Shown: positions 1 through 57,961 of the stretch, in pieces
Layout: every line of letters starts with the position of its first letter
Numbering within the stretch: position 1 is the stretch's first letter
IMG/VR virus record: IMGVR_UViG_3300031463_000009
Coordinates: 1-57,961 of that record
Origin: a virus
Reading direction: 5' to 3' (one strand)
DNA length: 57,961 nucleotides
Notes under the pieces: model-generated
Told to the model about the DNA's origin: nothing
The model's input: the letters and a program-made list of their open reading frames with translations, nothing else
The model's database searches: none
Position numbers and translations under genes: made by a program

Positions 1-1386
1 CTTGATTTTCCAGAAGTTTTGGGTGACTACAATTTGAATTACATCCTATATGGGAATACGATACTTACACCCAACTTTGAAACAAGAAAAGTTGTTATTT
101 GCCCACACTGCAGAGAAAAGGTAATATTGTCCGCTACACCAAAGCCAAATTTTGAGGTTGTAATCGGAAGAGGAAAGGACGACCACGATGTGCGTATGAC
201 CTGTTCTAGGTGTTCTAGTAGCTATGGTGCTAAAATAATAGAAGAGCTTGTTCTGCCTGGGCGTGTTAATCTTATCATGTGGGACCTAAAAACCATAGAC
301 ATTCAATATAACAATATAGCTGATACATCTGTATATGTTGTTACTGCATCAAGAAATCAGAGATTGCTAAATCCAAAGACACCAGACGACTTTGAATATT
401 GGCTGGGGTTTCCGATAGATTATATTAGAGCGCTTGTCAAAGGAAAAAGTATGCGTCTTGATTCTGACAAAGTTTTCCACATGCGCTCACCTATATTATC
501 ATCACTATTTCCTGGGTGGGGAATCCCAATCTTATATTTTGCACTTAGAAAAATGCATCACATGGAGGTGGCGTTACAATCTCAGGAAAATCTTATGAAA
601 GACCACTTTAATGTGTACCGTTACGTTTTTCCCAATATGCAAGGTGGTATACCCGGACTTGGGGAAATGAACTTAGCTAAATGGTCTGATACTATAAAAT
701 TAAATCTTCAGAGATATAGACTAGATCCTCTGCGGGTGATGATTTCACCTATCCCAATAGGTTCTGGTGAGATTGGTGGAAAGGGAAAAATGTATGATAT
801 TACTCCAGAGATTCAGGAGTGGACTAAACAATTAATAGCTACAACTGGGGCACCACTTGAGTTGGCTTATGGAGGTTTGTCTTGGAGCGGATCTAATGTT
901 TCTTTAAGGATACTTGAAAATACACTTTTAACTCTTAGGAAATATGACCAGAAGCTGATAGATTGGGTTATTAAACAGGTTGCAAAGGCCTATCCTGGGT
1001 TGACCCCGATAGAAGTCAAATTAAGCCAGTTTAGAATGGCTGAGGATGTTCAGAGGAAAAACATGGCTGGTAGCCTGTATGGACAAGGCTTGATTTCGGC
1101 TACAACTCTTATGGCAGAGAATGGATTTGATCTTGAAGATGAGATCCGTAAGAAAGAGAAAGAACTTGTGCTGTTGGCGAAAATAAAGAAGAAAGAGATG
1201 GAAATACAGGCTGAGATAACACAGGAAGTTTCAAGGGAACAACAGCTTGCCATGATGCAGAACGCCCAAGCGCAGCAGCAACAAGCTCCTGTAAATCCTA
1301 TGAGCGAAAGAGAAAAAGAACAATTAGAGCAGGGTCAAATTCCTACAGCTGAACCGCCAGTCTATCCACCAAGAGGACAAGGCTAA
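1..1386 (+). CDS. Portal protein, 5'-truncated by the window edge
   Basis: The reading frame is open from the first base, so the true start lies outside the window. A TTG at 19 is probably internal. The 460 or so residues seen include a Cys-rich insert near the start (CPHC, then CSRC about 35 residues on) and a central part typical of phage portal proteins: an FxMRSP segment, a SLFPGWG turn, a TTGAPLELAYGGLSWSGSNVSLR-like region (about residues 275-300) and a long charged helical C-terminus ending in a Q- and P-rich tail. A portal forms the dodecameric DNA channel at one head vertex and docks the terminase. The capsid and connector genes sit at the far right of the window on the same strand. 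The terminase is nearby but on the opposite strand. The identification rests on overall pattern, not on a strict motif. Confidence 0.72.
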   Translation, partial: LDFPEVLGDYNLNYILYGNTILTPNFETRKVVICPHCREKVILSATPKPNFEVVIGRGKDDHDVRMTCSRCSSSYGAKIIEELVLPGRVNLIMWDLKTIDIQYNNIADTSVYVVTASRNQRLLNPKTPDDFEYWLGFPIDYIRALVKGKSMRLDSDKVFHMRSPILSSLFPGWGIPILYFALRKMHHMEVALQSQENLMKDHFNVYRYVFPNMQGGIPGLGEMNLAKWSDTIKLNLQRYRLDPLRVMISPIPIGSGEIGGKGKMYDITPEIQEWTKQLIATTGAPLELAYGGLSWSGSNVSLRILENTLLTLRKYDQKLIDWVIKQVAKAYPGLTPIEVKLSQFRMAEDVQRKNMAGSLYGQGLISATTLMAENGFDLEDEIRKKEKELVLLAKIKKKEMEIQAEITQEVSREQQLAMMQNAQAQQQQAPVNPMSEREKEQLEQGQIPTAEPPVYPPRGQG

Positions 1387-1412
1387 AAAAGAGGGAGAAC
1401 TAACTCTCCCTC
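1385..1412 (-). terminator. Intrinsic terminator of the leftward accessory operon
   Basis: A perfect 8-bp stem (GAGGGAGA at 1391-1398 with TCTCCCTC at 1405-1412, 6-nt loop) is followed, in the leftward direction, by six T (complement of 1385-1390). It lies just past the end of the leftward gene at 1424-1714 and overlaps the stop codon of the rightward portal gene. There is no T-run on the rightward side, so it should act mainly on leftward transcripts. Confidence 0.75.
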
Positions 1413-1423
1413 CTAGTTAAGCA

Positions 1424-1714
1424 TCAAGCAGGTTCCCAATATCCTGGTTGTTCTTCAAAGATATTCGAAATCATTCGTAAATCATCAATATCTCCGTCGC
1501 TTTCCTCGTTGTTTTCCCATAGGATAGTGGCACAGTGTGGGCATACTATGCTATGCACTCGATAAAAAGCATCTACTTCTTCTGCTTCTTCGGGGTGGTC
1601 TATTTTGCCTATATAAGTTATTATGGTTGAATAGTGTATTTCGAATTCGTTTTCTTTTGATACTTTTGAGCACTCTTTGCATTTATATTTCTTCCACTTC
1701 TCTTCAGATTGCAT
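1424..1714 (-). CDS. Small zinc-ribbon-like protein, function unknown
   Basis: The 96-residue protein has two Cys pairs, CKEC near residue 11 and CPHC near residue 59, spaced as in a zinc ribbon, and an acidic C-terminus. An AGGAGG-like site (reverse complement of 1719-1725) lies upstream of the ATG. It is the last gene of the leftward run that starts at 3576 and is followed by a clear terminator. It resembles the next gene upstream (1829-2098) in having a Cys pair at each end of a beta-rich middle (TxxxxGKxDxxEP-like), so the two may be distant paralogues. No function can be assigned. Confidence 0.7.
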   Translation of the reverse strand: MQSEEKWKKYKCKECSKVSKENEFEIHYSTIITYIGKIDHPEEAEEVDAFYRVHSIVCPHCATILWENNEESDGDIDDLRMISNIFEEQPGYWEPA

Positions 1715-1797
1715 CGGATTCCTCCTTTCAAGATTTATATTTTTTATTACGTTTCAGGAAAGATTAGACAACTTTATTACCTCAAAATATATTTTTT

Positions 1798-1830
1798 ATA
1801 AAAAATTTATAAAAAATTTATAAAAAATTT
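1798..1830. repeat. Three tandem copies of an 11-bp A/T repeat
   Basis: The unit ATAAAAAATTT occurs exactly three times head to tail and ends at the stop codon of the leftward gene 1829-2098. The 114-bp gap between that gene and 1424-1714 is otherwise very A/T-rich. The phased A-tracts (11-bp period, close to one helical turn) predict intrinsic DNA bending. No hairpin with a T-run is seen here. Confidence 0.8.
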
Positions 1831-2098
1831 ATGACTTTTCGTCTTTATCCCCGAAGATCTCAAGTAGAGTATTGGTAATGGCATCTTTAAAAGAAACATC
1901 TCCATAGAAACCAATACTTTCTTCATCTACAAGATTACTTCCGCATTCTGGGCATATTACATCAGTAACTTGAAGATATTCTTCAAACGGCTCTAACGCA
2001 TCAAGTTTCCCTTTTTTAACATTAACCTTTGATACGGATAAATCTAAATCGTTGATTCCTATAAGTTTATCGCATTCTGGACATCTTATCTTAGCCAC
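1829..2098 (-). CDS. Small two-CxxC protein, probable zinc ribbon
   Basis: The 89-residue protein has CPEC at residues 6-9 and CPEC again near residue 50, a classic four-Cys zinc-binding layout. A good Shine-Dalgarno (GGAGGTAACC, read leftward) precedes the ATG. It lies between the leucine-rich-repeat gene and another Cys-pair gene in one leftward run. The family is not recognised. It could be a small nucleic-acid-binding or protein-binding adaptor. Confidence 0.72.
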   Translation of the reverse strand: MAKIRCPECDKLIGINDLDLSVSKVNVKKGKLDALEPFEEYLQVTDVICPECGSNLVDEESIGFYGDVSFKDAITNTLLEIFGDKDEKS

Positions 2099-2115
2099 GG
2101 TTACCTCCTTTGATT

Positions 2116-3024
2116 TTAGTATCGTTTAGGTCCAACCAGGTTTATGTGGGGAAGTTTCTTAAACACGCTCCTGCGCGCTTCTCGTACATCCTCTTTTTCT
2201 CTTTTAGCTTTTGGGTGAGCACATCTATTTATTCCGGGTGTTTCTTGTCCTCTAAAATACATGCATTCTACACAGTCCCTGTAGTCTACCCAATTTTTTT
2301 CTTCACTTTTTGGGCAAGTATCAAGAATACATTCTAATTCCGTGATTTTTTCTTTCCTTTTTTTCTGTTTTTTGCTGGTTTGATAAATACCACCAGAGAC
2401 CTTCAAATTTTTTGGCAACTTTGTTATTTTTGTATTGCGTAAGTCCAAGCTTAGACCAACTTCCAAACCTTCAGGAAGTGCTTTGACGTCGGAATTCTGT
2501 AAGAATAAACTGCCACCAATTTTTAGTCCTTTGGGTAATTCCTTAATTTTGCTTCTCGATAGATCCAAGTGACCTTTTACTTTCAAATCCTTAGGCAAAT
2601 GTGTTATTTTTGTCCCACATAAATTTAGTTCATAACCTACCTCCAGGCCAGTTGGAAGCTCTTTTATATCGGTCCCTTGTAGGAGCAAAGTTCCGGTAAC
2701 CTTCAGGTTGTTTGGAAGCTTCTTTATTTTACTTCCAGATAAATCTAAGTCTCCTTGGATGGTAGCTCCTGGAGGCAGAACTTTGCTGACCAGTACATCC
2801 CAGCTTTCAAAATTTTCTACTATGCAAGATCTATATAACTCGTCTCTACCGTCATCACATTTTATTTTTATGTTATTTTTTCCTGGGCCTGTCCACGTGG
2901 CTTCCACATAGCTTCCTGGGGGTAGTTTCCTTTTTATGGCAGTATCTATGTGGGATGTAGGATTATCAAAATAAATTATTGGTTCCTGTTCTTTTGTAAG
3001 CACCAATGAAACAAACTTAGTCAT
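2116..3024 (-). CDS. Leucine-rich-repeat protein with Cys-rich tail
   Basis: The 302-residue protein has at least six near-identical repeats of about 20 residues in its middle (about residues 90-215), with the pattern LxLxxTxIxxLPxxLxVxG. They alternate between DLS-type and LQG/CGT-type strands, so the domain should fold as a short solenoid used for protein binding. The N-terminal 80 residues are unlike the repeats. The last 70 residues hold six Cys in a cluster (ECILDTC, DCVEC, NRC), suggesting a metal or disulphide site. The start overlaps the stop of the upstream gene (3021-3245) by 4 bp, indicating translational coupling. Such repeats are known from phage and bacterial proteins of unknown role. 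A host-interaction role is only a guess. Confidence 0.75.
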   Translation of the reverse strand: MTKFVSLVLTKEQEPIIYFDNPTSHIDTAIKRKLPPGSYVEATWTGPGKNNIKIKCDDGRDELYRSCIVENFESWDVLVSKVLPPGATIQGDLDLSGSKIKKLPNNLKVTGTLLLQGTDIKELPTGLEVGYELNLCGTKITHLPKDLKVKGHLDLSRSKIKELPKGLKIGGSLFLQNSDVKALPEGLEVGLSLDLRNTKITKLPKNLKVSGGIYQTSKKQKKRKEKITELECILDTCPKSEEKNWVDYRDCVECMYFRGQETPGINRCAHPKAKREKEDVREARRSVFKKLPHINLVGPKRY

Positions 3025-3245
3025 TGTTTACTTTCCTCCTTTTTTTCAGTAATGTCCCATCCACTTTCTTTTACAATTTCTTCTGTATCAACATTTTCTA
3101 TTTCAAAGAAATCTCTCCATAGGTTGCCAACAACTTTGATTTCTTTAACTTTTCCGGCTCTGAATTTCTCAAGAGCACTTTCTGCACTTTCAGCTTCAAC
3201 TAAGGTTTCGAATTCATCTCTGTAAGTTACTCTGTATGTTGGCAT
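3021..3245 (-). CDS. Small acidic hypothetical protein
   Basis: This 74-residue protein begins MPTYRVTYRDEFETLVEAESAE, a beta-strand followed by an AxSAExALEKF helix, as in small phage proteins that carry a two-strand-plus-helix fold. The C-terminal 25 residues are highly charged. An AAAGGAG site stands before the ATG. The gene overlaps both its neighbours by a few bases. The function is unknown. Confidence 0.68.
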   Translation of the reverse strand: MPTYRVTYRDEFETLVEAESAESALEKFRAGKVKEIKVVGNLWRDFFEIENVDTEEIVKESGWDITEKKEESKQ

Positions 3246-3576
3246 TTTTCTCGACTCCTTTCTCAGTTTGTTTGGAATAAAATAAAGGATACAAATAGTT
3301 CTTGGCTATTGCACATATCCCACGTATTGTTTCTACGTTTTCAGGATGATCATCTGCCATCTTCAAATTGTAGTTCTCATCGTCAGAGTACTCTGATGAC
3401 AGAAGCGTCTGCGCGAAACGCTTAAGGTCTTGATAGTTCCAGCAGAATCCATTTCTGTCATAGTGGGCTATAAAGCCCATATGTAGTGTTATAAACTCAT
3501 AGGCATTTTTACTAAGAAGATCAATGTTTTGTTTCTCAAACACCTTTCTAATGTTTTCAACAACACCATTTTCCAT
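3214..3576 (-). CDS. Hypothetical protein, first gene of leftward accessory run
   Basis: The 120-residue protein begins MENGVVENIRKVFEKQN and contains a LHMGFIAHYDRNGFCWNYQDLKRFA-like middle. Its mixed helical composition has no Cys pairs. An AGAAGGAGG site precedes the ATG, and a sigma70-type promoter lies about 60 bp upstream (3639-3668). Its 3' end overlaps the next gene by 32 bp. I do not recognise the family. Confidence 0.65.
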   Translation of the reverse strand: MENGVVENIRKVFEKQNIDLLSKNAYEFITLHMGFIAHYDRNGFCWNYQDLKRFAQTLLSSEYSDDENYNLKMADDHPENVETIRGICAIAKNYLYPLFYSKQTEKGVEKNANIQSNLQR

Positions 3577-3638
3577 TTTTTCTTTTTCCTCCTTCTAATT
3601 TTTTTAAGCATACATGGTATGTAGCATGCTTTCTCGTA

Positions 3639-3668
3639 TTTATATCATTTTTAGGGCTGTTTTTTCAA
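3639..3668 (-). promoter_or_regulatory. Sigma70-type promoter with extended -10, leftward
   Basis: Reading leftward, TTGAAA (complement of 3663-3668) is followed after 18 bp by TATAAA (complement of 3639-3644), which is preceded by TGA and so gives an extended -10. Transcription should start near 3632. It sits between the terminase stop and the gene at 3576 and would drive 3576 down to 1424. The dyad CATAC-ATG-GTATG at about 3609-3621 lies just downstream and could be an operator. Confidence 0.6.
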
Positions 3669-3682
3669 AGGGTATAGTGGGT

Positions 3683-5275
3683 TTATAAAGCATAGTATGG
3701 GTTACCGGGAAGCCAGAATTCTGGTATGGAAACAACTCTTTGGGCGGCTATTAAGGCGAATGTAAGGGCGTGTAAAAAATCATCTGGTTTGTCTATGCTT
3801 CTGGCATATCTGAATTTGGTTTCTCCTGTACGCAGTTGGGTTTCCTCTATATACACGGTAGTAAGGTCATCTCCGAACTCAGGTATGAACTGGTCAGCAG
3901 AGTAAAAGCTGATTTTCTTGTTTTTTATTAGATGATAGGTATCAGATACGACCATAGTCCTATTTGTAACTAGTCTATAGCCTTCTGCATCCCATTTGAA
4001 TTTTTCAGATGATTGGCCTACATAGGCTATAGGCAGGACTTTGTCTTCTCCAACCTGTTTCATCAGGTCTTGATTCCATTTGAATCCAAACCCCCAGTCA
4101 GCACCGACTATTTTGCAATTGAACGCTTTGATCCATTTTACAAGGTCATTTAGAGCAAGTTCTGGATGAGCTTCTATACCTGTATAACGTTTTGCAAATA
4201 AGGTATCAAATCTTGCACCATTCCAACAAATTATTACTAATACTGTGTATGACTTTAGTCCAGGTCCCCAGTCTACGCCGGCTATATTTAATGTGTGCTT
4301 TGGGGCTTTTGATGGATCTGTCAATTTCTGATAAGACCCACAGACCGATTTTAGTGTATCAAGAGTGAGTATGCCTGTTCCGAAGTCGTATGCTTCACCG
4401 AGTATTTCATTATAGAACTTAGATGTAGGCCACCTTTTCATCTTTGCGATGATTTCTTGCCAAGCTTGCTGATTTAATGCATACTTTGGGTTCAATATCT
4501 GATTGAAGTGGTATCCTTCAAATTCAGCTTCTTTGGCTCTTACCCATTCTCCATTTCTTACGTCTACTGGTCCTTTACATTTAGTGCAGATTGGTCCGTT
4601 TTCTCCTATCATATCTATTGTTGGAAAATTGTGGTGCCCGCAAGCATCGCACCGCATTACCCATTCACAGGCGGTAGAGAATTTAGAGTATAGCTGACTA
4701 AGATAGTTTGACTGGGTAAGAGGTGTCCCAGCTATAAATATTTTGTATTCCCCAGGGAACATCAGTGTGCACGCTTCAATTATGAAGAAAGCATCTTCTG
4801 GTATCTCCTGAGCTTCGTCGATACACAGAACTTTTCCAGTATAGGTTCTTAGCTGATCGCCTCTAGTATAAGCTGTTCTGACCCTGATTATAGAGCCTGT
4901 TCTGGTTTCAATATCTCTAATAGGAATGGGGTTTTTGAAAAGACTTGATAGACCTGGAGAATATTCTATTACAGACCTTAATCGGTCTTTTCCAAAAGCT
5001 TTGGCTTTGTCATCTGAACTTGATACATAAAGCTCTTTTATTGGATGCTCAAGTATCGCATGTGTTAGTAATATGTTTCCCAAGGTGGTGCTTTTACCGA
5101 TCTGACGAGAGCATTTGAATATTATCTTTCTGGATGGGTTATCGTAAGCATCACGAAGATAGTGCCAATTGTCGAACCCACATTTACCCTCCCATGGGTT
5201 GCCATCCACTCTAATTAGTTTGCTTACGAACTCGCTAGGTTTTATTCCTTGTTTTTCAGCTGCTTGTTCGCTCAT
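3683..5275 (-). CDS. terL: Terminase large subunit (ATPase-nuclease DNA packaging motor)
   Basis: The 530-residue protein has both TerL domains. In the ATPase half, the Walker A motif is CSRQIGKST (residues 55-63) and Walker B is VLCIDEAQ (149-156, Asp153/Glu154). The RNase H-like nuclease half shows acidic residues at GVDWG (Asp335), GADWG (Asp393) and the DDFLHAL segment (Asp498/Asp499). Between the halves there is a four-Cys zinc finger (C209, C212, C230, C233), an insertion seen in some terminases. It docks on the portal, fills the head and cuts the genome. The gene is leftward and overlaps the upstream gene by 4 bp, while the portal and capsid genes are rightward, so the packaging motor is transcribed separately from the head. 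Confidence 0.93.
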   Translation of the reverse strand: MSEQAAEKQGIKPSEFVSKLIRVDGNPWEGKCGFDNWHYLRDAYDNPSRKIIFKCSRQIGKSTTLGNILLTHAILEHPIKELYVSSSDDKAKAFGKDRLRSVIEYSPGLSSLFKNPIPIRDIETRTGSIIRVRTAYTRGDQLRTYTGKVLCIDEAQEIPEDAFFIIEACTLMFPGEYKIFIAGTPLTQSNYLSQLYSKFSTACEWVMRCDACGHHNFPTIDMIGENGPICTKCKGPVDVRNGEWVRAKEAEFEGYHFNQILNPKYALNQQAWQEIIAKMKRWPTSKFYNEILGEAYDFGTGILTLDTLKSVCGSYQKLTDPSKAPKHTLNIAGVDWGPGLKSYTVLVIICWNGARFDTLFAKRYTGIEAHPELALNDLVKWIKAFNCKIVGADWGFGFKWNQDLMKQVGEDKVLPIAYVGQSSEKFKWDAEGYRLVTNRTMVVSDTYHLIKNKKISFYSADQFIPEFGDDLTTVYIEETQLRTGETKFRYARSIDKPDDFLHALTFALIAAQRVVSIPEFWLPGNPYYAL

Positions 5276-6039
5276 GGTTTATCTTCTGAACTTGGTTTTT
5301 TCTTTATGAAATATTGCCAGAATTTAGGTTCATCTGTCATCAGATAAGACCCTATAGGTATAGATTTTCCGAAGAAATTTTTGGCTTCTTCAGGAAGACT
5401 GTTTTTAGCTTTGTCAAGTATATTCTTCATTTCATCCCAATCTCCAATTCTTACTTTGACAAACAATTCATCTACATTAGCGGGGAGTATGCAAAACTTG
5501 TATAGGTTAGGGATAACCATCCATTTGGTGAGGAACCCTGGGATAAACTCGCTGATTTTTTCTCCGGTGTTTGTCAGCACATATCCTCTTTCTCCCGCAG
5601 ATATTTCGGCCAAAGAAGCTAAGAAACCTCCTTTTTCTTTATATATATTTTCAGCGACTTGCCTGACCGTGACTTTTTTGTCTGTGTAGTCAGAAAGTGC
5701 CTGCACTAGCGCTGAAAAAAACGGGGCACCATGAAGAGGCTCTTTTAAATCTAGCAAAAAATAACTTGCTATACATATTCCTCCAGATGTTAAATTGAAG
5801 AATCTTAGGACATCTGCGCAGAACGGAAATATGTCTTGCTGATGCTTAAGGAAATAGTCTGCATCGTAATCCAGGTCGCCTCTATCTGTTCTTATGATTA
5901 TTCTTCCCTCTTTACCTGTACCTATGTTTACTACCGCGTATCTTGTAGGTAAAGGGAATACAATAAGGCGATCTTCAGAACGACACAACGCTGCCAGCTG
6001 GCGTGCTTCCGCACTTACGGTTTGAAATTTTTGTGCCAA
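5272..6039 (-). CDS. Unknown protein immediately upstream of terL
   Basis: The 255-residue protein starts at TTG (6039), chosen because GGGAGG lies a few bases before it. It begins MAQKFQTVSAEARQLAALC. A beta-rich first part (RYAVVNIGTGKEGRIIIRTD) is followed by a mostly helical middle with a possible winged-helix-like stretch (KKVTVRQVAENIYKEKGGFLAS split over residues 125-145). Its coupling to terL suggests a packaging partner such as a small terminase, but length and sequence do not clearly match that family. The function is left open. Confidence 0.7.
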   Translation of the reverse strand: MAQKFQTVSAEARQLAALCRSEDRLIVFPLPTRYAVVNIGTGKEGRIIIRTDRGDLDYDADYFLKHQQDIFPFCADVLRFFNLTSGGICIASYFLLDLKEPLHGAPFFSALVQALSDYTDKKVTVRQVAENIYKEKGGFLASLAEISAGERGYVLTNTGEKISEFIPGFLTKWMVIPNLYKFCILPANVDELFVKVRIGDWDEMKNILDKAKNSLPEEAKNFFGKSIPIGSYLMTDEPKFWQYFIKKKPSSEDKP

Positions 6040-6053
6040 GATTTATCCTCCCT

Positions 6054-6668
6054 TCATTCTTCAGGTTTTTTAAGTTTGCTAAATTCTTCGGGGATTATAA
6101 TCCCATCTACAGGTGTCCCAAGCATTTTTCTCGACGCTAGGTAATCAGCATAGTATAGGGTAAGTTCAAGACTATCGTATTTATCCAAAGGTTTTCTACA
6201 TTCTTCAGGAGTCCATGGTCCCATGTGATAGGTTATTAGCCTGCAAACGGTATTTAAAAAATCCTTTCCACCGTCTCCGTAAGCTGTTGCCAGGATAGAA
6301 CTTTTTTCTTTTATTAATTCTACGGCGATTAGCGGATGTCTCTCATAATCGTTTGTCCCTTTTTCATATTTATCCTTTTTTCCAATGTCATGCAGTATGG
6401 CAGCGCAATATAGAGCTTCTTTATCTTCTTGTGAATTCTGCGCAGCCTCGCATAGTTGATGCACAACATACCCAACCCGTTTTGTATGCACTATTAGACC
6501 TCCAAGTCTATGCGTGCAAGTTGGGTGATGCTTTCCTGAACTACTAGGTGGTATGGCCCAAAAATGATCGGGTATGACTTCGGTTATAGCTTTTTCGGCA
6601 AAAGTTCTAACATGATCCCTCATTTGCGCCAATTCCCATTCAAACATTGCCAATTTAGATTTATTCAT
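6054..6668 (-). CDS. HD-domain phosphohydrolase
   Basis: The 204-residue protein has the metal-binding His and HD signature of HD hydrolases: GGLIVHTKRV (His61), ILHDIGKKD (His93-Asp94) and YERHPLIA (His111). The order matches single-domain HD enzymes that act on nucleotides or on the 3' ends of nucleic acids. The substrate cannot be read from the sequence. Its start overlaps the end of the glycosyltransferase gene by 8 bp, so the two are probably translated together. HD proteins are found in many phages near nucleotide-metabolism or DNA-modification genes. Confidence 0.82.
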   Translation of the reverse strand: MNKSKLAMFEWELAQMRDHVRTFAEKAITEVIPDHFWAIPPSSSGKHHPTCTHRLGGLIVHTKRVGYVVHQLCEAAQNSQEDKEALYCAAILHDIGKKDKYEKGTNDYERHPLIAVELIKEKSSILATAYGDGGKDFLNTVCRLITYHMGPWTPEECRKPLDKYDSLELTLYYADYLASRKMLGTPVDGIIIPEEFSKLKKPEE

Positions 6669-7611
6669 TCAGTGCTTCCTCCCACACTTTATAATCAAGT
6701 ATATAGTTTTCGGCGTATTTTCTGCAAGCCTCTCCAATGTCGTTTCTAAGACCTTTATCGTTGAGCAGTTTCTTTATTGCCGACTCCCAATCTGACGCAC
6801 TATTAGTGACTAATACTGCTGGAGAATCCTCGTAAGGGCCAAAATTCGTGGCTATTATAGGCAGCTTACGAGAACCGTATTCAAGTAATTTAAGGTTGGA
6901 TATACACCTATTAAATTCGTTTGTGATTATTGGTATTACTCCGATGGTCCATTTTTTTGTTGCGAATAGTTGGAACCATTTAGCGGCTACCGTTCCGTGG
7001 GTATGTTTTATAGCTTCATGTTTGAACGGGGGAGGACAGCACACAAATTCGTAGTTGACATTTTTGTAGTTTTCGTCACTAAGAAGCCTTCTTATCGGTC
7101 CAACTAATAGTTTTACATCCTCTATATGATTTATCCCACCTGCGTATCCTATAGTAGGAACATCTGGTTCTTTCATAGGATAGTCGAAATACTCTTTTGG
7201 TACTAAATTTGGAACTACTTTTGTGTTTTTATTGTATTCTCTCATTACTCCAGCTAAGTATTTAGTTGTTACTATTACCGATCGGCACTCCTTTATTATT
7301 TCTAGGGCTTTTTTTCCCTTATTTTTCCATCTTTCGTAGGCTCTTCCTCTGCTACTTGGTATAGCCAAAAAATTATCATCTAAAGAATACACGCAAATCT
7401 TCTTATTTTTCTTCACAAATTGGAAAGTTACCTCATCCGAAGGGAAATACAATATCATTATGTCTGGGGAGTGCTTTTCTTTTACTTCATCTAGGTTCCT
7501 TATTGATGGTACAAGCGCTGTATCATGCTTTTTTCCTAACTCCTTAAATGGGAGGAACGTTCTATAATACCCAGACCCGGATTCTGCAGAGCCTACAAAG
7601 ACTATTTTCAT
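6661..7611 (-). CDS. Glycosyltransferase (GT-B type, group 1-like)
   Basis: The 316-residue protein begins MKIVFVGSAESGSGYYRTF, a Rossmann strand with a Gly-rich loop that also fits GT-B glycosyltransferases. The C-terminal half has the usual second Rossmann domain: IGYAGGINH (about residue 155), then LKLLEYGSRKLPIIATNFG (about 242-260), corresponding to the donor-sugar site of GT4-like enzymes. A phage enzyme of this kind could glycosylate phage DNA, a virion protein or the host surface, and nothing nearby decides which. It is the first gene of the leftward operon leading to terL. AGGA precedes the ATG. Confidence 0.78.
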   Translation of the reverse strand: MKIVFVGSAESGSGYYRTFLPFKELGKKHDTALVPSIRNLDEVKEKHSPDIMILYFPSDEVTFQFVKKNKKICVYSLDDNFLAIPSSRGRAYERWKNKGKKALEIIKECRSVIVTTKYLAGVMREYNKNTKVVPNLVPKEYFDYPMKEPDVPTIGYAGGINHIEDVKLLVGPIRRLLSDENYKNVNYEFVCCPPPFKHEAIKHTHGTVAAKWFQLFATKKWTIGVIPIITNEFNRCISNLKLLEYGSRKLPIIATNFGPYEDSPAVLVTNSASDWESAIKKLLNDKGLRNDIGEACRKYAENYILDYKVWEEALNE

Positions 7612-7630
7612 TTAATCCTATTTTTACATA

Positions 7631-7645
7631 TTTTTTGGCAAAAAA
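7631..7645. promoter_or_regulatory. Near-perfect palindrome between divergent operons
   Basis: TTTTTTGGCAAAAAA is symmetric except for its central base. It lies 20 bp upstream of the leftward glycosyltransferase start, inside the only divergent control region of the left half. It could be an operator for the leftward operon. No convincing leftward -35/-10 pair could be fixed around it. Confidence 0.3.
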
Positions 7646-7660
7646 CAAGGCCAAATATTG

Positions 7661-7700
7661 TGAAAATACGTCACTGTTTTTCGGTATAAATTCATATGAA
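7661..7700 (+). promoter_or_regulatory. Probable promoter with palindrome at the start site
   Basis: TGAAAA (7661-7666) and TATAAA (7685-7690) are 18 bp apart. This resembles the leftward promoters at 3639 and 45162, which have TTGAAA/TGAAAA and TATAAA/TATAAC. The perfect 10-bp palindrome TTCATATGAA (7691-7700) immediately follows the -10 and covers the predicted start near 7697, as an operator would. It would drive the structured RNA or small gene that follows. Confidence 0.42.
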
Positions 7701-8037
7701 ATAGGAAAACACCCCTAGGAAAGCTCAATGAGGGTCATTGAGCAGACCGGGGGGGCTAAATAAACCCAAAAGGAGGTCCAAATGAAATACTTACTGCTGG
7801 TAATTGCGTCCACCGTAATTGGTGGATGCGTATATGGTGTAATGTCCCTGGAACATGGGGCACTTATACCAATTGCACAAGCCATGGTCGTCGTGGCTTG
7901 TGCAACATGGTCCTACCTTCGTGGTAGGTCCAAAAAAATCCCCTGCTGAAAAGTAGGGGGTTTAAACTTGGGTTGGGGGGGAAATGCCTCCTTGTTCCCT
8001 CCCAACCCGAGGTTGAAAAAAGAAGAACTTTTTTTAG
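7697..8037 (+). ncRNA. Candidate structured RNA, seven successive hairpins
   Basis: Stems found by eye: H1 7723-7731/7735-7743 (9 bp perfect, GGG loop, with a flanking stem 7712-7719/7747-7754 carrying one mismatch); H2 7806-7814/7821-7829 (9 bp, one G-U); H3 7843-7848/7857-7862 (6 bp); H4 7873-7884/7894-7905 (12 bp perfect); H5 7912-7917/7923-7928 (6 bp); H6 7940-7946/7953-7959 (7 bp, one G-U); H7 7970-7981/7997-8008 (12 bp, one G-U, 15-nt loop). Seven T at 8029-8035 may end it. The H7 loop contains CCTCCTT (7987-7993), an exact complement of AAGGAGG at 7770-7776. Such dense pairing is unusual for a plain coding region. It could be a phage noncoding RNA or a strongly structured leader and message for the small gene at 7782. 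No known RNA family was recognised. Confidence 0.5.
7782..7949 (+). CDS. Possible 55-residue small membrane protein
   Basis: An ATG follows AAAAGGAGG (7768-7776) at ideal spacing. The peptide begins MKYLLLVIASTVIGGC and has two hydrophobic stretches (about residues 3-21 and 27-46) followed by a basic end (RGRSKK). This fits a two-pass small membrane protein. IGGC at residues 13-16 also resembles a lipobox. Holin or antiholin is one possibility. Against it, the whole frame lies inside a chain of hairpins (H2 to H6) that may be a noncoding RNA, and the stop codon sits in the loop of H6. Coding and structure need not exclude each other. Confidence 0.42.
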   Translation: MKYLLLVIASTVIGGCVYGVMSLEHGALIPIAQAMVVVACATWSYLRGRSKKIPC

Positions 8038-8176
8038 CTGAAAAAAACTTATTTTTTATGTGATAACAATTAGTGAAAGGGGGTGTTTATCAAACTAATC
8101 TAAAGAAACAGGTGATTCATAGTCATTTGCGGAATTAGGACGGGGCGTGTTTTGCTTTGATTGAAAGGAGATTAAA

Positions 8177-8449
8177 ATGACTAGAGAAGATTTTGAAGGT
8201 TTAGTTGTAGCAGCACTTGTCGGGTTCGGAATCGGTGCTGCAGCGTCTGCCCTTAAGGCAGCCCTAGCTAGCCAAGGGACAGGCTTAGCCTTGTCCAGGA
8301 AGATCGTTCCTATTGGTCTTGCTTTAACCCAGCAGTATTTGGCAAGGCGTGATTCTGAACCGGTCGATTCAGAATATCATGATGCTAGACCAAGCTGTGA
8401 AGAAGCGAAAGAGATAGTTGAGCTTCTTAGGCCCAATAGGCTTCCTTGA
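8177..8449 (+). CDS. Small hypothetical protein with hydrophobic N-terminal half
   Basis: The 90-residue protein has AAAGGAG before its ATG. Residues 8-32 are rich in A, G, V and L (VVAALVGFGIGAAASALKAAL) and could form one membrane helix with small-residue packing. The C-terminal 35 residues are charged and soluble-looking. The end of the gene holds the -35 box of the next gene's promoter. The 227-bp gap before it (7950-8176) contains the end of the hairpin chain and A/T-rich sequence with no further gene seen. Confidence 0.62.
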   Translation: MTREDFEGLVVAALVGFGIGAAASALKAALASQGTGLALSRKIVPIGLALTQQYLARRDSEPVDSEYHDARPSCEEAKEIVELLRPNRLP

Positions 8450-8474
8450 TTTTTTGAACTGAATCGACTATAAT
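8446..8474 (+). promoter_or_regulatory. Consensus-like sigma70 promoter for a leaderless message
   Basis: TTGATT (8446-8451), a 17-bp spacer and a perfect TATAAT (8469-8474) place the start of transcription at about 8481. The helicase ATG is at 8482, so the message would have no leader or one base. No Shine-Dalgarno is present before that ATG. The -35 overlaps the end of the preceding gene. Confidence 0.72.
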
Positions 8475-8481
8475 ATCCTTG

Positions 8482-9804
8482 ATGTTTCTCCTTAAGCCTC
8501 CTTTTGGAAAAGTCGCGATTAGAGAAGGTCTCTATATCCCGACCGAAAAAGTGCGGATGTCTGCTATTCAGACCTCCCTCACTTTTTTTTACTATGGAAA
8601 GAATATCCAACCTGTAAAACTTTATTATTTATTGGATACCCATGTGCTTGTTCCACGTAATTTTTTACCTCTGTCAAATTTTCCAGACTATTTGAACTAT
8701 ATTCCAAAGTTTGAATCAGTTGATTTTACTGATAATATCAAGTTCCTTCCTGAATATGCGGAAGTTCAGGAAGAAGCTTTTGAGTCGTTGGTAAATAGCC
8801 CAGGTGGCATACTTAAAATTCCGTGTGGTTATGGAAAAACAGTGCTTTCTCTAAAAATGATTGCTACTAAAAAACTACCAGCTTTAGTTATCGTACATAC
8901 CACAGACCTATTGAAGCAGTGGGCGATGGAAGCTGAGAAGCATTTAGGAATTACCCCTACAATTATTCAAGGTGAACAGAGCGAATTTCGCAAATCTCCT
9001 ATTACAATAGCGATGCTTCATACTCTAGCCAAATATAGAGACGAAATTCCTGAAGATATGAGGGCATATTACGGAGTAATTGTATGGGATGAAGTAGATG
9101 TGATTGGTACCCCTTATTTCATTCGCACAGCTGATCTGTTTTTTGGGCAACGCTTCGGTCTCTCGGCTACTACAAGAAGAGATGGTATGGATTTAGTCTA
9201 TAAATACCATTTAGGAAGGGTAATTTACTCTCACGAAGGATATAAGTTGTCACCGAAAGTATTTATTGTTAGTAACTTTAATTACTACCCGGAGTTTATG
9301 GATTGTGAACCGACTAATATTAGAATGTATGGAAAGGTATATACTCACCTGTCCAAATGTCCTAAAAGAAGAGAATTAGTCATTAGACTAATAAACGAGC
9401 TTATTGCACGGGGAAGAAAAATATTAGTTCTTGGTGAGCGAAAAGAAGAACTCCGCGAACTACACGAGCATTTCCCAGGGTCTGGTATTTGCGTGGCTGA
9501 AGTAGACCCTAATGAGCGTCGGGATTTTCTTGCTAATTCGCAAGTAATTTTTGGGATACGCTCGTTAGCTAAAAGAGGTTTAGATCAGCCAGATCTTGAT
9601 ACTCTAGTGGTATTGTATCCAATGTCAGACCCAGGGGGTATCCAGCAAAGCGCTGGGCGTATCTTGAGGCTTGCCGGAAACGAAAAATCCCCTGAGATAT
9701 ACGTGCTTCAAGATTTGAATATCCCACTTATGAGAAGTTTGGCAACTAAGATGTTAGTTCATCTGCGAAAAATGGGTTATGATGTTTTGGATCATTCCAT
9801 TTGA
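8482..9804 (+). CDS. Superfamily 2 DNA helicase (UvsW/ComF-like)
   Basis: The 440-residue protein carries the SF2 motifs in order: motif I IPCGYGKT (about residue 113), motif Ia VIVHTTDLLKQW, motif II WDEVD (about 207), motif III GLSATT (about 230), and in the second RecA-like domain a QQSAGRILR motif VI (about 390). The first 80 residues form a small N-terminal domain typical of ResIII-type phage helicases that remodel recombination and replication intermediates. It opens the rightward replication gene block. TTG at 8479 is also in frame, but ATG 8482 coincides with the predicted transcription start and is preferred. Confidence 0.88.
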   Translation: MFLLKPPFGKVAIREGLYIPTEKVRMSAIQTSLTFFYYGKNIQPVKLYYLLDTHVLVPRNFLPLSNFPDYLNYIPKFESVDFTDNIKFLPEYAEVQEEAFESLVNSPGGILKIPCGYGKTVLSLKMIATKKLPALVIVHTTDLLKQWAMEAEKHLGITPTIIQGEQSEFRKSPITIAMLHTLAKYRDEIPEDMRAYYGVIVWDEVDVIGTPYFIRTADLFFGQRFGLSATTRRDGMDLVYKYHLGRVIYSHEGYKLSPKVFIVSNFNYYPEFMDCEPTNIRMYGKVYTHLSKCPKRRELVIRLINELIARGRKILVLGERKEELRELHEHFPGSGICVAEVDPNERRDFLANSQVIFGIRSLAKRGLDQPDLDTLVVLYPMSDPGGIQQSAGRILRLAGNEKSPEIYVLQDLNIPLMRSLATKMLVHLRKMGYDVLDHSI

Positions 9805-9848
9805 CTTTTGACAGGCTTTTGTTTAGAATCTGAAAAAGGGGAGAAGAT

Positions 9849-10505
9849 ATGATGAACGAACAGGAAATTCTGAGAGAGATTTCTGTCTGCACAAGATGTT
9901 CTCTACATAAAACGGCGGATTTAAAAGTCCCAGGGAGAGGTGATACTACAGCTGATATTGTCATCGTCGGTATAGGACCAGGACCTATGGAGAATAAGCA
10001 GGGAACGGCATTTGTTGGGGATTCTGGAAGAGTTCTTGAAAGCGCATTAGCTGAGATTAAAGCAGATTACGACTATTCAAAAATTACATATTACTTGACG
10101 AATCTTATAAGGTGCGCTCCGTGGAAGGACAAAAGTCGTGGTCAGGTTAGAGACCCTTCTCAGGATGAGATAGATAGTTGCGCTTCTTTTTTAGATGCTG
10201 AATTAAATATGATTAACCCTAAACTAGTAATCGCTCTTGGCGAGGTTCCTATGCATGCTTTTGGAAGAAGAGCCAAAATGGCTAAAGTTAGAGGAAGAGT
10301 ATTTGACGGAAAGTGGTTGAATAGATCATGGCCAGTTCTTCCTACATGGCACCCAGCCCACATAGTTAGATCAGGACCAGGACAGGCGTCGAAGGATTTT
10401 TACAAAGACCTTCGTTTAGGTTTTTTTATTGTCCACGAACTAAAGTATTTGAAATATTCTAACACGTGCAGTATTTCTTCTGGTATAGTAGAACAGGCTA
10501 GATAA
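9849..10505 (+). CDS. Family 4 uracil-DNA glycosylase (Fe-S type)
   Basis: The 218-residue protein has the UDG family 4 layout: CTRCSL (C14, C17), the active-site loop GIGPGPMENKQGTAFVGDSG (41-60), RCAPW (C89), DSCASFL (C111) and HPAHIV near residue 177. The four Cys are the usual ligands of a 4Fe-4S cluster. The C89-C111 spacing is a little longer than usual. It removes uracil from DNA. The family also contains the N-terminal part of SPO1-type phage DNA polymerases. It sits between a helicase and replisome genes, so a repair role at the fork is likely. GGGGAG precedes the start. The C-terminal 30 residues after the core are not conserved-looking. Confidence 0.88.
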   Translation: MMNEQEILREISVCTRCSLHKTADLKVPGRGDTTADIVIVGIGPGPMENKQGTAFVGDSGRVLESALAEIKADYDYSKITYYLTNLIRCAPWKDKSRGQVRDPSQDEIDSCASFLDAELNMINPKLVIALGEVPMHAFGRRAKMAKVRGRVFDGKWLNRSWPVLPTWHPAHIVRSGPGQASKDFYKDLRLGFFIVHELKYLKYSNTCSISSGIVEQAR

Positions 10506-10528
10506 AAATACAAAGAAGGAGGATTAAG

Positions 10529-10951
10529 ATGCCGGGAGATATTAACAGAGAGGACATTACAATTGAGGCTGGTTTTGTGACAGGGAGAGGAAACCAAGTT
10601 ACAGATTATGACAGACAAGAAAAGAAGATGAGCACGGTTGTGGAAGGAATACCTTGTTGGGTTGGCGGGAGCACGCAGATAACCCATCAAATGCCAAATG
10701 GTGATTGGGTAAAGATTGGTGTATCTGTAAAGTTCCCGCTTGGAAAGCCGATTAGCGAAGAGACCAGAAAATTGGTTCAAGATGCTCTTCAGGACATATT
10801 TAAGATTGTTAACGCTGAGGCTTTGAACCAAAACAAGATTTGGCGCAAGGCTTATAACGCTGCTCAGAGGATACCGGTTCAAACTCAGCCCAGACCTTCT
10901 GAAATCACCCCAGTTAGTGAATTATTCAATGTTGGAGTAAATGATGACTGA
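10529..10951 (+). CDS. Hypothetical protein of the replication block
   Basis: The 140-residue protein has AGGAGG upstream. The middle (GIPCWVGGSTQITHQMPNGDWVKIGVSVKFP) looks like a compact beta-domain, followed by a helix (EETRKLVQDALQDIFKIVNAEAL) and a P- and T-rich tail. I do not recognise the family. Its place between the glycosylase and the DnaB-like helicase suggests a replication accessory role. Its stop overlaps the next start by 11 bp. Confidence 0.7.
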   Translation: MPGDINREDITIEAGFVTGRGNQVTDYDRQEKKMSTVVEGIPCWVGGSTQITHQMPNGDWVKIGVSVKFPLGKPISEETRKLVQDALQDIFKIVNAEALNQNKIWRKAYNAAQRIPVQTQPRPSEITPVSELFNVGVNDD

Positions 10952-11159
10952 AAATTTAAAACTTGATATTAAAATAACAGAGATTCATTGGAAGGCTCCT
11001 GAAGCGCTTAGCTACAAGATTACGATCAATGATTTTGTAACTGAGACATTTTTGTTCACCCCGACAGAGTCAGAGGCAACAGAGAAGTTCTTTGAGTTTA
11101 TTAAAACATTGCTTAAAGAAACAGAAGAATTTGTTAAGTCTAAGTTTAGTGCTGAATAA
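10941..11159 (+). CDS. Small hypothetical protein
   Basis: The 72-residue protein begins MMTENLKLDIKITEIHWKAPE. A beta-strand-rich first half is followed by an amphipathic helix with many Glu and Lys. The start overlaps the preceding gene, so translation is probably coupled. No function can be given. Confidence 0.62.
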   Translation: MMTENLKLDIKITEIHWKAPEALSYKITINDFVTETFLFTPTESEATEKFFEFIKTLLKETEEFVKSKFSAE

Positions 11160-11177
11160 CTTTTGGGATGATGTGTT

Positions 11178-12515
11178 ATGGCTAATTGGGAAAGGATATT
11201 ACTTTCTCAGCTTATTAAGAGAGACCGTGAACAAGGATTTACCTATGTAAAATCATCTGGAATATCATCAGACGATTTCTCTGACCCTATAGCAAGGGGT
11301 GTATATCAATTCATAGAACTTTTTTACTCTAAGTATAATAGTCTGCCTTCTGATGAGGCCGTTCTTGAAAAGTTCCCAGATTTTCAGTTTACAAATACAG
11401 CCGATCCATTGGAGGCGGTAGTAAAGCAAGTTATTTCTGGATCCGTGCATACACATATAAACTACTGTTTTCAGAGCCTTAAAGAGAAGTTTTATAGCAA
11501 CCCATGGGAAGCCTGCGCTAGGATTGAAGACACCATATACAGATTACGCAAGAGGTTCGATTCAAATGCAAATAAATATTTGAATATAGGTTCAGCTATT
11601 TCTAACTTTGAGATTGAATATAAGCAGGTACAGGAAGGCATCCTTATAGGACTTCCTTATCCTTGGCACACACTTACTAAAGTTACTAGGGGAGCGAAAT
11701 CTGGAGAATTGATCGCTTTTTATGCCCTTCCAAAAATGTGTAAAACATGGTTGTTACTTGTGTGTTGTGCTGAGGTGCTGAAGGCTGGTAATAAAGTTTT
11801 ACTTATCTCTAGGGAAATGCATCCTGAGATACTGTTCAGAAGACTTTTAGTTATCTTGGCAAAAGTTAATTACTCTTCATTTAACTACGCGTCGTTGAGC
11901 GAAGCTGAGATGCAACGAGTAAAGGATGCTTCGAAGTGGCTTATGGAGCACAAAGATTTATTGTGTATCAGCGACGCTAGGACAGAATCTGGAGAGGTTA
12001 ATGTTTCATCTATTAGAGAGACAGCTAAATCTTTGATTCCTAAAGCTATTTTTATAGATGGTATTCATAGATTAGATGACGAATTGTCTAAGGATAGAGT
12101 GAAAGACCATAGAGCATTCATAAATGTCACACAGAATCTAAAAGACTTAGCTATGCAACTAAATGTCCCTGTATTCATAACATCTCAAGCAAACAGATAT
12201 GGAGAAGCTGGAAGGCATTTCAAAGATGTTGGGTATGGATTATCTTTAGCCCAAGACGCAGATATTCTTCTTCGTCTTTATCATTCGAAGACAAACAATC
12301 AGATATTGGCATTAGTAGTTGCTGCCAGGGAAACAGATGTTGAAAGTTTTTTAGTACGGGCTAATATAGCAACTGATTTTTCTGAAAGTCCTAAACCGGT
12401 TGCTTTTGACCCTAAAGAATTCATAGCTCAGACAGAATCAGAAGCTCTTCGTGATAACGGAGAATCTGTAGCTGGTATAGCGGAAAGCTTTAAGGATGAG
12501 AAGACGGAGTTCTGA
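11178..12515 (+). CDS. DnaB-like replicative helicase with altered Walker A
   Basis: The 445-residue protein has a small helical N-terminal domain (1-130) and a RecA-like core preceded by GLPYPWHTLTKVTRGAKSGEL, as in DnaB/gp41 helicases that form rings on the lagging strand. The Walker A segment reads ALPKMCKTW (183-191): Lys189 and Thr190 are kept, but the Gly residues of GxxxxGKT are Ala183 and Cys188. Walker B is AIFIDGIHRL and a later motif is VFITSQANR. The primase gene follows with a 1-bp overlap, as in many phage primosome pairs. The gene is complete, so this is a real variant and not a fragment. Confidence 0.87.
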   Translation: MANWERILLSQLIKRDREQGFTYVKSSGISSDDFSDPIARGVYQFIELFYSKYNSLPSDEAVLEKFPDFQFTNTADPLEAVVKQVISGSVHTHINYCFQSLKEKFYSNPWEACARIEDTIYRLRKRFDSNANKYLNIGSAISNFEIEYKQVQEGILIGLPYPWHTLTKVTRGAKSGELIAFYALPKMCKTWLLLVCCAEVLKAGNKVLLISREMHPEILFRRLLVILAKVNYSSFNYASLSEAEMQRVKDASKWLMEHKDLLCISDARTESGEVNVSSIRETAKSLIPKAIFIDGIHRLDDELSKDRVKDHRAFINVTQNLKDLAMQLNVPVFITSQANRYGEAGRHFKDVGYGLSLAQDADILLRLYHSKTNNQILALVVAARETDVESFLVRANIATDFSESPKPVAFDPKEFIAQTESEALRDNGESVAGIAESFKDEKTEF

Positions 12516-13447
12516 TGTTTTTTCCTCAACCGTTTACATTCGTTGATGCCACAGTTAGAGCATATGTCAACGACTTTGGTTATTCTGGCACTGACTTTCA
12601 CCATCCTAAATCCATAGTAATCAAATGCCCATTTCATGGGGATAAAAAGCATAAACATTTATACATATTTCTTAAGACTGGAAAATGGGTATGTTTTAGG
12701 TGTGGAGCTCATGGTTTCTGGGAGGACCTTTTGCAGGAACTAAATTGGGTGGAGACGCATATCCCAGATAGAATTTTGCCACCGTCTGAAAATATCAAGA
12801 AAGATGAGCTTCTTGTTCTACCAGAAAGTGTTCTAGCGTCATATAGGATAGTTCCAAAATTATTGCTCGACAAAGGGTTTGATCCGATGCTTTTAATAAA
12901 ACATCAAGTTGGATTTGACAGAATAAACATGCGGATTGTTTTTCCTATACGCTCTTACAAAGGAGAATTAGTTGGGATTGTTGGAAGAACCATTTTCTCA
13001 GATGTTGAACCTAGATACATGGCTTATACCTCCATATTAAAAGAGAGCTACCCCAATTACAATTTTTATAAGGGTCATCATCTGTATAATTTCAACAACA
13101 TCTACTCAAAGTATTACAATTCCAGTACTCAACCAAAAATAATTATTGTGGAAGGTTTCAAAGCATGTTTGTGGTTAGTACAACAGGGTTGGGAAGACAC
13201 GTGTGCTCTAATGGGTAGCAATATGACTAAAGAGCAAGCCAATCTTCTGTCGTCGCTTACTAATAGATTTGTGCTTTTTCTTGATAATAATCCAGCTGGA
13301 AGGAGCGGCTCTAAAAAAATTGTCACGTTTTTGCAGAATTATGGTATAGTTGATGATGTGGTAACTCCTAAGATGACTAAAGAACAGCCAGATGATTTTA
13401 GTAAGGCTGAACTTAAGGATATTTTGGATCCTGTGTTAAATAATTAA
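12515..13447 (+). CDS. DnaG-type DNA primase
   Basis: The 310-residue protein has an N-terminal CHC2-type zinc-binding site (C38, H41, C60, C63) followed by a Toprim domain: IIIVEGFKA (about 206-214) with the catalytic Glu, and LFLDNNPAGRSGSKK (about 262-276) with the metal-binding Asp. The usual DxD is DNN here. It makes RNA primers together with the preceding helicase. Translation is coupled to that gene. It is shorter than cellular DnaG and lacks a clear separate helicase-binding C-terminal domain. Confidence 0.86.
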   Translation: MFFPQPFTFVDATVRAYVNDFGYSGTDFHHPKSIVIKCPFHGDKKHKHLYIFLKTGKWVCFRCGAHGFWEDLLQELNWVETHIPDRILPPSENIKKDELLVLPESVLASYRIVPKLLLDKGFDPMLLIKHQVGFDRINMRIVFPIRSYKGELVGIVGRTIFSDVEPRYMAYTSILKESYPNYNFYKGHHLYNFNNIYSKYYNSSTQPKIIIVEGFKACLWLVQQGWEDTCALMGSNMTKEQANLLSSLTNRFVLFLDNNPAGRSGSKKIVTFLQNYGIVDDVVTPKMTKEQPDDFSKAELKDILDPVLNN

Positions 13448-13471
13448 ATAAAAAGAGAAAGGAGAAGAAAG

Positions 13472-14575
13472 ATGGACACATTTACTAGCGGTGTTAAGGA
13501 CATGTTGGAAGGGGAGTCGTCAGGGTTCGGCAATTTTTTTAGGTTGGATAGTAACCAAGAAGCAGTCGTGAGGATATTGCCTTTTCCTCCGTATCGTTTC
13601 TTACAGCACACGGCATTTATCAATGGTAAATTCAGGTCTTTCCCATGCTCTGCAAAGTCAGACCCAGAAGGAAAATGTATAGGTTGCTATCTTGTAAACC
13701 GTGGGGACAAGCGGGTCAATACAAGAAAAGTAGCTTTATATGAAATACTTGATTTGAGAAAAATGCATGTGCTGGATATGGGTATCCAAGGAGAGCAGAT
13801 ATATTACTGCACAGCGGACCCAAGATACGGAACAGCATGTTCGTTATGTAACCAAGGCAATAGACCAGTGTGGGCAGGTAGAAAAGTCTGGCAACTACCT
13901 CCGTTTTACCTGCAAGCAATCTTTCAACACCATCTTGAAATGAATCTATTTTGCCGGACATGCGGAGTCGGTGCTATACGTGTGAAGGCTTTGATGTGCC
14001 CTGAGTGTAAGGCCGATATTTTCCCACCTGATAAACTCCCACTTGTTAAACCCCTTGATCTGGCTAGGCTTGTTGCCACATCAGCTATATGTCCGTCTTG
14101 TAGGAAAAAAGTCGTTCCTGTAGAGACTATAGAGTGTTCTTCAAGATGTAAAAATCCAATGAGAGCGGGGATACATGATGTTGACCTTAAAGTCCAAAAG
14201 ATTAAACAGTTAGGAAAATCAGGAGCATCCTACTGGACGCTTGTTGTTAACAAGGTTGAGAACAACGTAATGCCGATACCAAAGGAGTTTTTAGATGAGT
14301 TGAACAAACCAAGTGACTTGGCTAATATGTGCAAACCACCTTCTCTTGATAAACAAGCCAGTATACTTGGAATTCCAAATCCATTTGCATCTCCAGCTGA
14401 TTATGGTCCATCCTACGCCAGTTTCGGGCAACCGATTGGTAGTGGGGCATCTGCACCCCCACAACCACCACATAGGACGATGCCTTCTTATCCAGGGGTA
14501 CATAATCAAGGCAATGTTCCAGATGGGGATTTGCCAATAAACTTTCCAGAGTCTGAAGAGGATATTCCATACTAA
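13472..14575 (+). CDS. Single-stranded DNA-binding protein with zinc sites and acidic tip
   Basis: The 367-residue protein starts after GAAAGGAG. The first half resembles gp32-type SSBs (a DSNQEAVVRILPFPPY strand, then a Cys-rich insert CSAKSDPEGKCIGC). Further Cys pairs (CSLC, CRTC, CPEC, CPSC) make about three zinc-binding sites. After residue 290 there is a flexible G/P/S-rich linker and an acidic tip EDIPY that closely matches the DDIPF end through which bacterial SSBs bind partner proteins. This tip plus the neighbourhood (primase before, polymerase after) supports the call more than overall similarity. Confidence 0.72.
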   Translation: MDTFTSGVKDMLEGESSGFGNFFRLDSNQEAVVRILPFPPYRFLQHTAFINGKFRSFPCSAKSDPEGKCIGCYLVNRGDKRVNTRKVALYEILDLRKMHVLDMGIQGEQIYYCTADPRYGTACSLCNQGNRPVWAGRKVWQLPPFYLQAIFQHHLEMNLFCRTCGVGAIRVKALMCPECKADIFPPDKLPLVKPLDLARLVATSAICPSCRKKVVPVETIECSSRCKNPMRAGIHDVDLKVQKIKQLGKSGASYWTLVVNKVENNVMPIPKEFLDELNKPSDLANMCKPPSLDKQASILGIPNPFASPADYGPSYASFGQPIGSGASAPPQPPHRTMPSYPGVHNQGNVPDGDLPINFPESEEDIPY

Positions 14576-14581
14576 TCATGG

Positions 14582-16402
14582 GTGTATGGTATGCTGTTCC
14601 CAAAAGTGGAAATACTTAGGGATAAATCTGAGCTATTAACTCCAAAAGAGTTTTTGGCTATAGATACTGAAACTACAGGAGATTCCATAAAAATGGATTA
14701 CACACCTTTACTCGACAAGATTGTTCTGGTTACAATCAGCGACGGTGAGAGAAGACAAGTAGTTTCACCTGAGATGCTGCCTGTAGTTAAGGGTCTTCTC
14801 GAAGATCCACAAATTCCCAAAGTGTTTCATAATGCCAAGTATGATTTACATGTTTTGGCTAATCATGGGTATTTTCTGAAAGGACCTATTTGGGATACGA
14901 TGGTAATGGCTTGGTTGATTTGTGTCAACGACAAATTCAGTTTGGATGCTGTGGCTGAACAGTATCTTGGGGAAGGAAAGAGGTCTTATGCAAAAATATT
15001 TAGTTCTAAAAATCCGTTTTTGTCTGACCTTGAATTGAGCTTTGAGTACGCATCAAGAGATGCGTTTTTGACAGCAACTGTTTTTCCAATTCTCAGAGAT
15101 AAACTAAAAAGTTTTCCCTGGATACTTAAGGAAGGTAAAACGCTTTGGGACTATTACTGCGAAATAGAATCTAAGTTTACTCTTGTTCTTTTTAATATGG
15201 AGCGTAGGGGTATTAAAGTAGATGTTCAGTATTTAGTTGAGCTTGGAAAAACTCTAAACGAAAAGATAAGTCAGATTGAAGAGGAGATAAATGCTGCGGC
15301 TGGAAGACCTATAAATTTACGGTCGCATCAACAGCTGGCTAAATTCTTGTTTAATGACCTTGGCATTGTATCTGCAGCTAAAACCCCTGGCGGTAAATTC
15401 TTATCTACTAATGAAGATGTACTAAAAGACCTAGCAAGTAAAGGGTACAAGCTTGTAGATCGTATCTTAGAACACAGGAAATTGTCTAAACTACTTAGCA
15501 CTTATGTGACAGGTTTAATAGAAAAGGTAAATCTGACAGGCGGTAGGCTGTATCCAACATTTAATCAGACTAATGCTAGGACGGGAAGGCTTTCAGCATC
15601 TAACCCCAATACACAAAACTTTCCAAAACAGAAGGACCAATATAAGATTCGTTCCGCATTTATTGCCGACAAAGATAATTGTCTTATTGACGCTGATCTT
15701 AGTCAGGCCGAGGTAAGACTAATAGCCCATATATCAGGCGATCCAGCACTAATAAAATCAGTTATGCAAAAAGATGTGTACACTGCTATAGGATCCGAAG
15801 TGTTTGGTGTTCCTCCAGATAAGATAACTAAACCGATGCGTGAAAGGATAAAGAGGTTAGTTCTCGCCACTAATTATGGGATGAGTGCTAAGAGGTTAGC
15901 TGTGGAACTAACCGAAGGTGGTATACCCACAACTTCGGCAGAAGCAGAAAATCTTTTGGACAGGTACTTTAAGGTATTTCCATTGTTGCACAAGTATATT
16001 GAAAATATCCCATATATAATCAAGCAGAATGGAGGTAAATTCTATACATTACTAGGTCGTCATAGGGATATTATGGAGCTATTTTCAAGTTCGTTTAACA
16101 CTAAGGCGGAAGGTGAACGGCAAGCTGTGAATACAGGTCCACAGGCCGGTGTAGCTGATGTACTTCGTATGAGTATGATCTATCTGGAGTCCGACCAGGA
16201 GCTTAGCGAGTATGGAGTAAGAATGCTTCTACAGATTCATGATGAGTTGCTGTTCGAAGCACCGTGCGATAAGGTTACAGATAAAGTTTTAGATAGAATA
16301 AAACATATTATGGCTAATAGTTTGGAACAGGTAGGTATTAACCTGACAGTTCCTTTGAATGTTGACATTCAGAAGATTTATAGATGGAGCGATAGAAAAT
16401 AA
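14582..16402 (+). CDS. polA: Family A DNA polymerase with 3'-5' exonuclease domain
   Basis: The 606-residue protein has DEDD exonuclease motifs (Asp28 and Glu30 in AIDTETTG, KYDLHVL, and YASRDAFLTA) and a polymerase domain with motif A ADLSQAEVR (Asp372), O-helix RERIKRLVLATNYG (R420, K424, Y432) and motif C HDE (553-555). The residue matching E. coli Phe762 / Taq Phe667 is Leu428. There is no 5' nuclease domain. It is the phage replicase. The start given is GTG at 14582. ATG at 14591 is in the same frame and may be the true one, since no clear Shine-Dalgarno decides. Confidence 0.94.
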   Translation: MYGMLFPKVEILRDKSELLTPKEFLAIDTETTGDSIKMDYTPLLDKIVLVTISDGERRQVVSPEMLPVVKGLLEDPQIPKVFHNAKYDLHVLANHGYFLKGPIWDTMVMAWLICVNDKFSLDAVAEQYLGEGKRSYAKIFSSKNPFLSDLELSFEYASRDAFLTATVFPILRDKLKSFPWILKEGKTLWDYYCEIESKFTLVLFNMERRGIKVDVQYLVELGKTLNEKISQIEEEINAAAGRPINLRSHQQLAKFLFNDLGIVSAAKTPGGKFLSTNEDVLKDLASKGYKLVDRILEHRKLSKLLSTYVTGLIEKVNLTGGRLYPTFNQTNARTGRLSASNPNTQNFPKQKDQYKIRSAFIADKDNCLIDADLSQAEVRLIAHISGDPALIKSVMQKDVYTAIGSEVFGVPPDKITKPMRERIKRLVLATNYGMSAKRLAVELTEGGIPTTSAEAENLLDRYFKVFPLLHKYIENIPYIIKQNGGKFYTLLGRHRDIMELFSSSFNTKAEGERQAVNTGPQAGVADVLRMSMIYLESDQELSEYGVRMLLQIHDELLFEAPCDKVTDKVLDRIKHIMANSLEQVGINLTVPLNVDIQKIYRWSDRK

Positions 16403-16427
16403 TAAAATAAAGAAAGGAGAGTAAACA

Positions 16428-16754
16428 ATGAGTGCGAATGGTAGATGCGGAGAATCTAACGGGAGAGTTGTGGGTGAGAAGAGTTGCCCATTCTGTGGGC
16501 GTGTTCATTCATGGAGATCATCCGCTGTGAATTGTTGCGCCAGTTTTATGCTGCAGATTCATAAGGAAAACGTAGCTATTCTTAAGAAATTGGAAGCAGA
16601 ACATGGAAGCGTGAGAGCTTCTGTTATTAAGCTTTTGTTCAAAGATTTAATTAAAAGATTCAAGATGCTGTGGTATTTCTGCTCTCTACCATCCCGCGAG
16701 AAACAGCCAGATGTTAAGGAGCACTACGTTTCTAGTTCTGAACAAGGGGAATAG
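16428..16754 (+). CDS. Small Cys-containing hypothetical protein
   Basis: The 108-residue protein has AAAGGAGAG before its ATG. CPFCGRVHSWRSSAVNCC (about residues 20-37) could bind one metal ion. A helical, basic middle follows (KLLFKDLIKRFKMLW). It lies between the DNA polymerase and another zinc-ribbon gene. The function is unknown. Confidence 0.66.
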   Translation: MSANGRCGESNGRVVGEKSCPFCGRVHSWRSSAVNCCASFMLQIHKENVAILKKLEAEHGSVRASVIKLLFKDLIKRFKMLWYFCSLPSREKQPDVKEHYVSSSEQGE

Positions 16755-16756
16755 CT

Positions 16757-17068
16757 ATGATAAAGAAAGATACTGAAGTACTTTTGAGGATACCTTATGG
16801 CTTGGTTCCTGTGCTAATCAAATTGATAGACGCAGGTTCTAAACTTATGGAAAGAGAGATAGGTGGGAAAATGCTCGATTGGATAACAAAGCTTAATTCT
16901 AATCGAGAATTGCTAATCGTCAAAGATTGCCCAAGATGCCACTATCAATTTGTCCAAGAAAAAGGAAAAAAATGTAGCAGTTGTGGCAACCCTCTGATAA
17001 AACGTGGCGATGACTATTACTGCCCGATGTGTGGAGGTTCTCTTGGAAGAAATACACAAAAAGTTTGA
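16757..17068 (+). CDS. Zinc-ribbon protein with three Cys pairs
   Basis: The 103-residue protein has a helical N-terminus and then CPRC, CSSC and CPMC (about residues 55-95), giving a double zinc-ribbon-like end. The last pair lies in the region that overlaps recA, and the overlap includes that gene's ribosome site. A role in binding nucleic acid or a partner is plausible but not shown. Confidence 0.68.
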   Translation: MIKKDTEVLLRIPYGLVPVLIKLIDAGSKLMEREIGGKMLDWITKLNSNRELLIVKDCPRCHYQFVQEKGKKCSSCGNPLIKRGDDYYCPMCGGSLGRNTQKV

Positions 17069-18104
17069 TTGGTTAGGCAAGCTGGATGTCGAGAAGAGGG
17101 AGATTTGTATTTTGTCTGGTAATGACATCGCAAATACTCAAGAACTCACCAGAATTAATACAGGTATATTAGCTCTCGATGTTACTCTCGGTGGAGGTTT
17201 GCCTAAGGCGTCTATTATAGAATTTTGGGGTCCTGAAAGTGTTGGTAAGACTTCCATAGCTCTAAAGTGTGCTTCATCGGCCATGAAACAGCTATCAGAC
17301 GCATGTGTCGGTTATGTGTGTATGGAATCGCCTGTATCTGAGGATTGGGCTAGGAAATTAGGCGTTCCTCTCGATGATAGGCTAAATGTGGTTTATCCTA
17401 ATAAGGCTGAAGATGCGTTAGAGGTAGCTTTTCGGATGATTACAAGCAGGAAATTTTCATTGGTTATACTTGACTCTGTTCCTGCACTTACAGCTGAGAC
17501 TGAAGCAAAAAGTCAGATAGGGAAACGCTATATAGCTCCTGTAGCGTTATTGAACACGTTCCTTCGTAAAGTGATAAACACTTTGGGAAAAGGAACGGAT
17601 CCTAATCAAACATCTGTTATTCTCATAAATCAGGTAAGAGTTCAATTCGGTCTTGGTTGGGACTATTCTCCAGATGAACTTGAATACACCCCAGGTGGAA
17701 GAGGTCTTAGGCATTTCAAGAATTTGTCAATAAAATTTATACGGCAGGATCTGATAAGGAGCGAGGAAGACGAGGTTGTTGGAATGGCTGTTAGATTCAT
17801 TATAACTAAAAGCAAAATCTCTAATTGTCTTGAGCATTCCGATGGGAATTTTGATTTTTATATCAAGGATAATCCTCCATTTAAGGCTGGAGAAATAGAT
17901 TACATCAAGGATGTTCGTCAGGAAGCATGCAAAGCCAACGTCATTACGAGATCTGGGGCATACTATGAATACGCAGGTAGGAGTTTTCACGGTCAAGCAT
18001 CTTTGGATAAGTATTTGATGGAACAGCCAGATATACGTGAAGAGATACATAAGAAGGTTGTTGAGTTCTGGAGTAATAAAAGAAAAGTTGATAGTGTAGA
18101 ATAA
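17043..18104 (+). CDS. recA: RecA-family recombinase
   Basis: The protein has Walker A GPESVGKTS, Walker B LVILDSVPAL, and an L1/L2-type region with a Gln-ending SVILINQVR that fits RecA. An N-terminal SGILALD-like segment (NTGILALDVTLGGGLP) is the usual lead into the core. It forms filaments on ssDNA and exchanges strands. I chose TTG 17043 because GGAGG (17033-17037) stands 5 bases upstream. An in-frame GTG at 17004 would add 13 residues and has no such site. The start lies inside the preceding zinc-ribbon gene. Confidence 0.88.
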   Translation: MEEIHKKFDWLGKLDVEKREICILSGNDIANTQELTRINTGILALDVTLGGGLPKASIIEFWGPESVGKTSIALKCASSAMKQLSDACVGYVCMESPVSEDWARKLGVPLDDRLNVVYPNKAEDALEVAFRMITSRKFSLVILDSVPALTAETEAKSQIGKRYIAPVALLNTFLRKVINTLGKGTDPNQTSVILINQVRVQFGLGWDYSPDELEYTPGGRGLRHFKNLSIKFIRQDLIRSEEDEVVGMAVRFIITKSKISNCLEHSDGNFDFYIKDNPPFKAGEIDYIKDVRQEACKANVITRSGAYYEYAGRSFHGQASLDKYLMEQPDIREEIHKKVVEFWSNKRKVDSVE

Positions 18105-18124
18105 CTAAAAAAGGAGAATTTACC

Positions 18125-18592
18125 ATGACTAACGAACTAGTAAAAATTAAGAGAAGAGCAACGACAAATAAGATCATAATCCATCACAGTTTGACCGAAG
18201 ATGGTAAAACTGTTAGTTGGCAGGCAATAAGGAACTACCATATAAACACTAACGGATGGTCGGATATTGGCTATCATTTCGGCATTGAGCTTATCGATAA
18301 TAGCCTAGAGATACTTGTCGGTCGTCCTTTGCTGTCTGTTGGTGCTCATACTGTTGGCCAGAATGAGAACAGCATTGGGATATGCTGTGTGGGGAACTAT
18401 GACATTGTTTCACCTACTTTTAAGATGTATGCAAAACTTGCAGAGCTAGTAGCCAATCTGTTAATTGTGTTCAAACTTGATATTAACTCTATATATGGGC
18501 ATAGAGATTTCGCTCCTAAATCTTGCCCAGGTAAACTGTTCGACATTAATGAACTTAAGCGTTTAGTATCAGAGTATCTATCTAAATACTGA
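18125..18592 (+). CDS. N-acetylmuramoyl-L-alanine amidase (T7 lysozyme type endolysin)
   Basis: The 155-residue protein matches the Amidase_2 fold. The residues corresponding to T7 lysozyme's zinc ligands and active site are all present: His20 in IIIHHS, Tyr50 in IGYHFG, His126 in YGHRD, Lys132 and Cys134 in KSCPG. It cleaves the amide bond between MurNAc and L-Ala in peptidoglycan. There is no signal peptide, so release needs a holin. It sits among replication genes, as in T7-like phages where the lysozyme is an early gene. AAAGGAG precedes the ATG. Confidence 0.92.
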   Translation: MTNELVKIKRRATTNKIIIHHSLTEDGKTVSWQAIRNYHINTNGWSDIGYHFGIELIDNSLEILVGRPLLSVGAHTVGQNENSIGICCVGNYDIVSPTFKMYAKLAELVANLLIVFKLDINSIYGHRDFAPKSCPGKLFDINELKRLVSEYLSKY

Positions 18593-18607
18593 TTGGAGGT
18601 GGTATTT

Positions 18608-19465
18608 TTGGAAATACCAGTGCTTAGTACAACTCAGGTCCAGGACTATTTGAAATGTGGAAGGTTTTACTATTATAAGTATCTTTGTCCTGAAGTTCCT
18701 GATCCGCCAAAAAACTATTATTTGCTTCGTGGGACAGCTGTGCATGCGGCTCTTGAGCATAACTATAGATTTAAGGTGTATCATCGCCAGGACATGCGTC
18801 TGTCACAAGTTCTTGAGATATACGAAAAAGAGCTATCTTTTGAAAAAGACTCTGTCGACTGGTTGGATTCTTCCTACGGAGAAATGCTCGATTTAGGAAC
18901 ATCTGTTCTTGGTGAGTATTTTGACAAAATAGCCCCATATACTTTTCCATACCCTACAGATTGGAGCGTAGAGTATCCGTTCCTTATGCCATTTCCATTT
19001 ACTCAGAACAAGATAAACTTTAGTGGGGTAATAGACCTATTAACAAACGAATTAGTTCTCATAGACCACAAGACTAAAGAAAAAAGTCCAAGCAAAGGAG
19101 AGTTTTCAAGAAGTCTGCAGATGCAAGGATACAGCTATGCAGTAATGAGACAGATAAAAGAAAACATATTAGGTCCTATCCCAAAACCTCTTCTTGAATC
19201 ATTCAGGAAAAAACGGAAATTTTCTGCTAGAGTAGATTGTCTGGTTTTTGGTAAAAATCCTAAGGTTGTGTCAGAGAATGTAAAGTTCGGTGTAGAGGAT
19301 TTTGAATCTTTTCTTCAGACTACGTATGAGGTATGGAAAAGTATAATATCTGGTAGTTTCCCACCAAACAGAATGGCGTTCTATGGTCACTGTGACAAGT
19401 ATTGTTCTTATTACAAGTACTGCAGTAAAAACGAGTACGTAACACCCAGACCGAAAGGAGAGTGA
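18608..19465 (+). CDS. PD-(D/E)XK nuclease, Cas4/RecB-like
   Basis: The protein has a QVQDYLKCGRFYYYKYL start with the first Cys, LRGTAVHAALE (the His/Glu motif), GVIDLLTNELVLIDHKTKEK (the core D...D-x-K) and QMQGYSYA (the QxxxY motif), all in the right order for the PDDEXK_1 family. A C-terminal Cys cluster (CDKYCSYYKYC) with the N-terminal Cys could hold a 4Fe-4S cluster as in Cas4 and AddB. It probably degrades or trims DNA ends beside RecA. TTG 18608 is preferred because GGAGGT lies 7 bases upstream. The upstream TTG 18593 has none. Confidence 0.85.
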   Translation: MEIPVLSTTQVQDYLKCGRFYYYKYLCPEVPDPPKNYYLLRGTAVHAALEHNYRFKVYHRQDMRLSQVLEIYEKELSFEKDSVDWLDSSYGEMLDLGTSVLGEYFDKIAPYTFPYPTDWSVEYPFLMPFPFTQNKINFSGVIDLLTNELVLIDHKTKEKSPSKGEFSRSLQMQGYSYAVMRQIKENILGPIPKPLLESFRKKRKFSARVDCLVFGKNPKVVSENVKFGVEDFESFLQTTYEVWKSIISGSFPPNRMAFYGHCDKYCSYYKYCSKNEYVTPRPKGE

Positions 19466-19471
19466 TTTTCA

Positions 19472-19960
19472 ATGACTGTGGATATTAAGGCGTTTTACAA
19501 CGCTCAGGCAGAAATTTTCAAAGAATTTGGTGTTATGGGTCTTCGTGTAGAAGAGCCGGTTCCAGAAAATGAATCAGAGCCGGTATTTCCTAAGGATGTT
19601 GGAGAGCTAAATCTTAGAGAGCTATCTTCTTTGATGAGCAAATTCACTATGTGGGCTAACTATATAAACTCTAAACTTTCTTTATTCACAGCCCGTAAGC
19701 ATGAGCAAGAACGTAAGATAAGACTTTTTAAAAAGGCGTTTGAGAGAAAGTATGAAGGGACGAAAACAGAGTTTGATACTACTTTGATGACAGACCCAGA
19801 GTTCATAGAACTAGATCAAACGCTACTTTTTCTTGAAAATTCTTGCACCCTTTTGGAAGCAAAACAGGATATTTATCTTCGCTATTTGAAAGCTCTATCC
19901 AGAGAGATAACTTTGAGAGGAATAAACTTGGAAGGAGAAAAATATGGAGGGAGAATTTGA
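19472..19960 (+). CDS. Coiled-coil hypothetical protein
   Basis: The 162-residue protein is almost wholly helical after a Pro/Glu-rich stretch (EEPVPENESEPVFP, residues 27-40). Heptad-like leucines and charged residues run from about 50 to the end. It lies between a nuclease and a RusA-type resolvase, and its end overlaps the resolvase start by 17 bp. It could be an accessory recombination factor. No family was recognised. Confidence 0.68.
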   Translation: MTVDIKAFYNAQAEIFKEFGVMGLRVEEPVPENESEPVFPKDVGELNLRELSSLMSKFTMWANYINSKLSLFTARKHEQERKIRLFKKAFERKYEGTKTEFDTTLMTDPEFIELDQTLLFLENSCTLLEAKQDIYLRYLKALSREITLRGINLEGEKYGGRI

Positions 19961-20411
19961 TAATACTGAAAAAACAAAGGGGAATCAGAATGTTTCTACT
20001 CTTAAGATGTGGCTTCCAATGTGGCCTCCAACTTCAAATGAGATGTATATCACCATTTGGGACCAGAAAAGAAGAGTTTTGTCCCCAAAAGCCAGAAAAT
20101 TTGTTATTGACGCAACTTCCTACCTGACTCAAAACTATTTCAAAGAGATTTCTGAGTTCCCTAATGAAGAAAATATGACATATCTACTAAATCTTGTATT
20201 TGTAGGTCCATGGCTTACAAAGACAGAGAAGGCGAAAAGCAAATTCCGCAGACACGACATATCAAATTGTATTAAGCTGGTAGAAGATGTTGTTAAAAAT
20301 ATCTTAGGAATTGATGATATGGCTAATTTTAGGTTGGTTATAGATAAACAACATTCCTTTGATGTAACAGGCATGTGGATTATATATTCCCAATTGGAGA
20401 AACTAGGATGA
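19944..20411 (+). CDS. RusA-like Holliday junction resolvase
   Basis: The 155-residue protein has the RusA signature: RRHDISNCIKLVEDVVKNILG followed by IDD (about residues 106-129), where the spaced Asp residues bind the catalytic metal, and an N-terminal PPTSNEMY region. RusA enzymes cut four-way junctions symmetrically as dimers. With RecA and the Cas4-like nuclease it completes a recombination set. The start (ATG 19944 after GGAGAAAAAT) overlaps the previous gene, and the stop overlaps the next start as ATGA. Confidence 0.83.
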   Translation: MEGEFDNTEKTKGNQNVSTLKMWLPMWPPTSNEMYITIWDQKRRVLSPKARKFVIDATSYLTQNYFKEISEFPNEENMTYLLNLVFVGPWLTKTEKAKSKFRRHDISNCIKLVEDVVKNILGIDDMANFRLVIDKQHSFDVTGMWIIYSQLEKLG

Positions 20412-21079
20412 ATTTGGATGATGTTAGAAGGGTTATGAAATCATATGTTGATGCCGATAGGAGTATTTTATTACTTACATCTAATTGCACATTAGATTGT
20501 ATGAACTGCTCTGACGCCGTTCTTGTAAACTGCTGGATAACCAATGTTGTCCGTATAGCCAACACCCAACCGGACAAAATAATCCCCTTGGTTGGGTCAA
20601 TGTCTAGTAAATTTCTCAAATTTTTATGTAATAAATTACAGTGTGGGTCGGCAAACGAGATTATTGCCAAATTAGGTTCTATAAAGATAGAACCAGCCTT
20701 TGATTTTAAAAAGCCTATTGTTCGAGTATCTCACGATTTGGTCCTTCCTTCCGCAGTATGGGATTCCCCCCGTTTTGTATGCCTGTCACATATCGCAAAG
20801 TTGATTTTACTTGAGATTTACTATAGAATTACTGATGTGCCAACTATTTGTAATAGACATGGGATTTCAATCCCAGTTCTTCATGAGGTTCTTGATACAC
20901 TAAAGAATTACTTAATAATTAGTTCATGGTCTATAAAAGATGGGGTATTAAACTGTGTAATAAATGATAACTGGGTAAAAGGGGATATTGGTTTAAGTAA
21001 TGATAACCAAAGAAAGGAGAAAGAGGATGAAACCAGAACCAGAAGAAAAATTCAAACAGATGGCGGAAGCCCACAATAA
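20408..21079 (+). CDS. Hypothetical protein, possible winged-helix region
   Basis: ATG 20408 was chosen because it forms an ATGA overlap with the resolvase stop and has GGAG upstream. The protein (223 residues) has a Cys-containing N-terminal part (NCTLDCMNCS, residues 20-29) and, from about 125, a LSHIAKLILLEIYYRITDVPTICNRHGIS-like stretch that could fold as a winged helix. A highly charged end overlaps the next gene by 53 bp. The function is unknown. Confidence 0.62.
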   Translation: MNLDDVRRVMKSYVDADRSILLLTSNCTLDCMNCSDAVLVNCWITNVVRIANTQPDKIIPLVGSMSSKFLKFLCNKLQCGSANEIIAKLGSIKIEPAFDFKKPIVRVSHDLVLPSAVWDSPRFVCLSHIAKLILLEIYYRITDVPTICNRHGISIPVLHEVLDTLKNYLIISSWSIKDGVLNCVINDNWVKGDIGLSNDNQRKEKEDETRTRRKIQTDGGSPQ

Positions 21080-21428
21080 ATTAGTGGGAAAAATAATAGG
21101 GCTTGAGCCGATAACAGCCTTGGAAATTGCCGAGGCCGATCCAACATCAGTGTGCTTCATGGGTTATAAAGCGTTCAATAAGATGTTGGAGGATGAACAT
21201 GTTGAAGACTTTCCTGAACATCTGAAAAAGCTAGCTAGAGAGGATTATCGTTTGGACAATGAATCTAGGGATTTGGACTACAAACTTTCAAAGCTAGGCA
21301 AAAGAGCCACTCCTGAAGAAAAGGAAAAAATAAAACTTAGAAAACGCCAAATCAGGGAGCGTCGAGAAGAGATTAGGCGTTTACTGTATGATGAAAATGG
21401 TAATTTCAGAAAAAAAGAGGGAGAGTAA
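21027..21428 (+). CDS. Charged helical hypothetical protein
   Basis: The 133-residue protein starts at ATG 21027 after AAAGGAG. It is strongly helical, with a C-terminal half rich in Lys, Arg and Glu (KEKIKLRKRQIRERREEI) that could form a coiled coil or bind nucleic acid. It lies inside the replication operon and overlaps the previous gene. The family is not recognised. Confidence 0.68.
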   Translation: MKPEPEEKFKQMAEAHNKLVGKIIGLEPITALEIAEADPTSVCFMGYKAFNKMLEDEHVEDFPEHLKKLAREDYRLDNESRDLDYKLSKLGKRATPEEKEKIKLRKRQIRERREEIRRLLYDENGNFRKKEGE

Positions 21429-21430
21429 GC

Positions 21431-21760
21431 ATGAAGGCCAAAGAGAAAAAAGAGTATGTTGAAGCTCTGCAGATATGCTTAGAGCAGCAAAGTTATGGCG
21501 ATCCTAATGTGTGTCATCTATGTAAGTCATTTGGGTGTAGGAAATGTCCTTGTTATAAGTATGCAAAAGCTAGGGGGATCCGTCATATCAAAGGTAATCC
21601 ACCATTTAGTCATGATCAAATTCCATGCTGTGCTATATGGGAAGATTACTTGCGTAAAGAAGAACTACCAGATGATTTCGAAATGGAAGATCATCCTTTA
21701 GATTGTAAGGTGGTATTGCGGAAGATTCTGTGGTGGGTAAAAAGACAGCCTGTAAAATAA
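21431..21760 (+). CDS. Cys-rich small protein
   Basis: The 109-residue protein has a dense Cys cluster, CHLCKSFGCRKCPCYKYAK (about residues 28-46), with a further IPCCAIW and one Cys near the end. This suggests one or two metal sites. It follows the previous gene after 2 bp. The function is unknown. Confidence 0.7.
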   Translation: MKAKEKKEYVEALQICLEQQSYGDPNVCHLCKSFGCRKCPCYKYAKARGIRHIKGNPPFSHDQIPCCAIWEDYLRKEELPDDFEMEDHPLDCKVVLRKILWWVKRQPVK

Positions 21761-21779
21761 TTTAGAAAGGAGAATAAAT

Positions 21780-22640
21780 ATGGGTGAAAGAAAAAACATG
21801 GGGGTCGCCCAAAAATGGGCACTGGTAGAGCAGATAAAACAGAAATGCCCAGTCCTGCAAGACATTGTCGGGGCTAAGTACGGTAAGGCGGCTAGAAAGA
21901 GTTTCTTTGTAGCTGCTAAAATAGACGTACTTGAGAAAATTATGGAATTAATCAATCAAGGTCGCAGCCCAGAAGAAATTGTAGATTCTGTGGCTGATGG
22001 CATAGTTGTATCATCACCACAGGAAGGCGGACCAGGTCGCGATCCCAAACAAGTCAAGGAGAGACACTTTGAGAGCGTGCCTGACAAGCAGGTTATAGCC
22101 GATCCATTCAGTCCTACAGGTGAGTCTGTTATAACAGTAGGAAAGCCTACCGTAACAGAGGCTAAGAAACCAGATAAAAAGGAAGCTGCAAAGCCTCAGC
22201 CAGAATCAACTGATTTGTTTGACTCCATATGCAAAGAACTAGGGATTAGCAGAGGATTGCCGATAGCAACTAGAATAGCGCAGCTGAAGTATTTGGCCAC
22301 AGCCGGTAAGCTTGCTATATCAGCGTCGGACAAAATTTCAGTCGAAGGCGCTATCCAGGACATAGATAATATTGTCCGAAAAATGATGGTTACGATCATG
22401 GATGATCATGACAAGATAGTTCGTCTCCTAGAGAGGCTTGAGACCATTATCTCAGGTAGGAAACCTGACACTGACAATCCATCTGAAGATTCAACAGAGC
22501 GGAGAAATCTACTTATCAGAAAGCTGGTATCTTTTGGTTACAAAGAAGAAGATATTGCAAATAGTTCTGAAGACGATCTTGAAAAACTTCTGTTGACTGC
22601 CCTAGGTGTTCCTTTGGAACACGATATATTTGATTCTTGA
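21780..22640 (+). CDS. Hypothetical protein, last gene before the terminator
   Basis: The 286-residue protein has AAAGGAG upstream. An N-terminal helical part (1-75) is joined by a Pro/Lys/Glu linker (about 85-140) to a second helical domain, and the end is acidic (SSEDDLEKLLLTALGVP). This two-domain-plus-linker form is typical of phage adaptor or scaffold proteins, but nothing identifies it. It closes the rightward replication block. Confidence 0.66.
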   Translation: MGERKNMGVAQKWALVEQIKQKCPVLQDIVGAKYGKAARKSFFVAAKIDVLEKIMELINQGRSPEEIVDSVADGIVVSSPQEGGPGRDPKQVKERHFESVPDKQVIADPFSPTGESVITVGKPTVTEAKKPDKKEAAKPQPESTDLFDSICKELGISRGLPIATRIAQLKYLATAGKLAISASDKISVEGAIQDIDNIVRKMMVTIMDDHDKIVRLLERLETIISGRKPDTDNPSEDSTERRNLLIRKLVSFGYKEEDIANSSEDDLEKLLLTALGVPLEHDIFDS

Positions 22641-22661
22641 TAATTGCCACCTCCTTGATAA

Positions 22662-22722
22662 GTCTCCCCGGTCTTGGACTAATTAGACTTTAGTCTGAGC
22701 CGGGGAGACTAATTATTTTTTT
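22662..22722 (+). terminator. Strong intrinsic terminator
   Basis: A perfect 10-bp outer stem (GTCTCCCCGG at 22662-22671, CCGGGGAGAC at 22700-22709) encloses a second stem of GACTAA and TTAGTC. Seven T follow at 22716-22722. It separates the replication genes from the RNA polymerase gene, so that gene needs its own start. Confidence 0.92.
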
Positions 22723-22774
22723 AGTCCTATCGTTAGTGGCGTCTTTTAGTAATTTAGAGTAAAATTTTATAGAG

Positions 22775-25700
22775 ATGATTGACCCTATTGAGCATAGCCG
22801 AGACATTGCCAAATCGGTTGCAGATGCGTTTATGCAAGTATTCCCTATAGAAGGGAGTAAGCATATTCTGCGACTAAACGGTGTTGATGTTGAGCCTAAT
22901 GAGTATATGTCAGACTACCCAGCCCAACTTAAGGCTAAGTTAAGCCATAGAAGTCTGTTTCAGAGGGTGGTGGGGGATTTTTCTCTCATAGATAAAGCCA
23001 CAGGAAAGGTATTGGATCGGAAGAAAATGACTTTGGCACATCTTCCTGCATTGACAGACAGATACTCATATATTGTAGGTGGCACTGAATATACTGTTCC
23101 TATACAGCTTAGGTTGAAACCTGGGGTTTATACAGAGCGTAAAGAGGATGGAACCATTCAAGCCAAACTTAATTTGGTTAACCTAAGAGGTAAAAGTGCC
23201 GCAGTTGTTTTTGACCCTGCTACGAGGATATTTAGTTTCAACTACGGGTCTTCAGAACTTCCGCTATTCCCGATATTAGAGCATCTTGGAGTTTCTGGTC
23301 AAGAATTAAAATCATTAGTTGGAGAAGATGTTTATAACGCAAACATAAAAGACAGAGAAAAAGCGGTTGCTCGTTTTGCTAGGGCGCTAGGAGTAAGCCC
23401 TGAGGATATTAGTAAAGTATTCAACGAGACCGTGCTTGATCCAAATGTTTCTAAATTGACGCTTGGACGATCTTTCTCTAAGGTAGATGGAAATGTGTTA
23501 TTGCTTGCCACAAAAAAAGTTATTGGTGTTTCTAAAGGGATGGCTAAGGAAGATGATAAAAATTCTCTTGCATTCAAAACCCCGATAGATACAGCCGATT
23601 TTTTGAAAGAAAGGATACTAAAATCAAAACAGGTTTTACATAACAGAACTCTAGCAAGGCTCGACAGGCTAAATGATATATCTAAGATTGTTATATCTGA
23701 ACATTTTTCTCATCCTATTCTTACTTTTTTTACCTCCAGCCAAGTTGTTGGACTTCCTTCTCAGGTAAATCCTGTAGATATTGCTTCGTCTGGTTCTAAG
23801 GTTACAGTTCTGGGAGAAGGTGGTATCTCATCTCTCGATCAGATTGTAGAGAAACAACAACAATTGGACCCATCTACTTTTGGTTTTTTAGACCCCATAA
23901 TGACTCCAGACAATTCAAAAGCCGGGCTTGTTGTTCATATGGCTGTTGGAGCCAAAAAGAAAGGAGACTCTTTAGTCTCCAAAGTGTGGGATATTAAAAA
24001 TAAGCAATACACTTATATAACACCTGAGAAAGCTTTTGAGTCTTTCGTGGTTCTTCCAGATCAGGTGAAAATCGTGGATGGCAAGATTAGTTTTGTTTCT
24101 CCAAGAGTAAAAGCAATTCATAAGCATGAAATAGTAGATATACCAGCCAGCAAGGTAGATTATGTGTTTGATGTACCAGAGGCACTTTTCGACATAGCTT
24201 CTTTGGGTATACCTTTTTTAGCTCATGATTCTGGCAATAGAGCTCTTCTTGCTACTAAACATATTGAGCAGAGTTTGCCTCTTGTCGATGCTGATCATCC
24301 ATTAGTTGATGTTGAAGTGGCGAAAGGGCATGGTTGGTCTGACGTTGGAAGAGCCGCGTTCCCGATGGTTGAATCACCTATTGACGGCGTTGTGTCCAAA
24401 GTAACCAAAGACCAAATAGTAATAAAATCTGGAAAGAACGTGGCTAAAGTTCCTCTTCTTAATTATTTCCCTCTTGAAGACGGTGGTTATGCCCATTCTA
24501 CCCCAGTAGTCAAACCAGGCGACAAGGTTAAAAAGGGAGATATTGTTAGCGAAACAAATTTTACAGATAAACAAGGAAAACTCAAGATAGGTAAGAATCT
24601 TTTAGTTGCTTATGTTCCATATAAAGGATTAAATTTTGAAGACGGAATAGTAGTATCTGAAAGTGCAGCTAAAAAGCTAACATCACGCCATTTGTATAGA
24701 GAGAATGTTTATACTTCAAAAGGAATAGCTGTATCCAAAAATAAGCTACTCGCTTTGTATCCTGGGATTTTTAATACTAATCAGTTGAATAAGTTGGATT
24801 CTGATGGAGTAATTAAGGAAGGTGAATATATTGATGAAGGGGATCCTTTAATAGCTGTACTCCAGCATGACATACAACCAAAACCTGAAGAACTTCTCTT
24901 AGCAAGGTTCTCAAAGAAATTGTACCAACCTTGGAAAAATAAGACTGTTACTTGGACTAATCCATTTAGGGGTAGAGTTGTAAGAGTTGTAAAAGGCAAA
25001 AATATAGATGTCTACATAGAAACAGAGGAACCTGCTCAGGTCGGGGACAAGCTGAGTACTAGAGCCGCTCCTAAGGGAATAATAACCTACATAGTCCCAG
25101 ATGCAGAGATGCCAAAAACAGAATCAGGAAAGACCGTAGATGTAATTGTGAACCCGTTGGGGATACCTTCAAGACTCAATTTTGGTCAAGTATTAGAGGC
25201 AGCTGCTGGAAAGATAGCAGAAAAGACAGGAAAACCTAAGATGGTTGCTCAATTTAAGAAGGGCGACCTTGAAGAACTAGAGAAGGAACTTAAAGAGCAT
25301 GGAATTTCGGACAAAGAATATCTAATAGACCCAACGACAGGGGTCAAAACAGAGCATCCTGTTTTGGTAGGTCCTGAATATATTTTGAAACTTAAACACA
25401 CTGCCTTGACGAAAGCCACCGCTCGTGGAGGTGGGGTAGGAGAAAAGTATTCTTATGATTCCATTCCTTTAGGTGGAGAAGGAGCCCAATCTTTAGGTCA
25501 CCTTGGTCTTTATGCGATGCTTGCTCATGGGGCATTGAAGAACCTGTATGAAATGCAGACATATAAAAGTTCGGCGAATCCTGAGTTTTGGTTCGCTTTG
25601 CAATCTGGAGCCCCTCTTCCTCCTCCATCTGTGCCGGTCCCCTATAAAAAATTTGTCGACTATTTGCGCACGCTCGGAGTAGATGTAAAGAAAACAGGAA

Positions 25701-28700
25701 ATGTGCTGCAGCTATACCCACTGTATGACGAAGATATTCTCAAGCTTAGTTCAGGTGAAATAGATCCAACCAAAATAATTAGAGGTAAAGATTTAAGAGA
25801 AGAACCTGGCGGTTTGTTTGATCCTGTTAAAACAGGTGGTATTACAGGGACTAAATATTCTCATATTACACTTAATGCATCGTTTCCTAATCCTATTTAC
25901 AAGGATGCTTTTGCCATTCTGTTTGGTATGACAAGGACTCAATATGATGAGCTAATACAGGGTAAGTTAGGTGTTACTGACGATGGCAAATTATCACCAG
26001 ATGGAAAATACCGACTTGATAAAGCCTTTAAGAAGTTGCTATCCACGCTTGATGTGAAAAAGGAACTGGCAGAATCAGAGGAAAGAATAAAGAACACATC
26101 AGGCATTGAGCGGGCAAAACTGGCCAGAAAAATTAGAATACTTCGTCATCTTGCTGAGTTGAAAAGAAACCCCGAAGATGTTTACATGACTAAGCATGTG
26201 TTGGTTATCCCTCCTTATTTTAGGCCTATAACTGAGACTAAGGATGGAAATATTTCTGTCAATGACCTGAATGGGCTGTATAGAAACATCGGTATTCTAA
26301 ATCAACAGCTTAAACAAGCAAAGGAGCTAACAGATAAAGAACAAGCAGACGCTTATGCGTCAGTTTATTCAGCCCTTGAGGCGTTACAGATGAATGGGCT
26401 TTCAGTTGGGTCTAAGCAATACAGGTCCGTTCTCGATATTATAGCTGGGCCACAACCTAAATTAGGATATTTCCAACAGTCACTTTTGAAGCGGAGGCAG
26501 GATCTAAGTGCAAGGGCTGTCATTGTTGTTCCTAAAGAAAGTATGCCTCTTGATGAAGTAGGACTTCCTGAGAAAATGGCTTGGACAATTTTTGGTCCTT
26601 TGGTTATAAGAAGATTGACCAGAGCCGGTTATACCACCCTACAGGCTACTGAGATGGTAAAAAACAAAGTTCCGGCCGCAAGGACAGCCCTAGAAAGAGA
26701 AATGAAAGAGCGACCTGTATTACTAAAGAGAGACCCGGTATTGCATCGTTATAATGTGATGGCTTTTTACCCCAAGCTTGTTTCTGGAGAAGCTATACAC
26801 ATCCACCCATTGACCTTACAGGGTTTCGGCGGAGACCTTGATGGAGATGCATTTTCTGTGTTTACCCCTGTAACAGAAAATGCTGTAAAAGAGCTACAGA
26901 ACTTATTACCATCTAACAACCTGTTTTCTACTACTTCAGGAAAGGCTTTGTACGCCCCAAGACACGAAGGGTTGATGGGGCTATATCTTTTATCCCGCGT
27001 GGAGAAAAAATCGGATAAGAAATTCGACTCGGTACAAGATTTGATGGCTGCTGTAAATGAGAAAAAAGTTTCCCTTAATGAGGAAGTAACTGTCGCAGGG
27101 AAAAGGACTACTGCCGGAAGAATACTTATTCAAGAGGCACTGCCAAAAGGCTATGAAGTAGATGTTTTAACAGGTAAAAATCTTGCCAAACTACTTTCGG
27201 ACATTGGGCATAAACATCCTAATGATTATCCATCGGTAGTTGAAAAGCTAAGAGTTCTTGGTAATGACTATGCGTTTAGATACGGCGTCAGCATGGGTAT
27301 AGAAGATGTAAAAGTGCCTAAATCCTTACAGGAATATACTAAACGGGTCTGGGACAAAGCTGAGCGTATGGCAGCCAATACTAGAGATCAGGACAAGAAA
27401 ACTAAGATTTTATTAGCTGCGAAAGAGTCCATAGAGAAAAAAGCATTGGAAACTCTTCCAAAAGATTCATTCCTTTACAAAATGGTTGAATCTGGAGCAA
27501 GAGGTAACCCTGGGCAACTTTTGCAAATGACTGTCGGACCTGGTTTGGTAGAACAACACGGGAAATTGATTACTGTTCCTATAAAATCTGGTTATGGCGC
27601 TGGGATGGATGTGACCGATTATTTTACATCGATGCTTGGGGCAAGATCCGGTCTGGTTTCTGGAAAAGCTCGTGAAATTAGAGACCCGGGCTGGCTATCA
27701 AAACAAATGTTGGCGTCGGTATTAGACGTTAGAGTGACCTCCGACGACTGTGGGGTTAAAAAGGGCACTTATATGAGTGTTGATGACGACCAAATTCTAG
27801 GAAGGTATTTGCCTAACGATGTGACCATAAATGGTAAAGTATATCGTAGGAATACATTAGTTACTCCGGAACTTTTGTCCGAAGCGAAGAAGGCTAAGAT
27901 CAAAGAATTAGAGGTTAGATCCCCTTTGAATTGTCAGGCTCCTCATGGAGTTTGTAAGAAATGTATGGGATTAAACCCAAGTGGAAAAGAACATAGGCTA
28001 GGCGAATTTGTTGGGGTATCTGCTGCCCATGCCATAGGTGAACCGAGTTCACAGCTTGCTCTTTCTGGGTGGCATACCGGAGGCGCTGTAGGTGCGCAAA
28101 TATCTCCTTTTAATAGACTACGTCAACTTTTGGCATTCCCAGAGAATTTGTCAGGAGAATCAGTATTAGCCCAGACTTTTGGAAAAGTTGAAGCCATACA
28201 CAAAAAGCCTTTAGGGACAGAGGTAGTAATAAATAATGTTACTCATTGGGTTCCTTCTGACAAGAAAGTAACAGTCTCTGTAGGCGACAAGGTTACTAAG
28301 GGTCAGCCAATTTCTACAGGACTATTTAATCCGAGAAAACATATGGAGCTCGTCGGGGTTGAAGGAACTAGAAATAAGTTGGTTGATGAAATATACAATT
28401 TACTTCGGACACAAACTCCTATTAGAAGAACTAATGTTGAACTTATAGTAAAAGCCTTGACTAATGTAGCAGAAGTAGACGATAGAGGTGGTCACCCACA
28501 TTGGTTAGAAGGAGACCTTGTGCCATTGAATCATGCTAATTGGTTCAACAAATCTGGTAGATTTGCAGAGATTTCTAAAGGAAATGCTGTCGGTGGGAAA
28601 CTATTGGAAAACTACAAAGGATTCAAGAAAGGCACAATTGTGGACAGGAGTATGCTGCCTCATCTTCCTGACCAGGTTAAAGTAGAGTTGCCTCCAGTCA

Positions 28701-28918
28701 AATATAAACCGGTGTTGAAGGGAATTAATGTTCTACCTCTGGAAGTTGGAAGCGACTGGATGACAAAGCTTAATTTCGAGCGCATTAAAACAAGTGTTAT
28801 TGAAGCGGCTATAACTGGGGGGAAATCTAAACTTCAGTCGTTTAATCCAATCCCAGATTTGGTGTATGGCACGGACTTTGCTGACGTTTCTCAAATAATG
28901 GACAAGAAGACAAAATAA
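22775..28918 (+). CDS. Fused beta-beta' multisubunit-type RNA polymerase, single polypeptide
   Basis: The 2047-residue protein carries both large RNAP subunits. Beta blocks: NFEDGIVVSE (620-629), GDKLSTRAAPKGI (757-769), NPLGIPSRLNFGQVLE (793-808), PLGGEGAQSLGHLGLYAM (898-915) and the C-terminal clamp PSVPVPYKKFVDYLRTLG (951-968). Beta' begins almost at once: LYDEDILKLSSGEI, a clamp-helix region NDLNGLYRNIGILNQQLKQ (1163-1181), RQDLSARAVIVVP (1241-1253), then the catalytic GGDLDGD (Asp1354, 1356, 1358), bridge helix/trigger loop GARSGL...DPGWLSKQM (1622-1645), zinc site C1659/C1720/C1727/C1730 and GEPSSQLALSGWHTGG (1755-1770). The beta' N-terminal zinc ribbon is missing, and Gly1352 replaces the Asn of NADFDGD. 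Cellular beta plus beta' total about 2750 residues, so this is compact. No alpha, omega or sigma gene was seen. Its place among head genes allows a virion-carried role (inference). Confidence 0.95.
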   Translation: MIDPIEHSRDIAKSVADAFMQVFPIEGSKHILRLNGVDVEPNEYMSDYPAQLKAKLSHRSLFQRVVGDFSLIDKATGKVLDRKKMTLAHLPALTDRYSYIVGGTEYTVPIQLRLKPGVYTERKEDGTIQAKLNLVNLRGKSAAVVFDPATRIFSFNYGSSELPLFPILEHLGVSGQELKSLVGEDVYNANIKDREKAVARFARALGVSPEDISKVFNETVLDPNVSKLTLGRSFSKVDGNVLLLATKKVIGVSKGMAKEDDKNSLAFKTPIDTADFLKERILKSKQVLHNRTLARLDRLNDISKIVISEHFSHPILTFFTSSQVVGLPSQVNPVDIASSGSKVTVLGEGGISSLDQIVEKQQQLDPSTFGFLDPIMTPDNSKAGLVVHMAVGAKKKGDSLVSKVWDIKNKQYTYITPEKAFESFVVLPDQVKIVDGKISFVSPRVKAIHKHEIVDIPASKVDYVFDVPEALFDIASLGIPFLAHDSGNRALLATKHIEQSLPLVDADHPLVDVEVAKGHGWSDVGRAAFPMVESPIDGVVSKVTKDQIVIKSGKNVAKVPLLNYFPLEDGGYAHSTPVVKPGDKVKKGDIVSETNFTDKQGKLKIGKNLLVAYVPYKGLNFEDGIVVSESAAKKLTSRHLYRENVYTSKGIAVSKNKLLALYPGIFNTNQLNKLDSDGVIKEGEYIDEGDPLIAVLQHDIQPKPEELLLARFSKKLYQPWKNKTVTWTNPFRGRVVRVVKGKNIDVYIETEEPAQVGDKLSTRAAPKGIITYIVPDAEMPKTESGKTVDVIVNPLGIPSRLNFGQVLEAAAGKIAEKTGKPKMVAQFKKGDLEELEKELKEHGISDKEYLIDPTTGVKTEHPVLVGPEYILKLKHTALTKATARGGGVGEKYSYDSIPLGGEGAQSLGHLGLYAMLAHGALKNLYEMQTYKSSANPEFWFALQSGAPLPPPSVPVPYKKFVDYLRTLGVDVKKTGNVLQLYPLYDEDILKLSSGEIDPTKIIRGKDLREEPGGLFDPVKTGGITGTKYSHITLNASFPNPIYKDAFAILFGMTRTQYDELIQGKLGVTDDGKLSPDGKYRLDKAFKKLLSTLDVKKELAESEERIKNTSGIERAKLARKIRILRHLAELKRNPEDVYMTKHVLVIPPYFRPITETKDGNISVNDLNGLYRNIGILNQQLKQAKELTDKEQADAYASVYSALEALQMNGLSVGSKQYRSVLDIIAGPQPKLGYFQQSLLKRRQDLSARAVIVVPKESMPLDEVGLPEKMAWTIFGPLVIRRLTRAGYTTLQATEMVKNKVPAARTALEREMKERPVLLKRDPVLHRYNVMAFYPKLVSGEAIHIHPLTLQGFGGDLDGDAFSVFTPVTENAVKELQNLLPSNNLFSTTSGKALYAPRHEGLMGLYLLSRVEKKSDKKFDSVQDLMAAVNEKKVSLNEEVTVAGKRTTAGRILIQEALPKGYEVDVLTGKNLAKLLSDIGHKHPNDYPSVVEKLRVLGNDYAFRYGVSMGIEDVKVPKSLQEYTKRVWDKAERMAANTRDQDKKTKILLAAKESIEKKALETLPKDSFLYKMVESGARGNPGQLLQMTVGPGLVEQHGKLITVPIKSGYGAGMDVTDYFTSMLGARSGLVSGKAREIRDPGWLSKQMLASVLDVRVTSDDCGVKKGTYMSVDDDQILGRYLPNDVTINGKVYRRNTLVTPELLSEAKKAKIKELEVRSPLNCQAPHGVCKKCMGLNPSGKEHRLGEFVGVSAAHAIGEPSSQLALSGWHTGGAVGAQISPFNRLRQLLAFPENLSGESVLAQTFGKVEAIHKKPLGTEVVINNVTHWVPSDKKVTVSVGDKVTKGQPISTGLFNPRKHMELVGVEGTRNKLVDEIYNLLRTQTPIRRTNVELIVKALTNVAEVDDRGGHPHWLEGDLVPLNHANWFNKSGRFAEISKGNAVGGKLLENYKGFKKGTIVDRSMLPHLPDQVKVELPPVKYKPVLKGINVLPLEVGSDWMTKLNFERIKTSVIEAAITGGKSKLQSFNPIPDLVYGTDFADVSQIMDKKTK

Positions 28919-28955
28919 CTAACTTATTGTATTTTTTTAGTTAGAGGTATGAAGT

Positions 28956-29729
28956 GTGAGTACTAGGTCGAATATGGTTGATCCTAACTTGGAAAGAGCA
29001 AAAGCTCTTGTTGAGCTTTCTAAATTTCCAAAAGCCAGCAAGAAATACGGTCCTGCGTATTCAAAGGTGCTTATGGGTTTCCCAAGTTCTACTATAGATA
29101 GTCTCATCAGAAAAATTAGAGGAATACCTAAAGATGCCCCACATTTCAATGAGCAGGCTCTGCTAGAACTTTTAAAAAGAAAAGACCTAGCAGAGACCTA
29201 TGTGGCACATGCAGTTCCTTCGGCTAAAGTAATTTATGCGTTATCAGAAAAACGAAAACAGCAGCTACGAGAACTTGCGGATTTAGAAGACTATTTGCGC
29301 ACGGCTAAAGCTATTCTTCCTCAGAGGCCACCTCTTGGTAGAATAAGACTAAATAAAGAGCAACTAAGGAAACTAAAAGAACTAGTAATAGCTCACGAAC
29401 TTGATGAAAAAGAACTAGCTGATAAGTACACTAAAGGATTGATTTTCAAGCGCTTAGATGCACCTAGAGTAGCTGGTCATATAGCGCCGGACATATTACT
29501 TAGAGAGAGTAACAGACTATATCTACAGCATGATAGACAACTGTGGAAAGCTATGGCCGCTGTAAGGATGGTTACTGGCGAGTATTCGTTACTAAAATCC
29601 TGTGGGATTAATTATGGTAAAGAGTATATCTCACCTGGGAGTAATAGATATAAAGCGGCAGTAAAACGAATAAATGAACTATGGAGTAATGTAGGAACTG
29701 TTTTGTATGGAGGTGCAGGTATAGACTAA
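28956..29729 (+). CDS. Hypothetical protein downstream of the RNA polymerase
   Basis: The 257-residue helical, basic protein starts at GTG 28956 with GAGGT 7 bases upstream. It contains LRELADLEDYLRTAKAIL and LRKLKELVIAHELDEKELADKY (helices with heptad character) and ends LYGGAGID. It has no Cys pairs and no membrane segment. It could be an accessory factor of the polymerase or a virion protein, and proximity is the only evidence. Confidence 0.68.
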   Translation: MSTRSNMVDPNLERAKALVELSKFPKASKKYGPAYSKVLMGFPSSTIDSLIRKIRGIPKDAPHFNEQALLELLKRKDLAETYVAHAVPSAKVIYALSEKRKQQLRELADLEDYLRTAKAILPQRPPLGRIRLNKEQLRKLKELVIAHELDEKELADKYTKGLIFKRLDAPRVAGHIAPDILLRESNRLYLQHDRQLWKAMAAVRMVTGEYSLLKSCGINYGKEYISPGSNRYKAAVKRINELWSNVGTVLYGGAGID

Positions 29730-29768
29730 TCTTTTAGAATGCACTAATATTTTTTTAGGAGGATTTAT

Positions 29769-30560
29769 ATGAACACTTTGCAAAAATTGGCAGACGAGGC
29801 TCAGGGAATCGATCCTTGGGCGTCCCCAGTATATCAAGCAGCTGTAAATAGAGCACTTGCGGATTTGGACAGAAAAGCACGTTTGGCATTTAGGAAAGTT
29901 AAAAAGCCGGTTGTTGATACAGAGAAAGAAGCACCATCACCTCTCTTGGCTTCCATGACAGGACACCCAGGTGCTCCATGGACTCCTTCATGGGCAAATC
30001 CACCAAAACAACAAGCGACAAAACAAGAAACACCAACATCAACGCCGACAGCGTCGGCTCTTTTGTCTGCTATATCAAGACATCCTGTCGCTGCTGGATT
30101 AGGAGCAGCCGGCACACTTGCTGGAGTTGGAACCCTTGCAGCGCTTTTAGCAAGACGAAGGGCAGAGAGATCATTCGCTGAGGCACTTGCACAAAGAGCT
30201 CCAGCAGCATTCGGAGGTTTAGGCAGCCTTGCTCCCCTTGGTGGTGGTTTACTCGCTGGCTACTTATTAGGACGTAGGAGCCAGAAACAGGCTTCTGCTT
30301 TGCCAACAGTTGAAGAATTGATTAATGAATTAAGGAATGGTCTTGAAAAATTGGGGTTCGATATGGTTAGTCCTCTTAGCTCATTGCCGGCAGTTAAACC
30401 CCAGATTGCCCCTATCTTTCCTGGGGCTATACCTCAAGCAGTCGCTAAACCTGGGGTGAACCCACTTGGACCACCAGGTCCTTCTGGTAGAGCTTTGTAT
30501 AGAGTTAGAACTCCTACGGCTGGTGAGTTGGCTGGTTACTCTATGCTTAGAAACAAATAG
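29769..30560 (+). CDS. Glycine-zipper membrane protein, probable virion-internal protein
   Basis: The 263-residue protein begins MNTLQKLADEA with a K6-L-A8 leader motif. Residues 100-125 (HPVAAGLGAAGTLAGVGTLAALLARRR) and 150-175 (GGLGSLAPLGGGLLAGYLLGRR) are two Gly/Ala-zipper hydrophobic segments, each ended by Arg residues, as in proteins that insert into membranes during DNA ejection. A QKQA motif and a helix with LEKLGF follow, then a Pro-rich end. It is a shorter relative of the next gene (30686-32368), sharing both hydrophobic segments. AGGAGG precedes the ATG. Confidence 0.76.
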   Translation: MNTLQKLADEAQGIDPWASPVYQAAVNRALADLDRKARLAFRKVKKPVVDTEKEAPSPLLASMTGHPGAPWTPSWANPPKQQATKQETPTSTPTASALLSAISRHPVAAGLGAAGTLAGVGTLAALLARRRAERSFAEALAQRAPAAFGGLGSLAPLGGGLLAGYLLGRRSQKQASALPTVEELINELRNGLEKLGFDMVSPLSSLPAVKPQIAPIFPGAIPQAVAKPGVNPLGPPGPSGRALYRVRTPTAGELAGYSMLRNK

Positions 30561-30613
30561 ACACAGACACTTAAATGTTAAGTAAAAAATTGATGGTTTT
30601 GTAGTAATAGAGT

Positions 30614-30673
30614 AAATAGACTTATGATTAGTTAGAGCTATACTTATCATTTAGTCTATTTTATTATTTTTTT
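30614..30673 (+). terminator. Terminator-like hairpin with T-run
   Basis: AAATAGACT (30614-30622) pairs with AGTCTATTT (30653-30661). Inside it ATGAT (30624-30628) pairs with ATCAT (30646-30650). Seven T follow at 30667-30673, directly against the AGGAGG of the next gene. The A/T-rich stem suggests partial termination between the two zipper genes. Confidence 0.5.
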
Positions 30674-30685
30674 AGGAGGACTATT

Positions 30686-32368
30686 ATGAACACTTTGAGA
30701 AAACTGGCCGGTTGGAGAGAATCCTACAATAAAGCAATGAATGTAATTGGCTATCCCGGAGAAGCTCTTGCTGGAATTATGGAGAAAAAGTTCAATCCTG
30801 ACGCATATTATGCTGGAAAAACTCCACCGTCTCCACCCCCTAGACAGAAAATACCGAAAGAGCCACAATATAGTACTCGTGGTCCTGTAGATGAGATTGT
30901 ACACACGTACACTAGTGCTGGATACCCAGCCCCCGAAACAGTGATACTTCCTGGTGTTCAAGCCACATTTCAGACCGAAGCAGGAAGGGAAGCTGTTGAT
31001 AAAGCTATAGCAGAGGACGAACTGAAAGCAAGGATGGAAGAATACAGGCAAATGATGCGTGGGCAGTCGGATGTTAAACCCAGACTTCCGTCGGCTACTA
31101 CTAGTCAACTAATTGACGAACTGCTTGGAAGAGCTAAAGAGAATATCAAAGCCAAAGCTTATAGTGCTAAGGCGGATCTTGGGAAAGTCTATCAAGAACG
31201 GGCTAAACCGTCAGCTGAAGCTGCTTTATCTGCTGTTAAAGGACATCCTGTCGCTACTGGATTGGGAGCCGCCGGTGCACTTGGGGGACTTGGAGCTCTC
31301 ATAGCCCTTTTGGCAAGACGAAGAGCACAGAAGGCTATGGCTACATCACTTGCAGCAAATGCCCGACCTGCATTAATGGAGGGATTGGCTAAATATGGTC
31401 CTCTTGCTCGTAGGTTTGGTCCTTGGTTGGGCGCTGGTTTAGTAGCTGGGTATTTACTGAACAGGGGTAAAAGCGCATCTGCCCCACAGACATTCCAAGA
31501 ATGGGCTGATGGGATAAGGAGCAGCATCGAAAAAGTTGGAGATGATGGGGATCTGCAAGGAGCATATCAACAGAATGTCAGGCCACATCTTGAATCTGCT
31601 ACCAGATCCGCGCTGCGGGCATATCAGCAAAATGTCAAACCTGTTGTTGGGGCAGCTGCTGGTACACCTGTAGGGCGTGCACTGGCAAATCAAGCCAATT
31701 TGATTGGGAACACTTTTAGGCAAGGTGTTCAGAATGTGCAGAGAGGGTATCAGCAAAATGTCAAACCAGTTGTTGAAGCTGCTGCTGGTACACCATTAGG
31801 ACGTGGAATAGCAGACCAAGTCAACTTAGTTGGAAACTATTGGAGGAACGCCGGCAATAAGGCTTATCAGAATGTTGTTAAACCTTTAGCTGGAGAAATA
31901 GCGTCTACTGTTAGACAACATCCTGTTGGTACGATGCTTGCACCTGGGGCTGTAATTGGGACTAGTTTAGGGGCTGGTTTAGGGGCTGGTTTAGGTTCTT
32001 TGCTGAGAAATAAAAAACAATCATCGGCACCACAGACATTCCAAGAATGGGCCGCTGGAGTGAGGGAAGGAATTGAAAAAGTCGGATTCGGTTGGGGAGA
32101 TGTTAGACAAGGTTTATCACGGGCAGGCGGTTTTGTTGCTGATCAAGGACGCTTAATCGGCAATTACTGGGGAAATGTTGGTAGAAGGGCGAACGAATAT
32201 GTCAGGTCTAATATTATAGACCCTACTCCCCAGATGCAGCCTCAAACCCCTGCTCAACCCCAAGCTAAAAAACCGTCTGGGGGTGGAGGCTTGGGGACGT
32301 TCTTCTTAGGCACTCCACTAAAGTCTCCTGCAAGAGAGCAACTTAAGGGGGTAGATTTTGGTGACTAA
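30686..32368 (+). CDS. Large glycine-zipper membrane protein with internal repeats
   Basis: The 560-residue protein begins MNTLRKLAGW (K6-L-A8 leader), like its neighbour. Hydrophobic Gly/Ala segments lie at about 182-210 (HPVATGLGAAGALGGLGAL), 238-258 and 410-440 (LGAGLGAGLGSLL). It contains two copies of TFQEWA(D/A)G(I/V)R..IEKVG (about 267 and 450) and two of YQQNVKPVV.AAAGTP.GR (about 313 and 353). It ends in a Q/P/G-rich linker. Such a mixture of membrane zippers and repeats fits an ejection (pilot) protein that forms a channel in the host envelope. That role is inferred, not shown. Confidence 0.76.
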   Translation: MNTLRKLAGWRESYNKAMNVIGYPGEALAGIMEKKFNPDAYYAGKTPPSPPPRQKIPKEPQYSTRGPVDEIVHTYTSAGYPAPETVILPGVQATFQTEAGREAVDKAIAEDELKARMEEYRQMMRGQSDVKPRLPSATTSQLIDELLGRAKENIKAKAYSAKADLGKVYQERAKPSAEAALSAVKGHPVATGLGAAGALGGLGALIALLARRRAQKAMATSLAANARPALMEGLAKYGPLARRFGPWLGAGLVAGYLLNRGKSASAPQTFQEWADGIRSSIEKVGDDGDLQGAYQQNVRPHLESATRSALRAYQQNVKPVVGAAAGTPVGRALANQANLIGNTFRQGVQNVQRGYQQNVKPVVEAAAGTPLGRGIADQVNLVGNYWRNAGNKAYQNVVKPLAGEIASTVRQHPVGTMLAPGAVIGTSLGAGLGAGLGSLLRNKKQSSAPQTFQEWAAGVREGIEKVGFGWGDVRQGLSRAGGFVADQGRLIGNYWGNVGRRANEYVRSNIIDPTPQMQPQTPAQPQAKKPSGGGGLGTFFLGTPLKSPAREQLKGVDFGD

Positions 32369-32370
32369 TG

Positions 32371-32402
32371 TGCCAATCTTGGCAATACTAAATAATTAGT
32401 AT
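32371..32402 (+). promoter_or_regulatory. Two adjacent short hairpins before the paralogue cluster
   Basis: TGCCA-ATCT-TGGCA (32371-32384) and ATACTAA-ATAA-TTAGTAT (32385-32402) follow each other directly in the 58-bp gap. There is no T-run, so they are not a standard terminator. They could be an RNA processing or stability signal. Confidence 0.4.
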
Positions 32403-32426
32403 AAATTTACTTTAGGAGGTAAAAAC

Positions 32427-32867
32427 ATGGAAGACTATGAACTGTTAAAAACAGCAGCTGCATTAGATGCAGCCAAGAACAATGATGTCAACACTTTAGC
32501 AGAGCTATTCGTCATGGATCTGGATGACGCTACTAAAGAGGCATTGGCGAATGCTCTTGTGAAGGAGGCTGACTGGAACCTCTTTACAGGCGACGCTGGA
32601 GAGGCCCTTGCTCGTCTGTACGAGAGAATATTCCACCCAGAAGCCTACAGGGCTGGTCAGATCACGCCGGAAGATATTGAGGGTATAAAGAACAGAAATA
32701 CCATTGCACAACAGCGTGAGTTGATCAAAAAACTCAAATTAGGTGTTGGTGGAGCAACTGGGGCAGCTGGATTGGCTGGTCTTTTGGCAGCAGCGTTGGC
32801 ACTTCGTGGGCGTGCTCGCGGAGGCAGCAAACTCGTTTCCTTGCTAAGAAAGGTTCGTCCTCGGTAA
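32427..32867 (+). CDS. Leader-cassette paralogue A, small membrane protein
   Basis: The 146-residue protein begins with a 48-residue leader shared with the next two genes: LLKTA (Lys8 to Ala10) and a second LVKEA (Lys46 to Ala48). The rest has a soluble helical stretch, then a Gly/Ala/Leu membrane segment (about 105-130) and a basic end KLVSLLRKVRPR. AGGAGG precedes the ATG. I infer a head-packaged protein whose leader is removed by the phage protease, leaving a small basic membrane-active peptide. Confidence 0.74.
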   Translation: MEDYELLKTAAALDAAKNNDVNTLAELFVMDLDDATKEALANALVKEADWNLFTGDAGEALARLYERIFHPEAYRAGQITPEDIEGIKNRNTIAQQRELIKKLKLGVGGATGAAGLAGLLAAALALRGRARGGSKLVSLLRKVRPR

Positions 32868-33555
32868 GTCTCTGGTAAACGCTTAAAGCCCTGTTTGACA
32901 ATCGTCAGATTTGTCAATCGGGTCTTGTAGACTAGATGAAGGAGGATAACATGGAAGACGATTATGAACTGTTAAAAACAGCAGCAGCATTGAACGCTGT
33001 AGAGAATGATGATGTCAACACTTTAGCAGAACTATTCGTCATGGAACTGGATAACGATACTAAAGTGGCACTGGCTAATGCTCTTGTAAAAGAGGCTGAA
33101 GGAGAAATAGGAAGAGATGAGAAAATTCCACCTTGGCTAGGTTCGGGTTTGCGATACGAAAGAATCAAAAAAATTCTTAGCGGACCTGCTGGATGGGGTG
33201 GAGCAGCTGGGTTGGCTTCTATACCGGGCATTTTGGCACTAGCATTAGCGCTTCGCAGACGTGGTGGTGCTAAAGGAGCTAACAAGCTCGTTTCTATGCT
33301 AAGAAAGGTTCGTCCTCGGTAAGCGGGGATATTGGTAAGAGCTTGGAGACCTGTTTTTGATACCCACCTTGCTGTCATCAGGTTTTAGACGCTGTGTAGC
33401 TAGCATAGTGAGGTCGACATGAAAGACGACTATGAACTGTTGAAAACAGCAGCAGCGTTAGATGCAGCCAAAAACAATGATGTTAACACTTTAGCAGAGC
33501 TATTCGTCATGGATCTGGATGACGCTACTAAAGAGGCATTGGCGAATGCTCTTGA
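32432..33555 (+). repeat. Tandem duplication of a leader-coding block (three copies)
   Basis: The first about 130 bp of the genes at 32427 and 33419 are nearly identical in DNA, including long exact runs in the part coding for NTLAELFVMDLDDATKEALA. The gene at 32951 has a diverged copy. The gaps after the first and second copies also resemble each other (a CTT-AAAG/GGAG-CCTGTTT core). The downstream halves of the three genes differ in sequence, so the repeat is a shared 5' cassette. Confidence 0.8.
32951..33322 (+). CDS. Leader-cassette paralogue B, small membrane protein
   Basis: The 123-residue protein starts at ATG 32951, 6 bases after AAGGAGG. The in-frame ATG at 32936 lies before that site and is less likely. 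The leader has LLKTA (Lys9 to Ala11) and LVKEA (Lys47 to Ala49). The mature part has a hydrophobic segment (AGLASIPGILALALALRRR) and the same end as paralogue A with one change (KLVSMLRKVRPR). The conserved basic tail suggests a shared function at a membrane or on DNA. Confidence 0.74.
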   Translation: MEDDYELLKTAAALNAVENDDVNTLAELFVMELDNDTKVALANALVKEAEGEIGRDEKIPPWLGSGLRYERIKKILSGPAGWGGAAGLASIPGILALALALRRRGGAKGANKLVSMLRKVRPR

Positions 33556-33709
33556 GAAAGAGGCTTCATCTAAGTTACTAGCAAGACTTGCAAGAAGAAC
33601 TGCTAGTAGAAGTGCCGGTCTAAGGACTGCATTGGCTTCTCTTCTATTGGCTAGGGGTAGAGGTAAGTCTAACCAGATCAAGACTTTATTACGATTTTTG
33701 AGGAAGTAA
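33419..33709 (+). CDS. Leader-cassette paralogue C, short basic protein
   Basis: The 96-residue protein shares the leader (LLKTA, then LEKEA at Lys47 to Ala49). After the second K-x-A only about 47 residues remain. They are very basic and Ala/Leu/Arg/Ser-rich (LLARLARRTASRSAGL), looking like an amphipathic DNA- or membrane-binding peptide. GAGGT precedes the ATG. Confidence 0.74.
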   Translation: MKDDYELLKTAAALDAAKNNDVNTLAELFVMDLDDATKEALANALEKEASSKLLARLARRTASRSAGLRTALASLLLARGRGKSNQIKTLLRFLRK

Positions 33710-33710
33710 C

Positions 33711-34196
33711 TTGAAAGAGTATTTTAAGCTGGCGGATGATAATAATGATCATAAAGTAATTGATACTCTTAACGAGTATTTTTTCCGCCCTGGCATCATG
33801 AGATTAGTCACTGAGATAATAAGAAAGAAGAGTGTTCCACAAACTGTGAGAACCCCTGAATTGCTTCCAGTAGTTCTTCTTCTTGCAGCTATTGGAAAAA
33901 GCGCTGAAAAGAAAGCAAGTGAGCCATATTTTCCTCCTCCTCCGGTTGTGCAGCCTCCGCCTCCTCCTAGTTTTTATAATGCCCAGCAATTTCTTAAGGA
34001 AGAACAGAAGAGTAATAAATCTAGGTGGCTTATTCCAGTTGTAGCCGCTGGATTATTTCTTTACTTACTATCTCAGCAGAGACCTATTTCTGAAATAAGG
34101 GAGTTCATAGGTAGGAATAGGCCTTTACTAACTATGATTCCTGTGCTAAGCTATTTTTTAGGTAAGAAACCTGAGGAAGAAAATGCGACTAAATGA
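33711..34196 (+). CDS. Small membrane protein with Pro-rich linker
   Basis: The 161-residue protein starts at TTG 33711, one base after the previous stop, with GAGG upstream. It begins MKEYFKLADD (K6-L-A8). A hydrophobic stretch LLPVVLLLAAIG (51-62) is followed by EKKA (66-69), a Pro-rich linker (PPPPVVQPPPPP) and a second hydrophobic segment WLIPVVAAGLFLYLLS (about 106-121). The ends are charged. It belongs to the same class of head-region membrane proteins. The function is unknown. Confidence 0.68.
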   Translation: MKEYFKLADDNNDHKVIDTLNEYFFRPGIMRLVTEIIRKKSVPQTVRTPELLPVVLLLAAIGKSAEKKASEPYFPPPPVVQPPPPPSFYNAQQFLKEEQKSNKSRWLIPVVAAGLFLYLLSQQRPISEIREFIGRNRPLLTMIPVLSYFLGKKPEEENATK

Positions 34197-34449
34197 GGAA
34201 GATCTAATAAAACTGGCACAGATTTCAGAACTATTAGAATCTGATGGGACGAACGTCCCTTTGTTTATAGGATCTCTTCCTGATAGAGTAATAGAACAAT
34301 TCTTGAGTATAGATCAAAATGACTTGGAAAAGACTGCGGCCTTTCTTTCACTTCGTGGACTTGGCAGACTTTTTGGAGGCTTAGGACGTGCGGTTAGAAG
34401 AACGAGTAGATTTTTAAAACTAAGACGACCTTTTCCACGATTCCTTTAA
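34183..34449 (+). CDS. Small protein with double K-x-A leader and basic end
   Basis: The 88-residue protein has LIKLA (Lys10 to Ala12) and LEKTA (Lys50 to Ala52), about 40 residues apart as in the leader-cassette paralogues, although the sequence between differs. After the second site come 36 residues rich in Arg, Gly, Leu and Phe (RTSRFLKLRRPFPRFL), a strongly basic peptide. It overlaps the previous gene by 14 bp and is followed by a terminator-like hairpin. Confidence 0.7.
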   Translation: MRLNEEDLIKLAQISELLESDGTNVPLFIGSLPDRVIEQFLSIDQNDLEKTAAFLSLRGLGRLFGGLGRAVRRTSRFLKLRRPFPRFL

Positions 34450-34473
34450 AAATCGTTTGATTTTTTGATATAG

Positions 34474-34525
34474 ATAAACGAGGAGTAGTTAAACACTGAA
34501 CTACTCGTTTATTTAATGTTTTTTC
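34474..34525 (+). terminator. Intrinsic terminator
   Basis: ATAAACGAGGAGTAGTT (34474-34490) pairs with AACTACTCGTTTAT (34499-34512) with a 3-nt bulge, and a run of six T follows at about 34519-34524. It separates the small basic protein genes from the lytic transglycosylase gene. Confidence 0.72.
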
Positions 34526-34543
34526 AGTAGAAGGAGGTAGAAA

Positions 34544-35191
34544 ATGACTTGGATTAAAGGAATCGTTATTTCTGTTGTGTCTGTGCTTGTCTGTTCTGCT
34601 GGTTGGTTGTTGCTTATTTTATTTTCTAATGTGCCAAACTTACATGTCAAAGATGGTTACTTCGTGGACCAGAAATACCATGTCTATCAGGTGTTTGAAG
34701 ATGGAGTTATTTGTCTGTATGTTCCAAAAAGAAACGGGTATGTGTGTAAGGGTGTTCCACCAGAATTCTTTAGTGCACTAAATACTATATTTGATGCTGA
34801 TCTGTTCAAGGCTACTGAAATGAAGGCTGGGAGCATAGAGAAAGTAATAGAGGAAGCAAGTGCTGTGCATGGTGTAGATCCAAAGCTCGCAAAGGCGGTT
34901 GCAAAGGTAGAATCCAATTATCGTGCTGATGCTACATCACCTAAAGGATGCAAGGGGGTGATGCAGATTTGCACTTATACTGGTGAATCTGATCTTTATA
35001 ACCCGGTTATTAATGTTTATGTCGGTGTTCAAAAGTTGAAAGCGTTGATTGATGAGTTCGGGGATGAGGAACTCGCATTAGCAGCTTACAATTCAGGCCC
35101 AACTGCTGTGCGTAGATATGGTGGTGTCCCTCCATACAAGGAAACTCGTGAGTATATCAAAAAAGTGCTAAAGATTAAAAATGAAATTTAA
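34544..35191 (+). CDS. Membrane-anchored lytic transglycosylase (SLT/GH23 type)
   Basis: The 215-residue protein has one N-terminal membrane segment (about residues 6-28) with no clear cleavage site, a short beta-rich region with two Cys (57, 68), and an SLT domain from about 95: KAVAKVESNYRADA with catalytic Glu123, GVMQI, and AAYNSGPTAV. It cleaves glycan strands of peptidoglycan. With a membrane anchor it could act in lysis or, if packaged, in local wall digestion at infection. AGAAGGAGG precedes the ATG. Terminators on both sides make it its own transcription unit. Confidence 0.9.
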   Translation: MTWIKGIVISVVSVLVCSAGWLLLILFSNVPNLHVKDGYFVDQKYHVYQVFEDGVICLYVPKRNGYVCKGVPPEFFSALNTIFDADLFKATEMKAGSIEKVIEEASAVHGVDPKLAKAVAKVESNYRADATSPKGCKGVMQICTYTGESDLYNPVINVYVGVQKLKALIDEFGDEELALAAYNSGPTAVRRYGGVPPYKETREYIKKVLKIKNEI

Positions 35192-35240
35192 ATAGCTACT
35201 TCAATTAGTTGCATTTAGACGACTAATGTAATAAACTAAT

Positions 35241-35315
35241 AAAGGCGGGGTAAAAACCCTGATGATGTAAGTAATAAGTATTCTGTGGGTTAGTCGATAA
35301 TACCCCGCCTTTTTT
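35241..35315 (+). terminator. Terminator with a large structured loop
   Basis: A perfect 12-bp stem (AAAGGCGGGGTA at 35241-35252, TACCCCGCCTTT at 35301-35312) runs into six T (35310-35315). The 48-nt loop is not simple: AACCC (35255-35259) pairs with GGGTT (35287-35291) inside it. The size of the loop is unusual for a plain terminator. Confidence 0.82.
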
Positions 35316-35326
35316 AGTCTGTTCAA

Positions 35327-35355
35327 TTGACTAATCTTTAGTTAAGCGGTATCAC
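35327..35355 (+). promoter_or_regulatory. Possible sigma70-type promoter
   Basis: TTGACT (35327-35332), a 17-bp spacer and TATCAC (35350-35355) predict a start near 35362, just before the GGAGGT of the next gene. It lies between the terminator and that gene. The -10 matches only four of six bases. Confidence 0.45.
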
Positions 35356-35372
35356 TTTATTTGGAGGTTAAT

Positions 35373-37058
35373 ATGATGAATTTTTACAAGACAAGGGTCT
35401 TAACTAAAACTGCTACAGTCAAAGTTCCTTTAGATCCTTCTATATGGGTTGACTTTATATCTCAATATGTTGCAAAGGAACATCCAGAACTTGTTGGTAA
35501 TAAAATAGCTGTTGAGTTTGACAAAGCCGATCCTGAAAAAGGATATGCTTTTGGAACTGTTAAAGTTTCTTCTTCTCAGGATACAACTAAAACTGTGGCT
35601 CTTCCGATAGTAATTGAAAATTTTAAGATATACCCATTGGATCTTATGTTAAAAGAAGGGGATCTAGCCCCTTATAATGAGGATGAGGTTTCGAGAATTT
35701 TGTTCTCTCCAAGCTTTGTAAACAAACTTGTTCCTCGTCCTAAAAATATGCCTGATGCCCCTATAGTTGTTCCTTTTGCTAGTTTGAATAAAGGGGCTTC
35801 TAAAACGGCCTTGTTTGAAGACTTGGGACCACTGACAGATGACAAAACCAAAAAGGAGTTCTTAAAGGAACTAAAAAATCATCCCGATTTACTGAAAGTA
35901 GCTGGTATAAAAGAGTTTTTCGAGAGTAAATATTCTCCTATGTCTAAAACACCGTTAGCTTACCTTTCAGACGGAAAGAAAGGATATACACTTGCTCAGA
36001 ATATATTCGACGGCTCATTCGAAGTGATAGAGAAAGACGCATCTGAAGCGGAAGTAGTCCAGTTTACTGAAGGAGAAGCATCTGAGGTCCCGCCTCCTCT
36101 TAATACTCCTGAATCAGGTCCTTGTCTTGTAAAGTGTGGCAATTCTATCATATCTGCTTACAGAATAAGTAAGGTGACTGACTTCGAACGGGTCTATGAA
36201 AGACCTATGTATGTTCTTCCTGAAGGGCTTTATTCTTTTTCAAAAGTGGCTGCTTCCAAATTTGACGAGGCAGTGGATGTATTCGGCCCTCCTGAGGGTT
36301 TTGGAATGTTCCTTTTCAATTCTAAAATAGCAAGCGTTCCTATGACCATCAATAGGGTAGGAGATGATTACTTTGCTAACGCTGGAACAGTCCCAATGCG
36401 TCTGATTTTTGTTCCAGAGCTTGCTTATCCTGTAAAATTAGCAAGCGAACTATTCATTCCTTATGACGCAGAATTTATACCTATGCGGAAACAGATAACC
36501 CTAGATGAGATGACCGGTCTTCCTGAAGAATCTTACCAGTATCATCTGATAAAACAGGGTAATAGCTTTTATCTTGGTGGAGACGCCAGAAACTTGTCTA
36601 ATCTATCTGCAAGAGATGCTTTCTTGCATCTAATATCACTTGGATGTTCTGACAAGCTGGCATCAAAAATCATTAAAGAAGCTTCATCAAATCCTAATGG
36701 GAAAACTTTCTGGTCGAATTCTCCTGAGTTTGCTTGCGCTGACCTGCAGAAAACCGCAGACCTTATAGATGAGCTTAAGGAATCTTTATTTGACGAGAGC
36801 GAAGATCTTAAGGCAACCCCTGCGGTGGATAAAGTCCTGGCTCTTTCTGTTTTAACTCCAGAGAACCTAGGGGTTTTCTTGAATCATGCCGATGAACTTG
36901 AAGATTCAATTTCTTATTTATCTAAGCTGTTACTTTTATGTAGGCTTGGTTTGAGAGATGTTCCAGAGTCGAGTGTAAAAACCTCATTATCTTCTTTGGC
37001 CAAACTTAAGAATATATTGGGGTTAATACAAGAATCTATACCAAAGGAAGGGGAATGA
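35373..37058 (+). CDS. Large probable virion protein, function unknown
   Basis: The protein (561 residues from ATG 35373; ATG 35376 is equally possible, GGAGGT at 35363-35368) starts with a leader MMNFYKTRVLTKTA (Lys12-Thr-Ala14). A beta-rich region follows, with FKIYPLDLMLKEGDLAPYNEDEVSRILFSP (about 90-120) and a SKTA at about 144-147. The C-terminal third is helical with Leu-rich stretches. It has no membrane segment. Its leader and position between other leader-bearing genes suggest a head-packaged protein. It is coupled to the next gene. Confidence 0.7.
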   Translation: MMNFYKTRVLTKTATVKVPLDPSIWVDFISQYVAKEHPELVGNKIAVEFDKADPEKGYAFGTVKVSSSQDTTKTVALPIVIENFKIYPLDLMLKEGDLAPYNEDEVSRILFSPSFVNKLVPRPKNMPDAPIVVPFASLNKGASKTALFEDLGPLTDDKTKKEFLKELKNHPDLLKVAGIKEFFESKYSPMSKTPLAYLSDGKKGYTLAQNIFDGSFEVIEKDASEAEVVQFTEGEASEVPPPLNTPESGPCLVKCGNSIISAYRISKVTDFERVYERPMYVLPEGLYSFSKVAASKFDEAVDVFGPPEGFGMFLFNSKIASVPMTINRVGDDYFANAGTVPMRLIFVPELAYPVKLASELFIPYDAEFIPMRKQITLDEMTGLPEESYQYHLIKQGNSFYLGGDARNLSNLSARDAFLHLISLGCSDKLASKIIKEASSNPNGKTFWSNSPEFACADLQKTADLIDELKESLFDESEDLKATPAVDKVLALSVLTPENLGVFLNHADELEDSISYLSKLLLLCRLGLRDVPESSVKTSLSSLAKLKNILGLIQESIPKEGE

Positions 37059-37913
37059 GTGTTCGGTTCGGAGTTTCCTTTAGGTCTTCCTGTAGACACA
37101 CCATATTGGAGATACTTAATCTATCTTTTTCTTGAGGAATACCCAAAAGGTTTGGGAGCATCAGAAAGGGTTAAGGGAAGACTAGTAAGAGAAGATGTAG
37201 TAGACGCTCTTCCTATATTCTATGATTCCCTGGAGAAGTTAGTCAAAGAGAAGCCTAAAAAAGAACTAATAGAGGCGTTTGACCTATTCTTTGCTTTTGA
37301 CACAAACTCTGGTAAATGCATGGAATGGGATAAGGTGCAATATCTATTTTTCAACTTCAGACACTATATCGACATATTCTTATTCAGTGTGTCCTTTAAG
37401 TTTGATGAAGCATCAGAATTGATAAGTGATAAACTCAAGTTCGTTGTCGACAGCAATAGCTTAGGTATATATGCTCATTATTTCTTTGACCCAATGTTTG
37501 TATACTCCTACCAATTATTTACTGATTTTCTACAAAGATGCCGAAACTTCTCCACATCTCTGCCTTATTTCTTCGCACATGCTGGAGAAATAGATGCGGC
37601 ACTATGTGCTATAAATGCTAGGCGTTTAAGCAAGGAACTAATGCTCCAAAGAACAGCGGAATTAAATTTCCTTAAGTTTCTAAAGGTTGCTAAGATAGAC
37701 AGGGACCGTGGGGAGTCAACAGCAAAAGAAATGTTCCTATACACACAAGGAATTGCAATTGCACAACGTGAACTCGGAAAGGCTACAGGGGACCAATCAG
37801 AGCTTCAAAATGTCCTTGACAAATTCAGACTCGAGGAAGACAAATCTGTTGCTAAAAAGAAAGTCGTGTTTGAACTTCCGTCTGCAAGTCAATCAGAAGA
37901 AGCTAAAAAATAA
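37059..37913 (+). CDS. Hypothetical helical protein
   Basis: The 284-residue protein starts at GTG 37059, with AAGGAAGGGG upstream and a 1-bp distance from the previous stop. It is rich in aromatic residues (YFFDPMFVYSYQLF, LPYFFAHAG) and mostly helical, ending in a charged tail with Ser/Glu/Lys. No K-x-A leader is seen at its N-terminus. Co-translation with the previous gene suggests a partner role. Confidence 0.68.
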   Translation: MFGSEFPLGLPVDTPYWRYLIYLFLEEYPKGLGASERVKGRLVREDVVDALPIFYDSLEKLVKEKPKKELIEAFDLFFAFDTNSGKCMEWDKVQYLFFNFRHYIDIFLFSVSFKFDEASELISDKLKFVVDSNSLGIYAHYFFDPMFVYSYQLFTDFLQRCRNFSTSLPYFFAHAGEIDAALCAINARRLSKELMLQRTAELNFLKFLKVAKIDRDRGESTAKEMFLYTQGIAIAQRELGKATGDQSELQNVLDKFRLEEDKSVAKKKVVFELPSASQSEEAKK

Positions 37914-37970
37914 AGAATTTTCTGGCATAACTATTAGGAAGCCACAAACTAAAACCAAAGGAGGAAGACT

Positions 37971-38174
37971 GTGGAATGGAAGAAGAATAAAAAACCTAGA
38001 AAAGTGTTGAGAAGGGTTGTTCTGCTCAGCTTTTCTATCAACACAGAATATCCCAGAAAATTCATTGACGATCTTGACGAGTTATGTAAAAGTTATGTCT
38101 TTGATGACAAAGTAAATCTTTACTCGTTTGAATACAAGATTGAAAGCGTAAATAAACCGAATCGTTCTGATTAA
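37971..38174 (+). CDS. Small basic hypothetical protein
   Basis: The 67-residue protein starts at GTG 37971 after AAAGGAGG. The first 20 residues are strongly basic (KKNKKPRKVLRR), then a beta-strand and helix (LSFSINTEYPRKFIDDLDEL). It resembles the protein at 38849-39067 in layout: a Lys/Arg-rich start, a strand, then a helix F(I/A)..L(I/D). They may be paralogues. The function is unknown. Confidence 0.62.
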   Translation: MEWKKNKKPRKVLRRVVLLSFSINTEYPRKFIDDLDELCKSYVFDDKVNLYSFEYKIESVNKPNRSD

Positions 38175-38177
38175 ATA

Positions 38178-38186
38178 TGCTATAAT
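38178..38186 (+). promoter_or_regulatory. Extended -10 promoter of a near-leaderless gene
   Basis: TGCTATAAT is a perfect extended -10 element. No good -35 is present, as is common with this type. The predicted start near 38193 is two bases before the ATG at 38195, and there is no Shine-Dalgarno. Confidence 0.62.
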
Positions 38187-38194
38187 TATCCATT

Positions 38195-38695
38195 ATGGAA
38201 GAGGATTGGGTTCATAAAGTAATTTCACCAGAAGCTATTGCTGAGGTTAGAGAAACTAGAAAGCTGGCTATTTCTGTTCTTAGTAATAGACTAAAAAAGA
38301 AGATTGGAATGTCTAAAGGGGTCACAAATTTTGCGTGTGACCAAATGGCTAGGGCTTTAGTATTGTTAAGCGAGATTACTCGAAGATACGAGTATATTAT
38401 TGACCACGCGGAACTAACAGCTTTGACTAATGCTCAACGAAGAGAGTTGTATGATGTATACTCACATTTTGAGGTTATACGGGCTAGCCTGTTATCACAG
38501 TTGTATACTTCATACCAAATTATTAAGTATTCGTTAGGAGGTTTTAATGCGAAGAAATCAGCAGACTCTCCAACGCGTATTCGGAAGTTGGTCTCAAGAT
38601 ACTACCGAGCACCTGTATCGCCTTTCGTTAATTCTGGGCCCCTTAGAGCGAGCTTTGGATACATGGACTGGGAAAGGTTGCGCATTATGCGGTAG
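38195..38695 (+). CDS. Hypothetical protein on a near-leaderless message
   Basis: The 166-residue protein begins MEEDWVHKVISPEAIAEVRE. It is mostly helical through residue 115 (LTNAQRRELYDVYSHFEVIR), and the last 50 residues are basic and coded by DNA that also codes, in another frame, for the start of the next gene. The upstream extended -10 makes the gene credible in spite of lacking a ribosome site. The function is unknown. Confidence 0.66.
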   Translation: MEEDWVHKVISPEAIAEVRETRKLAISVLSNRLKKKIGMSKGVTNFACDQMARALVLLSEITRRYEYIIDHAELTALTNAQRRELYDVYSHFEVIRASLLSQLYTSYQIIKYSLGGFNAKKSADSPTRIRKLVSRYYRAPVSPFVNSGPLRASFGYMDWERLRIMR

Positions 38696-38891
38696 TAAAC
38701 AATCTAAAGAAGTTCTCTGTTTAAGATGTGTTCGTGATTATGACGCTTTTCATATTGATAAGTATTTTGAGTGTGTCGAAGAAGGGTATATGCGGTTTCT
38801 TCGCAGACAGTATATCCACGCGAAACATATGGGATGGAGGTCAAAACGATGCAAAAAAAGAAACCTAACAGACGTAACTATACGCAAGTAA
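38547..38891 (+). CDS. Zinc-ribbon protein overlapping the previous gene by 149 bp
   Basis: The 114-residue protein has TTAGGAGG 6 bases before its ATG, so translation from within the upstream gene is likely. After a helical N-terminus, CALCGSKQSKEVLCLRC (about residues 45-61) forms a four-Cys zinc ribbon. The C-terminus is basic. Both this frame and the overlapped one look coding. Confidence 0.72.
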   Translation: MRRNQQTLQRVFGSWSQDTTEHLYRLSLILGPLERALDTWTGKGCALCGSKQSKEVLCLRCVRDYDAFHIDKYFECVEEGYMRFLRRQYIHAKHMGWRSKRCKKRNLTDVTIRK

Positions 38892-39067
38892 AAATATCTT
38901 TCATCGTTCCTAAAGTGGCAGGTAAAGAATTTGCCAGAGACCTAATTGATTATGCCTACGAAATAGCTTCAAGCTATCTAGTGTATGCTTGGGTTGGAGA
39001 AATTCCTAAAAGTACTTGGAAAGAGTTTTGTGATTATTATGAAGAGTATTTGGAGGAGGAAAGATGA
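38849..39067 (+). CDS. Small hypothetical protein
   Basis: The 72-residue protein starts at ATG 38849, 8 bases after GGAGG (38836-38840). It begins with a basic segment MQKKKPNRRNYTQVKISF and has a helix (FARDLIDYAYEIASSYLVY) and an acidic end. It overlaps the previous gene by 43 bp and the next by 4 bp. The layout resembles 37971-38174. Confidence 0.66.
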   Translation: MQKKKPNRRNYTQVKISFIVPKVAGKEFARDLIDYAYEIASSYLVYAWVGEIPKSTWKEFCDYYEEYLEEER

Positions 39068-39426
39068 ACGAAGCCGTACCACATTTAGAAGATCTAGTAA
39101 AAGCAGGTTCTTCAGACTCTTATATAAGTGAACTGTTATGTTCTAAAATTCCATTTTTGGTTGGTGTAGGTAATACACATTTTGTTATATTTCTTGATGA
39201 ACCTTGGGATGAGATTCCAGAGTCTTTCAAAGTTGAATATGCTTTAATTCTCTCTGAGGTTAGTACACCACAAGGGGTTTTAATGGGTTTTACCAAGATG
39301 GGACTAACCTACTTCAACAACGTAGATTTTGTGTCACTACTTCCTGAGGACCATCCTATCGTCGGTGCTTTGAAGAAGGCGTTTTTTAAGGTAGTTCCTG
39401 GTAGGTTAATAGCGCCGACAAATTAA
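39064..39426 (+). CDS. Hypothetical protein, last of the rightward run
   Basis: The 120-residue protein overlaps the previous gene as ATGA. It has a compact alpha/beta look with several hydrophobic strands (IPFLVGVGNTHFVIFLDEPW, GVLMGFTKMGLTYF). No motif was recognised. A bidirectional terminator follows. Confidence 0.66.
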   Translation: MNEAVPHLEDLVKAGSSDSYISELLCSKIPFLVGVGNTHFVIFLDEPWDEIPESFKVEYALILSEVSTPQGVLMGFTKMGLTYFNNVDFVSLLPEDHPIVGALKKAFFKVVPGRLIAPTN

Positions 39427-39431
39427 TGGCT

Positions 39432-39476
39432 AAAAAAGAAGGGAGGATGTTTTATCCCTCCCCCCTTCTTTTTTTT
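39432..39476. terminator. Bidirectional terminator between convergent genes
   Basis: AAAAAAGAAGGGAGGAT (39432-39448) faces ATCCCTCCCCCCTTCTTTTTT (written here as ATCCCTCC, then CCCCTTC and T8, to 39476) with small C bulges. Rightward it ends in eight T. Leftward it ends in six T from the A-run. It sits exactly between the rightward gene ending at 39426 and the leftward gene ending at 39475. Confidence 0.85.
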
Positions 39477-39720
39477 AGTCTACATATATGTGATGAACAT
39501 CTGCATCTTTGTCGTAAGCTACTACAACCCCACGACGAAGTTTTAGATATGTGAATTTTTTTCCTCTATGCTGTGGAAGTCCACCATTACTTACGAATTC
39601 TTTTTTAGACATCTTCTTACCTTCTTCCAGTGCCTGAGCAAATTCTGTGGCATCTCTGAATATATCATATATTGGATGATTACTGTTTCCTATGTCCTTG
39701 CATGATCCGATGTATTGCAT
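39475..39720 (-). CDS. Small hypothetical protein
   Basis: The 81-residue protein has a HPIYDIFRDATEFAQAL helix, a KKMSKKEFVSNGGLP segment and a basic beta-strand end (KFTYLKLRRGVVVAYD). It is the last leftward gene of the accessory block and overlaps the previous one by 31 bp. The function is unknown. Confidence 0.65.
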   Translation of the reverse strand: MQYIGSCKDIGNSNHPIYDIFRDATEFAQALEEGKKMSKKEFVSNGGLPQHRGKKFTYLKLRRGVVVAYDKDADVHHIYVD

Positions 39721-39872
39721 TGTTTATCTCTCTGTTGCTCTTGTTCCATAAGCCCTGGATAAAAAGTGTTGCATAGCTTGGAGAACCCACATACTTTTTG
39801 TCTATGTGAAGGACAAATCTGCTTGTTTTTTATTATCCTACATGGCACAGCTACTTTATTTTTATCGTTCAT
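39690..39872 (-). CDS. Short Cys-containing protein
   Basis: The 60-residue protein has AGGAGGG before its ATG (read leftward). Four Cys in CRIIKNKQICPSHRQKVCGF plus LC and a C-terminal Cys could bind a metal. Its start overlaps the stop of the radical SAM gene by 4 bp, so it may be translated with it and could be a partner or substrate. That is only a possibility. Confidence 0.55.
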   Translation of the reverse strand: MNDKNKVAVPCRIIKNKQICPSHRQKVCGFSKLCNTFYPGLMEQEQQRDKQCNTSDHART

Positions 39873-40750
39873 ATACTACCCTCCTGCTTAAGGTATGATG
39901 TTTTTTCAACAACTAACATAGTCCCCTTTCTGCTTTTTACTTCTTTGAAATTAAGACCAGGTTTTTTGTCCAAAGGGCAAACGATTGTTTTAACCTTAGC
40001 CCAGGTATCTGATAAATTAGTGTATTCAACATAGTCTTTTGAATTAGAACAAATAGATGCTCTTCCTTTGTAGTCTATGCACATACTTATTTTACCCTGA
40101 TCGCATTGTTTAATCACACCTGTTTTTTCTGATATATTCATCGTCTTCCACAAGCATGGGTCAAACCAGAATGCGTGCGAGTTGTCGTCTATTAGAGTTA
40201 AAACTTTGTCTATTACTTTGTTAGTTCCTTTTCCAGCCACTGGTTTTTTGAGTAATAGAGTAATCTTATTGATGTCTTCTTTTAACAGACTATAAGCGTC
40301 TGCAAAGTCTTTTGGGTTAGTGACTATATGATTTATTCCTATGCTTTTTACTTCCATGTCTCTGAAGTGCCTTATGGCTTTTATAGCCTGCTTTTTCTTT
40401 AGTGGATGTACATCGTCATACGAAATGTGTATCCTGTCCGGAACCACTGGAAAGTCCTTTTTAGTTGGAAGGATACTCCCGTTAGTGGTCACGGCCACAA
40501 ACATTCCGTATTCTTTAGCTTTGGCGATTATTCTTGGGAGAGGTTCATAGAGGAAAGGCTCTCCTCCACCAATAGCCAAAGACCTAACAATCCCTTTCCA
40601 TTGGTATAACCATGTAGAAACAGTCTTTTCAGGCAGTTCACCATCTCCCCGTTTATAAAAGCATTCAGGACAATTGAAATTACATCTGCTAGTTATCAGC
40701 AGATGTATTGTTAATGGGTAGTCACCCTCATATCTTATTGGTATTATCAT
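39869..40750 (-). CDS. Radical SAM enzyme
   Basis: The 293-residue protein has the 4Fe-4S motif CNFNCPEC (C23, C27, C30) directly after a LLITSR strand, the GGGEP motif (61-65), VTTNGS (about 88) and RIHISYD (about 106). These are in the order of the radical SAM TIM barrel. Extra Cys in the C-terminal part (KQCDQGKISMC, SICS, IVCP) suggest a second cluster site as in SPASM/Twitch proteins that modify peptides. The substrate is unknown. The neighbours (a short Cys peptide downstream and two paralogous proteins upstream) are worth testing as partners. The start overlaps the upstream gene by 23 bp. Confidence 0.87.
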   Translation of the reverse strand: MIIPIRYEGDYPLTIHLLITSRCNFNCPECFYKRGDGELPEKTVSTWLYQWKGIVRSLAIGGGEPFLYEPLPRIIAKAKEYGMFVAVTTNGSILPTKKDFPVVPDRIHISYDDVHPLKKKQAIKAIRHFRDMEVKSIGINHIVTNPKDFADAYSLLKEDINKITLLLKKPVAGKGTNKVIDKVLTLIDDNSHAFWFDPCLWKTMNISEKTGVIKQCDQGKISMCIDYKGRASICSNSKDYVEYTNLSDTWAKVKTIVCPLDKKPGLNFKEVKSRKGTMLVVEKTSYLKQEGSI

Positions 40751-41204
40751 TGGTCTTTTTTTCCTTTCGTTTTTGTTCAGTCCTCATCGTTACTTTAAGC
40801 TCCCCGTCCTCTAGCAGCAACTCACCGGTCCTATCTCTATCATCATATATCATTACTATTTTTCCTACATACCCATTCTCCCAAATAACATCTATTACCA
40901 GGTGATAGTAATTTTCTGGTTTTTTTCGCATCATTTTTAGAGCTTCTTTTACCCCAATTAGACCTGGAGGAAGATGGTGGGCAGCATCAAACGGGCAGTC
41001 TTCTTTTAGCTGAAGACCATAAGTTTTGGCTATTTTGGCTTCTGGGGTTAGTTGCAGTTTCTTTTTTCCTTTAGCAACTCTGAATATGTCGGAACGAAAC
41101 ATCACACCGCGAGTTGAAAAAAACACCTCCAATATATACCTTACCTGCTCATTAGAACATATTGACTCTACTGTATTGATAAGTGCTTCTAATGTATGGT
41201 ACAT
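40728..41204 (-). CDS. Paralogue of the next upstream gene, unknown function
   Basis: The 158-residue protein starts at ATG 41204, 6 bases from AGGAGG. An in-frame ATG further upstream has no ribosome site. It shares with 41227-41844 the N-terminal MYxxLxAI/LxxxVxSICSxxxVRYI pattern and LPxGLxGVKxAxxxxxKxPxxxxxLxIxVIW. The C-terminal third is charged and different. The family is unknown. The tandem copies beside a radical SAM gene make a functional link possible. Confidence 0.68.
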   Translation of the reverse strand: MYHTLEALINTVESICSNEQVRYILEVFFSTRGVMFRSDIFRVAKGKKKLQLTPEAKIAKTYGLQLKEDCPFDAAHHLPPGLIGVKEALKMMRKKPENYYHLVIDVIWENGYVGKIVMIYDDRDRTGELLLEDGELKVTMRTEQKRKEKKTNDNTNKI

Positions 41205-41226
41205 TGAATACCTCCTTTTGTAGTTT

Positions 41227-41844
41227 TTACTCTTCATCACCACTCTCTGAAGGCTCTATGCATCCTTCAATTCCTATTACTTTAGATAACTGTGCACAGT
41301 GCTCTTTATATTTTGGGCTCTTTATATAATAGTCTTGATTTGAAAAGTCAACTTCTGTGTCCCCTCCATCTGGCATAGGTGGGTATTCAATAAAGTCGGA
41401 ACAATTATGTTCCATAAATGCTTTCCATATGACCCCTATAGTAAGCACTTTGAATTGCCTGGGGCGCTTTTTTATTAGTTCTATTGCCTTTTTTACCCCT
41501 TCTAGTCCGTGGGGTAATTTTCTAATTCCAGGTTCAAGACCCATAACTTTAGACCTCGCTGTTACCAACCCATCAATTTTATTGGCAATAGTTTTACCAC
41601 TTATATATCTCTTATCTATCTTTGTGTAATCGAGGAATCCAGATTTGTAGTATATACACTCATCCGATCCGGATTCCTTTTTGTTTTTATAAAACTCTAA
41701 ATTTACATACACTATGTATCTAACAACATCGCTCTCGCATACCCTTTCTATTGCATCTAAAACTTCATACATTGTATCAAAGCAAACTATATGTGGATCA
41801 GCCGTGCAATCACAAGTATCTGGATTGAAGAATCTTACTCTCAT
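41227..41844 (-). CDS. Paralogue of 40728-41204, unknown function
   Basis: The 205-residue protein has a 24-residue N-terminal addition with Cys residues (PDTCDCTADPHIVC), then the shared MYEVLDAIERVCESDVVRYI block and the shared LPHGLEGVKKAIELIKKRP...VIW block (about residues 110-140), ending in an acidic tail. Its start overlaps the preceding gene's stop by 4 bp. The two proteins probably act on related targets. Confidence 0.68.
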   Translation of the reverse strand: MRVRFFNPDTCDCTADPHIVCFDTMYEVLDAIERVCESDVVRYIVYVNLEFYKNKKESGSDECIYYKSGFLDYTKIDKRYISGKTIANKIDGLVTARSKVMGLEPGIRKLPHGLEGVKKAIELIKKRPRQFKVLTIGVIWKAFMEHNCSDFIEYPPMPDGGDTEVDFSNQDYYIKSPKYKEHCAQLSKVIGIEGCIEPSESGDEE

Positions 41845-42380
41845 TTTTTACTCCTTTTCTGTTTCTTTTTTGGTTTCTGCTTTCTGTCAATATCCGCATT
41901 AGTGCTGATGTATTTCAATTTGTAATACTCCTTAGAGAATTCTCCACACTTACGACAATAAGTGTTGTAGATCAACCAATCGTCGTCTACTGCATAACTT
42001 TCATATGATAACTTCTCGCTTCCACATATAGGGCATTTTCCCCTGTCGCATTTAGCGATTTCCTCAGATTGTTCTTCGAAGAATTTAACTGCTGAATCTG
42101 ATTGTTTATATGGTGGAAATTCAACATATGGGATGTCGTGCAGATATTCCAGAATATCTCCTTCATCAGCAACATGTTTGTCTATGAGAAATGAAAGGAC
42201 ATCTTCAATAGTATGCCCAGGTTTTAGTTTTAGTTTATTTATCTCCATAATTGATTTTAGGTCTTCTCCACTTAGGGTGTTCAGTGCAACATTTTCAGCT
42301 TTTGCAACTGACGATATGCTGAGGTCTCCTTGTTTAATTTTGGAAAGATCCTCTTTTGTAACTAAGTAGTAGAACATCAT
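41841..42380 (-). CDS. Hypothetical protein with zinc ribbon
   Basis: The 179-residue protein has a helical N-terminal domain, then KCDRGKCPICGSEKL and YCRKCGEF (about residues 112-150) making a CxxC/CxxC zinc ribbon, and a very basic Lys-rich C-terminus suited to nucleic-acid binding. GGAGGTG precedes the start (read leftward). The function is unknown. Confidence 0.7.
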   Translation of the reverse strand: MMFYYLVTKEDLSKIKQGDLSISSVAKAENVALNTLSGEDLKSIMEINKLKLKPGHTIEDVLSFLIDKHVADEGDILEYLHDIPYVEFPPYKQSDSAVKFFEEQSEEIAKCDRGKCPICGSEKLSYESYAVDDDWLIYNTYCRKCGEFSKEYYKLKYISTNADIDRKQKPKKKQKRSKK

Positions 42381-42420
42381 CCTATTTCACCTCCATTCTT
42401 AAGTAACTGAAATCAAACGT

Positions 42421-42837
42421 TCAGGGCCTATCATCCCTTGCGTTTTCTTTATAGGTTTGCACTTCGTTTTCTATAGAGTCTTCACATTTTTCGATCATTA
42501 GTTCGTAGTAATAGTCGTATTCTTTCTCTGATAAGTATGGATAGAGATCTACCCATTTGTCCCCAAGTTTGATGTGTATGTCAAAGTCATCTACCTCTGG
42601 TGGATCTGGTGGGGATGGAGGGTCCCAGGAGAATGGTGTATAGCTAGGTCCTTTCTCTCCAGCTTTGAAATTCCCCCTCAACATTAGTTCAAACCCGTGT
42701 TCGTATCCGTCTTTTAACTTAGCTTTTTCTTCTGGTGGCAGGTAATTAGTTATATCAAAGTTTTTTCCACCAAGAATAATTTCTATTTTGTCTCCTACGG
42801 ACATTTCAAAATATTCTGTAATATGTATTTCGTGCAT
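42421..42837 (-). CDS. Hypothetical protein with two similar halves
   Basis: The 138-residue protein starts at ATG 42837, shortly after AAAGGAG. It has two related segments, GDKIEIILGGKNFDITNYL..EE and LGDKWVDLYPYLSEKEYDYY, each a beta pair plus a Leu- and Tyr-containing helix. They are joined by a Pro/Asp/Glu linker (PPSPPDPPEVDD). This suggests an internal duplication. The function is unknown. Confidence 0.66.
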   Translation of the reverse strand: MHEIHITEYFEMSVGDKIEIILGGKNFDITNYLPPEEKAKLKDGYEHGFELMLRGNFKAGEKGPSYTPFSWDPPSPPDPPEVDDFDIHIKLGDKWVDLYPYLSEKEYDYYYELMIEKCEDSIENEVQTYKENARDDRP

Positions 42838-42860
42838 ATTATTCTCCTTTTTTGCTTTCT

Positions 42861-43241
42861 CTATTCTTCTATAAACCCTTGTTCTTTCCCAAGTCTTATA
42901 GCCGTTTCCTCGAACGCGAACCAAGCTAACAGGTTCTTGTTCAAGTCATTGCGAGCTAGTGGGTCTTCTTTGTCCCATTTGTCTCCGAAAACCATCTCCG
43001 GTCCTCCGCCGAATGATTCGCAAGTATCAGCCAACAACTCGGAAATTTCTTTTCTATGTCTATTAAAGAATCTTGTGGTGTCATTGTAGTAGATAAGCTC
43101 TCCCACCAAACCTGAGGAACATCCATCTGACATCAAGTCCGCCAAAAATCCAGTAACTCCATTGTCGTAATCCTTTGCGTAGCTGTTAACGATTCTCGCC
43201 ACAGCTTTTTCAAGTTTAGTCTCTCCGATCATTTTCTTCAT
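42861..43241 (-). CDS. Conserved phage protein (DUF7222-like)
   Basis: The 126-residue protein has the pattern I know from a small phage family: a LxxAVARIVxSYAxDYxxGVxxFLADL start, SDGCSSGLVGELIYYNDTTRF (about 38-58), and NKNLLAWFAFEETAIRL (about 101-117). The domain number is recalled, not searched. No biochemical role is known for the family. AAAGGAG precedes the start. Confidence 0.72.
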   Translation of the reverse strand: MKKMIGETKLEKAVARIVNSYAKDYDNGVTGFLADLMSDGCSSGLVGELIYYNDTTRFFNRHRKEISELLADTCESFGGGPEMVFGDKWDKEDPLARNDLNKNLLAWFAFEETAIRLGKEQGFIEE

Positions 43242-43512
43242 TTTCTTTTTCTCCTTTCTGGTTTTCTATATTTGCTAGTTCTAAATAGTTTCTAAAGACT
43301 TCTAAAGTTCTTGCTATAGCCTTCTCTTCTTTTTCCTTTGGGAGTTTGCATTTTTTAATAAAGTCTAAAGCCTTTTTTACAGAAACTTCATATGAATAGC
43401 CACGAGGCGGGTAATACAGCATCCATAACGACCAATCACTTTCCTTAACGCACAGAGCTTCCAGACCTCTTTTAGTTTCTCTGGACGCTATTGTTTCTGG
43501 TCTTCCTGACAT
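43216..43512 (-). CDS. Hypothetical protein
   Basis: The 98-residue protein has a LWMLYYPPRGYSYEVSVKKALDFIKK core and a charged Glu/Lys/Asn tail. It overlaps the next gene by 26 bp. AAAGGAGG precedes its start (read leftward). No family was recognised. Confidence 0.64.
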   Translation of the reverse strand: MSGRPETIASRETKRGLEALCVKESDWSLWMLYYPPRGYSYEVSVKKALDFIKKCKLPKEKEEKAIARTLEVFRNYLELANIENQKGEKENEENDRRD

Positions 43513-43655
43513 TTTTGTCCTCCTTTCTTTTCGGTTTTTTCTTTGGTAGTCTTCGTTTCTTTTTCCCGATTGGTTAATCTAAGGAGCCAATTCCGAATAT
43601 AATCAGTGGTTGTATCTGTTTTATCAACTGACACTGTTTTTGTCTTTTTTTTCAT
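43488..43655 (-). CDS. Possible short Lys/Thr-rich protein
   Basis: A 55-residue frame from ATG 43655 is dominated by Lys, Thr and Glu (KKKTKTVSVDKTDTTTDY). It overlaps both neighbours. A GTGGAC before the ATG is a weak ribosome site. It fills what would otherwise be a gap between the beta-helix gene and 43216-43512. The same frame continued upstream reads through the beta-helix repeats and is not a gene. Confidence 0.35.
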   Translation of the reverse strand: MKKKTKTVSVDKTDTTTDYIRNWLLRLTNREKETKTTKEKTEKKGGQKCQEDQKQ

Positions 43656-44463
43656 AGTGTCCACTTTTGTCAATTGCACTCTGTTCCGGTTCGCCTGGCA
43701 CCTGTGTATTCCTAGAGACTCGCGTATTACCGTAAATCCGTGCGTCTCCGTAAACCTGTGCATCACCCGAGACCCGTGCGCGATCAAATACCCATGCATT
43801 ACCTGAGACAATAGCATTACCGGAAACCCGTGCGTGACCAAAAACCTTAGCATCTCCACAGACCTGGGCGTTGCCATTTACCTCTGCATCATCAAAGATT
43901 AATGCATCATCATAAACTTGTGCACTGCCATAGACTTGTGCACTACCGGTGATTCGTGCGTGCCCTAAGACCTGTGCATTATCAAGGATCATCGCATCCC
44001 CGGCTATCCATGCATTACCTGCTATCTGTGCATCATCACCGACACCTGCATTATCAGATACTTGTGCGTTATCGAAGATTTGTGCGTTATCATCAATCCA
44101 CGCATTACCGAATACCTGAGCATTACCAAACACTTTTGCATTAGAAGAGACTACTGCATTGCCGAAGACACGAGCATTACCGAAAACTTTTGCATCATCG
44201 TAGACCAAGGCTTCACCAAAAACTGTTGCATTTCCGCTTACCAATGCATCGTCAAAGACCCGTGCGTCATCAGAGATCCACGCATCACCTTCGTGCGATA
44301 AGTTATTCTCAGATTCTACCCATCCTCCGAGATCTCCCCGTTTAACCGCACCGAAATCCCGCAAAGCACGAATGCGTCTCAGTCCATTTTTGGTTTCATT
44401 AGTCAATTCGTATTTTTTCGTTTCCACTTTCGAATCCTTTTGTTCTTTTTTACATTCGCTCAT
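43624..44463 (-). CDS. Hexapeptide-repeat left-handed beta-helix protein
   Basis: The 279-residue protein begins with a charged start and LRRIRALRDFGAVKRGDLGGWVESENNLSHEG (split about residues 28-60), then about 30 hexapeptide units of the form (D/G)(N/D)AxV(F/Y/S)(G/D) over about 190 residues. Each three units make one turn of a left-handed beta-helix. Proteins of this type are common in phages and bacteria. The repeats do not carry an acyltransferase active site that I can see. It probably serves as a rod-like or sugar/peptide-binding module. The tail after the helix is charged. Confidence 0.82.
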   Translation of the reverse strand: MSECKKEQKDSKVETKKYELTNETKNGLRRIRALRDFGAVKRGDLGGWVESENNLSHEGDAWISDDARVFDDALVSGNATVFGEALVYDDAKVFGNARVFGNAVVSSNAKVFGNAQVFGNAWIDDNAQIFDNAQVSDNAGVGDDAQIAGNAWIAGDAMILDNAQVLGHARITGSAQVYGSAQVYDDALIFDDAEVNGNAQVCGDAKVFGHARVSGNAIVSGNAWVFDRARVSGDAQVYGDARIYGNTRVSRNTQVPGEPEQSAIDKSGHYEKKDKNSVS

Positions 44464-44693
44464 TTATTTCTCCTTTCCTGCCTTTTTTTGCAATGCGGGC
44501 AGAGATTTTCATAACTGCCCCATTCCCAATTTTCTGGGAATGCCCCCAATTCCGGAATCTCCGTTCCGCACTGCCCACAGACGATAGGATCCGGTTCCTC
44601 TTCATAAAACCCATTTTGAAGAGGGTAAATAACCTCTGTCTCAGCAGGGGTTTGTGGGTTCACCAGCTGACAGTCCAAAATCTCTCTTTTCAT
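44460..44693 (-). CDS. Small zinc-ribbon protein
   Basis: The 77-residue protein has CGQCGTEIPELG (residues 39-50) and CPHCKKR near the end, giving a four-Cys zinc site. It is joined by 4-bp overlaps to both neighbours. The function is unknown. Confidence 0.7.
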   Translation of the reverse strand: MKREILDCQLVNPQTPAETEVIYPLQNGFYEEEPDPIVCGQCGTEIPELGAFPENWEWGSYENLCPHCKKRQERRNK

Positions 44694-45103
44694 TTTATTT
44701 CCTCCATCCCATTTGTTCTTTGTGTGCTTCCTACTAAATCGGTAACAATTAGTGTTATTTCTCCTTTCCCATCAAGAAACACCTGATAAAGATATTCTAT
44801 ATCTGTGTCCTTTTCTTTTAACGGATCCCTGTGTGTAAGATACACGCTTGAGTTACCTTCATTAAAAAGATAAGCTATGAGACCAGTTGCAAACCTTGAT
44901 GGCTCTAGGGCAACATTCGTCCCAAAAATGTTTCCATAGCATGCTTGATAGTTTCCTGTAACCTTTGGGTCAGATTCCTTAGCCTTTTTTATGAAGGCTT
45001 CTAACCTAATCCCCAACCATTCTGGATACCCATCTCCATGAACATAGATTTTCCATTTTTCGTTAAATGAATCAACAACTTCTACGATTGCTCTGGTACT
45101 CAT
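44690..45103 (-). CDS. Conserved phage protein, first gene of the leftward accessory operon
   Basis: The protein starts at ATG 45103 after AAAGGGGG (read leftward) and has 137 residues. MSTRAIVEVVDSFNEKWKIYVHGDGYPEWLG is a start seen in many phage proteins of unknown function, with the YxHxDGYPExLG motif. The rest is alpha/beta with an acidic end. It is preceded by a promoter and a 5' hairpin. Confidence 0.72.
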   Translation of the reverse strand: MSTRAIVEVVDSFNEKWKIYVHGDGYPEWLGIRLEAFIKKAKESDPKVTGNYQACYGNIFGTNVALEPSRFATGLIAYLFNEGNSSVYLTHRDPLKEKDTDIEYLYQVFLDGKGEITLIVTDLVGSTQRTNGMEEIK

Positions 45104-45128
45104 ACTAATCCCCCTTTCTTGTTTTAGT

Positions 45129-45153
45129 AGACCGTTTAGCATTGAAACGGTCT
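45129..45153 (-). promoter_or_regulatory. 5'-terminal hairpin of the leftward transcript
   Basis: AGACCGTTT (45129-45137) and AAACGGTCT (45145-45153) form a perfect 9-bp stem with a 7-nt loop. The predicted leftward start is near 45155, so the hairpin would be the first thing in the message. Hairpins at a 5' end are known to protect mRNA from decay. Confidence 0.55.
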
Positions 45154-45161
45154 CCTTAGAT

Positions 45162-45190
45162 GTTATATCAAAAATATGCAGTAATTTTCA
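45162..45190 (-). promoter_or_regulatory. Extended -10 promoter, leftward
   Basis: Reading leftward, TGAAAA (complement of 45185-45190), 17 bp, then TATAAC (complement of 45162-45167) with TGA just before it. The TGATATAA core is the same as in the leftward promoter at 3639-3668. It would drive the genes 45103 down to 39475. Confidence 0.52.
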
Positions 45191-45203
45191 CACTAATTAG
45201 TGT
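45190..45203. promoter_or_regulatory. Perfect 14-bp palindrome between divergent operons
   Basis: ACACTAATTAGTGT reads the same on both strands and abuts the -35 of the leftward promoter. It lies about 70 bp before the rightward gene at 45276. It is a good operator candidate for a dimeric regulator of one or both directions. Confidence 0.5.
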
Positions 45204-45275
45204 AAACTAATCATTTGCATTGCTGGGGCTAGTAAAAGTTAGTAATCTCTATTAAAATTTGGTTGGAGGACTGTA

Positions 45276-45767
45276 ATGAGTATTGTCGACAAACTAAGCA
45301 AGGTTCTTAAAAATAAGCAAGTTACTTCGAAGATTCTCCCAACTGTTGGAGGATTAGCTGCAGCTGGTGGTCTTGGGGGACTAATCGGAGCGGAAATTAC
45401 AAGACACGAAGAAGAATCTGGAAAAGGCCCAATCAAAACAACAACTAAAGGTATTTCTGGTAAAGTTCGTGTAGGGCCGTTAAACATAGAAGCCGAAAAG
45501 ACCGACCGAAGTGCTGGAATCGGTCCTGCCAAAGTCAGAATTGGAGGTTCTTCAAGAACTAAAGTAACTATTGGACCTTTTACTTACGATAGCGAGAAAG
45601 GAACTATCCGTTGGGATACCTTTAATGGTGGTCCTGTTTTAGAAGGACCTTCCGAAGTAATGTTAGATGTTATTAGAAAAGGGCAGGAGAACAAACAAGA
45701 GGGAATAGCTACGCTCACTCGATACATGCGTATGGGTGCAATAAGACAGGTTGGTGTGGTAAAGTAA
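45276..45767 (+). CDS. Membrane protein with glycine-zipper segment
   Basis: The 163-residue protein has GGAGG upstream. TVGGLAAAGGLGGLIGAEI (about residues 23-41) is a small-residue membrane segment. The rest is beta-rich with two similar runs (GKVRVGPLNIEAEKTDRSAGIG and KVTIGPFTYDSEKGT). It opens the rightward head-gene region and is followed after 1 bp by the next gene. Confidence 0.68.
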   Translation: MSIVDKLSKVLKNKQVTSKILPTVGGLAAAGGLGGLIGAEITRHEEESGKGPIKTTTKGISGKVRVGPLNIEAEKTDRSAGIGPAKVRIGGSSRTKVTIGPFTYDSEKGTIRWDTFNGGPVLEGPSEVMLDVIRKGQENKQEGIATLTRYMRMGAIRQVGVVK

Positions 45768-45768
45768 T

Positions 45769-46038
45769 ATGAAAGATTTTTCAGCACTCAAGAAACTTTT
45801 GGGTTTGCAGAAAATAGCCGTATCGCCACCCGGTTGGGCAGGGACTGTTGAAGCTATGAAGGAAAGGCACCCAGAAATCACTAACCCATGGGCGTTGGCG
45901 TGGTGGCAGTATAAGCGTGGGCATAAGTCGCATATACCCGAAAGTGCTGAGCATAAAGCCAAGAAAGCCGCCGAAAAGAAGGCCAGTTATTCAGCTTTGG
46001 CTAAACTAAAAGAGATTGCTGAAAAATACAAACGTTAA
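45769..46038 (+). CDS. Small conserved phage protein with K-x-A leader
   Basis: The 89-residue protein begins MKDFSALKKLLGLQKIA (Lys15-Ile-Ala17), then SPPGWAGTVEAMKERHPEITNPWALAWWQYKRGHK-like residues (18-52). The PPGW...NPWALAWW pattern occurs in many phage proteins, usually near the head genes. The end is a Lys/Ala-rich helix. A small head-packaged or capsid-associated protein is likely. Confidence 0.7.
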   Translation: MKDFSALKKLLGLQKIAVSPPGWAGTVEAMKERHPEITNPWALAWWQYKRGHKSHIPESAEHKAKKAAEKKASYSALAKLKEIAEKYKR

Positions 46039-46052
46039 GGAGATTGATCACA

Positions 46053-46928
46053 ATGGAAGTAACTAAAGAATTAATCCAAGACATAGTGCAGAAGGCATCG
46101 TCTTTGTTTTTAGAAGGTAGGGTATCCACTCCTACCGAGGCCACGATAAGTGTGCTGAAGACTGTGGATCTTCCTGTTCCTGCAATAGAGAGGGTATGTG
46201 AAGGTGTTAACACGGCTATTTATAGAGATTTATATTTGAATGGGAAGAAAAACCGGGCTGCAAAGTTTCCATTGTGTAATAAAGAAGAAGTTATCAGGGC
46301 TGTAAAAGGTAAGGTTGCAACTTCTCTTGGGTGGAAGATCCCACCTGAAAAAGCAAGTCTGCCGGGAGCTAAAACAGCATCCGCCGATATGAAGAAAGCT
46401 GCAAGTGCTGAGCTAGCTACTAATAAAGATTATTTACATCCTCCTGAGGTGTCTTTGACATCTAAAAGGGCATTACAAGCCCTTGAAAAGTGGGCATCTC
46501 AACCCAAGCTTGCTCCAGATACTCTTGTGTTTGACAACGTTTTTATTGCCGATAAATGGTTAAGGATCATCGTGGATGCTGAACAAAAGATGAACACCAA
46601 GCTTGCTTCATTACAGAACGAGATCAGCAAGTTGATAGGCGCTATTAGTGACACAGCTTGGAGAACCTGTTTGGATGGAGTCCCTGTTGGAGATATTGTT
46701 AAATTGGCGGAGAGTAATCCGGGCATAGTCAGGTTCGTCCAAGAATGGACTTTGAGTAGAACAGGTAAACCAAATGATTTACAATCTACAGATAAGGAGA
46801 TAAATCCGGAGCATCCTTTAGTTAAGATGCTTATGGAATATGAACTGGCTACTGCCACCACTCGAAAGGTAGCTAGTGCTTTGAAAAAGATAGTTAAACT
46901 TAGAAAAAGGGTGGAAAAAGTAAGATGA
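46053..46928 (+). CDS. Hypothetical helical protein of the head region
   Basis: The protein (291 residues from ATG 46053, AAGGAG upstream) is mostly helical. In its middle lies a short Ala/Lys-rich stretch with AKTA and KKAA motifs (about residues 103-115) that separates an N-terminal and a C-terminal domain and could be a protease site. The end is basic (KKIVKLRKRVEKVR). Function unknown; internal head protein is a possibility. Confidence 0.68.
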   Translation: MEVTKELIQDIVQKASSLFLEGRVSTPTEATISVLKTVDLPVPAIERVCEGVNTAIYRDLYLNGKKNRAAKFPLCNKEEVIRAVKGKVATSLGWKIPPEKASLPGAKTASADMKKAASAELATNKDYLHPPEVSLTSKRALQALEKWASQPKLAPDTLVFDNVFIADKWLRIIVDAEQKMNTKLASLQNEISKLIGAISDTAWRTCLDGVPVGDIVKLAESNPGIVRFVQEWTLSRTGKPNDLQSTDKEINPEHPLVKMLMEYELATATTRKVASALKKIVKLRKRVEKVR

Positions 46929-47176
46929 AAGCTTTTGTTAAAGAGTTTGAGAAACAGGCCGGTGCTCTTAAGCTGTTGACAGCCCCTTTAAGAATTTTAA
47001 ACCCATTTGCTGCTAGGAATGGTCTATTTCGCGAAGTTAGGGCTGCCGTTCCATGGGCGCTTTGGGATGTTCCTTTTGATATTAAATCTACTATTAATGA
47101 TATTGGACAAATGGGGGCTAGGAGACATTTGGCAAGGTATGGCTATTGGCCTCAGCCTCCTTTAGGAGAAGACTAG
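46925..47176 (+). CDS. Small protein with MKxFVKEFEKxA leader
   Basis: The 83-residue protein begins MKAFVKEFEKQAGALKLL (Lys10-Gln-Ala12). The leader is nearly the same as that of the next gene, while the remainder differs. The rest contains a basic/aromatic part (RNGLFREVRAAVPWALWDVP). It overlaps the previous gene as ATGA. Confidence 0.7.
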   Translation: MKAFVKEFEKQAGALKLLTAPLRILNPFAARNGLFREVRAAVPWALWDVPFDIKSTINDIGQMGARRHLARYGYWPQPPLGED

Positions 47177-47178
47177 AT

Positions 47179-47436
47179 ATGAAGACATTTGTTAAAGAGT
47201 TTGAAAAAGCAGCCGCCGCTCCCGAAGAGGGCGCCCCATTGTCGGCAATAGCGTTTAATCTTCTGCGTCTTCCGTTTGAATTATATGGATTAGGTCTACA
47301 GAAGTATCCGCTACTTACTATAGGTGGAACAGCTTATCTGTTGTACAAGAGACCTTGGGAGCGCTTTTTCAACAGAGATCAAGAGGCTGGACCGATGCCT
47401 GGATATTCTGGTGGCGGAGGTCAATTTAGTCTATGA
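47179..47436 (+). CDS. Small membrane protein with MKxFVKEFEKxA leader
   Basis: The protein (85 residues from ATG 47179, TAGGAGA upstream) begins MKTFVKEFEKAAAAPEE (Lys10-Ala-Ala12). One hydrophobic segment (YPLLTIGGTAYLLY, about 45-58) and a Gly-rich end follow. The shared leader with the preceding gene, joined to an unrelated body, supports the idea of a leader peptide acting as a targeting tag. Confidence 0.7.
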   Translation: MKTFVKEFEKAAAAPEEGAPLSAIAFNLLRLPFELYGLGLQKYPLLTIGGTAYLLYKRPWERFFNRDQEAGPMPGYSGGGGQFSL

Positions 47437-47945
47437 ATAAAAATGCAGGAATACTGGATCGGACTGCATGGGAGGCTTCCTATAAGCCTTTCAAACCCAT
47501 TCTTCCGTTATGGATGGATATTATCCCTGGAGGGGCTAACGGAATAAAGAAGCTGTTTAAGACCTTGGCTTTTCCGGTTGCCTTGTCCGCGGTATATCTC
47601 ATAGGTCAGGGTGTGTGGAAGGCTAAAGATAAGTTGTTGATAAATAGGAATTTGGATGCTGTTTTGGAGCAACGACCCGAACTAAAAGAGTATCCTGTGG
47701 AAGACGTACGTAAAGCTTTAGGGGCAATATATACAATTAATCCTGATATAGCTTCTAATCCTGTGTATGCAGCTGATTTGATAAAGCAGACACTTGATGC
47801 TGGAGCAAAAGCTCCTCCTTTGGCGGCAGTTAAAGAACTTGGAGAAATCAAAAAGATTATGAAAGGACCCGGTTCATCAGAGACGATGAAAAATCTTGCT
47901 GTGCGCATCATTGGTAGTCTTCCTTCAGTGATATTAAAAGGTTAG
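47433..47945 (+). CDS. Hypothetical membrane-associated protein
   Basis: The 170-residue protein begins MNKNAGILDRTAWEASYKPF. One hydrophobic segment is present (TLAFPVALSAVYLIGQGVW, about 45-63). The rest is helical with a NPDIASNPVYAADLIKQTLD motif. The NPxLASNP(V/A)xAxxxVxxL pattern is one I have seen in other phage virion-region proteins. It overlaps the previous gene as ATGA. Confidence 0.68.
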   Translation: MNKNAGILDRTAWEASYKPFKPILPLWMDIIPGGANGIKKLFKTLAFPVALSAVYLIGQGVWKAKDKLLINRNLDAVLEQRPELKEYPVEDVRKALGAIYTINPDIASNPVYAADLIKQTLDAGAKAPPLAAVKELGEIKKIMKGPGSSETMKNLAVRIIGSLPSVILKG

Positions 47946-47959
47946 AATTGGGATAAACA

Positions 47960-49384
47960 ATGATAAAAAGAATTTTTACAGGTGGTCAGAAACCGGTAGC
48001 AGGATGGGGGAGTAGACAAGGATTAGTTCTTTCCCCTCAGATAGGTCTTGTTAAATTCGGAGCTTCTGGGTCTGCTGTAGAACTTGGATATAGGCCAAAA
48101 GAGGTTCATGAGTTTTTACAGACATATAAGGTGACCCCTGGGCATTTTGCTCTTAGGATAGTCCCTATGGGAGCTTCTGAGGTTTGGGGACCTAATGATA
48201 GAGGAGACATCTGGCCTGAATCTGGCCTCCATCCGACAGACGAACAAGGAAGAGAACTTACGGATGTTTGGTGGGGATACAAATCTTTTGAAAAGAATGC
48301 CCACGTGTATCGGCATCATTTTAATTTTGATCCGAGTTTTTCCATTGGAAGAATCGTTAAAGCGTTCTGGGACCCAGATATGCACCGCATTGAGTTGGTT
48401 GCTGAAGTAAATTCTGAACAAGCTCCAGACATTAAAGAAGCCGCCGAAAGAGGTGATGTAATTGAAGGTTCTATGGGAGCCAAAATCCCAGAAGGCGATG
48501 TATGTTCTGTGTGCTATAACAGAGCTCTCAACAGAAGCATGTATTGTACCGACCTTCGTGAGCATATGGGAGAATTAACAAAAGAAGGTGCTTATATAGG
48601 GGCGATTAACGAGAAGCCAAAGTTTTTTGATTACTCTATCGTAACAAAGCCAGCAGCCAAAGAGAGTGGCACTGTAGAATTTCTAAAAGCAGCATCAGCT
48701 AAACTATCCAGTGCAGACCTTGCTTACGAAATAAAATATGATCCTGATAAAGTGGCTATGGAGCAGATGATCTATGAATATAGTCCAAAAGCCCACAGGA
48801 TTATGTCCAGGGAGAAAGAAATCCCAACAAACTATTTACTCAAGTTAGGAAGTTCTGTTCCCCTCCCTGTAAGTGTTTCAACTTTGTATTCTCTGGGGAT
48901 TCTTTTGAATCCTCTTGAGTTCCAGACATTGGTTTTGTCTGGGACTAATACTAAACTGGCTGAGGCGTATGCTTCTAATAGATTAGTGTTTCCACCAAGC
49001 AAATACTCTGAGCCCTTTACTATTGACCTATCATTAGTCGACAAAGAATTAGTGCAACAATTAGTAAAGTTTGCAGACTATAGAAGTGGCTTTGAGCCTT
49101 ATTTTCTGGCACGCTGGAGAGGTATTATACCTCCTGATATTCCACAGGTATTTAGAGTATTTACTGGTGATGCTCTTCTCAATAAGATTGGTAGTATTTA
49201 CAATGGATATAGAGAGGAAGCCTTGAAAAATTTAGGCAAGCTCATTGATTATTATAAAACGAGTCCGTCGACCGTAACGCCGTTCGGAATTACTTTGGAA
49301 AAATCGGCGTGCTGGTTGGGGGGTCTTGAAAGCCCGGTTACAAGACTTTATTTTAGGGCTTTCTGCAATTATTCATGGAAATAA
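47960..49384 (+). CDS. Prohead (head maturation) protease with long C-terminal extension
   Basis: The 474-residue protein has the order typical of one phage prohead protease family: NDRGDIWPESGL (79-90), YKSFEKNAHVYRHHFNFDP (107-124, His119 or His120 catalytic), IGRIVKAFWD (129-138), then IEGSMGAKI (168-176, Ser171 as candidate nucleophile), a CSVC...C cluster (C182, C185, C196) and FDYSIVTKPA (about 223). These proteases cut scaffold and capsid precursors. The C-terminal 240 residues are extra and could be a built-in scaffold or targeting part. It lies just before acidic scaffold-like proteins and the capsid, as expected. Confidence 0.82.
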   Translation: MIKRIFTGGQKPVAGWGSRQGLVLSPQIGLVKFGASGSAVELGYRPKEVHEFLQTYKVTPGHFALRIVPMGASEVWGPNDRGDIWPESGLHPTDEQGRELTDVWWGYKSFEKNAHVYRHHFNFDPSFSIGRIVKAFWDPDMHRIELVAEVNSEQAPDIKEAAERGDVIEGSMGAKIPEGDVCSVCYNRALNRSMYCTDLREHMGELTKEGAYIGAINEKPKFFDYSIVTKPAAKESGTVEFLKAASAKLSSADLAYEIKYDPDKVAMEQMIYEYSPKAHRIMSREKEIPTNYLLKLGSSVPLPVSVSTLYSLGILLNPLEFQTLVLSGTNTKLAEAYASNRLVFPPSKYSEPFTIDLSLVDKELVQQLVKFADYRSGFEPYFLARWRGIIPPDIPQVFRVFTGDALLNKIGSIYNGYREEALKNLGKLIDYYKTSPSTVTPFGITLEKSACWLGGLESPVTRLYFRAFCNYSWK

Positions 49385-49434
49385 GTACTGGCTCGACCAG
49401 TAGTTTCCGTGGAAAGAAATTTGGAGGAATTACT

Positions 49435-49788
49435 ATGGAAAAAGTAAAAGCTAGTGAGTTGATCAGGGACATTACCGAGGCTCCGATTGAGGATCTTGAG
49501 GAAGCGTTTCTCAGCATGGTGGTTGGTGATCAGTCTAAACAGGCGGCGTCCGGTATTGACGAGTCAGTGATTGTGGACATTGCTGAGCAGTATGGTGTGT
49601 CTCCGGAGTCTTTGCTTGAAGCGGTTGAGCTACTTGGGGAGGAACCAGATATTGGGCAGGCTCCTGTGGAAAGAAAGGTAGCAGACCTTGGCATCAGCGA
49701 AGAAGAGTATCGGGAAGTTCTTGGATCAGCTATCCTGGAGGCCGCCTCTGATTTAGGGCTTCTGGAAGATGATCTTTCTTCCAAATAA
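49435..49788 (+). CDS. Acidic scaffold-like protein
   Basis: The 117-residue protein starts at ATG 49435 after GGAGG. It is strongly acidic and helical, with a SKQA motif (Lys35 to Ala37) that divides a leader-like part from the rest. Acidic helical proteins between protease and capsid genes usually serve as scaffold or prohead core. That role is inferred from place and composition. Confidence 0.66.
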   Translation: MEKVKASELIRDITEAPIEDLEEAFLSMVVGDQSKQAASGIDESVIVDIAEQYGVSPESLLEAVELLGEEPDIGQAPVERKVADLGISEEEYREVLGSAILEAASDLGLLEDDLSSK

Positions 49789-49809
49789 TTTTAAGGAGGT
49801 TAGATTACA

Positions 49810-50205
49810 ATGGTGTGGGATAAAGTAGATGCGCTTGATCCTATTGTAAGAATCCTCAGTGGATTCAATGCCACTGATGCTTCTATTACTAAAGAGGCCC
49901 AGAAACAGTCCGAAGTTACCGAACAGGCCGACGGACTTTTGGCTGCTTTAGGGATTTCTGATCTTGCAGACGAGAGTGTTGATTCTAGCCTAAAAGGTGG
50001 GAAGAAAGAGGCGGAGTCGCCTAATCCTGAGGCGGAACTGGCGAATAGACTTGGGGTTATTATGGCTGACTCCTGTGCTAACAGACTGGATGAGCTTCTG
50101 TCTGGAGAATTTGAAGCAAAGGAAGCTGAAAGTTCAAGCTATGATAAGACCCAGCTTTTCGACGACGCTCTCGCTTTGGTCTTGGCCAGACGTGGTTTGA
50201 TCTAA
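49810..50205 (+). CDS. Acidic scaffold-like protein
   Basis: The 131-residue protein has AAGGAGG upstream. It begins MVWDKVDALDPIVRIL and carries ITKEA (Lys28 to Ala30). The rest is acidic, Ser/Glu/Ala-rich, with a FEAKEAESSS second K-x-A (about 104-106). It resembles the previous protein in composition and may be another core component cut by the protease. Confidence 0.66.
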   Translation: MVWDKVDALDPIVRILSGFNATDASITKEAQKQSEVTEQADGLLAALGISDLADESVDSSLKGGKKEAESPNPEAELANRLGVIMADSCANRLDELLSGEFEAKEAESSSYDKTQLFDDALALVLARRGLI

Positions 50206-50229
50206 TCTTGCCATTTCTGGAGGTGCCAG

Positions 50230-50592
50230 ATGAATGAAGAAGAGGCTAAACTCTTTGGAGAGCTTTGTGCGGAGATGACTTTTACCAAATTGGCACAAGC
50301 CAAACTTTTGGCTCCACTTGTTATGGGTGCGGTAAAAAAGTTTGGCGGGAGACTTGTGCTTGACAAGCTTCTAGCAAAAGAAGGAATTAAAGGTCTTGAA
50401 GAATTTGGTACTTTGGATATTTTCAAAACACTCACACACACCCTTTTTCACCCTCAGCTTGGCTGGAGCCATCCTGTAACTAGGCAGCTTGCTGGAGAGT
50501 TATTTTCTCGTCCTGCTACATGGGGAACTCTTTATGCCGGCCACCAAATGCTTACCGGTCGTCCACTTATTCCTAAATTAAGGAGTGATTAA
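50230..50592 (+). CDS. Small head-region protein with K-x-A leader
   Basis: The 120-residue protein has GGAGG before its ATG. It begins with an acidic leader and FTKLA (Lys20 to Ala22). The rest is basic and Leu/Gly-rich with FHPQLGWSHPVTRQLAGELF-like residues in the middle. It is coupled to the next gene with no gap. Function unknown. Confidence 0.67.
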   Translation: MNEEEAKLFGELCAEMTFTKLAQAKLLAPLVMGAVKKFGGRLVLDKLLAKEGIKGLEEFGTLDIFKTLTHTLFHPQLGWSHPVTRQLAGELFSRPATWGTLYAGHQMLTGRPLIPKLRSD

Positions 50593-51198
50593 ATGCCGAC
50601 ATTTAAGGAGATATTTGATCCTGAGCTTGACAAAGAAGCAGCGGGTCCTAGTTTCTGGTTTTGGCGTCTTCTTGGTGAAGGACTGAAGAAAGTCCCATTA
50701 CTCAAAGGAGTAGGTGAACAATCCTTAGTGAGAGCTGTACGTGGTGCACTTACTCCAAAAGGCATAATACCTTATGAACTTCACGTTCCTAGTGTTCTCG
50801 CAGAAGATACAGCAGTTAAAAATTTGTTTAACTCTCTTTCTCGTCAAGGCAAGACTAGACTTCTTGGTACAATGTTTGAAAGAGGTGGTGAGCCTGCACT
50901 TAAGTCCATAGCTACTGAATATAAGCTCGGTAAAAAACACCAAGAAAGCATGTTAGGCCTACTTAAAGAGAGAGCTAAATCTAGTAACATACCGGTCCCT
51001 GGTGTTTTTAATCCTGCGAAAGAAAAAGCCGAACAAGAAGCTGCAGAACTCGCAAAAAATGAGACTAAAAAAGGTTGGGGGGAGAAAATTCCTTGGTGGG
51101 CTGGTGGATTGGCCGGCTATGCCGCTCACGATTTAATTTCGGGTGGCGGAGGAGGAGGGGTAGGAAACGGTAAACAAAGGACGGTGATTATAGGATGA
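50593..51198 (+). CDS. Head-region membrane-type protein with K-x-A leader
   Basis: The 201-residue protein begins MPTFKEIFDPELDKEAAG (Lys14-Glu-Ala16), then PSFWFWRLLGEGL. It has a helical basic body, a Trp-containing hydrophobic stretch (KIPWWAGGLAGYAAHDLI, about 165-182) and a Gly-rich end. TAAGGAG precedes the ATG. It could be a packaged internal protein. Confidence 0.68.
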   Translation: MPTFKEIFDPELDKEAAGPSFWFWRLLGEGLKKVPLLKGVGEQSLVRAVRGALTPKGIIPYELHVPSVLAEDTAVKNLFNSLSRQGKTRLLGTMFERGGEPALKSIATEYKLGKKHQESMLGLLKERAKSSNIPVPGVFNPAKEKAEQEAAELAKNETKKGWGEKIPWWAGGLAGYAAHDLISGGGGGGVGNGKQRTVIIG

Positions 51199-51854
51199 CT
51201 TTATCTCCACTTACACAAGGTTTGATGGCAGGTTCTGTTGTATCTCCTTTGCTTAGTCCGATTGCAGGGATTCCTGTTGGATATGGAGTTTATAGGCATG
51301 CGAAGAAGAATGTCGTTCCACAGGAAGTTGTTCCACAAGAAGAAGCTCCTAATCCACCTAGTAGCCATCTTGGACTGAAAGCAGGTCTTTTAGGGTTAGG
51401 GCTATTAGGCGTTGGTGGAGCTTTAGCAGCTTTGGCAAGTAGAAGATGGGGAGTTCCATCGTTAGCTTTTGCTAAGGCTTCTAGGTTAATAAGTAGAGCG
51501 GTTAAAAGCACTAATCCGGAGATAGCTCAGTTCTATGCTTCTGAAGCTGGGTCTTTAGTTGGGCAGATTCTTAATAGAGCTCCCGCTCCAGCTATTGGTC
51601 TTCTTGAGCATTTCGCTAAAAAACTTCCAAGTAATGAGATGAGACATCAGTTTTATACTTCCGCCGGTCATTTCTTTGAACCAGCAAGTACTATTGCAAA
51701 TGCCCTTAGACCAGAAAAGGCTAAACAGCTATTACTGAGCCCGGCTACAGCTGGAGCTTTAGGAGTCGGTGGTCTTCTGATTGGTCATCAGTTGGGAAAA
51801 CGGAGATCTTCTGGTGGTGGAGCTAAGAATGTAAGGCTTTACAATATAGAGTAA
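51195..51854 (+). CDS. Glycine-zipper membrane protein
   Basis: The 219-residue protein overlaps the previous gene as ATGA. It has three hydrophobic, small-residue-rich segments: SPLLSPIAGIPVGYGVY (about 17-33), HLGLKAGLLGLGLLGVGGALAAL (split about 55-77) and ATAGALGVGGLLIGHQL (about 185-201). This matches the style of the zipper proteins at 29769 and 30686. No K-x-A leader is at its N-terminus, so it may reach the virion by another route or act in the host membrane. Confidence 0.68.
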   Translation: MTLSPLTQGLMAGSVVSPLLSPIAGIPVGYGVYRHAKKNVVPQEVVPQEEAPNPPSSHLGLKAGLLGLGLLGVGGALAALASRRWGVPSLAFAKASRLISRAVKSTNPEIAQFYASEAGSLVGQILNRAPAPAIGLLEHFAKKLPSNEMRHQFYTSAGHFFEPASTIANALRPEKAKQLLLSPATAGALGVGGLLIGHQLGKRRSSGGGAKNVRLYNIE

Positions 51855-51868
51855 TGAGGAGGAATTAG

Positions 51869-52117
51869 ATGCCGACCATATTAGATCTTTTAGAAAAAGA
51901 ACTAACAGAAGCTGAGGAAAAGAAAAAAGCAAAAGCTCAGCCTGTGCAGAAGGATGAAAGCGAGAAGACTGAAGCTTCTGCACCTAAGGAGGCATCCGTT
52001 ACTCAAAATACTCCAACAGACTCCGAATTAGTCCAAGCCAGTATTACTCTATTACACGGCTTGGCAGAACTAATAGAGAATGATAGATTAGTCATTGAAG
52101 GATTAGGAAATGACTAA
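51869..52117 (+). CDS. Small charged protein
   Basis: The 82-residue protein has GAGGAGG upstream. A Lys/Glu-rich first half with APKEA (Lys40 to Ala42) is followed by a helix (SELVQASITLLHGLAELIEND). It overlaps the next gene by 8 bp. It could be another core or scaffold peptide. Confidence 0.66.
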   Translation: MPTILDLLEKELTEAEEKKKAKAQPVQKDESEKTEASAPKEASVTQNTPTDSELVQASITLLHGLAELIENDRLVIEGLGND

Positions 52118-52400
52118 ACATGAATTAGTTGGAGCTCTTAGAAAAACAGCTGAGTTGTTAACTAAACTCAGCGAAGAAAATCAAGAGCTTCGGCAAAAGA
52201 TAGCCTCTATGGAAGAGGCATCGAAGATTGAGGACTTTGAAATTAAGTCAGCTTCAGCTGCGCCAAATATTGTGGCCAGAGAAGAAGCGACTAAGACAGC
52301 GTCTGGATGGATAGAGTCTCTTGGTGAACCTGCAGTTCCACAGATGACCGATCCTGTGCAGACCCTGATAGATATGATTTTTGAAAAAGGAGGTAACTAA
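52110..52400 (+). CDS. Small coiled-coil protein with K-x-A leader
   Basis: The 96-residue protein begins MTKHELVGALRKTAELL (Lys12-Thr-Ala14), continues as a coiled coil (LTKLSEENQELRQKIASME) and has a second TKTA (about 66-69). It lies directly before the decoration-like and capsid genes. Role unknown; scaffold or core component is likely from place. Confidence 0.67.
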   Translation: MTKHELVGALRKTAELLTKLSEENQELRQKIASMEEASKIEDFEIKSASAAPNIVAREEATKTASGWIESLGEPAVPQMTDPVQTLIDMIFEKGGN

Positions 52401-52402
52401 TA

Positions 52403-52807
52403 ATGATCGAACTAAAAGATAGTCTTGGAGTAAATGTGGTCAAAGATTCCATGGCAGTTGCAGATACTACTGACTGGGATAATATCAACGAGGGTATGTT
52501 CCTTGCTATTGGTGATACTGGGTTGCTCGAGAGGTCTTCTGCTAACAGCAAACCTAAGTATTTCCCAGTGCTTTCTAAAGATAAGTCTGGGAAGGCGCTT
52601 GGTCAGGTTGTATATCTGAGAGGAAACTCTTATATTATCAAGACCGACCAGGTTGCTGGTAGTATGTCTGTTGGTGGTTCTTGCACAGTAGATACCACTG
52701 CCAAAGGCAAGTTGACTACAGCTAGTGGGTCTGCGACTGTTGTAGGAATTGTTTTGGAAAAAGAAACCGTTGGTGGGACCGATTATTACACCATTCTGGT
52801 TCTTTAA
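52403..52807 (+). CDS. Probable capsid decoration protein
   Basis: The 134-residue protein has AAAGGAGG before its ATG. It is a beta-rich protein with many Ser, Thr and Gly (SMSVGGSCTVDTTAKGKL, SGSATVVGIVLEKETVGG) placed immediately before the major capsid gene, the usual position of head decoration proteins that sit at capsid three-fold axes. It has no K-x-A leader, which fits an outside location. The identification rests on position and composition. Confidence 0.62.
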   Translation: MIELKDSLGVNVVKDSMAVADTTDWDNINEGMFLAIGDTGLLERSSANSKPKYFPVLSKDKSGKALGQVVYLRGNSYIIKTDQVAGSMSVGGSCTVDTTAKGKLTTASGSATVVGIVLEKETVGGTDYYTILVL

Positions 52808-52832
52808 TTTGTATAAAAGGAGGTAATTAACA

Positions 52833-53936
52833 ATGACTTATCCGTATACAACCCTTGAAGTCAATACTGGGTTTTGGGACAATTTTACTGGTAATCTTAT
52901 TTGGGCTAAAGAGGCTCAGCAGGTTGCTGGATCTATTGTCACCAATATCGTTCGTGAGACCAGTTTTGCGGAAAAAATATTGGATTTCAAACCTGCGATT
53001 GGAAACGAGGTTGTTCCATATCCTAATTCCAAAGAACTGGCGATTGTGGCGTGGTTAGAGAAAGGGGCGAGAGCAGGTGTTTATCCTTTCTATCATGCTG
53101 GCAGCGGAGTTGGAGAAGCTAAACTGTTTACTACAGACAAATTCTTCGTTCCGTTCATTACTCTTAAAACCACTGAGATGAACTTCACCAGAGCAGAGCT
53201 TGCGGCATATCCGAAACCGATAACATCTATCTTTCAGGATGACATCGGAACTTATTTATCAACCATTCTTGACTGGTATTTCCTAAAGACAGCAGAGGCG
53301 GCTGTGACAGCGTCTGGTCAAGATGTGGCGGTCGGTTCAAGCACCGATCTTTCTTTGCCTGATGCTATAGATAAGACCGATATTACTCGGCTGCAGAATT
53401 TGTCTACAGATGGCAAAGACCTCAAGACCATCCTTATTTGCTTTAAGGATTGGAATAGGTTGTTTGAACTTCCTCATACTACTTTGTCTACCGACCTTAT
53501 CGCGCAGGTAGAAAAGAAGGGTGCTGATGCTTTCCAAGGATTCGGGGACTGCACCTGGATCGTTTCACGGAAGGAGCGCCTGTTAAGGCCTGGTATTATT
53601 TATGGGTTTGTCAATGATGAGAATATGAGGAGAATCGCTGGAGCGTCTGAAGACAGGACCTTCTTGGGTATTGCTAGGACACTTGGAAATACCGTGGTGT
53701 TGCTTGACAATACTATGGGTCGTCTGAGAATAGCTGGCGAGCGTTGGGTTGCGTTTGCTATTGGCAATATAACCAGTGTAGGCAGAATAGCGTTGTTTGA
53801 TGCTGATATATCTGAGCCTTACGGTGATGGGCTTACTGGAGAAGCAGCGCTTGACGCTTACAAAGAAGTTCCTGCTTGGACAACTGTTTGGCCTTCTGAC
53901 CTTTCTGCATCTAATGTGCAGGGAGGTATTGCATAA
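52833..53936 (+). CDS. Major capsid protein (HK97 fold expected)
   Basis: The 367-residue protein follows AAAGGAGG. After a 28-residue start ending in IWAKEA (Lys26 to Ala28) it has an N-arm-like helix, a long alpha/beta body with FFVPFITLKTTEMNFTRAEL (about 110-130) and, near the C-terminus, RTLGNTVVLLDNTMGRLRIAGERWVAF-like strands (about 285-315). Length, position after a decoration-like gene and before a strong terminator and connector genes all fit the major capsid protein. The K-E-A near residue 28 matches the candidate maturation site of its neighbours. Confidence 0.8.
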   Translation: MTYPYTTLEVNTGFWDNFTGNLIWAKEAQQVAGSIVTNIVRETSFAEKILDFKPAIGNEVVPYPNSKELAIVAWLEKGARAGVYPFYHAGSGVGEAKLFTTDKFFVPFITLKTTEMNFTRAELAAYPKPITSIFQDDIGTYLSTILDWYFLKTAEAAVTASGQDVAVGSSTDLSLPDAIDKTDITRLQNLSTDGKDLKTILICFKDWNRLFELPHTTLSTDLIAQVEKKGADAFQGFGDCTWIVSRKERLLRPGIIYGFVNDENMRRIAGASEDRTFLGIARTLGNTVVLLDNTMGRLRIAGERWVAFAIGNITSVGRIALFDADISEPYGDGLTGEAALDAYKEVPAWTTVWPSDLSASNVQGGIA

Positions 53937-53978
53937 CCATTTGCTAATCGCTTAATCCTCTTCTCCCTTTTGGTGGAT

Positions 53979-54027
53979 GACCCGGTGGCTGGTTACAACA
54001 ACCAACTCACCGGGTCTTTCCTTTTTT
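53979..54027 (+). terminator. Strong terminator after the capsid gene
   Basis: GACCCGGTG (53979-53987) pairs with CACCGGGTC (54008-54016), with an inner GGTT/AACC pairing. Seven T lie nearby at about 54021-54027. It should end the very abundant capsid message and lower expression of downstream genes. Confidence 0.85.
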
Positions 54028-54054
54028 ACTGGTTATTTTCAACGATACTTTGTC

Positions 54055-54083
54055 TTGACAGAATACAAGTTTCTAGTTATCTT
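54055..54083 (+). promoter_or_regulatory. Sigma70-type promoter for connector/tail genes
   Basis: A perfect TTGACA (54055-54060), 17 bp and TATCTT (54078-54083) predict a start near 54090, 9 bases before the ATG at 54099. It lies just behind the capsid terminator. Confidence 0.65.
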
Positions 54084-54098
54084 TAGTTTAGGGATAAC

Positions 54099-54668
54099 AT
54101 GGAGGATACCTATATAGTAGTGTTGAAAGACCCAACAAAGACTCCTATTGCTGAATATTGCCCTGCAGTACGGGTTGCTGAGCGCTGGCATCAGGTTGAT
54201 ATAGCTGGTCAATGGAGAGACCCTGGATATACATTTAAGGTTAATCCAGAGTCTAAACCAAGATATTTAAAAGATTTGATCAGACTAGGTCTGGTAGAAC
54301 TAGTGAATACAGATTCGGAGGAAATAATGTCTTGGGTGGTAACTAACAAATCTAGGTTTAATGTCGCTTTCGAAGGTAAGTATCTTAAGCCTAATGAATC
54401 TGTGCACCTGACAGAGCTTACCGAGCCTATTATGAGGCTTATTAACGCCGGCAAACTTGTTTGCTCTTCTTCCAAAGAGTTAAGCACTGAGTATTTCTTT
54501 GAAACCGCACCTTTCACAGTTGGGTTTGTTCCAGTAATTGATCTAAAAGAACTAAACCATGATCAACTGACGGCATTTTTGACTGATTATGATATAAAGT
54601 TTGATCCAACTATGTCAATTGAACAGTTGCGAGAGTTGGCACTTTCGCATTTAGAGAAGGCGGCTTAA
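54099..54668 (+). CDS. Probable neck/connector protein with HeH-like end
   Basis: The 189-residue protein is beta-rich in its first two thirds (VVTNKSRFNVAFEGKYLKPNESVHL-like, about 76-105) and ends in a short helix-extended-helix segment (ELNHDQLTAFLTDYDIKFDPTMSIEQLRELA split, about 148-182), as found in small phage head-tail proteins. It is the first gene after the capsid terminator and is followed by a connector-like gene 1 bp away. The exact role is open. Confidence 0.64.
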   Translation: MEDTYIVVLKDPTKTPIAEYCPAVRVAERWHQVDIAGQWRDPGYTFKVNPESKPRYLKDLIRLGLVELVNTDSEEIMSWVVTNKSRFNVAFEGKYLKPNESVHLTELTEPIMRLINAGKLVCSSSKELSTEYFFETAPFTVGFVPVIDLKELNHDQLTAFLTDYDIKFDPTMSIEQLRELALSHLEKAA

Positions 54669-54669
54669 A

Positions 54670-55452
54670 ATGACAAAGACTAGATTCAGACAGGATGAGT
54701 TGGCTTATTGGGATCTTTATTTCAAAGATAAAAACGGGAACTACGTTTGGCCTGAGAAATTTTCAGCTGATATTTATGACTCTGAGGGTAATCTTCAGAC
54801 CACTGTAGCAGAGAATGGTGATGTGAGCTACTCACAAAAAACCGATCCTAATGGTCACAAGTGTATCCACATAAGTAAAATACCAATCGATAATTACTCT
54901 GAGGGAGTTGTTACTATAAAATCCAAAGTAACTATTGATGGTCTTAGCAAAGAGGTAAGTGAGCCTGCGTTTGAGGTGTCATTTTATACACCTATAAACT
55001 CTATAGGTGTGGATTCTATGGTCAGAAAGGTCAGAAGGTTCCTTAGAGATCATAAGGAGCTTAATGAACTTCTGGGGGACTATGAATCCACAGATGAATC
55101 TATCAAAGAGGCTATCAGAGAAGCTATATCTGATTACAACACCGAGCCGCCTTTAATTGAATCGATTTCTCTGAATAGTTTTCCTTCAGGTGCTGATGGG
55201 ATATTAGTTTTAGGGGCATCTTATCACATACTTAATTCTGTCTTAAACTGGAGAGCCAGAGAAGGGCTTCCGTTTTCTGATGGTAAGATGAACATGGACC
55301 CAATAGGAGGTCCTGCAAACGCACAAAACAATAGATTACAGACACTCTATCAGATTTACAAGGATCGTCTAAGAAGATTTAAGATGCTTAGAAATATTGA
55401 TTCAATGTATGATTCTGTTGAGTGGCTATATGATACTTGGTTTTATTTTTAG
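54670..55452 (+). CDS. Head-tail connector protein with N-terminal Ig-like part
   Basis: The 260-residue protein has a beta-sandwich-like N-terminus (about 1-110), then a helical half: SMVRKVRRFLRDHKELNELLGDYESTDESIKEAIREAISDYN-type helices (about 116-158) and a ILNSVLNWRAREGLPFSDG segment (about 180-200). The helical half has the look of head-completion or adaptor proteins that dock under the portal. The position after the capsid gene supports this. Confidence 0.68.
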   Translation: MTKTRFRQDELAYWDLYFKDKNGNYVWPEKFSADIYDSEGNLQTTVAENGDVSYSQKTDPNGHKCIHISKIPIDNYSEGVVTIKSKVTIDGLSKEVSEPAFEVSFYTPINSIGVDSMVRKVRRFLRDHKELNELLGDYESTDESIKEAIREAISDYNTEPPLIESISLNSFPSGADGILVLGASYHILNSVLNWRAREGLPFSDGKMNMDPIGGPANAQNNRLQTLYQIYKDRLRRFKMLRNIDSMYDSVEWLYDTWFYF

Positions 55453-55468
55453 TAAAAAGGAGGTTAAC

Positions 55469-55792
55469 ATGGGTAACGAGAATACAATTAATAATGAGAA
55501 CCAGGAATTGACAGAGACTCAACCGGTAGAACAGACTCCTGAACCTTTGCCTGATTTAAGTATGTTTTCAGGAGATCAGGAACGAGAGGCGTTGGAAAAC
55601 GGTATTTTGAAGTATGGCGGGTTGCTAGATGCTGCAGACAAGGTGAGTGATATTCTTGCAGGATCAATACTTGGCCAAATTGATTCCAAAGCAGCTGAAG
55701 AACAGACCCTTGAGGATGTGGCTGCCCAACTTGGAGAGATGCTTGCTGTAAGCATTTACACAGATCTACTTTATGGCTCTCCGCAAGAATGA
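55469..55792 (+). CDS. Acidic hypothetical protein
   Basis: The protein (107 residues from ATG 55469, AAGGAGG upstream) has an acidic, Gln/Thr/Pro-rich first third and a helical rest (LLDAADKVSDILAGSILGQI). It lies between connector and zinc-ribbon genes, overlapping the latter by 4 bp. Function unknown. Confidence 0.66.
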   Translation: MGNENTINNENQELTETQPVEQTPEPLPDLSMFSGDQEREALENGILKYGGLLDAADKVSDILAGSILGQIDSKAAEEQTLEDVAAQLGEMLAVSIYTDLLYGSPQE

Positions 55793-55998
55793 AAACAAAA
55801 GCGATTGTAAGTGACGAAAACGGGGACCTGTTAATATTTGAATTTGTGGTTCCTGAGTGTTCTTGCGCGCACACAAAAGAAAAGGGGCGTAAAGAATTTT
55901 TCAGACTGTTGGGCAATGAATATGCAGCTTTCTGTTCTCATTGTGGGAAAGAACTGATAAGAACTAAACCGATTGAGACAGCTAGTTCAACCTTATAA
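55789..55998 (+). CDS. Small zinc-ribbon protein in the tail region
   Basis: The 69-residue protein has CSCAHTKEK (about 24-32) and FCSHCGKEL (about 48-56), enough Cys and His for one zinc ion. It overlaps the preceding gene. Small zinc-binding proteins occur at this position in some phages, but no role is known. Confidence 0.64.
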   Translation: MKTKAIVSDENGDLLIFEFVVPECSCAHTKEKGRKEFFRLLGNEYAAFCSHCGKELIRTKPIETASSTL

Positions 55999-56025
55999 GG
56001 AATACGATTCTAGGGGCAATTATAG

Positions 56026-57771
56026 ATGACGTTAGAAAAACAAATAAGTTATTCTCAAGCAATTCTTAATCCAGAAACTGAACTGGAAAAGTTTGAGAAT
56101 AATTCAAAAATAAGGCTCAAACCTTTGAATAATCTTGGTGCACTTTGGCATTGTGACGATACTGATGGATATGTTTCTGGTGATTCAATTTATCCGATTT
56201 CAATTAAAGATGCCTGTTATGGTTTAAGACTTCACGCAGTAGGTGGATATACTTATACTCAAACAACAACAAAAAAGCTAGGGACAAGAGCGGTTGGAAG
56301 TTATCGTGGTGGGTTAGCTGGTCATCTACCAGCTAATATTTTACAAAACCCTCCTAAATCTTGGACTGTAGAACTATTTTTCAGATGGGATGATATATTA
56401 GCTACAGGCAATTATTTTTTATTCGGTCAATGGGATAATCTCAGAGATCAAGGAAAACTTTGGAGGCTAGCAGCTACTACTGATGCTACTGCTAATACTA
56501 TTACTGCTCTTATTTTTGAGATGTATGATAGCAATAATACTTTAAAGAGTTTTACTGTTACTTTAGGAACTCCGCTTCAGCCAAATACTTGGTATCATAT
56601 ATCAGCTAGTTATAATTCAGAGACAGGTATTGCTAATATATTTGTAGACGGAACAAGTATAGGTTCTCAAAATCTAGGCACAATGAGATCAAGCCCAAAT
56701 AAACAGGCATTGACTTTTCATTGTATAATTCAGAATGGGTCTTTAAATCAAGCATCAGTTTATAATTATAATTTTTATGATGAAATTTGTATTTGGAATT
56801 ATGCTCGCTCTGCGAATTTTACTCCACCTACTTCTCCAATTATCCCATTCAGTATAACTCATCCTACAGCAACTGTTATATTAGATAGCGGATATGTAGA
56901 CTCTAATTGGAATCTTAATTCTTTGTCATTTTTTGATGAGACCTATTGGAATTCAGGCAATCTTAAAATCAGAGGATCCGCGGGGAATACAGAACCTACA
57001 TTATCCGGGGACCCAATGACACTATCTGAGTTCAAAAACTATGGTTTTATGACTGGGCAGTATCTCAAACTAGAATTCACATTTATCTCTGACGGTAATC
57101 AGCAGGTAGAATTAACAGCAGGAGATATAGAGTTTAGTATTGCAGGACCGTCCAAACCCATATTAAGCAATTTTTCAAGGAATGGAGATACAGGGTCTTG
57201 CGAGGTTTCCGGGGTTGATGATGATACCATAGTTTATGCTTATTGCCGAAAAGATTTTGACCCACATTGCCCGAAGAGGCTTATAGGACAGCGCACTGGA
57301 AACGGGACAATCACTCTTGATTATTCTCAGTTTAAGATCAATCTTGGAGAAGCTTTAGGCAATGCAGACATATACTATCCGGGCAAGACATACCTCGTGG
57401 CATATAAAAACGGGCTCTGGAGCGCAGACTCCGATTATGCAGAGCCGACATTTTTTACATTTGACTCTCCGACAATTTCAAATTACAAACGCTCTGGCTC
57501 TACTGCTACATTCACGGTATCAGATATGACTGAGGGCATGAGGATGTTTGTAATGTGGACAAATGTCAACAACGTAATACAAGCGTTGTTGATTACTGCC
57601 GACGGAGATTATGAGATAACAGGATTAAACGAAGCATGGAGCTATACTTTCATTCCAATCCTTAATCCTGCTTCTGGCAAAATTGGATTTGCTCTTCCAT
57701 TTGGAGACACACCTGGGACTTTTTCGTCTGGAGGAACTAGTAGGTCAATGGTTCTTAACTTTAAAGTTTAG
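56026..57771 (+). CDS. Tail or fibre protein with LamG-like domain
   Basis: The 581-residue protein has a LamG/concanavalin-like domain at about 40-265: LGALWHCDDTDGY at its start, SWTVELFFRWDDI (about 114-126), NTWYHISASYN (about 187-197), GIANIFVDGTSIG (about 202-214) and YDEICIWNYARSANFTPP at its end. Downstream are beta-sandwich-like repeats (SNFSRNGDTGSCEVSGVDD and SNYKRSGSTATFTVSDM). Such domains bind carbohydrate in tail fibres and capsid-attached appendages. No ribosome site stronger than AGGGGC is present. Confidence 0.74.
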   Translation: MTLEKQISYSQAILNPETELEKFENNSKIRLKPLNNLGALWHCDDTDGYVSGDSIYPISIKDACYGLRLHAVGGYTYTQTTTKKLGTRAVGSYRGGLAGHLPANILQNPPKSWTVELFFRWDDILATGNYFLFGQWDNLRDQGKLWRLAATTDATANTITALIFEMYDSNNTLKSFTVTLGTPLQPNTWYHISASYNSETGIANIFVDGTSIGSQNLGTMRSSPNKQALTFHCIIQNGSLNQASVYNYNFYDEICIWNYARSANFTPPTSPIIPFSITHPTATVILDSGYVDSNWNLNSLSFFDETYWNSGNLKIRGSAGNTEPTLSGDPMTLSEFKNYGFMTGQYLKLEFTFISDGNQQVELTAGDIEFSIAGPSKPILSNFSRNGDTGSCEVSGVDDDTIVYAYCRKDFDPHCPKRLIGQRTGNGTITLDYSQFKINLGEALGNADIYYPGKTYLVAYKNGLWSADSDYAEPTFFTFDSPTISNYKRSGSTATFTVSDMTEGMRMFVMWTNVNNVIQALLITADGDYEITGLNEAWSYTFIPILNPASGKIGFALPFGDTPGTFSSGGTSRSMVLNFKV

Positions 57772-57779
57772 GGGGAAAT

Positions 57780-57961
57780 ATGTACACTATCAAAATGGGT
57801 TCAGCACCTAAAAAGTTAATATTTATGACTGGCACAGATCATATAACTGGTAAGACCGGTCTTACTTTGAGTGTGTTTATAAGTAAAAACGGTGGGCCAT
57901 TCACGCAAATAGATAGAACGGTTACAGAACTTGGTTTTGGTTGGTATTGTATTAACTTAAC
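57780..57961 (+). CDS. Tail-type protein, 3' end cut off by the window
   Basis: A frame of 60 residues is open to the last base. GGGGGAA precedes the ATG. It contains DHITGKTGLTLSVFISKNGG and a GWYCINL-like run, a pattern I know from many phage tail-fibre and receptor-binding proteins (DxxTGxTGLTxxVxxSKxGG...GWY). It directly follows the LamG-domain gene. Confidence 0.68.
   Translation, partial: MYTIKMGSAPKKLIFMTGTDHITGKTGLTLSVFISKNGGPFTQIDRTVTELGFGWYCINL

Follow-up and report, generated by a model that had tools for sequence, protein, structure and literature searches.

The window, by which we mean the whole stretch of 57,961 nucleotides analysed here (positions 1 to 57,961 of IMG/VR record IMGVR_UViG_3300031463_000009), is a fragment of a phage genome of at least 88 kb, and a near-identical record adds 30 kb on its left. 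Positions 22775-28918 on the plus strand form an open reading frame of 2,047 codons, with zero internal stops, that encodes a single-chain RNA polymerase (RNAP) with beta first and then beta'. The Pfam domains are colinear along the frame, the beta-side matches (Rpb2_3 at residues 330-393 and Rpb2_6 at 537-887, E 3e-61) preceding those of beta' (Rpb1_1 to Rpb1_5, residues 1082 to 1900), and a phmmer sequence search of the PDB matched the protein to bacterial beta' with an E-value of 6e-102. An independent IMG/VR record (L001) holds the same frame of 2,047 aa at 98% identity. The two copies of the gene differ at 278 nucleotides, about 242 of them synonymous, and the resulting dN/dS of 0.039 indicates strong purifying selection on the gene. 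This bears out the earlier note on this DNA, which had read beta and beta' motifs in one uninterrupted frame; neither the stop nor the frameshift that it had named as evidence against a fusion is present, and the second record agrees with zero frameshifts. The same record, with its shared frame and dN/dS of 0.04, rules out an assembly artefact joining two genes.

The beta half comprises roughly residues 1-960 (22775..25654, on the plus strand, as are all features of this gene) and contains the N-terminal lobe, the beta double-psi barrel, the flap and part of the clamp, as assigned from Rpb2_3, Rpb2_6 and an AlphaFold2 (AF2) model. When the chain is aligned with beta from E. coli and other bacteria, the flap domain, which has a divergent tip, falls at residues 687-756 (24833..25042) and is followed by the catalytic lysines K759 and K767 of the GDKL...KG motif (25043..25078), equivalent to E. 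coli beta K1065/K1073 and K in 83/83 aligned sequences. The alignments put the junction with beta', a short linker, at about residues 960-1000 (25652..25774). Here the earlier note had drawn a boundary at about residues 970/975; its order of beta and beta' stands, and the join is better placed in a short segment at around residues 960-985. The N-terminal zinc ribbon of beta' is absent after the junction, where 82/82 phage sequences have a gap at each of the four Zn1 cysteines of E. coli.

The beta' half (about residues 985-2047, 25727..28918) was delimited by the Rpb1 domains and the PDB match. Its clamp-helix coiled coil, residues 1164-1207 (26264..26395), is modelled by AF2 as a pair of long helices and is divergent from E. 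coli in its contact residues. In bacteria the clamp helices are the element on which sigma docks. The E. coli docking residues are lost in the phage clamp, with R275 replaced by L, V or I in 59/82 sequences and Q300 by Y in 78/82, and a phage-specific Tyr is conserved in the docking region of this alignment of 82; at the tip of the helices the alignment is uncertain, E295 and A302 being placed differently in two alignments. The remaining sites were located by alignment. The active-site Asp triad lies in GFGGDLDGDAF (26822..26854), in which DxDxD is kept and NAD has become GGD, so that the motif reads GGDLDGD here and NADFDGD in most relatives; D1354, D1356 and D1358 are present in 83/83 sequences, and R1319 is invariant in the same 83. 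Further along are the bridge helix region (27596..27694), the second zinc site of beta' (27749..27964; C1659, C1720, C1727 and C1730, equivalent to E. coli C814/C888/C895/C898 and retained in 77-79 of 83 sequences) and the trigger loop (28022..28090), whose H1767 (E. coli H936) is kept in 82/83 and which has Ser at the position of E. coli R933. As read from these alignments, the enzyme keeps both barrels with all catalytic residues, together with flap, clamp helices, bridge helix, trigger loop and second zinc site.

AF2 was run on two overlapping segments, residues 1-1000 and 500-1690, with mean pLDDT of 85.8 and 85.6, respectively. The model of the former matches bacterial beta chains (E 1.6e-75, query-normalised TM 0.75), and that of the latter, which holds both barrels, matches bacterial beta' with an E-value of about 1e-42. 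The predicted folds of these segments are thus of bacterial beta and beta' type and include the double-psi barrels whose failure to form the earlier note had held would speak against its reading.

The surroundings of the gene differ between the window and its relatives. A portal-protein gene (1..1386, plus strand) is cut by the window's left end and continues in frame in record G001; it was recognised from a weak PHROG portal hit and from homology to the annotated portal of Salmonella phage Arash and to the conserved upstream neighbour of the RNAP in relatives. The terminase large subunit is encoded at 3683..5275 on the minus strand (PHROG 675, E 9e-58; Pfam GpA_ATPase). In related loci the portal is found just upstream of the RNAP, on the same strand and inside the head/packaging block, in 71 of 88 cases, whereas in the window it is 21 kb away and the RNAP comes after replication genes on the same strand. 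The suggestion that the gene sits directly before head-region genes finds no support in the window, where the next genes downstream have no recognisable family; what the relatives do show is the portal on the upstream side. Their conserved downstream neighbour, protein X (35361..37058, plus strand, in the window), follows the RNAP on the same strand in 70/88 loci at a median of 2.0 kb, and searches gave it no Pfam-type family, PHROG identity or convincing PDB match. Reading the sequence directly, we see a G+C-rich 10-bp inverted repeat (GTCTCCCCGG / CCGGGGAGAC) with a run of T behind it (22662..22720, plus strand), likely a terminator parting the RNAP from the upstream replication genes. A repeat search also found four exact copies of TATTTTTTTAG, the first at 22714..22724 (plus strand) and the others at 28930, 29748 and 30665, all upstream of gene starts, namely those of the RNAP and the next three genes, which makes it a candidate promoter or processing signal.

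Searching environmental phage genomes for the same fusion, as the earlier note had advised, shows that what it had called unusual is shared by many phages. Beyond near copies, single-sequence searches of IMG/VR gave just one distant relative. An alignment was then taken as the query, and in the best 80 of the 347 related loci it found the RNAP is one open reading frame in 80/80. The clade of phages with single-chain RNAPs is large, with at least 80 such loci, and mostly uncultured, and these loci rule out a fusion unique to this phage. The sister lineages, Vibrio phage D69 and Arash, have a break inside beta', and none of the loci examined has one at the beta/beta' boundary. In a tree whose only cellular sequences are five bacterial rows, and which contains no sequences of mReC phages (multimeric RNAP-encoding Caudovirales), the phage clade has a support of 100 against those rows. 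Three phage-labelled entries (L005, L007 and L009) were set aside, as they resemble ordinary rpoB-rpoC contigs of bacteria despite their phage names; L005 was used solely as a bacterial reference. Separately, we observed that the second RNAP gene of Carin-5 is beta and not beta'.

The absence of alpha and omega genes also stands, as a Pfam search detected neither in 33 records, with controls matching in 13 and 14 of 14; this negative is limited by the completeness of the contigs, because most relatives, and the window's own species, are represented by fragments. The statement that there is no sigma gene is correct for the window and wrong for the phage, since the near-identical record carries a full sigma-70 gene, with regions 1.2, 2, 3 and 4, just beyond the window's left edge. 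Sigma region 2 scored above the cut-off in 6/33 records, and sigma was not detected in most relatives. The phage sigma retains the RpoD segment that docks on the bacterial clamp, FLDLIQEGNIGLM being identical to E. coli. Because this docking region is kept while the phage core has lost R275 and Q300, the sigma looks, from its sequence, tuned to the host core. Sigma-70-like promoters are no commoner between 20 and 38.5 kb of the window than in shuffles.

Our favoured explanation, which we consider probable, is a self-contained one-chain RNAP core of bacterial type in which a covalent link replaces alpha-guided assembly and a phage factor picks the promoters. The gene would encode a complete DNA-dependent core in one polypeptide, and the short link from the end of beta to the start of beta' may stand in for the alpha dimer and omega during assembly; the enzyme could then fold as a stand-alone core and transcribe phage genes. 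Promoters would be chosen by a phage-specific factor and not by host sigma, with this factor presumably docking on the clamp helices and flap, which are divergent yet internally conserved. Against this, alpha could be supplied by the host, or its gene could have diverged too far for Pfam to detect, and the sigma-70 of the same species could mean ordinary sigma-dependent initiation. That sigma might itself be the promoter factor, giving a holoenzyme of phage core and phage sigma. The completeness of the sigma gene and the existence of clamp helices and flap in the core are consistent with such a holoenzyme, but we find it doubtful given that the sigma keeps FLDLIQEGNIGLM where the core has lost the matching residues, and that most relatives have no detected sigma. 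A non-functional or decoy protein, or two genes joined by artefact, is suggested by nothing beyond the unusual GGDLDGD and the trigger-loop Ser; two independent records at a dN/dS of 0.04, the full set of catalytic residues and the same architecture in many independent contigs make it extremely improbable.

We see roughly an even chance that the favoured one-chain core travels inside the virion to work on the incoming DNA, which is plausible because the gene usually sits inside the head/packaging block beside the portal. N4 gp50 and the phiKZ vRNAP are virion polymerases that are packaged and injected. A comparable enzyme made late with head proteins, packaged, injected and then transcribing early genes would fit the 71/88 loci in which the RNAP, without exception on the portal's strand, is flanked by the portal and further structural-block genes, as well as the lack of a second, separate matching RNAP copy in 33 records, and a single chain might avoid reassembly after injection. 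Gene position, however, indicates co-expression at most, and in the window the portal is distant and the RNAP lies behind the replication block and a likely terminator, so we put this reading slightly below an even chance. We judge in nearly balanced terms the possibility that host polymerase makes the enzyme after infection and that it then transcribes middle or late genes from phage promoters. The place behind the replication genes, the TATTTTTTTAG copies before the RNAP and the next three genes as a possible signal of its own, and a sigma-70 that could recruit host RNAP to early promoters point this way, but the usual portal-side place suggests late co-expression, which is late for a middle-gene polymerase. 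A broader scenario, which we regard as unlikely, is that the clade packages a self-assembling one-chain RNAP encoded near the portal, without alpha, omega or canonical sigma and with a phage factor on a remodelled clamp, and that fusion was followed by re-splitting towards the many-piece enzymes of giant phages.

Bacterial RNAP normally consists of five chains, and to our knowledge the two-barrel RNAPs of phages known so far are mostly divided into several proteins or so reduced that they are hard to recognise. If a widespread clade of phages has a natural one-chain enzyme with a near-whole bacterial domain set, that enzyme would offer a simple model of the required parts and would bear on what alpha and omega are for. 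How split phage polymerases arose becomes testable, because the clade has splits within beta' and none seen at the old subunit boundary, and experiments are possible now because the cultured phages Arash and D69 carry a near version.

The fused rpoB-rpoC genes of Helicobacter and Wolbachia also give beta and then beta' in one chain, and those enzymes are cellular and still use alpha, omega and sigma; compared with them the phage chain is shorter and has no beta' N-terminal zinc ribbon. The vRNAP and nvRNAP of phiKZ/AR9-like phages are likewise two-barrel polymerases and lack both alpha and omega (PMC7598289, PMC7824862), but they are far more divergent and have each subunit in pieces, unlike the whole protein of the window. 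The RNAPs of crAss-like gp66, YonO and P23-45 have both barrels in one polypeptide, as here, and form highly divergent branches with little cellular similarity outside DxDxD (PMC10770324, PMC7481178); unlike this crAss/YonO/QDE-1-like type, the window protein has a nearly full bacterial domain set (Rpb2_6 E 3e-61; beta' E 6e-102). Another published group is the mReC phages, which were identified in IMG/VR by models of beta and beta' and whose RNAPs are close to cellular beta and beta' and branch near Bacteria (Weinheimer and Aylward 2020, PMC7481178). The window RNAP might simply be one of these and so already known, given that way of finding mReC and given that most single-chain members carry the inclusion motif NADxDGD and therefore would pass the mReC filter. 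We think this rather improbable, however, as the window's GGDLDGD would fail the filter, the mReC paper treats beta and beta' as subunits and speaks of fusion for crAssphage alone, and all its typed capsid proteins are PF07068 (PMC7481178), a capsid absent from 31 records of our single-chain clade. The positive control for that search was two phages in which beta and beta' are separate genes, and their beta' falls outside the single-chain clade. Published mReC phages may still overlap this clade. In the literature we found no description of a beta-beta' fusion in it and no paper on phage Arash. The nearest named relatives are the RNAPs of Arash (OQ632216) and of Vibrio phages D69, D181 and D148, which are in the same clade, have the portal gene just upstream and are 32% identical to the window protein. 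In Arash and D69 one chain of 1,525-1,527 aa comprises beta and the first part of beta'; unlike the window protein it breaks after the Asp-triad region, with the C-terminal part of beta' as a separate protein of 606-609 aa.

The frame at 22775-28918 (+) of the window runs through 2,047 codons with zero stops. Beta domains (Pfam Rpb2_3 and Rpb2_6, E 3e-61) occupy the first half of its product and beta' domains (Rpb1_1 to Rpb1_5) the second, in the same order as in cells, and the closest solved structures in a PDB sequence search are bacterial beta' chains (E 6e-102). Given this stop-free frame, the colinear domains and the structure matches, the fusion of beta and beta' in one frame that the earlier note had proposed is confirmed, far above chance. 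An assembly artefact can be ruled out, since the same frame is present at 98% amino-acid identity in a second, near-identical IMG/VR record (G001, 61,959 bases), with a dN/dS of 0.039. The two copies differ at 278 nucleotides, about 242 of them synonymous, and constraint is similar across the beta and beta' halves.

The fold was modeled with AlphaFold2 from 38 phage sequences, giving a mean pLDDT of 85.8 for residues 1-1000 and 85.6 for residues 500-1690, which hold both barrels and the junction. In Foldseek the first model matches full-length bacterial beta (E 1.6e-75, TM 0.75) and the second matches bacterial beta' over about 780 columns. The two double-psi barrels that the earlier note expected are thus predicted to form, at the level of separate segment models matching bacterial beta and beta'. 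When 82 phage sequences and one bacterial sequence were aligned and given E. coli numbering, the two beta lysines and, in beta', three aspartates and the Arg corresponding to R425 were invariant (83/83), and the trigger-loop His was present in 82 of the 83. The window enzyme reads GGDLDGD vs NADFDGD in most relatives, with Gly at the N458 position and Ser at the trigger-loop Arg933 position. The second zinc site retains its four cysteines, and the N-terminal zinc ribbon of beta' was not found in any of the 82 phage sequences. Judged from these residues, the active site of the window enzyme is whole.

Relatives of the polymerase are encoded at 347 IMG/VR loci found by the alignment query. The best 80 of these are all single-ORF fusions of about 2,000-2,460 aa, except where contig ends cut them, on contigs that reach 202 kb. 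A second query, built around Vibrio phage D69, brought up other layouts. One, seen in D69, Salmonella phage Arash (OQ632216) and others, joins beta and the start of beta' in a chain of 1,470-1,530 aa; the beta' C-terminal part, where the stored stretch extends to it, is a protein of its own of about 610 aa. Another has three pieces (about 1,112-1,142, 378-394 and 607 aa). In the loci examined the ancestral beta/beta' boundary is still fused and the breaks sit inside beta', the exceptions being one D181-type gene and one further locus (L107) with an additional break near beta residue 515. At that place an annotated homing endonuclease (L012, 2504-3453) interrupts the gene of Vibrio phage D181, and L107 is broken there too; an intron, or splitting of RNAP genes driven by a homing endonuclease, is possible. 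A 74-row tree puts the phage clade on a single branch (support 100); 51 single-chain rows make up one side of a branch (84), and rows of the split forms group together. Among 50,697 phage records, a set from which those very close to the window may be missing, the clade members with hits covering most of the protein are Vibrio phages D69, D181 and D148 and Arash, none of which has the complete single chain. The single-chain polymerase of this widespread clade is real, conserved and, by its residues, catalytically intact.

Bacterial MAG contigs (L191, L193, L196 and L197, from Deltaproteobacteria, Desulfobacteraceae and Thermotogota) carry other beta-beta' fusions in frames of 1,270-1,792 aa, one cut by a contig end; in the tree these fall outside the phage clade, and they are possibly separate mobile elements. 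A split-type member lies with its portal on an assembly contig of a cultured isolate, Desulfovibrio sp. An276 (NZ_NFJC01000017.1), a hint of a Desulfovibrio host. Three phage-labelled records with apparently ordinary bacterial rpoB and rpoC (OR846602, OR844998, CAKLQH020000005) are likely host contamination.

In most of the clade the polymerase is part of a head/packaging block, because it is flanked by a portal gene upstream on the same strand (71 of 88 relatives, median 1.3 kb), a conserved protein X downstream (70 of 88, median 2.0 kb) and, among loci with flank long enough, a terminase next in 32. Protein X (35361-37058 in the window) is without a family or structure match. In the window the order is altered: the left end holds the portal, the terminase lies on the opposite strand, and next come genes for replication (helicase, DnaB, primase, DNA polymerase A, UvsX-like recombinase, exonuclease), a likely terminator, the polymerase, and then X at 35361. 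The window itself does not bear out the earlier placement of the enzyme directly before head-region genes, as the adjacent downstream genes match no recognisable family. We give about even odds to packaging in the virion and to synthesis after infection. From the polymerase onwards, four exact copies of TATTTTTTTAG (22714, 28930, 29748 and 30665, all +) sit just upstream of gene starts, in a region likewise enriched in GACTAAT, and may be a phage promoter or processing signal. Three small paralogous genes lie in tandem at 32427-33709 (sharing a 141-nt core with 85-94% identity to the reference copy), with two related genes at 29769 and 30686. Elsewhere the window encodes a glycosyltransferase (6661-7611, -), a radical SAM protein (39869-40750, -), a beta-solenoid/bactofilin-like protein (43624-44463, -) and a LamG-domain protein (56026-57771, +).

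Position 1 of the window corresponds to position 31819 of G001, which runs 30 kb further left with zero overlap with the window's right side; the window is therefore a fragment of a genome of at least 88 kb, and the portal frame truncated at its left end reads on in frame within G001. About 7 kb past that edge the same phage species encodes a full-length, 496-aa RpoD-like sigma-70 with regions 1.2, 2, 3 and 4 (G001:38711-40201, equal to L100:1212-2702, -), so the lack of a sigma gene remarked on earlier was a limit of the fragment. A search for RpoA and omega/Rpb6 domains gave hits in 0 of 33 records, complete D69 and Arash genomes included, while the controls were recovered. A complete core is encoded in a single chain, under constraint, with no alpha or omega genes detected. 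Bacterial rpoB-rpoC fusions retain alpha and omega. In the phage enzyme the covalent link would take over the alpha dimer's job of joining beta and beta'. As for sigma, the phage protein is identical to E. coli RpoD over FLDLIQEGNIGLM, the segment that docks on the bacterial clamp, but two E. coli residues are no longer kept in the phage core: R275 (L, V or I in 59/82) and Q300 (Tyr in 78/82, that Tyr itself conserved). Since the sigma keeps its docking segment and the core has lost these partners, this residue-level comparison, with an alignment uncertain at the helix tip, favours the sigma acting with the host core and another phage factor acting with the phage core.

The nearest published group is the multimeric RNAP-encoding Caudovirales (mReC), for which the text mentions no fusion, fusion being mentioned only for crAssphage, and in which every typed capsid is PF07068 (PMC7481178). 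This capsid family occurs in 0 of 31 records of the single-chain clade; it was detected in Rhizobium phage RHph_TM3_3_6 and Cobetia phage Carin-5, both with separate beta and beta' subunits and a beta' that lies outside the clade. Together these observations suggest that the single-chain clade either stands apart from mReC or is an unrecognised part of it. The phiKZ-like enzymes differ in being split (PMC7598289), and the crAss/YonO/P23-45 enzymes are single-chain too, yet lie on other, highly divergent branches (PMC10770324).
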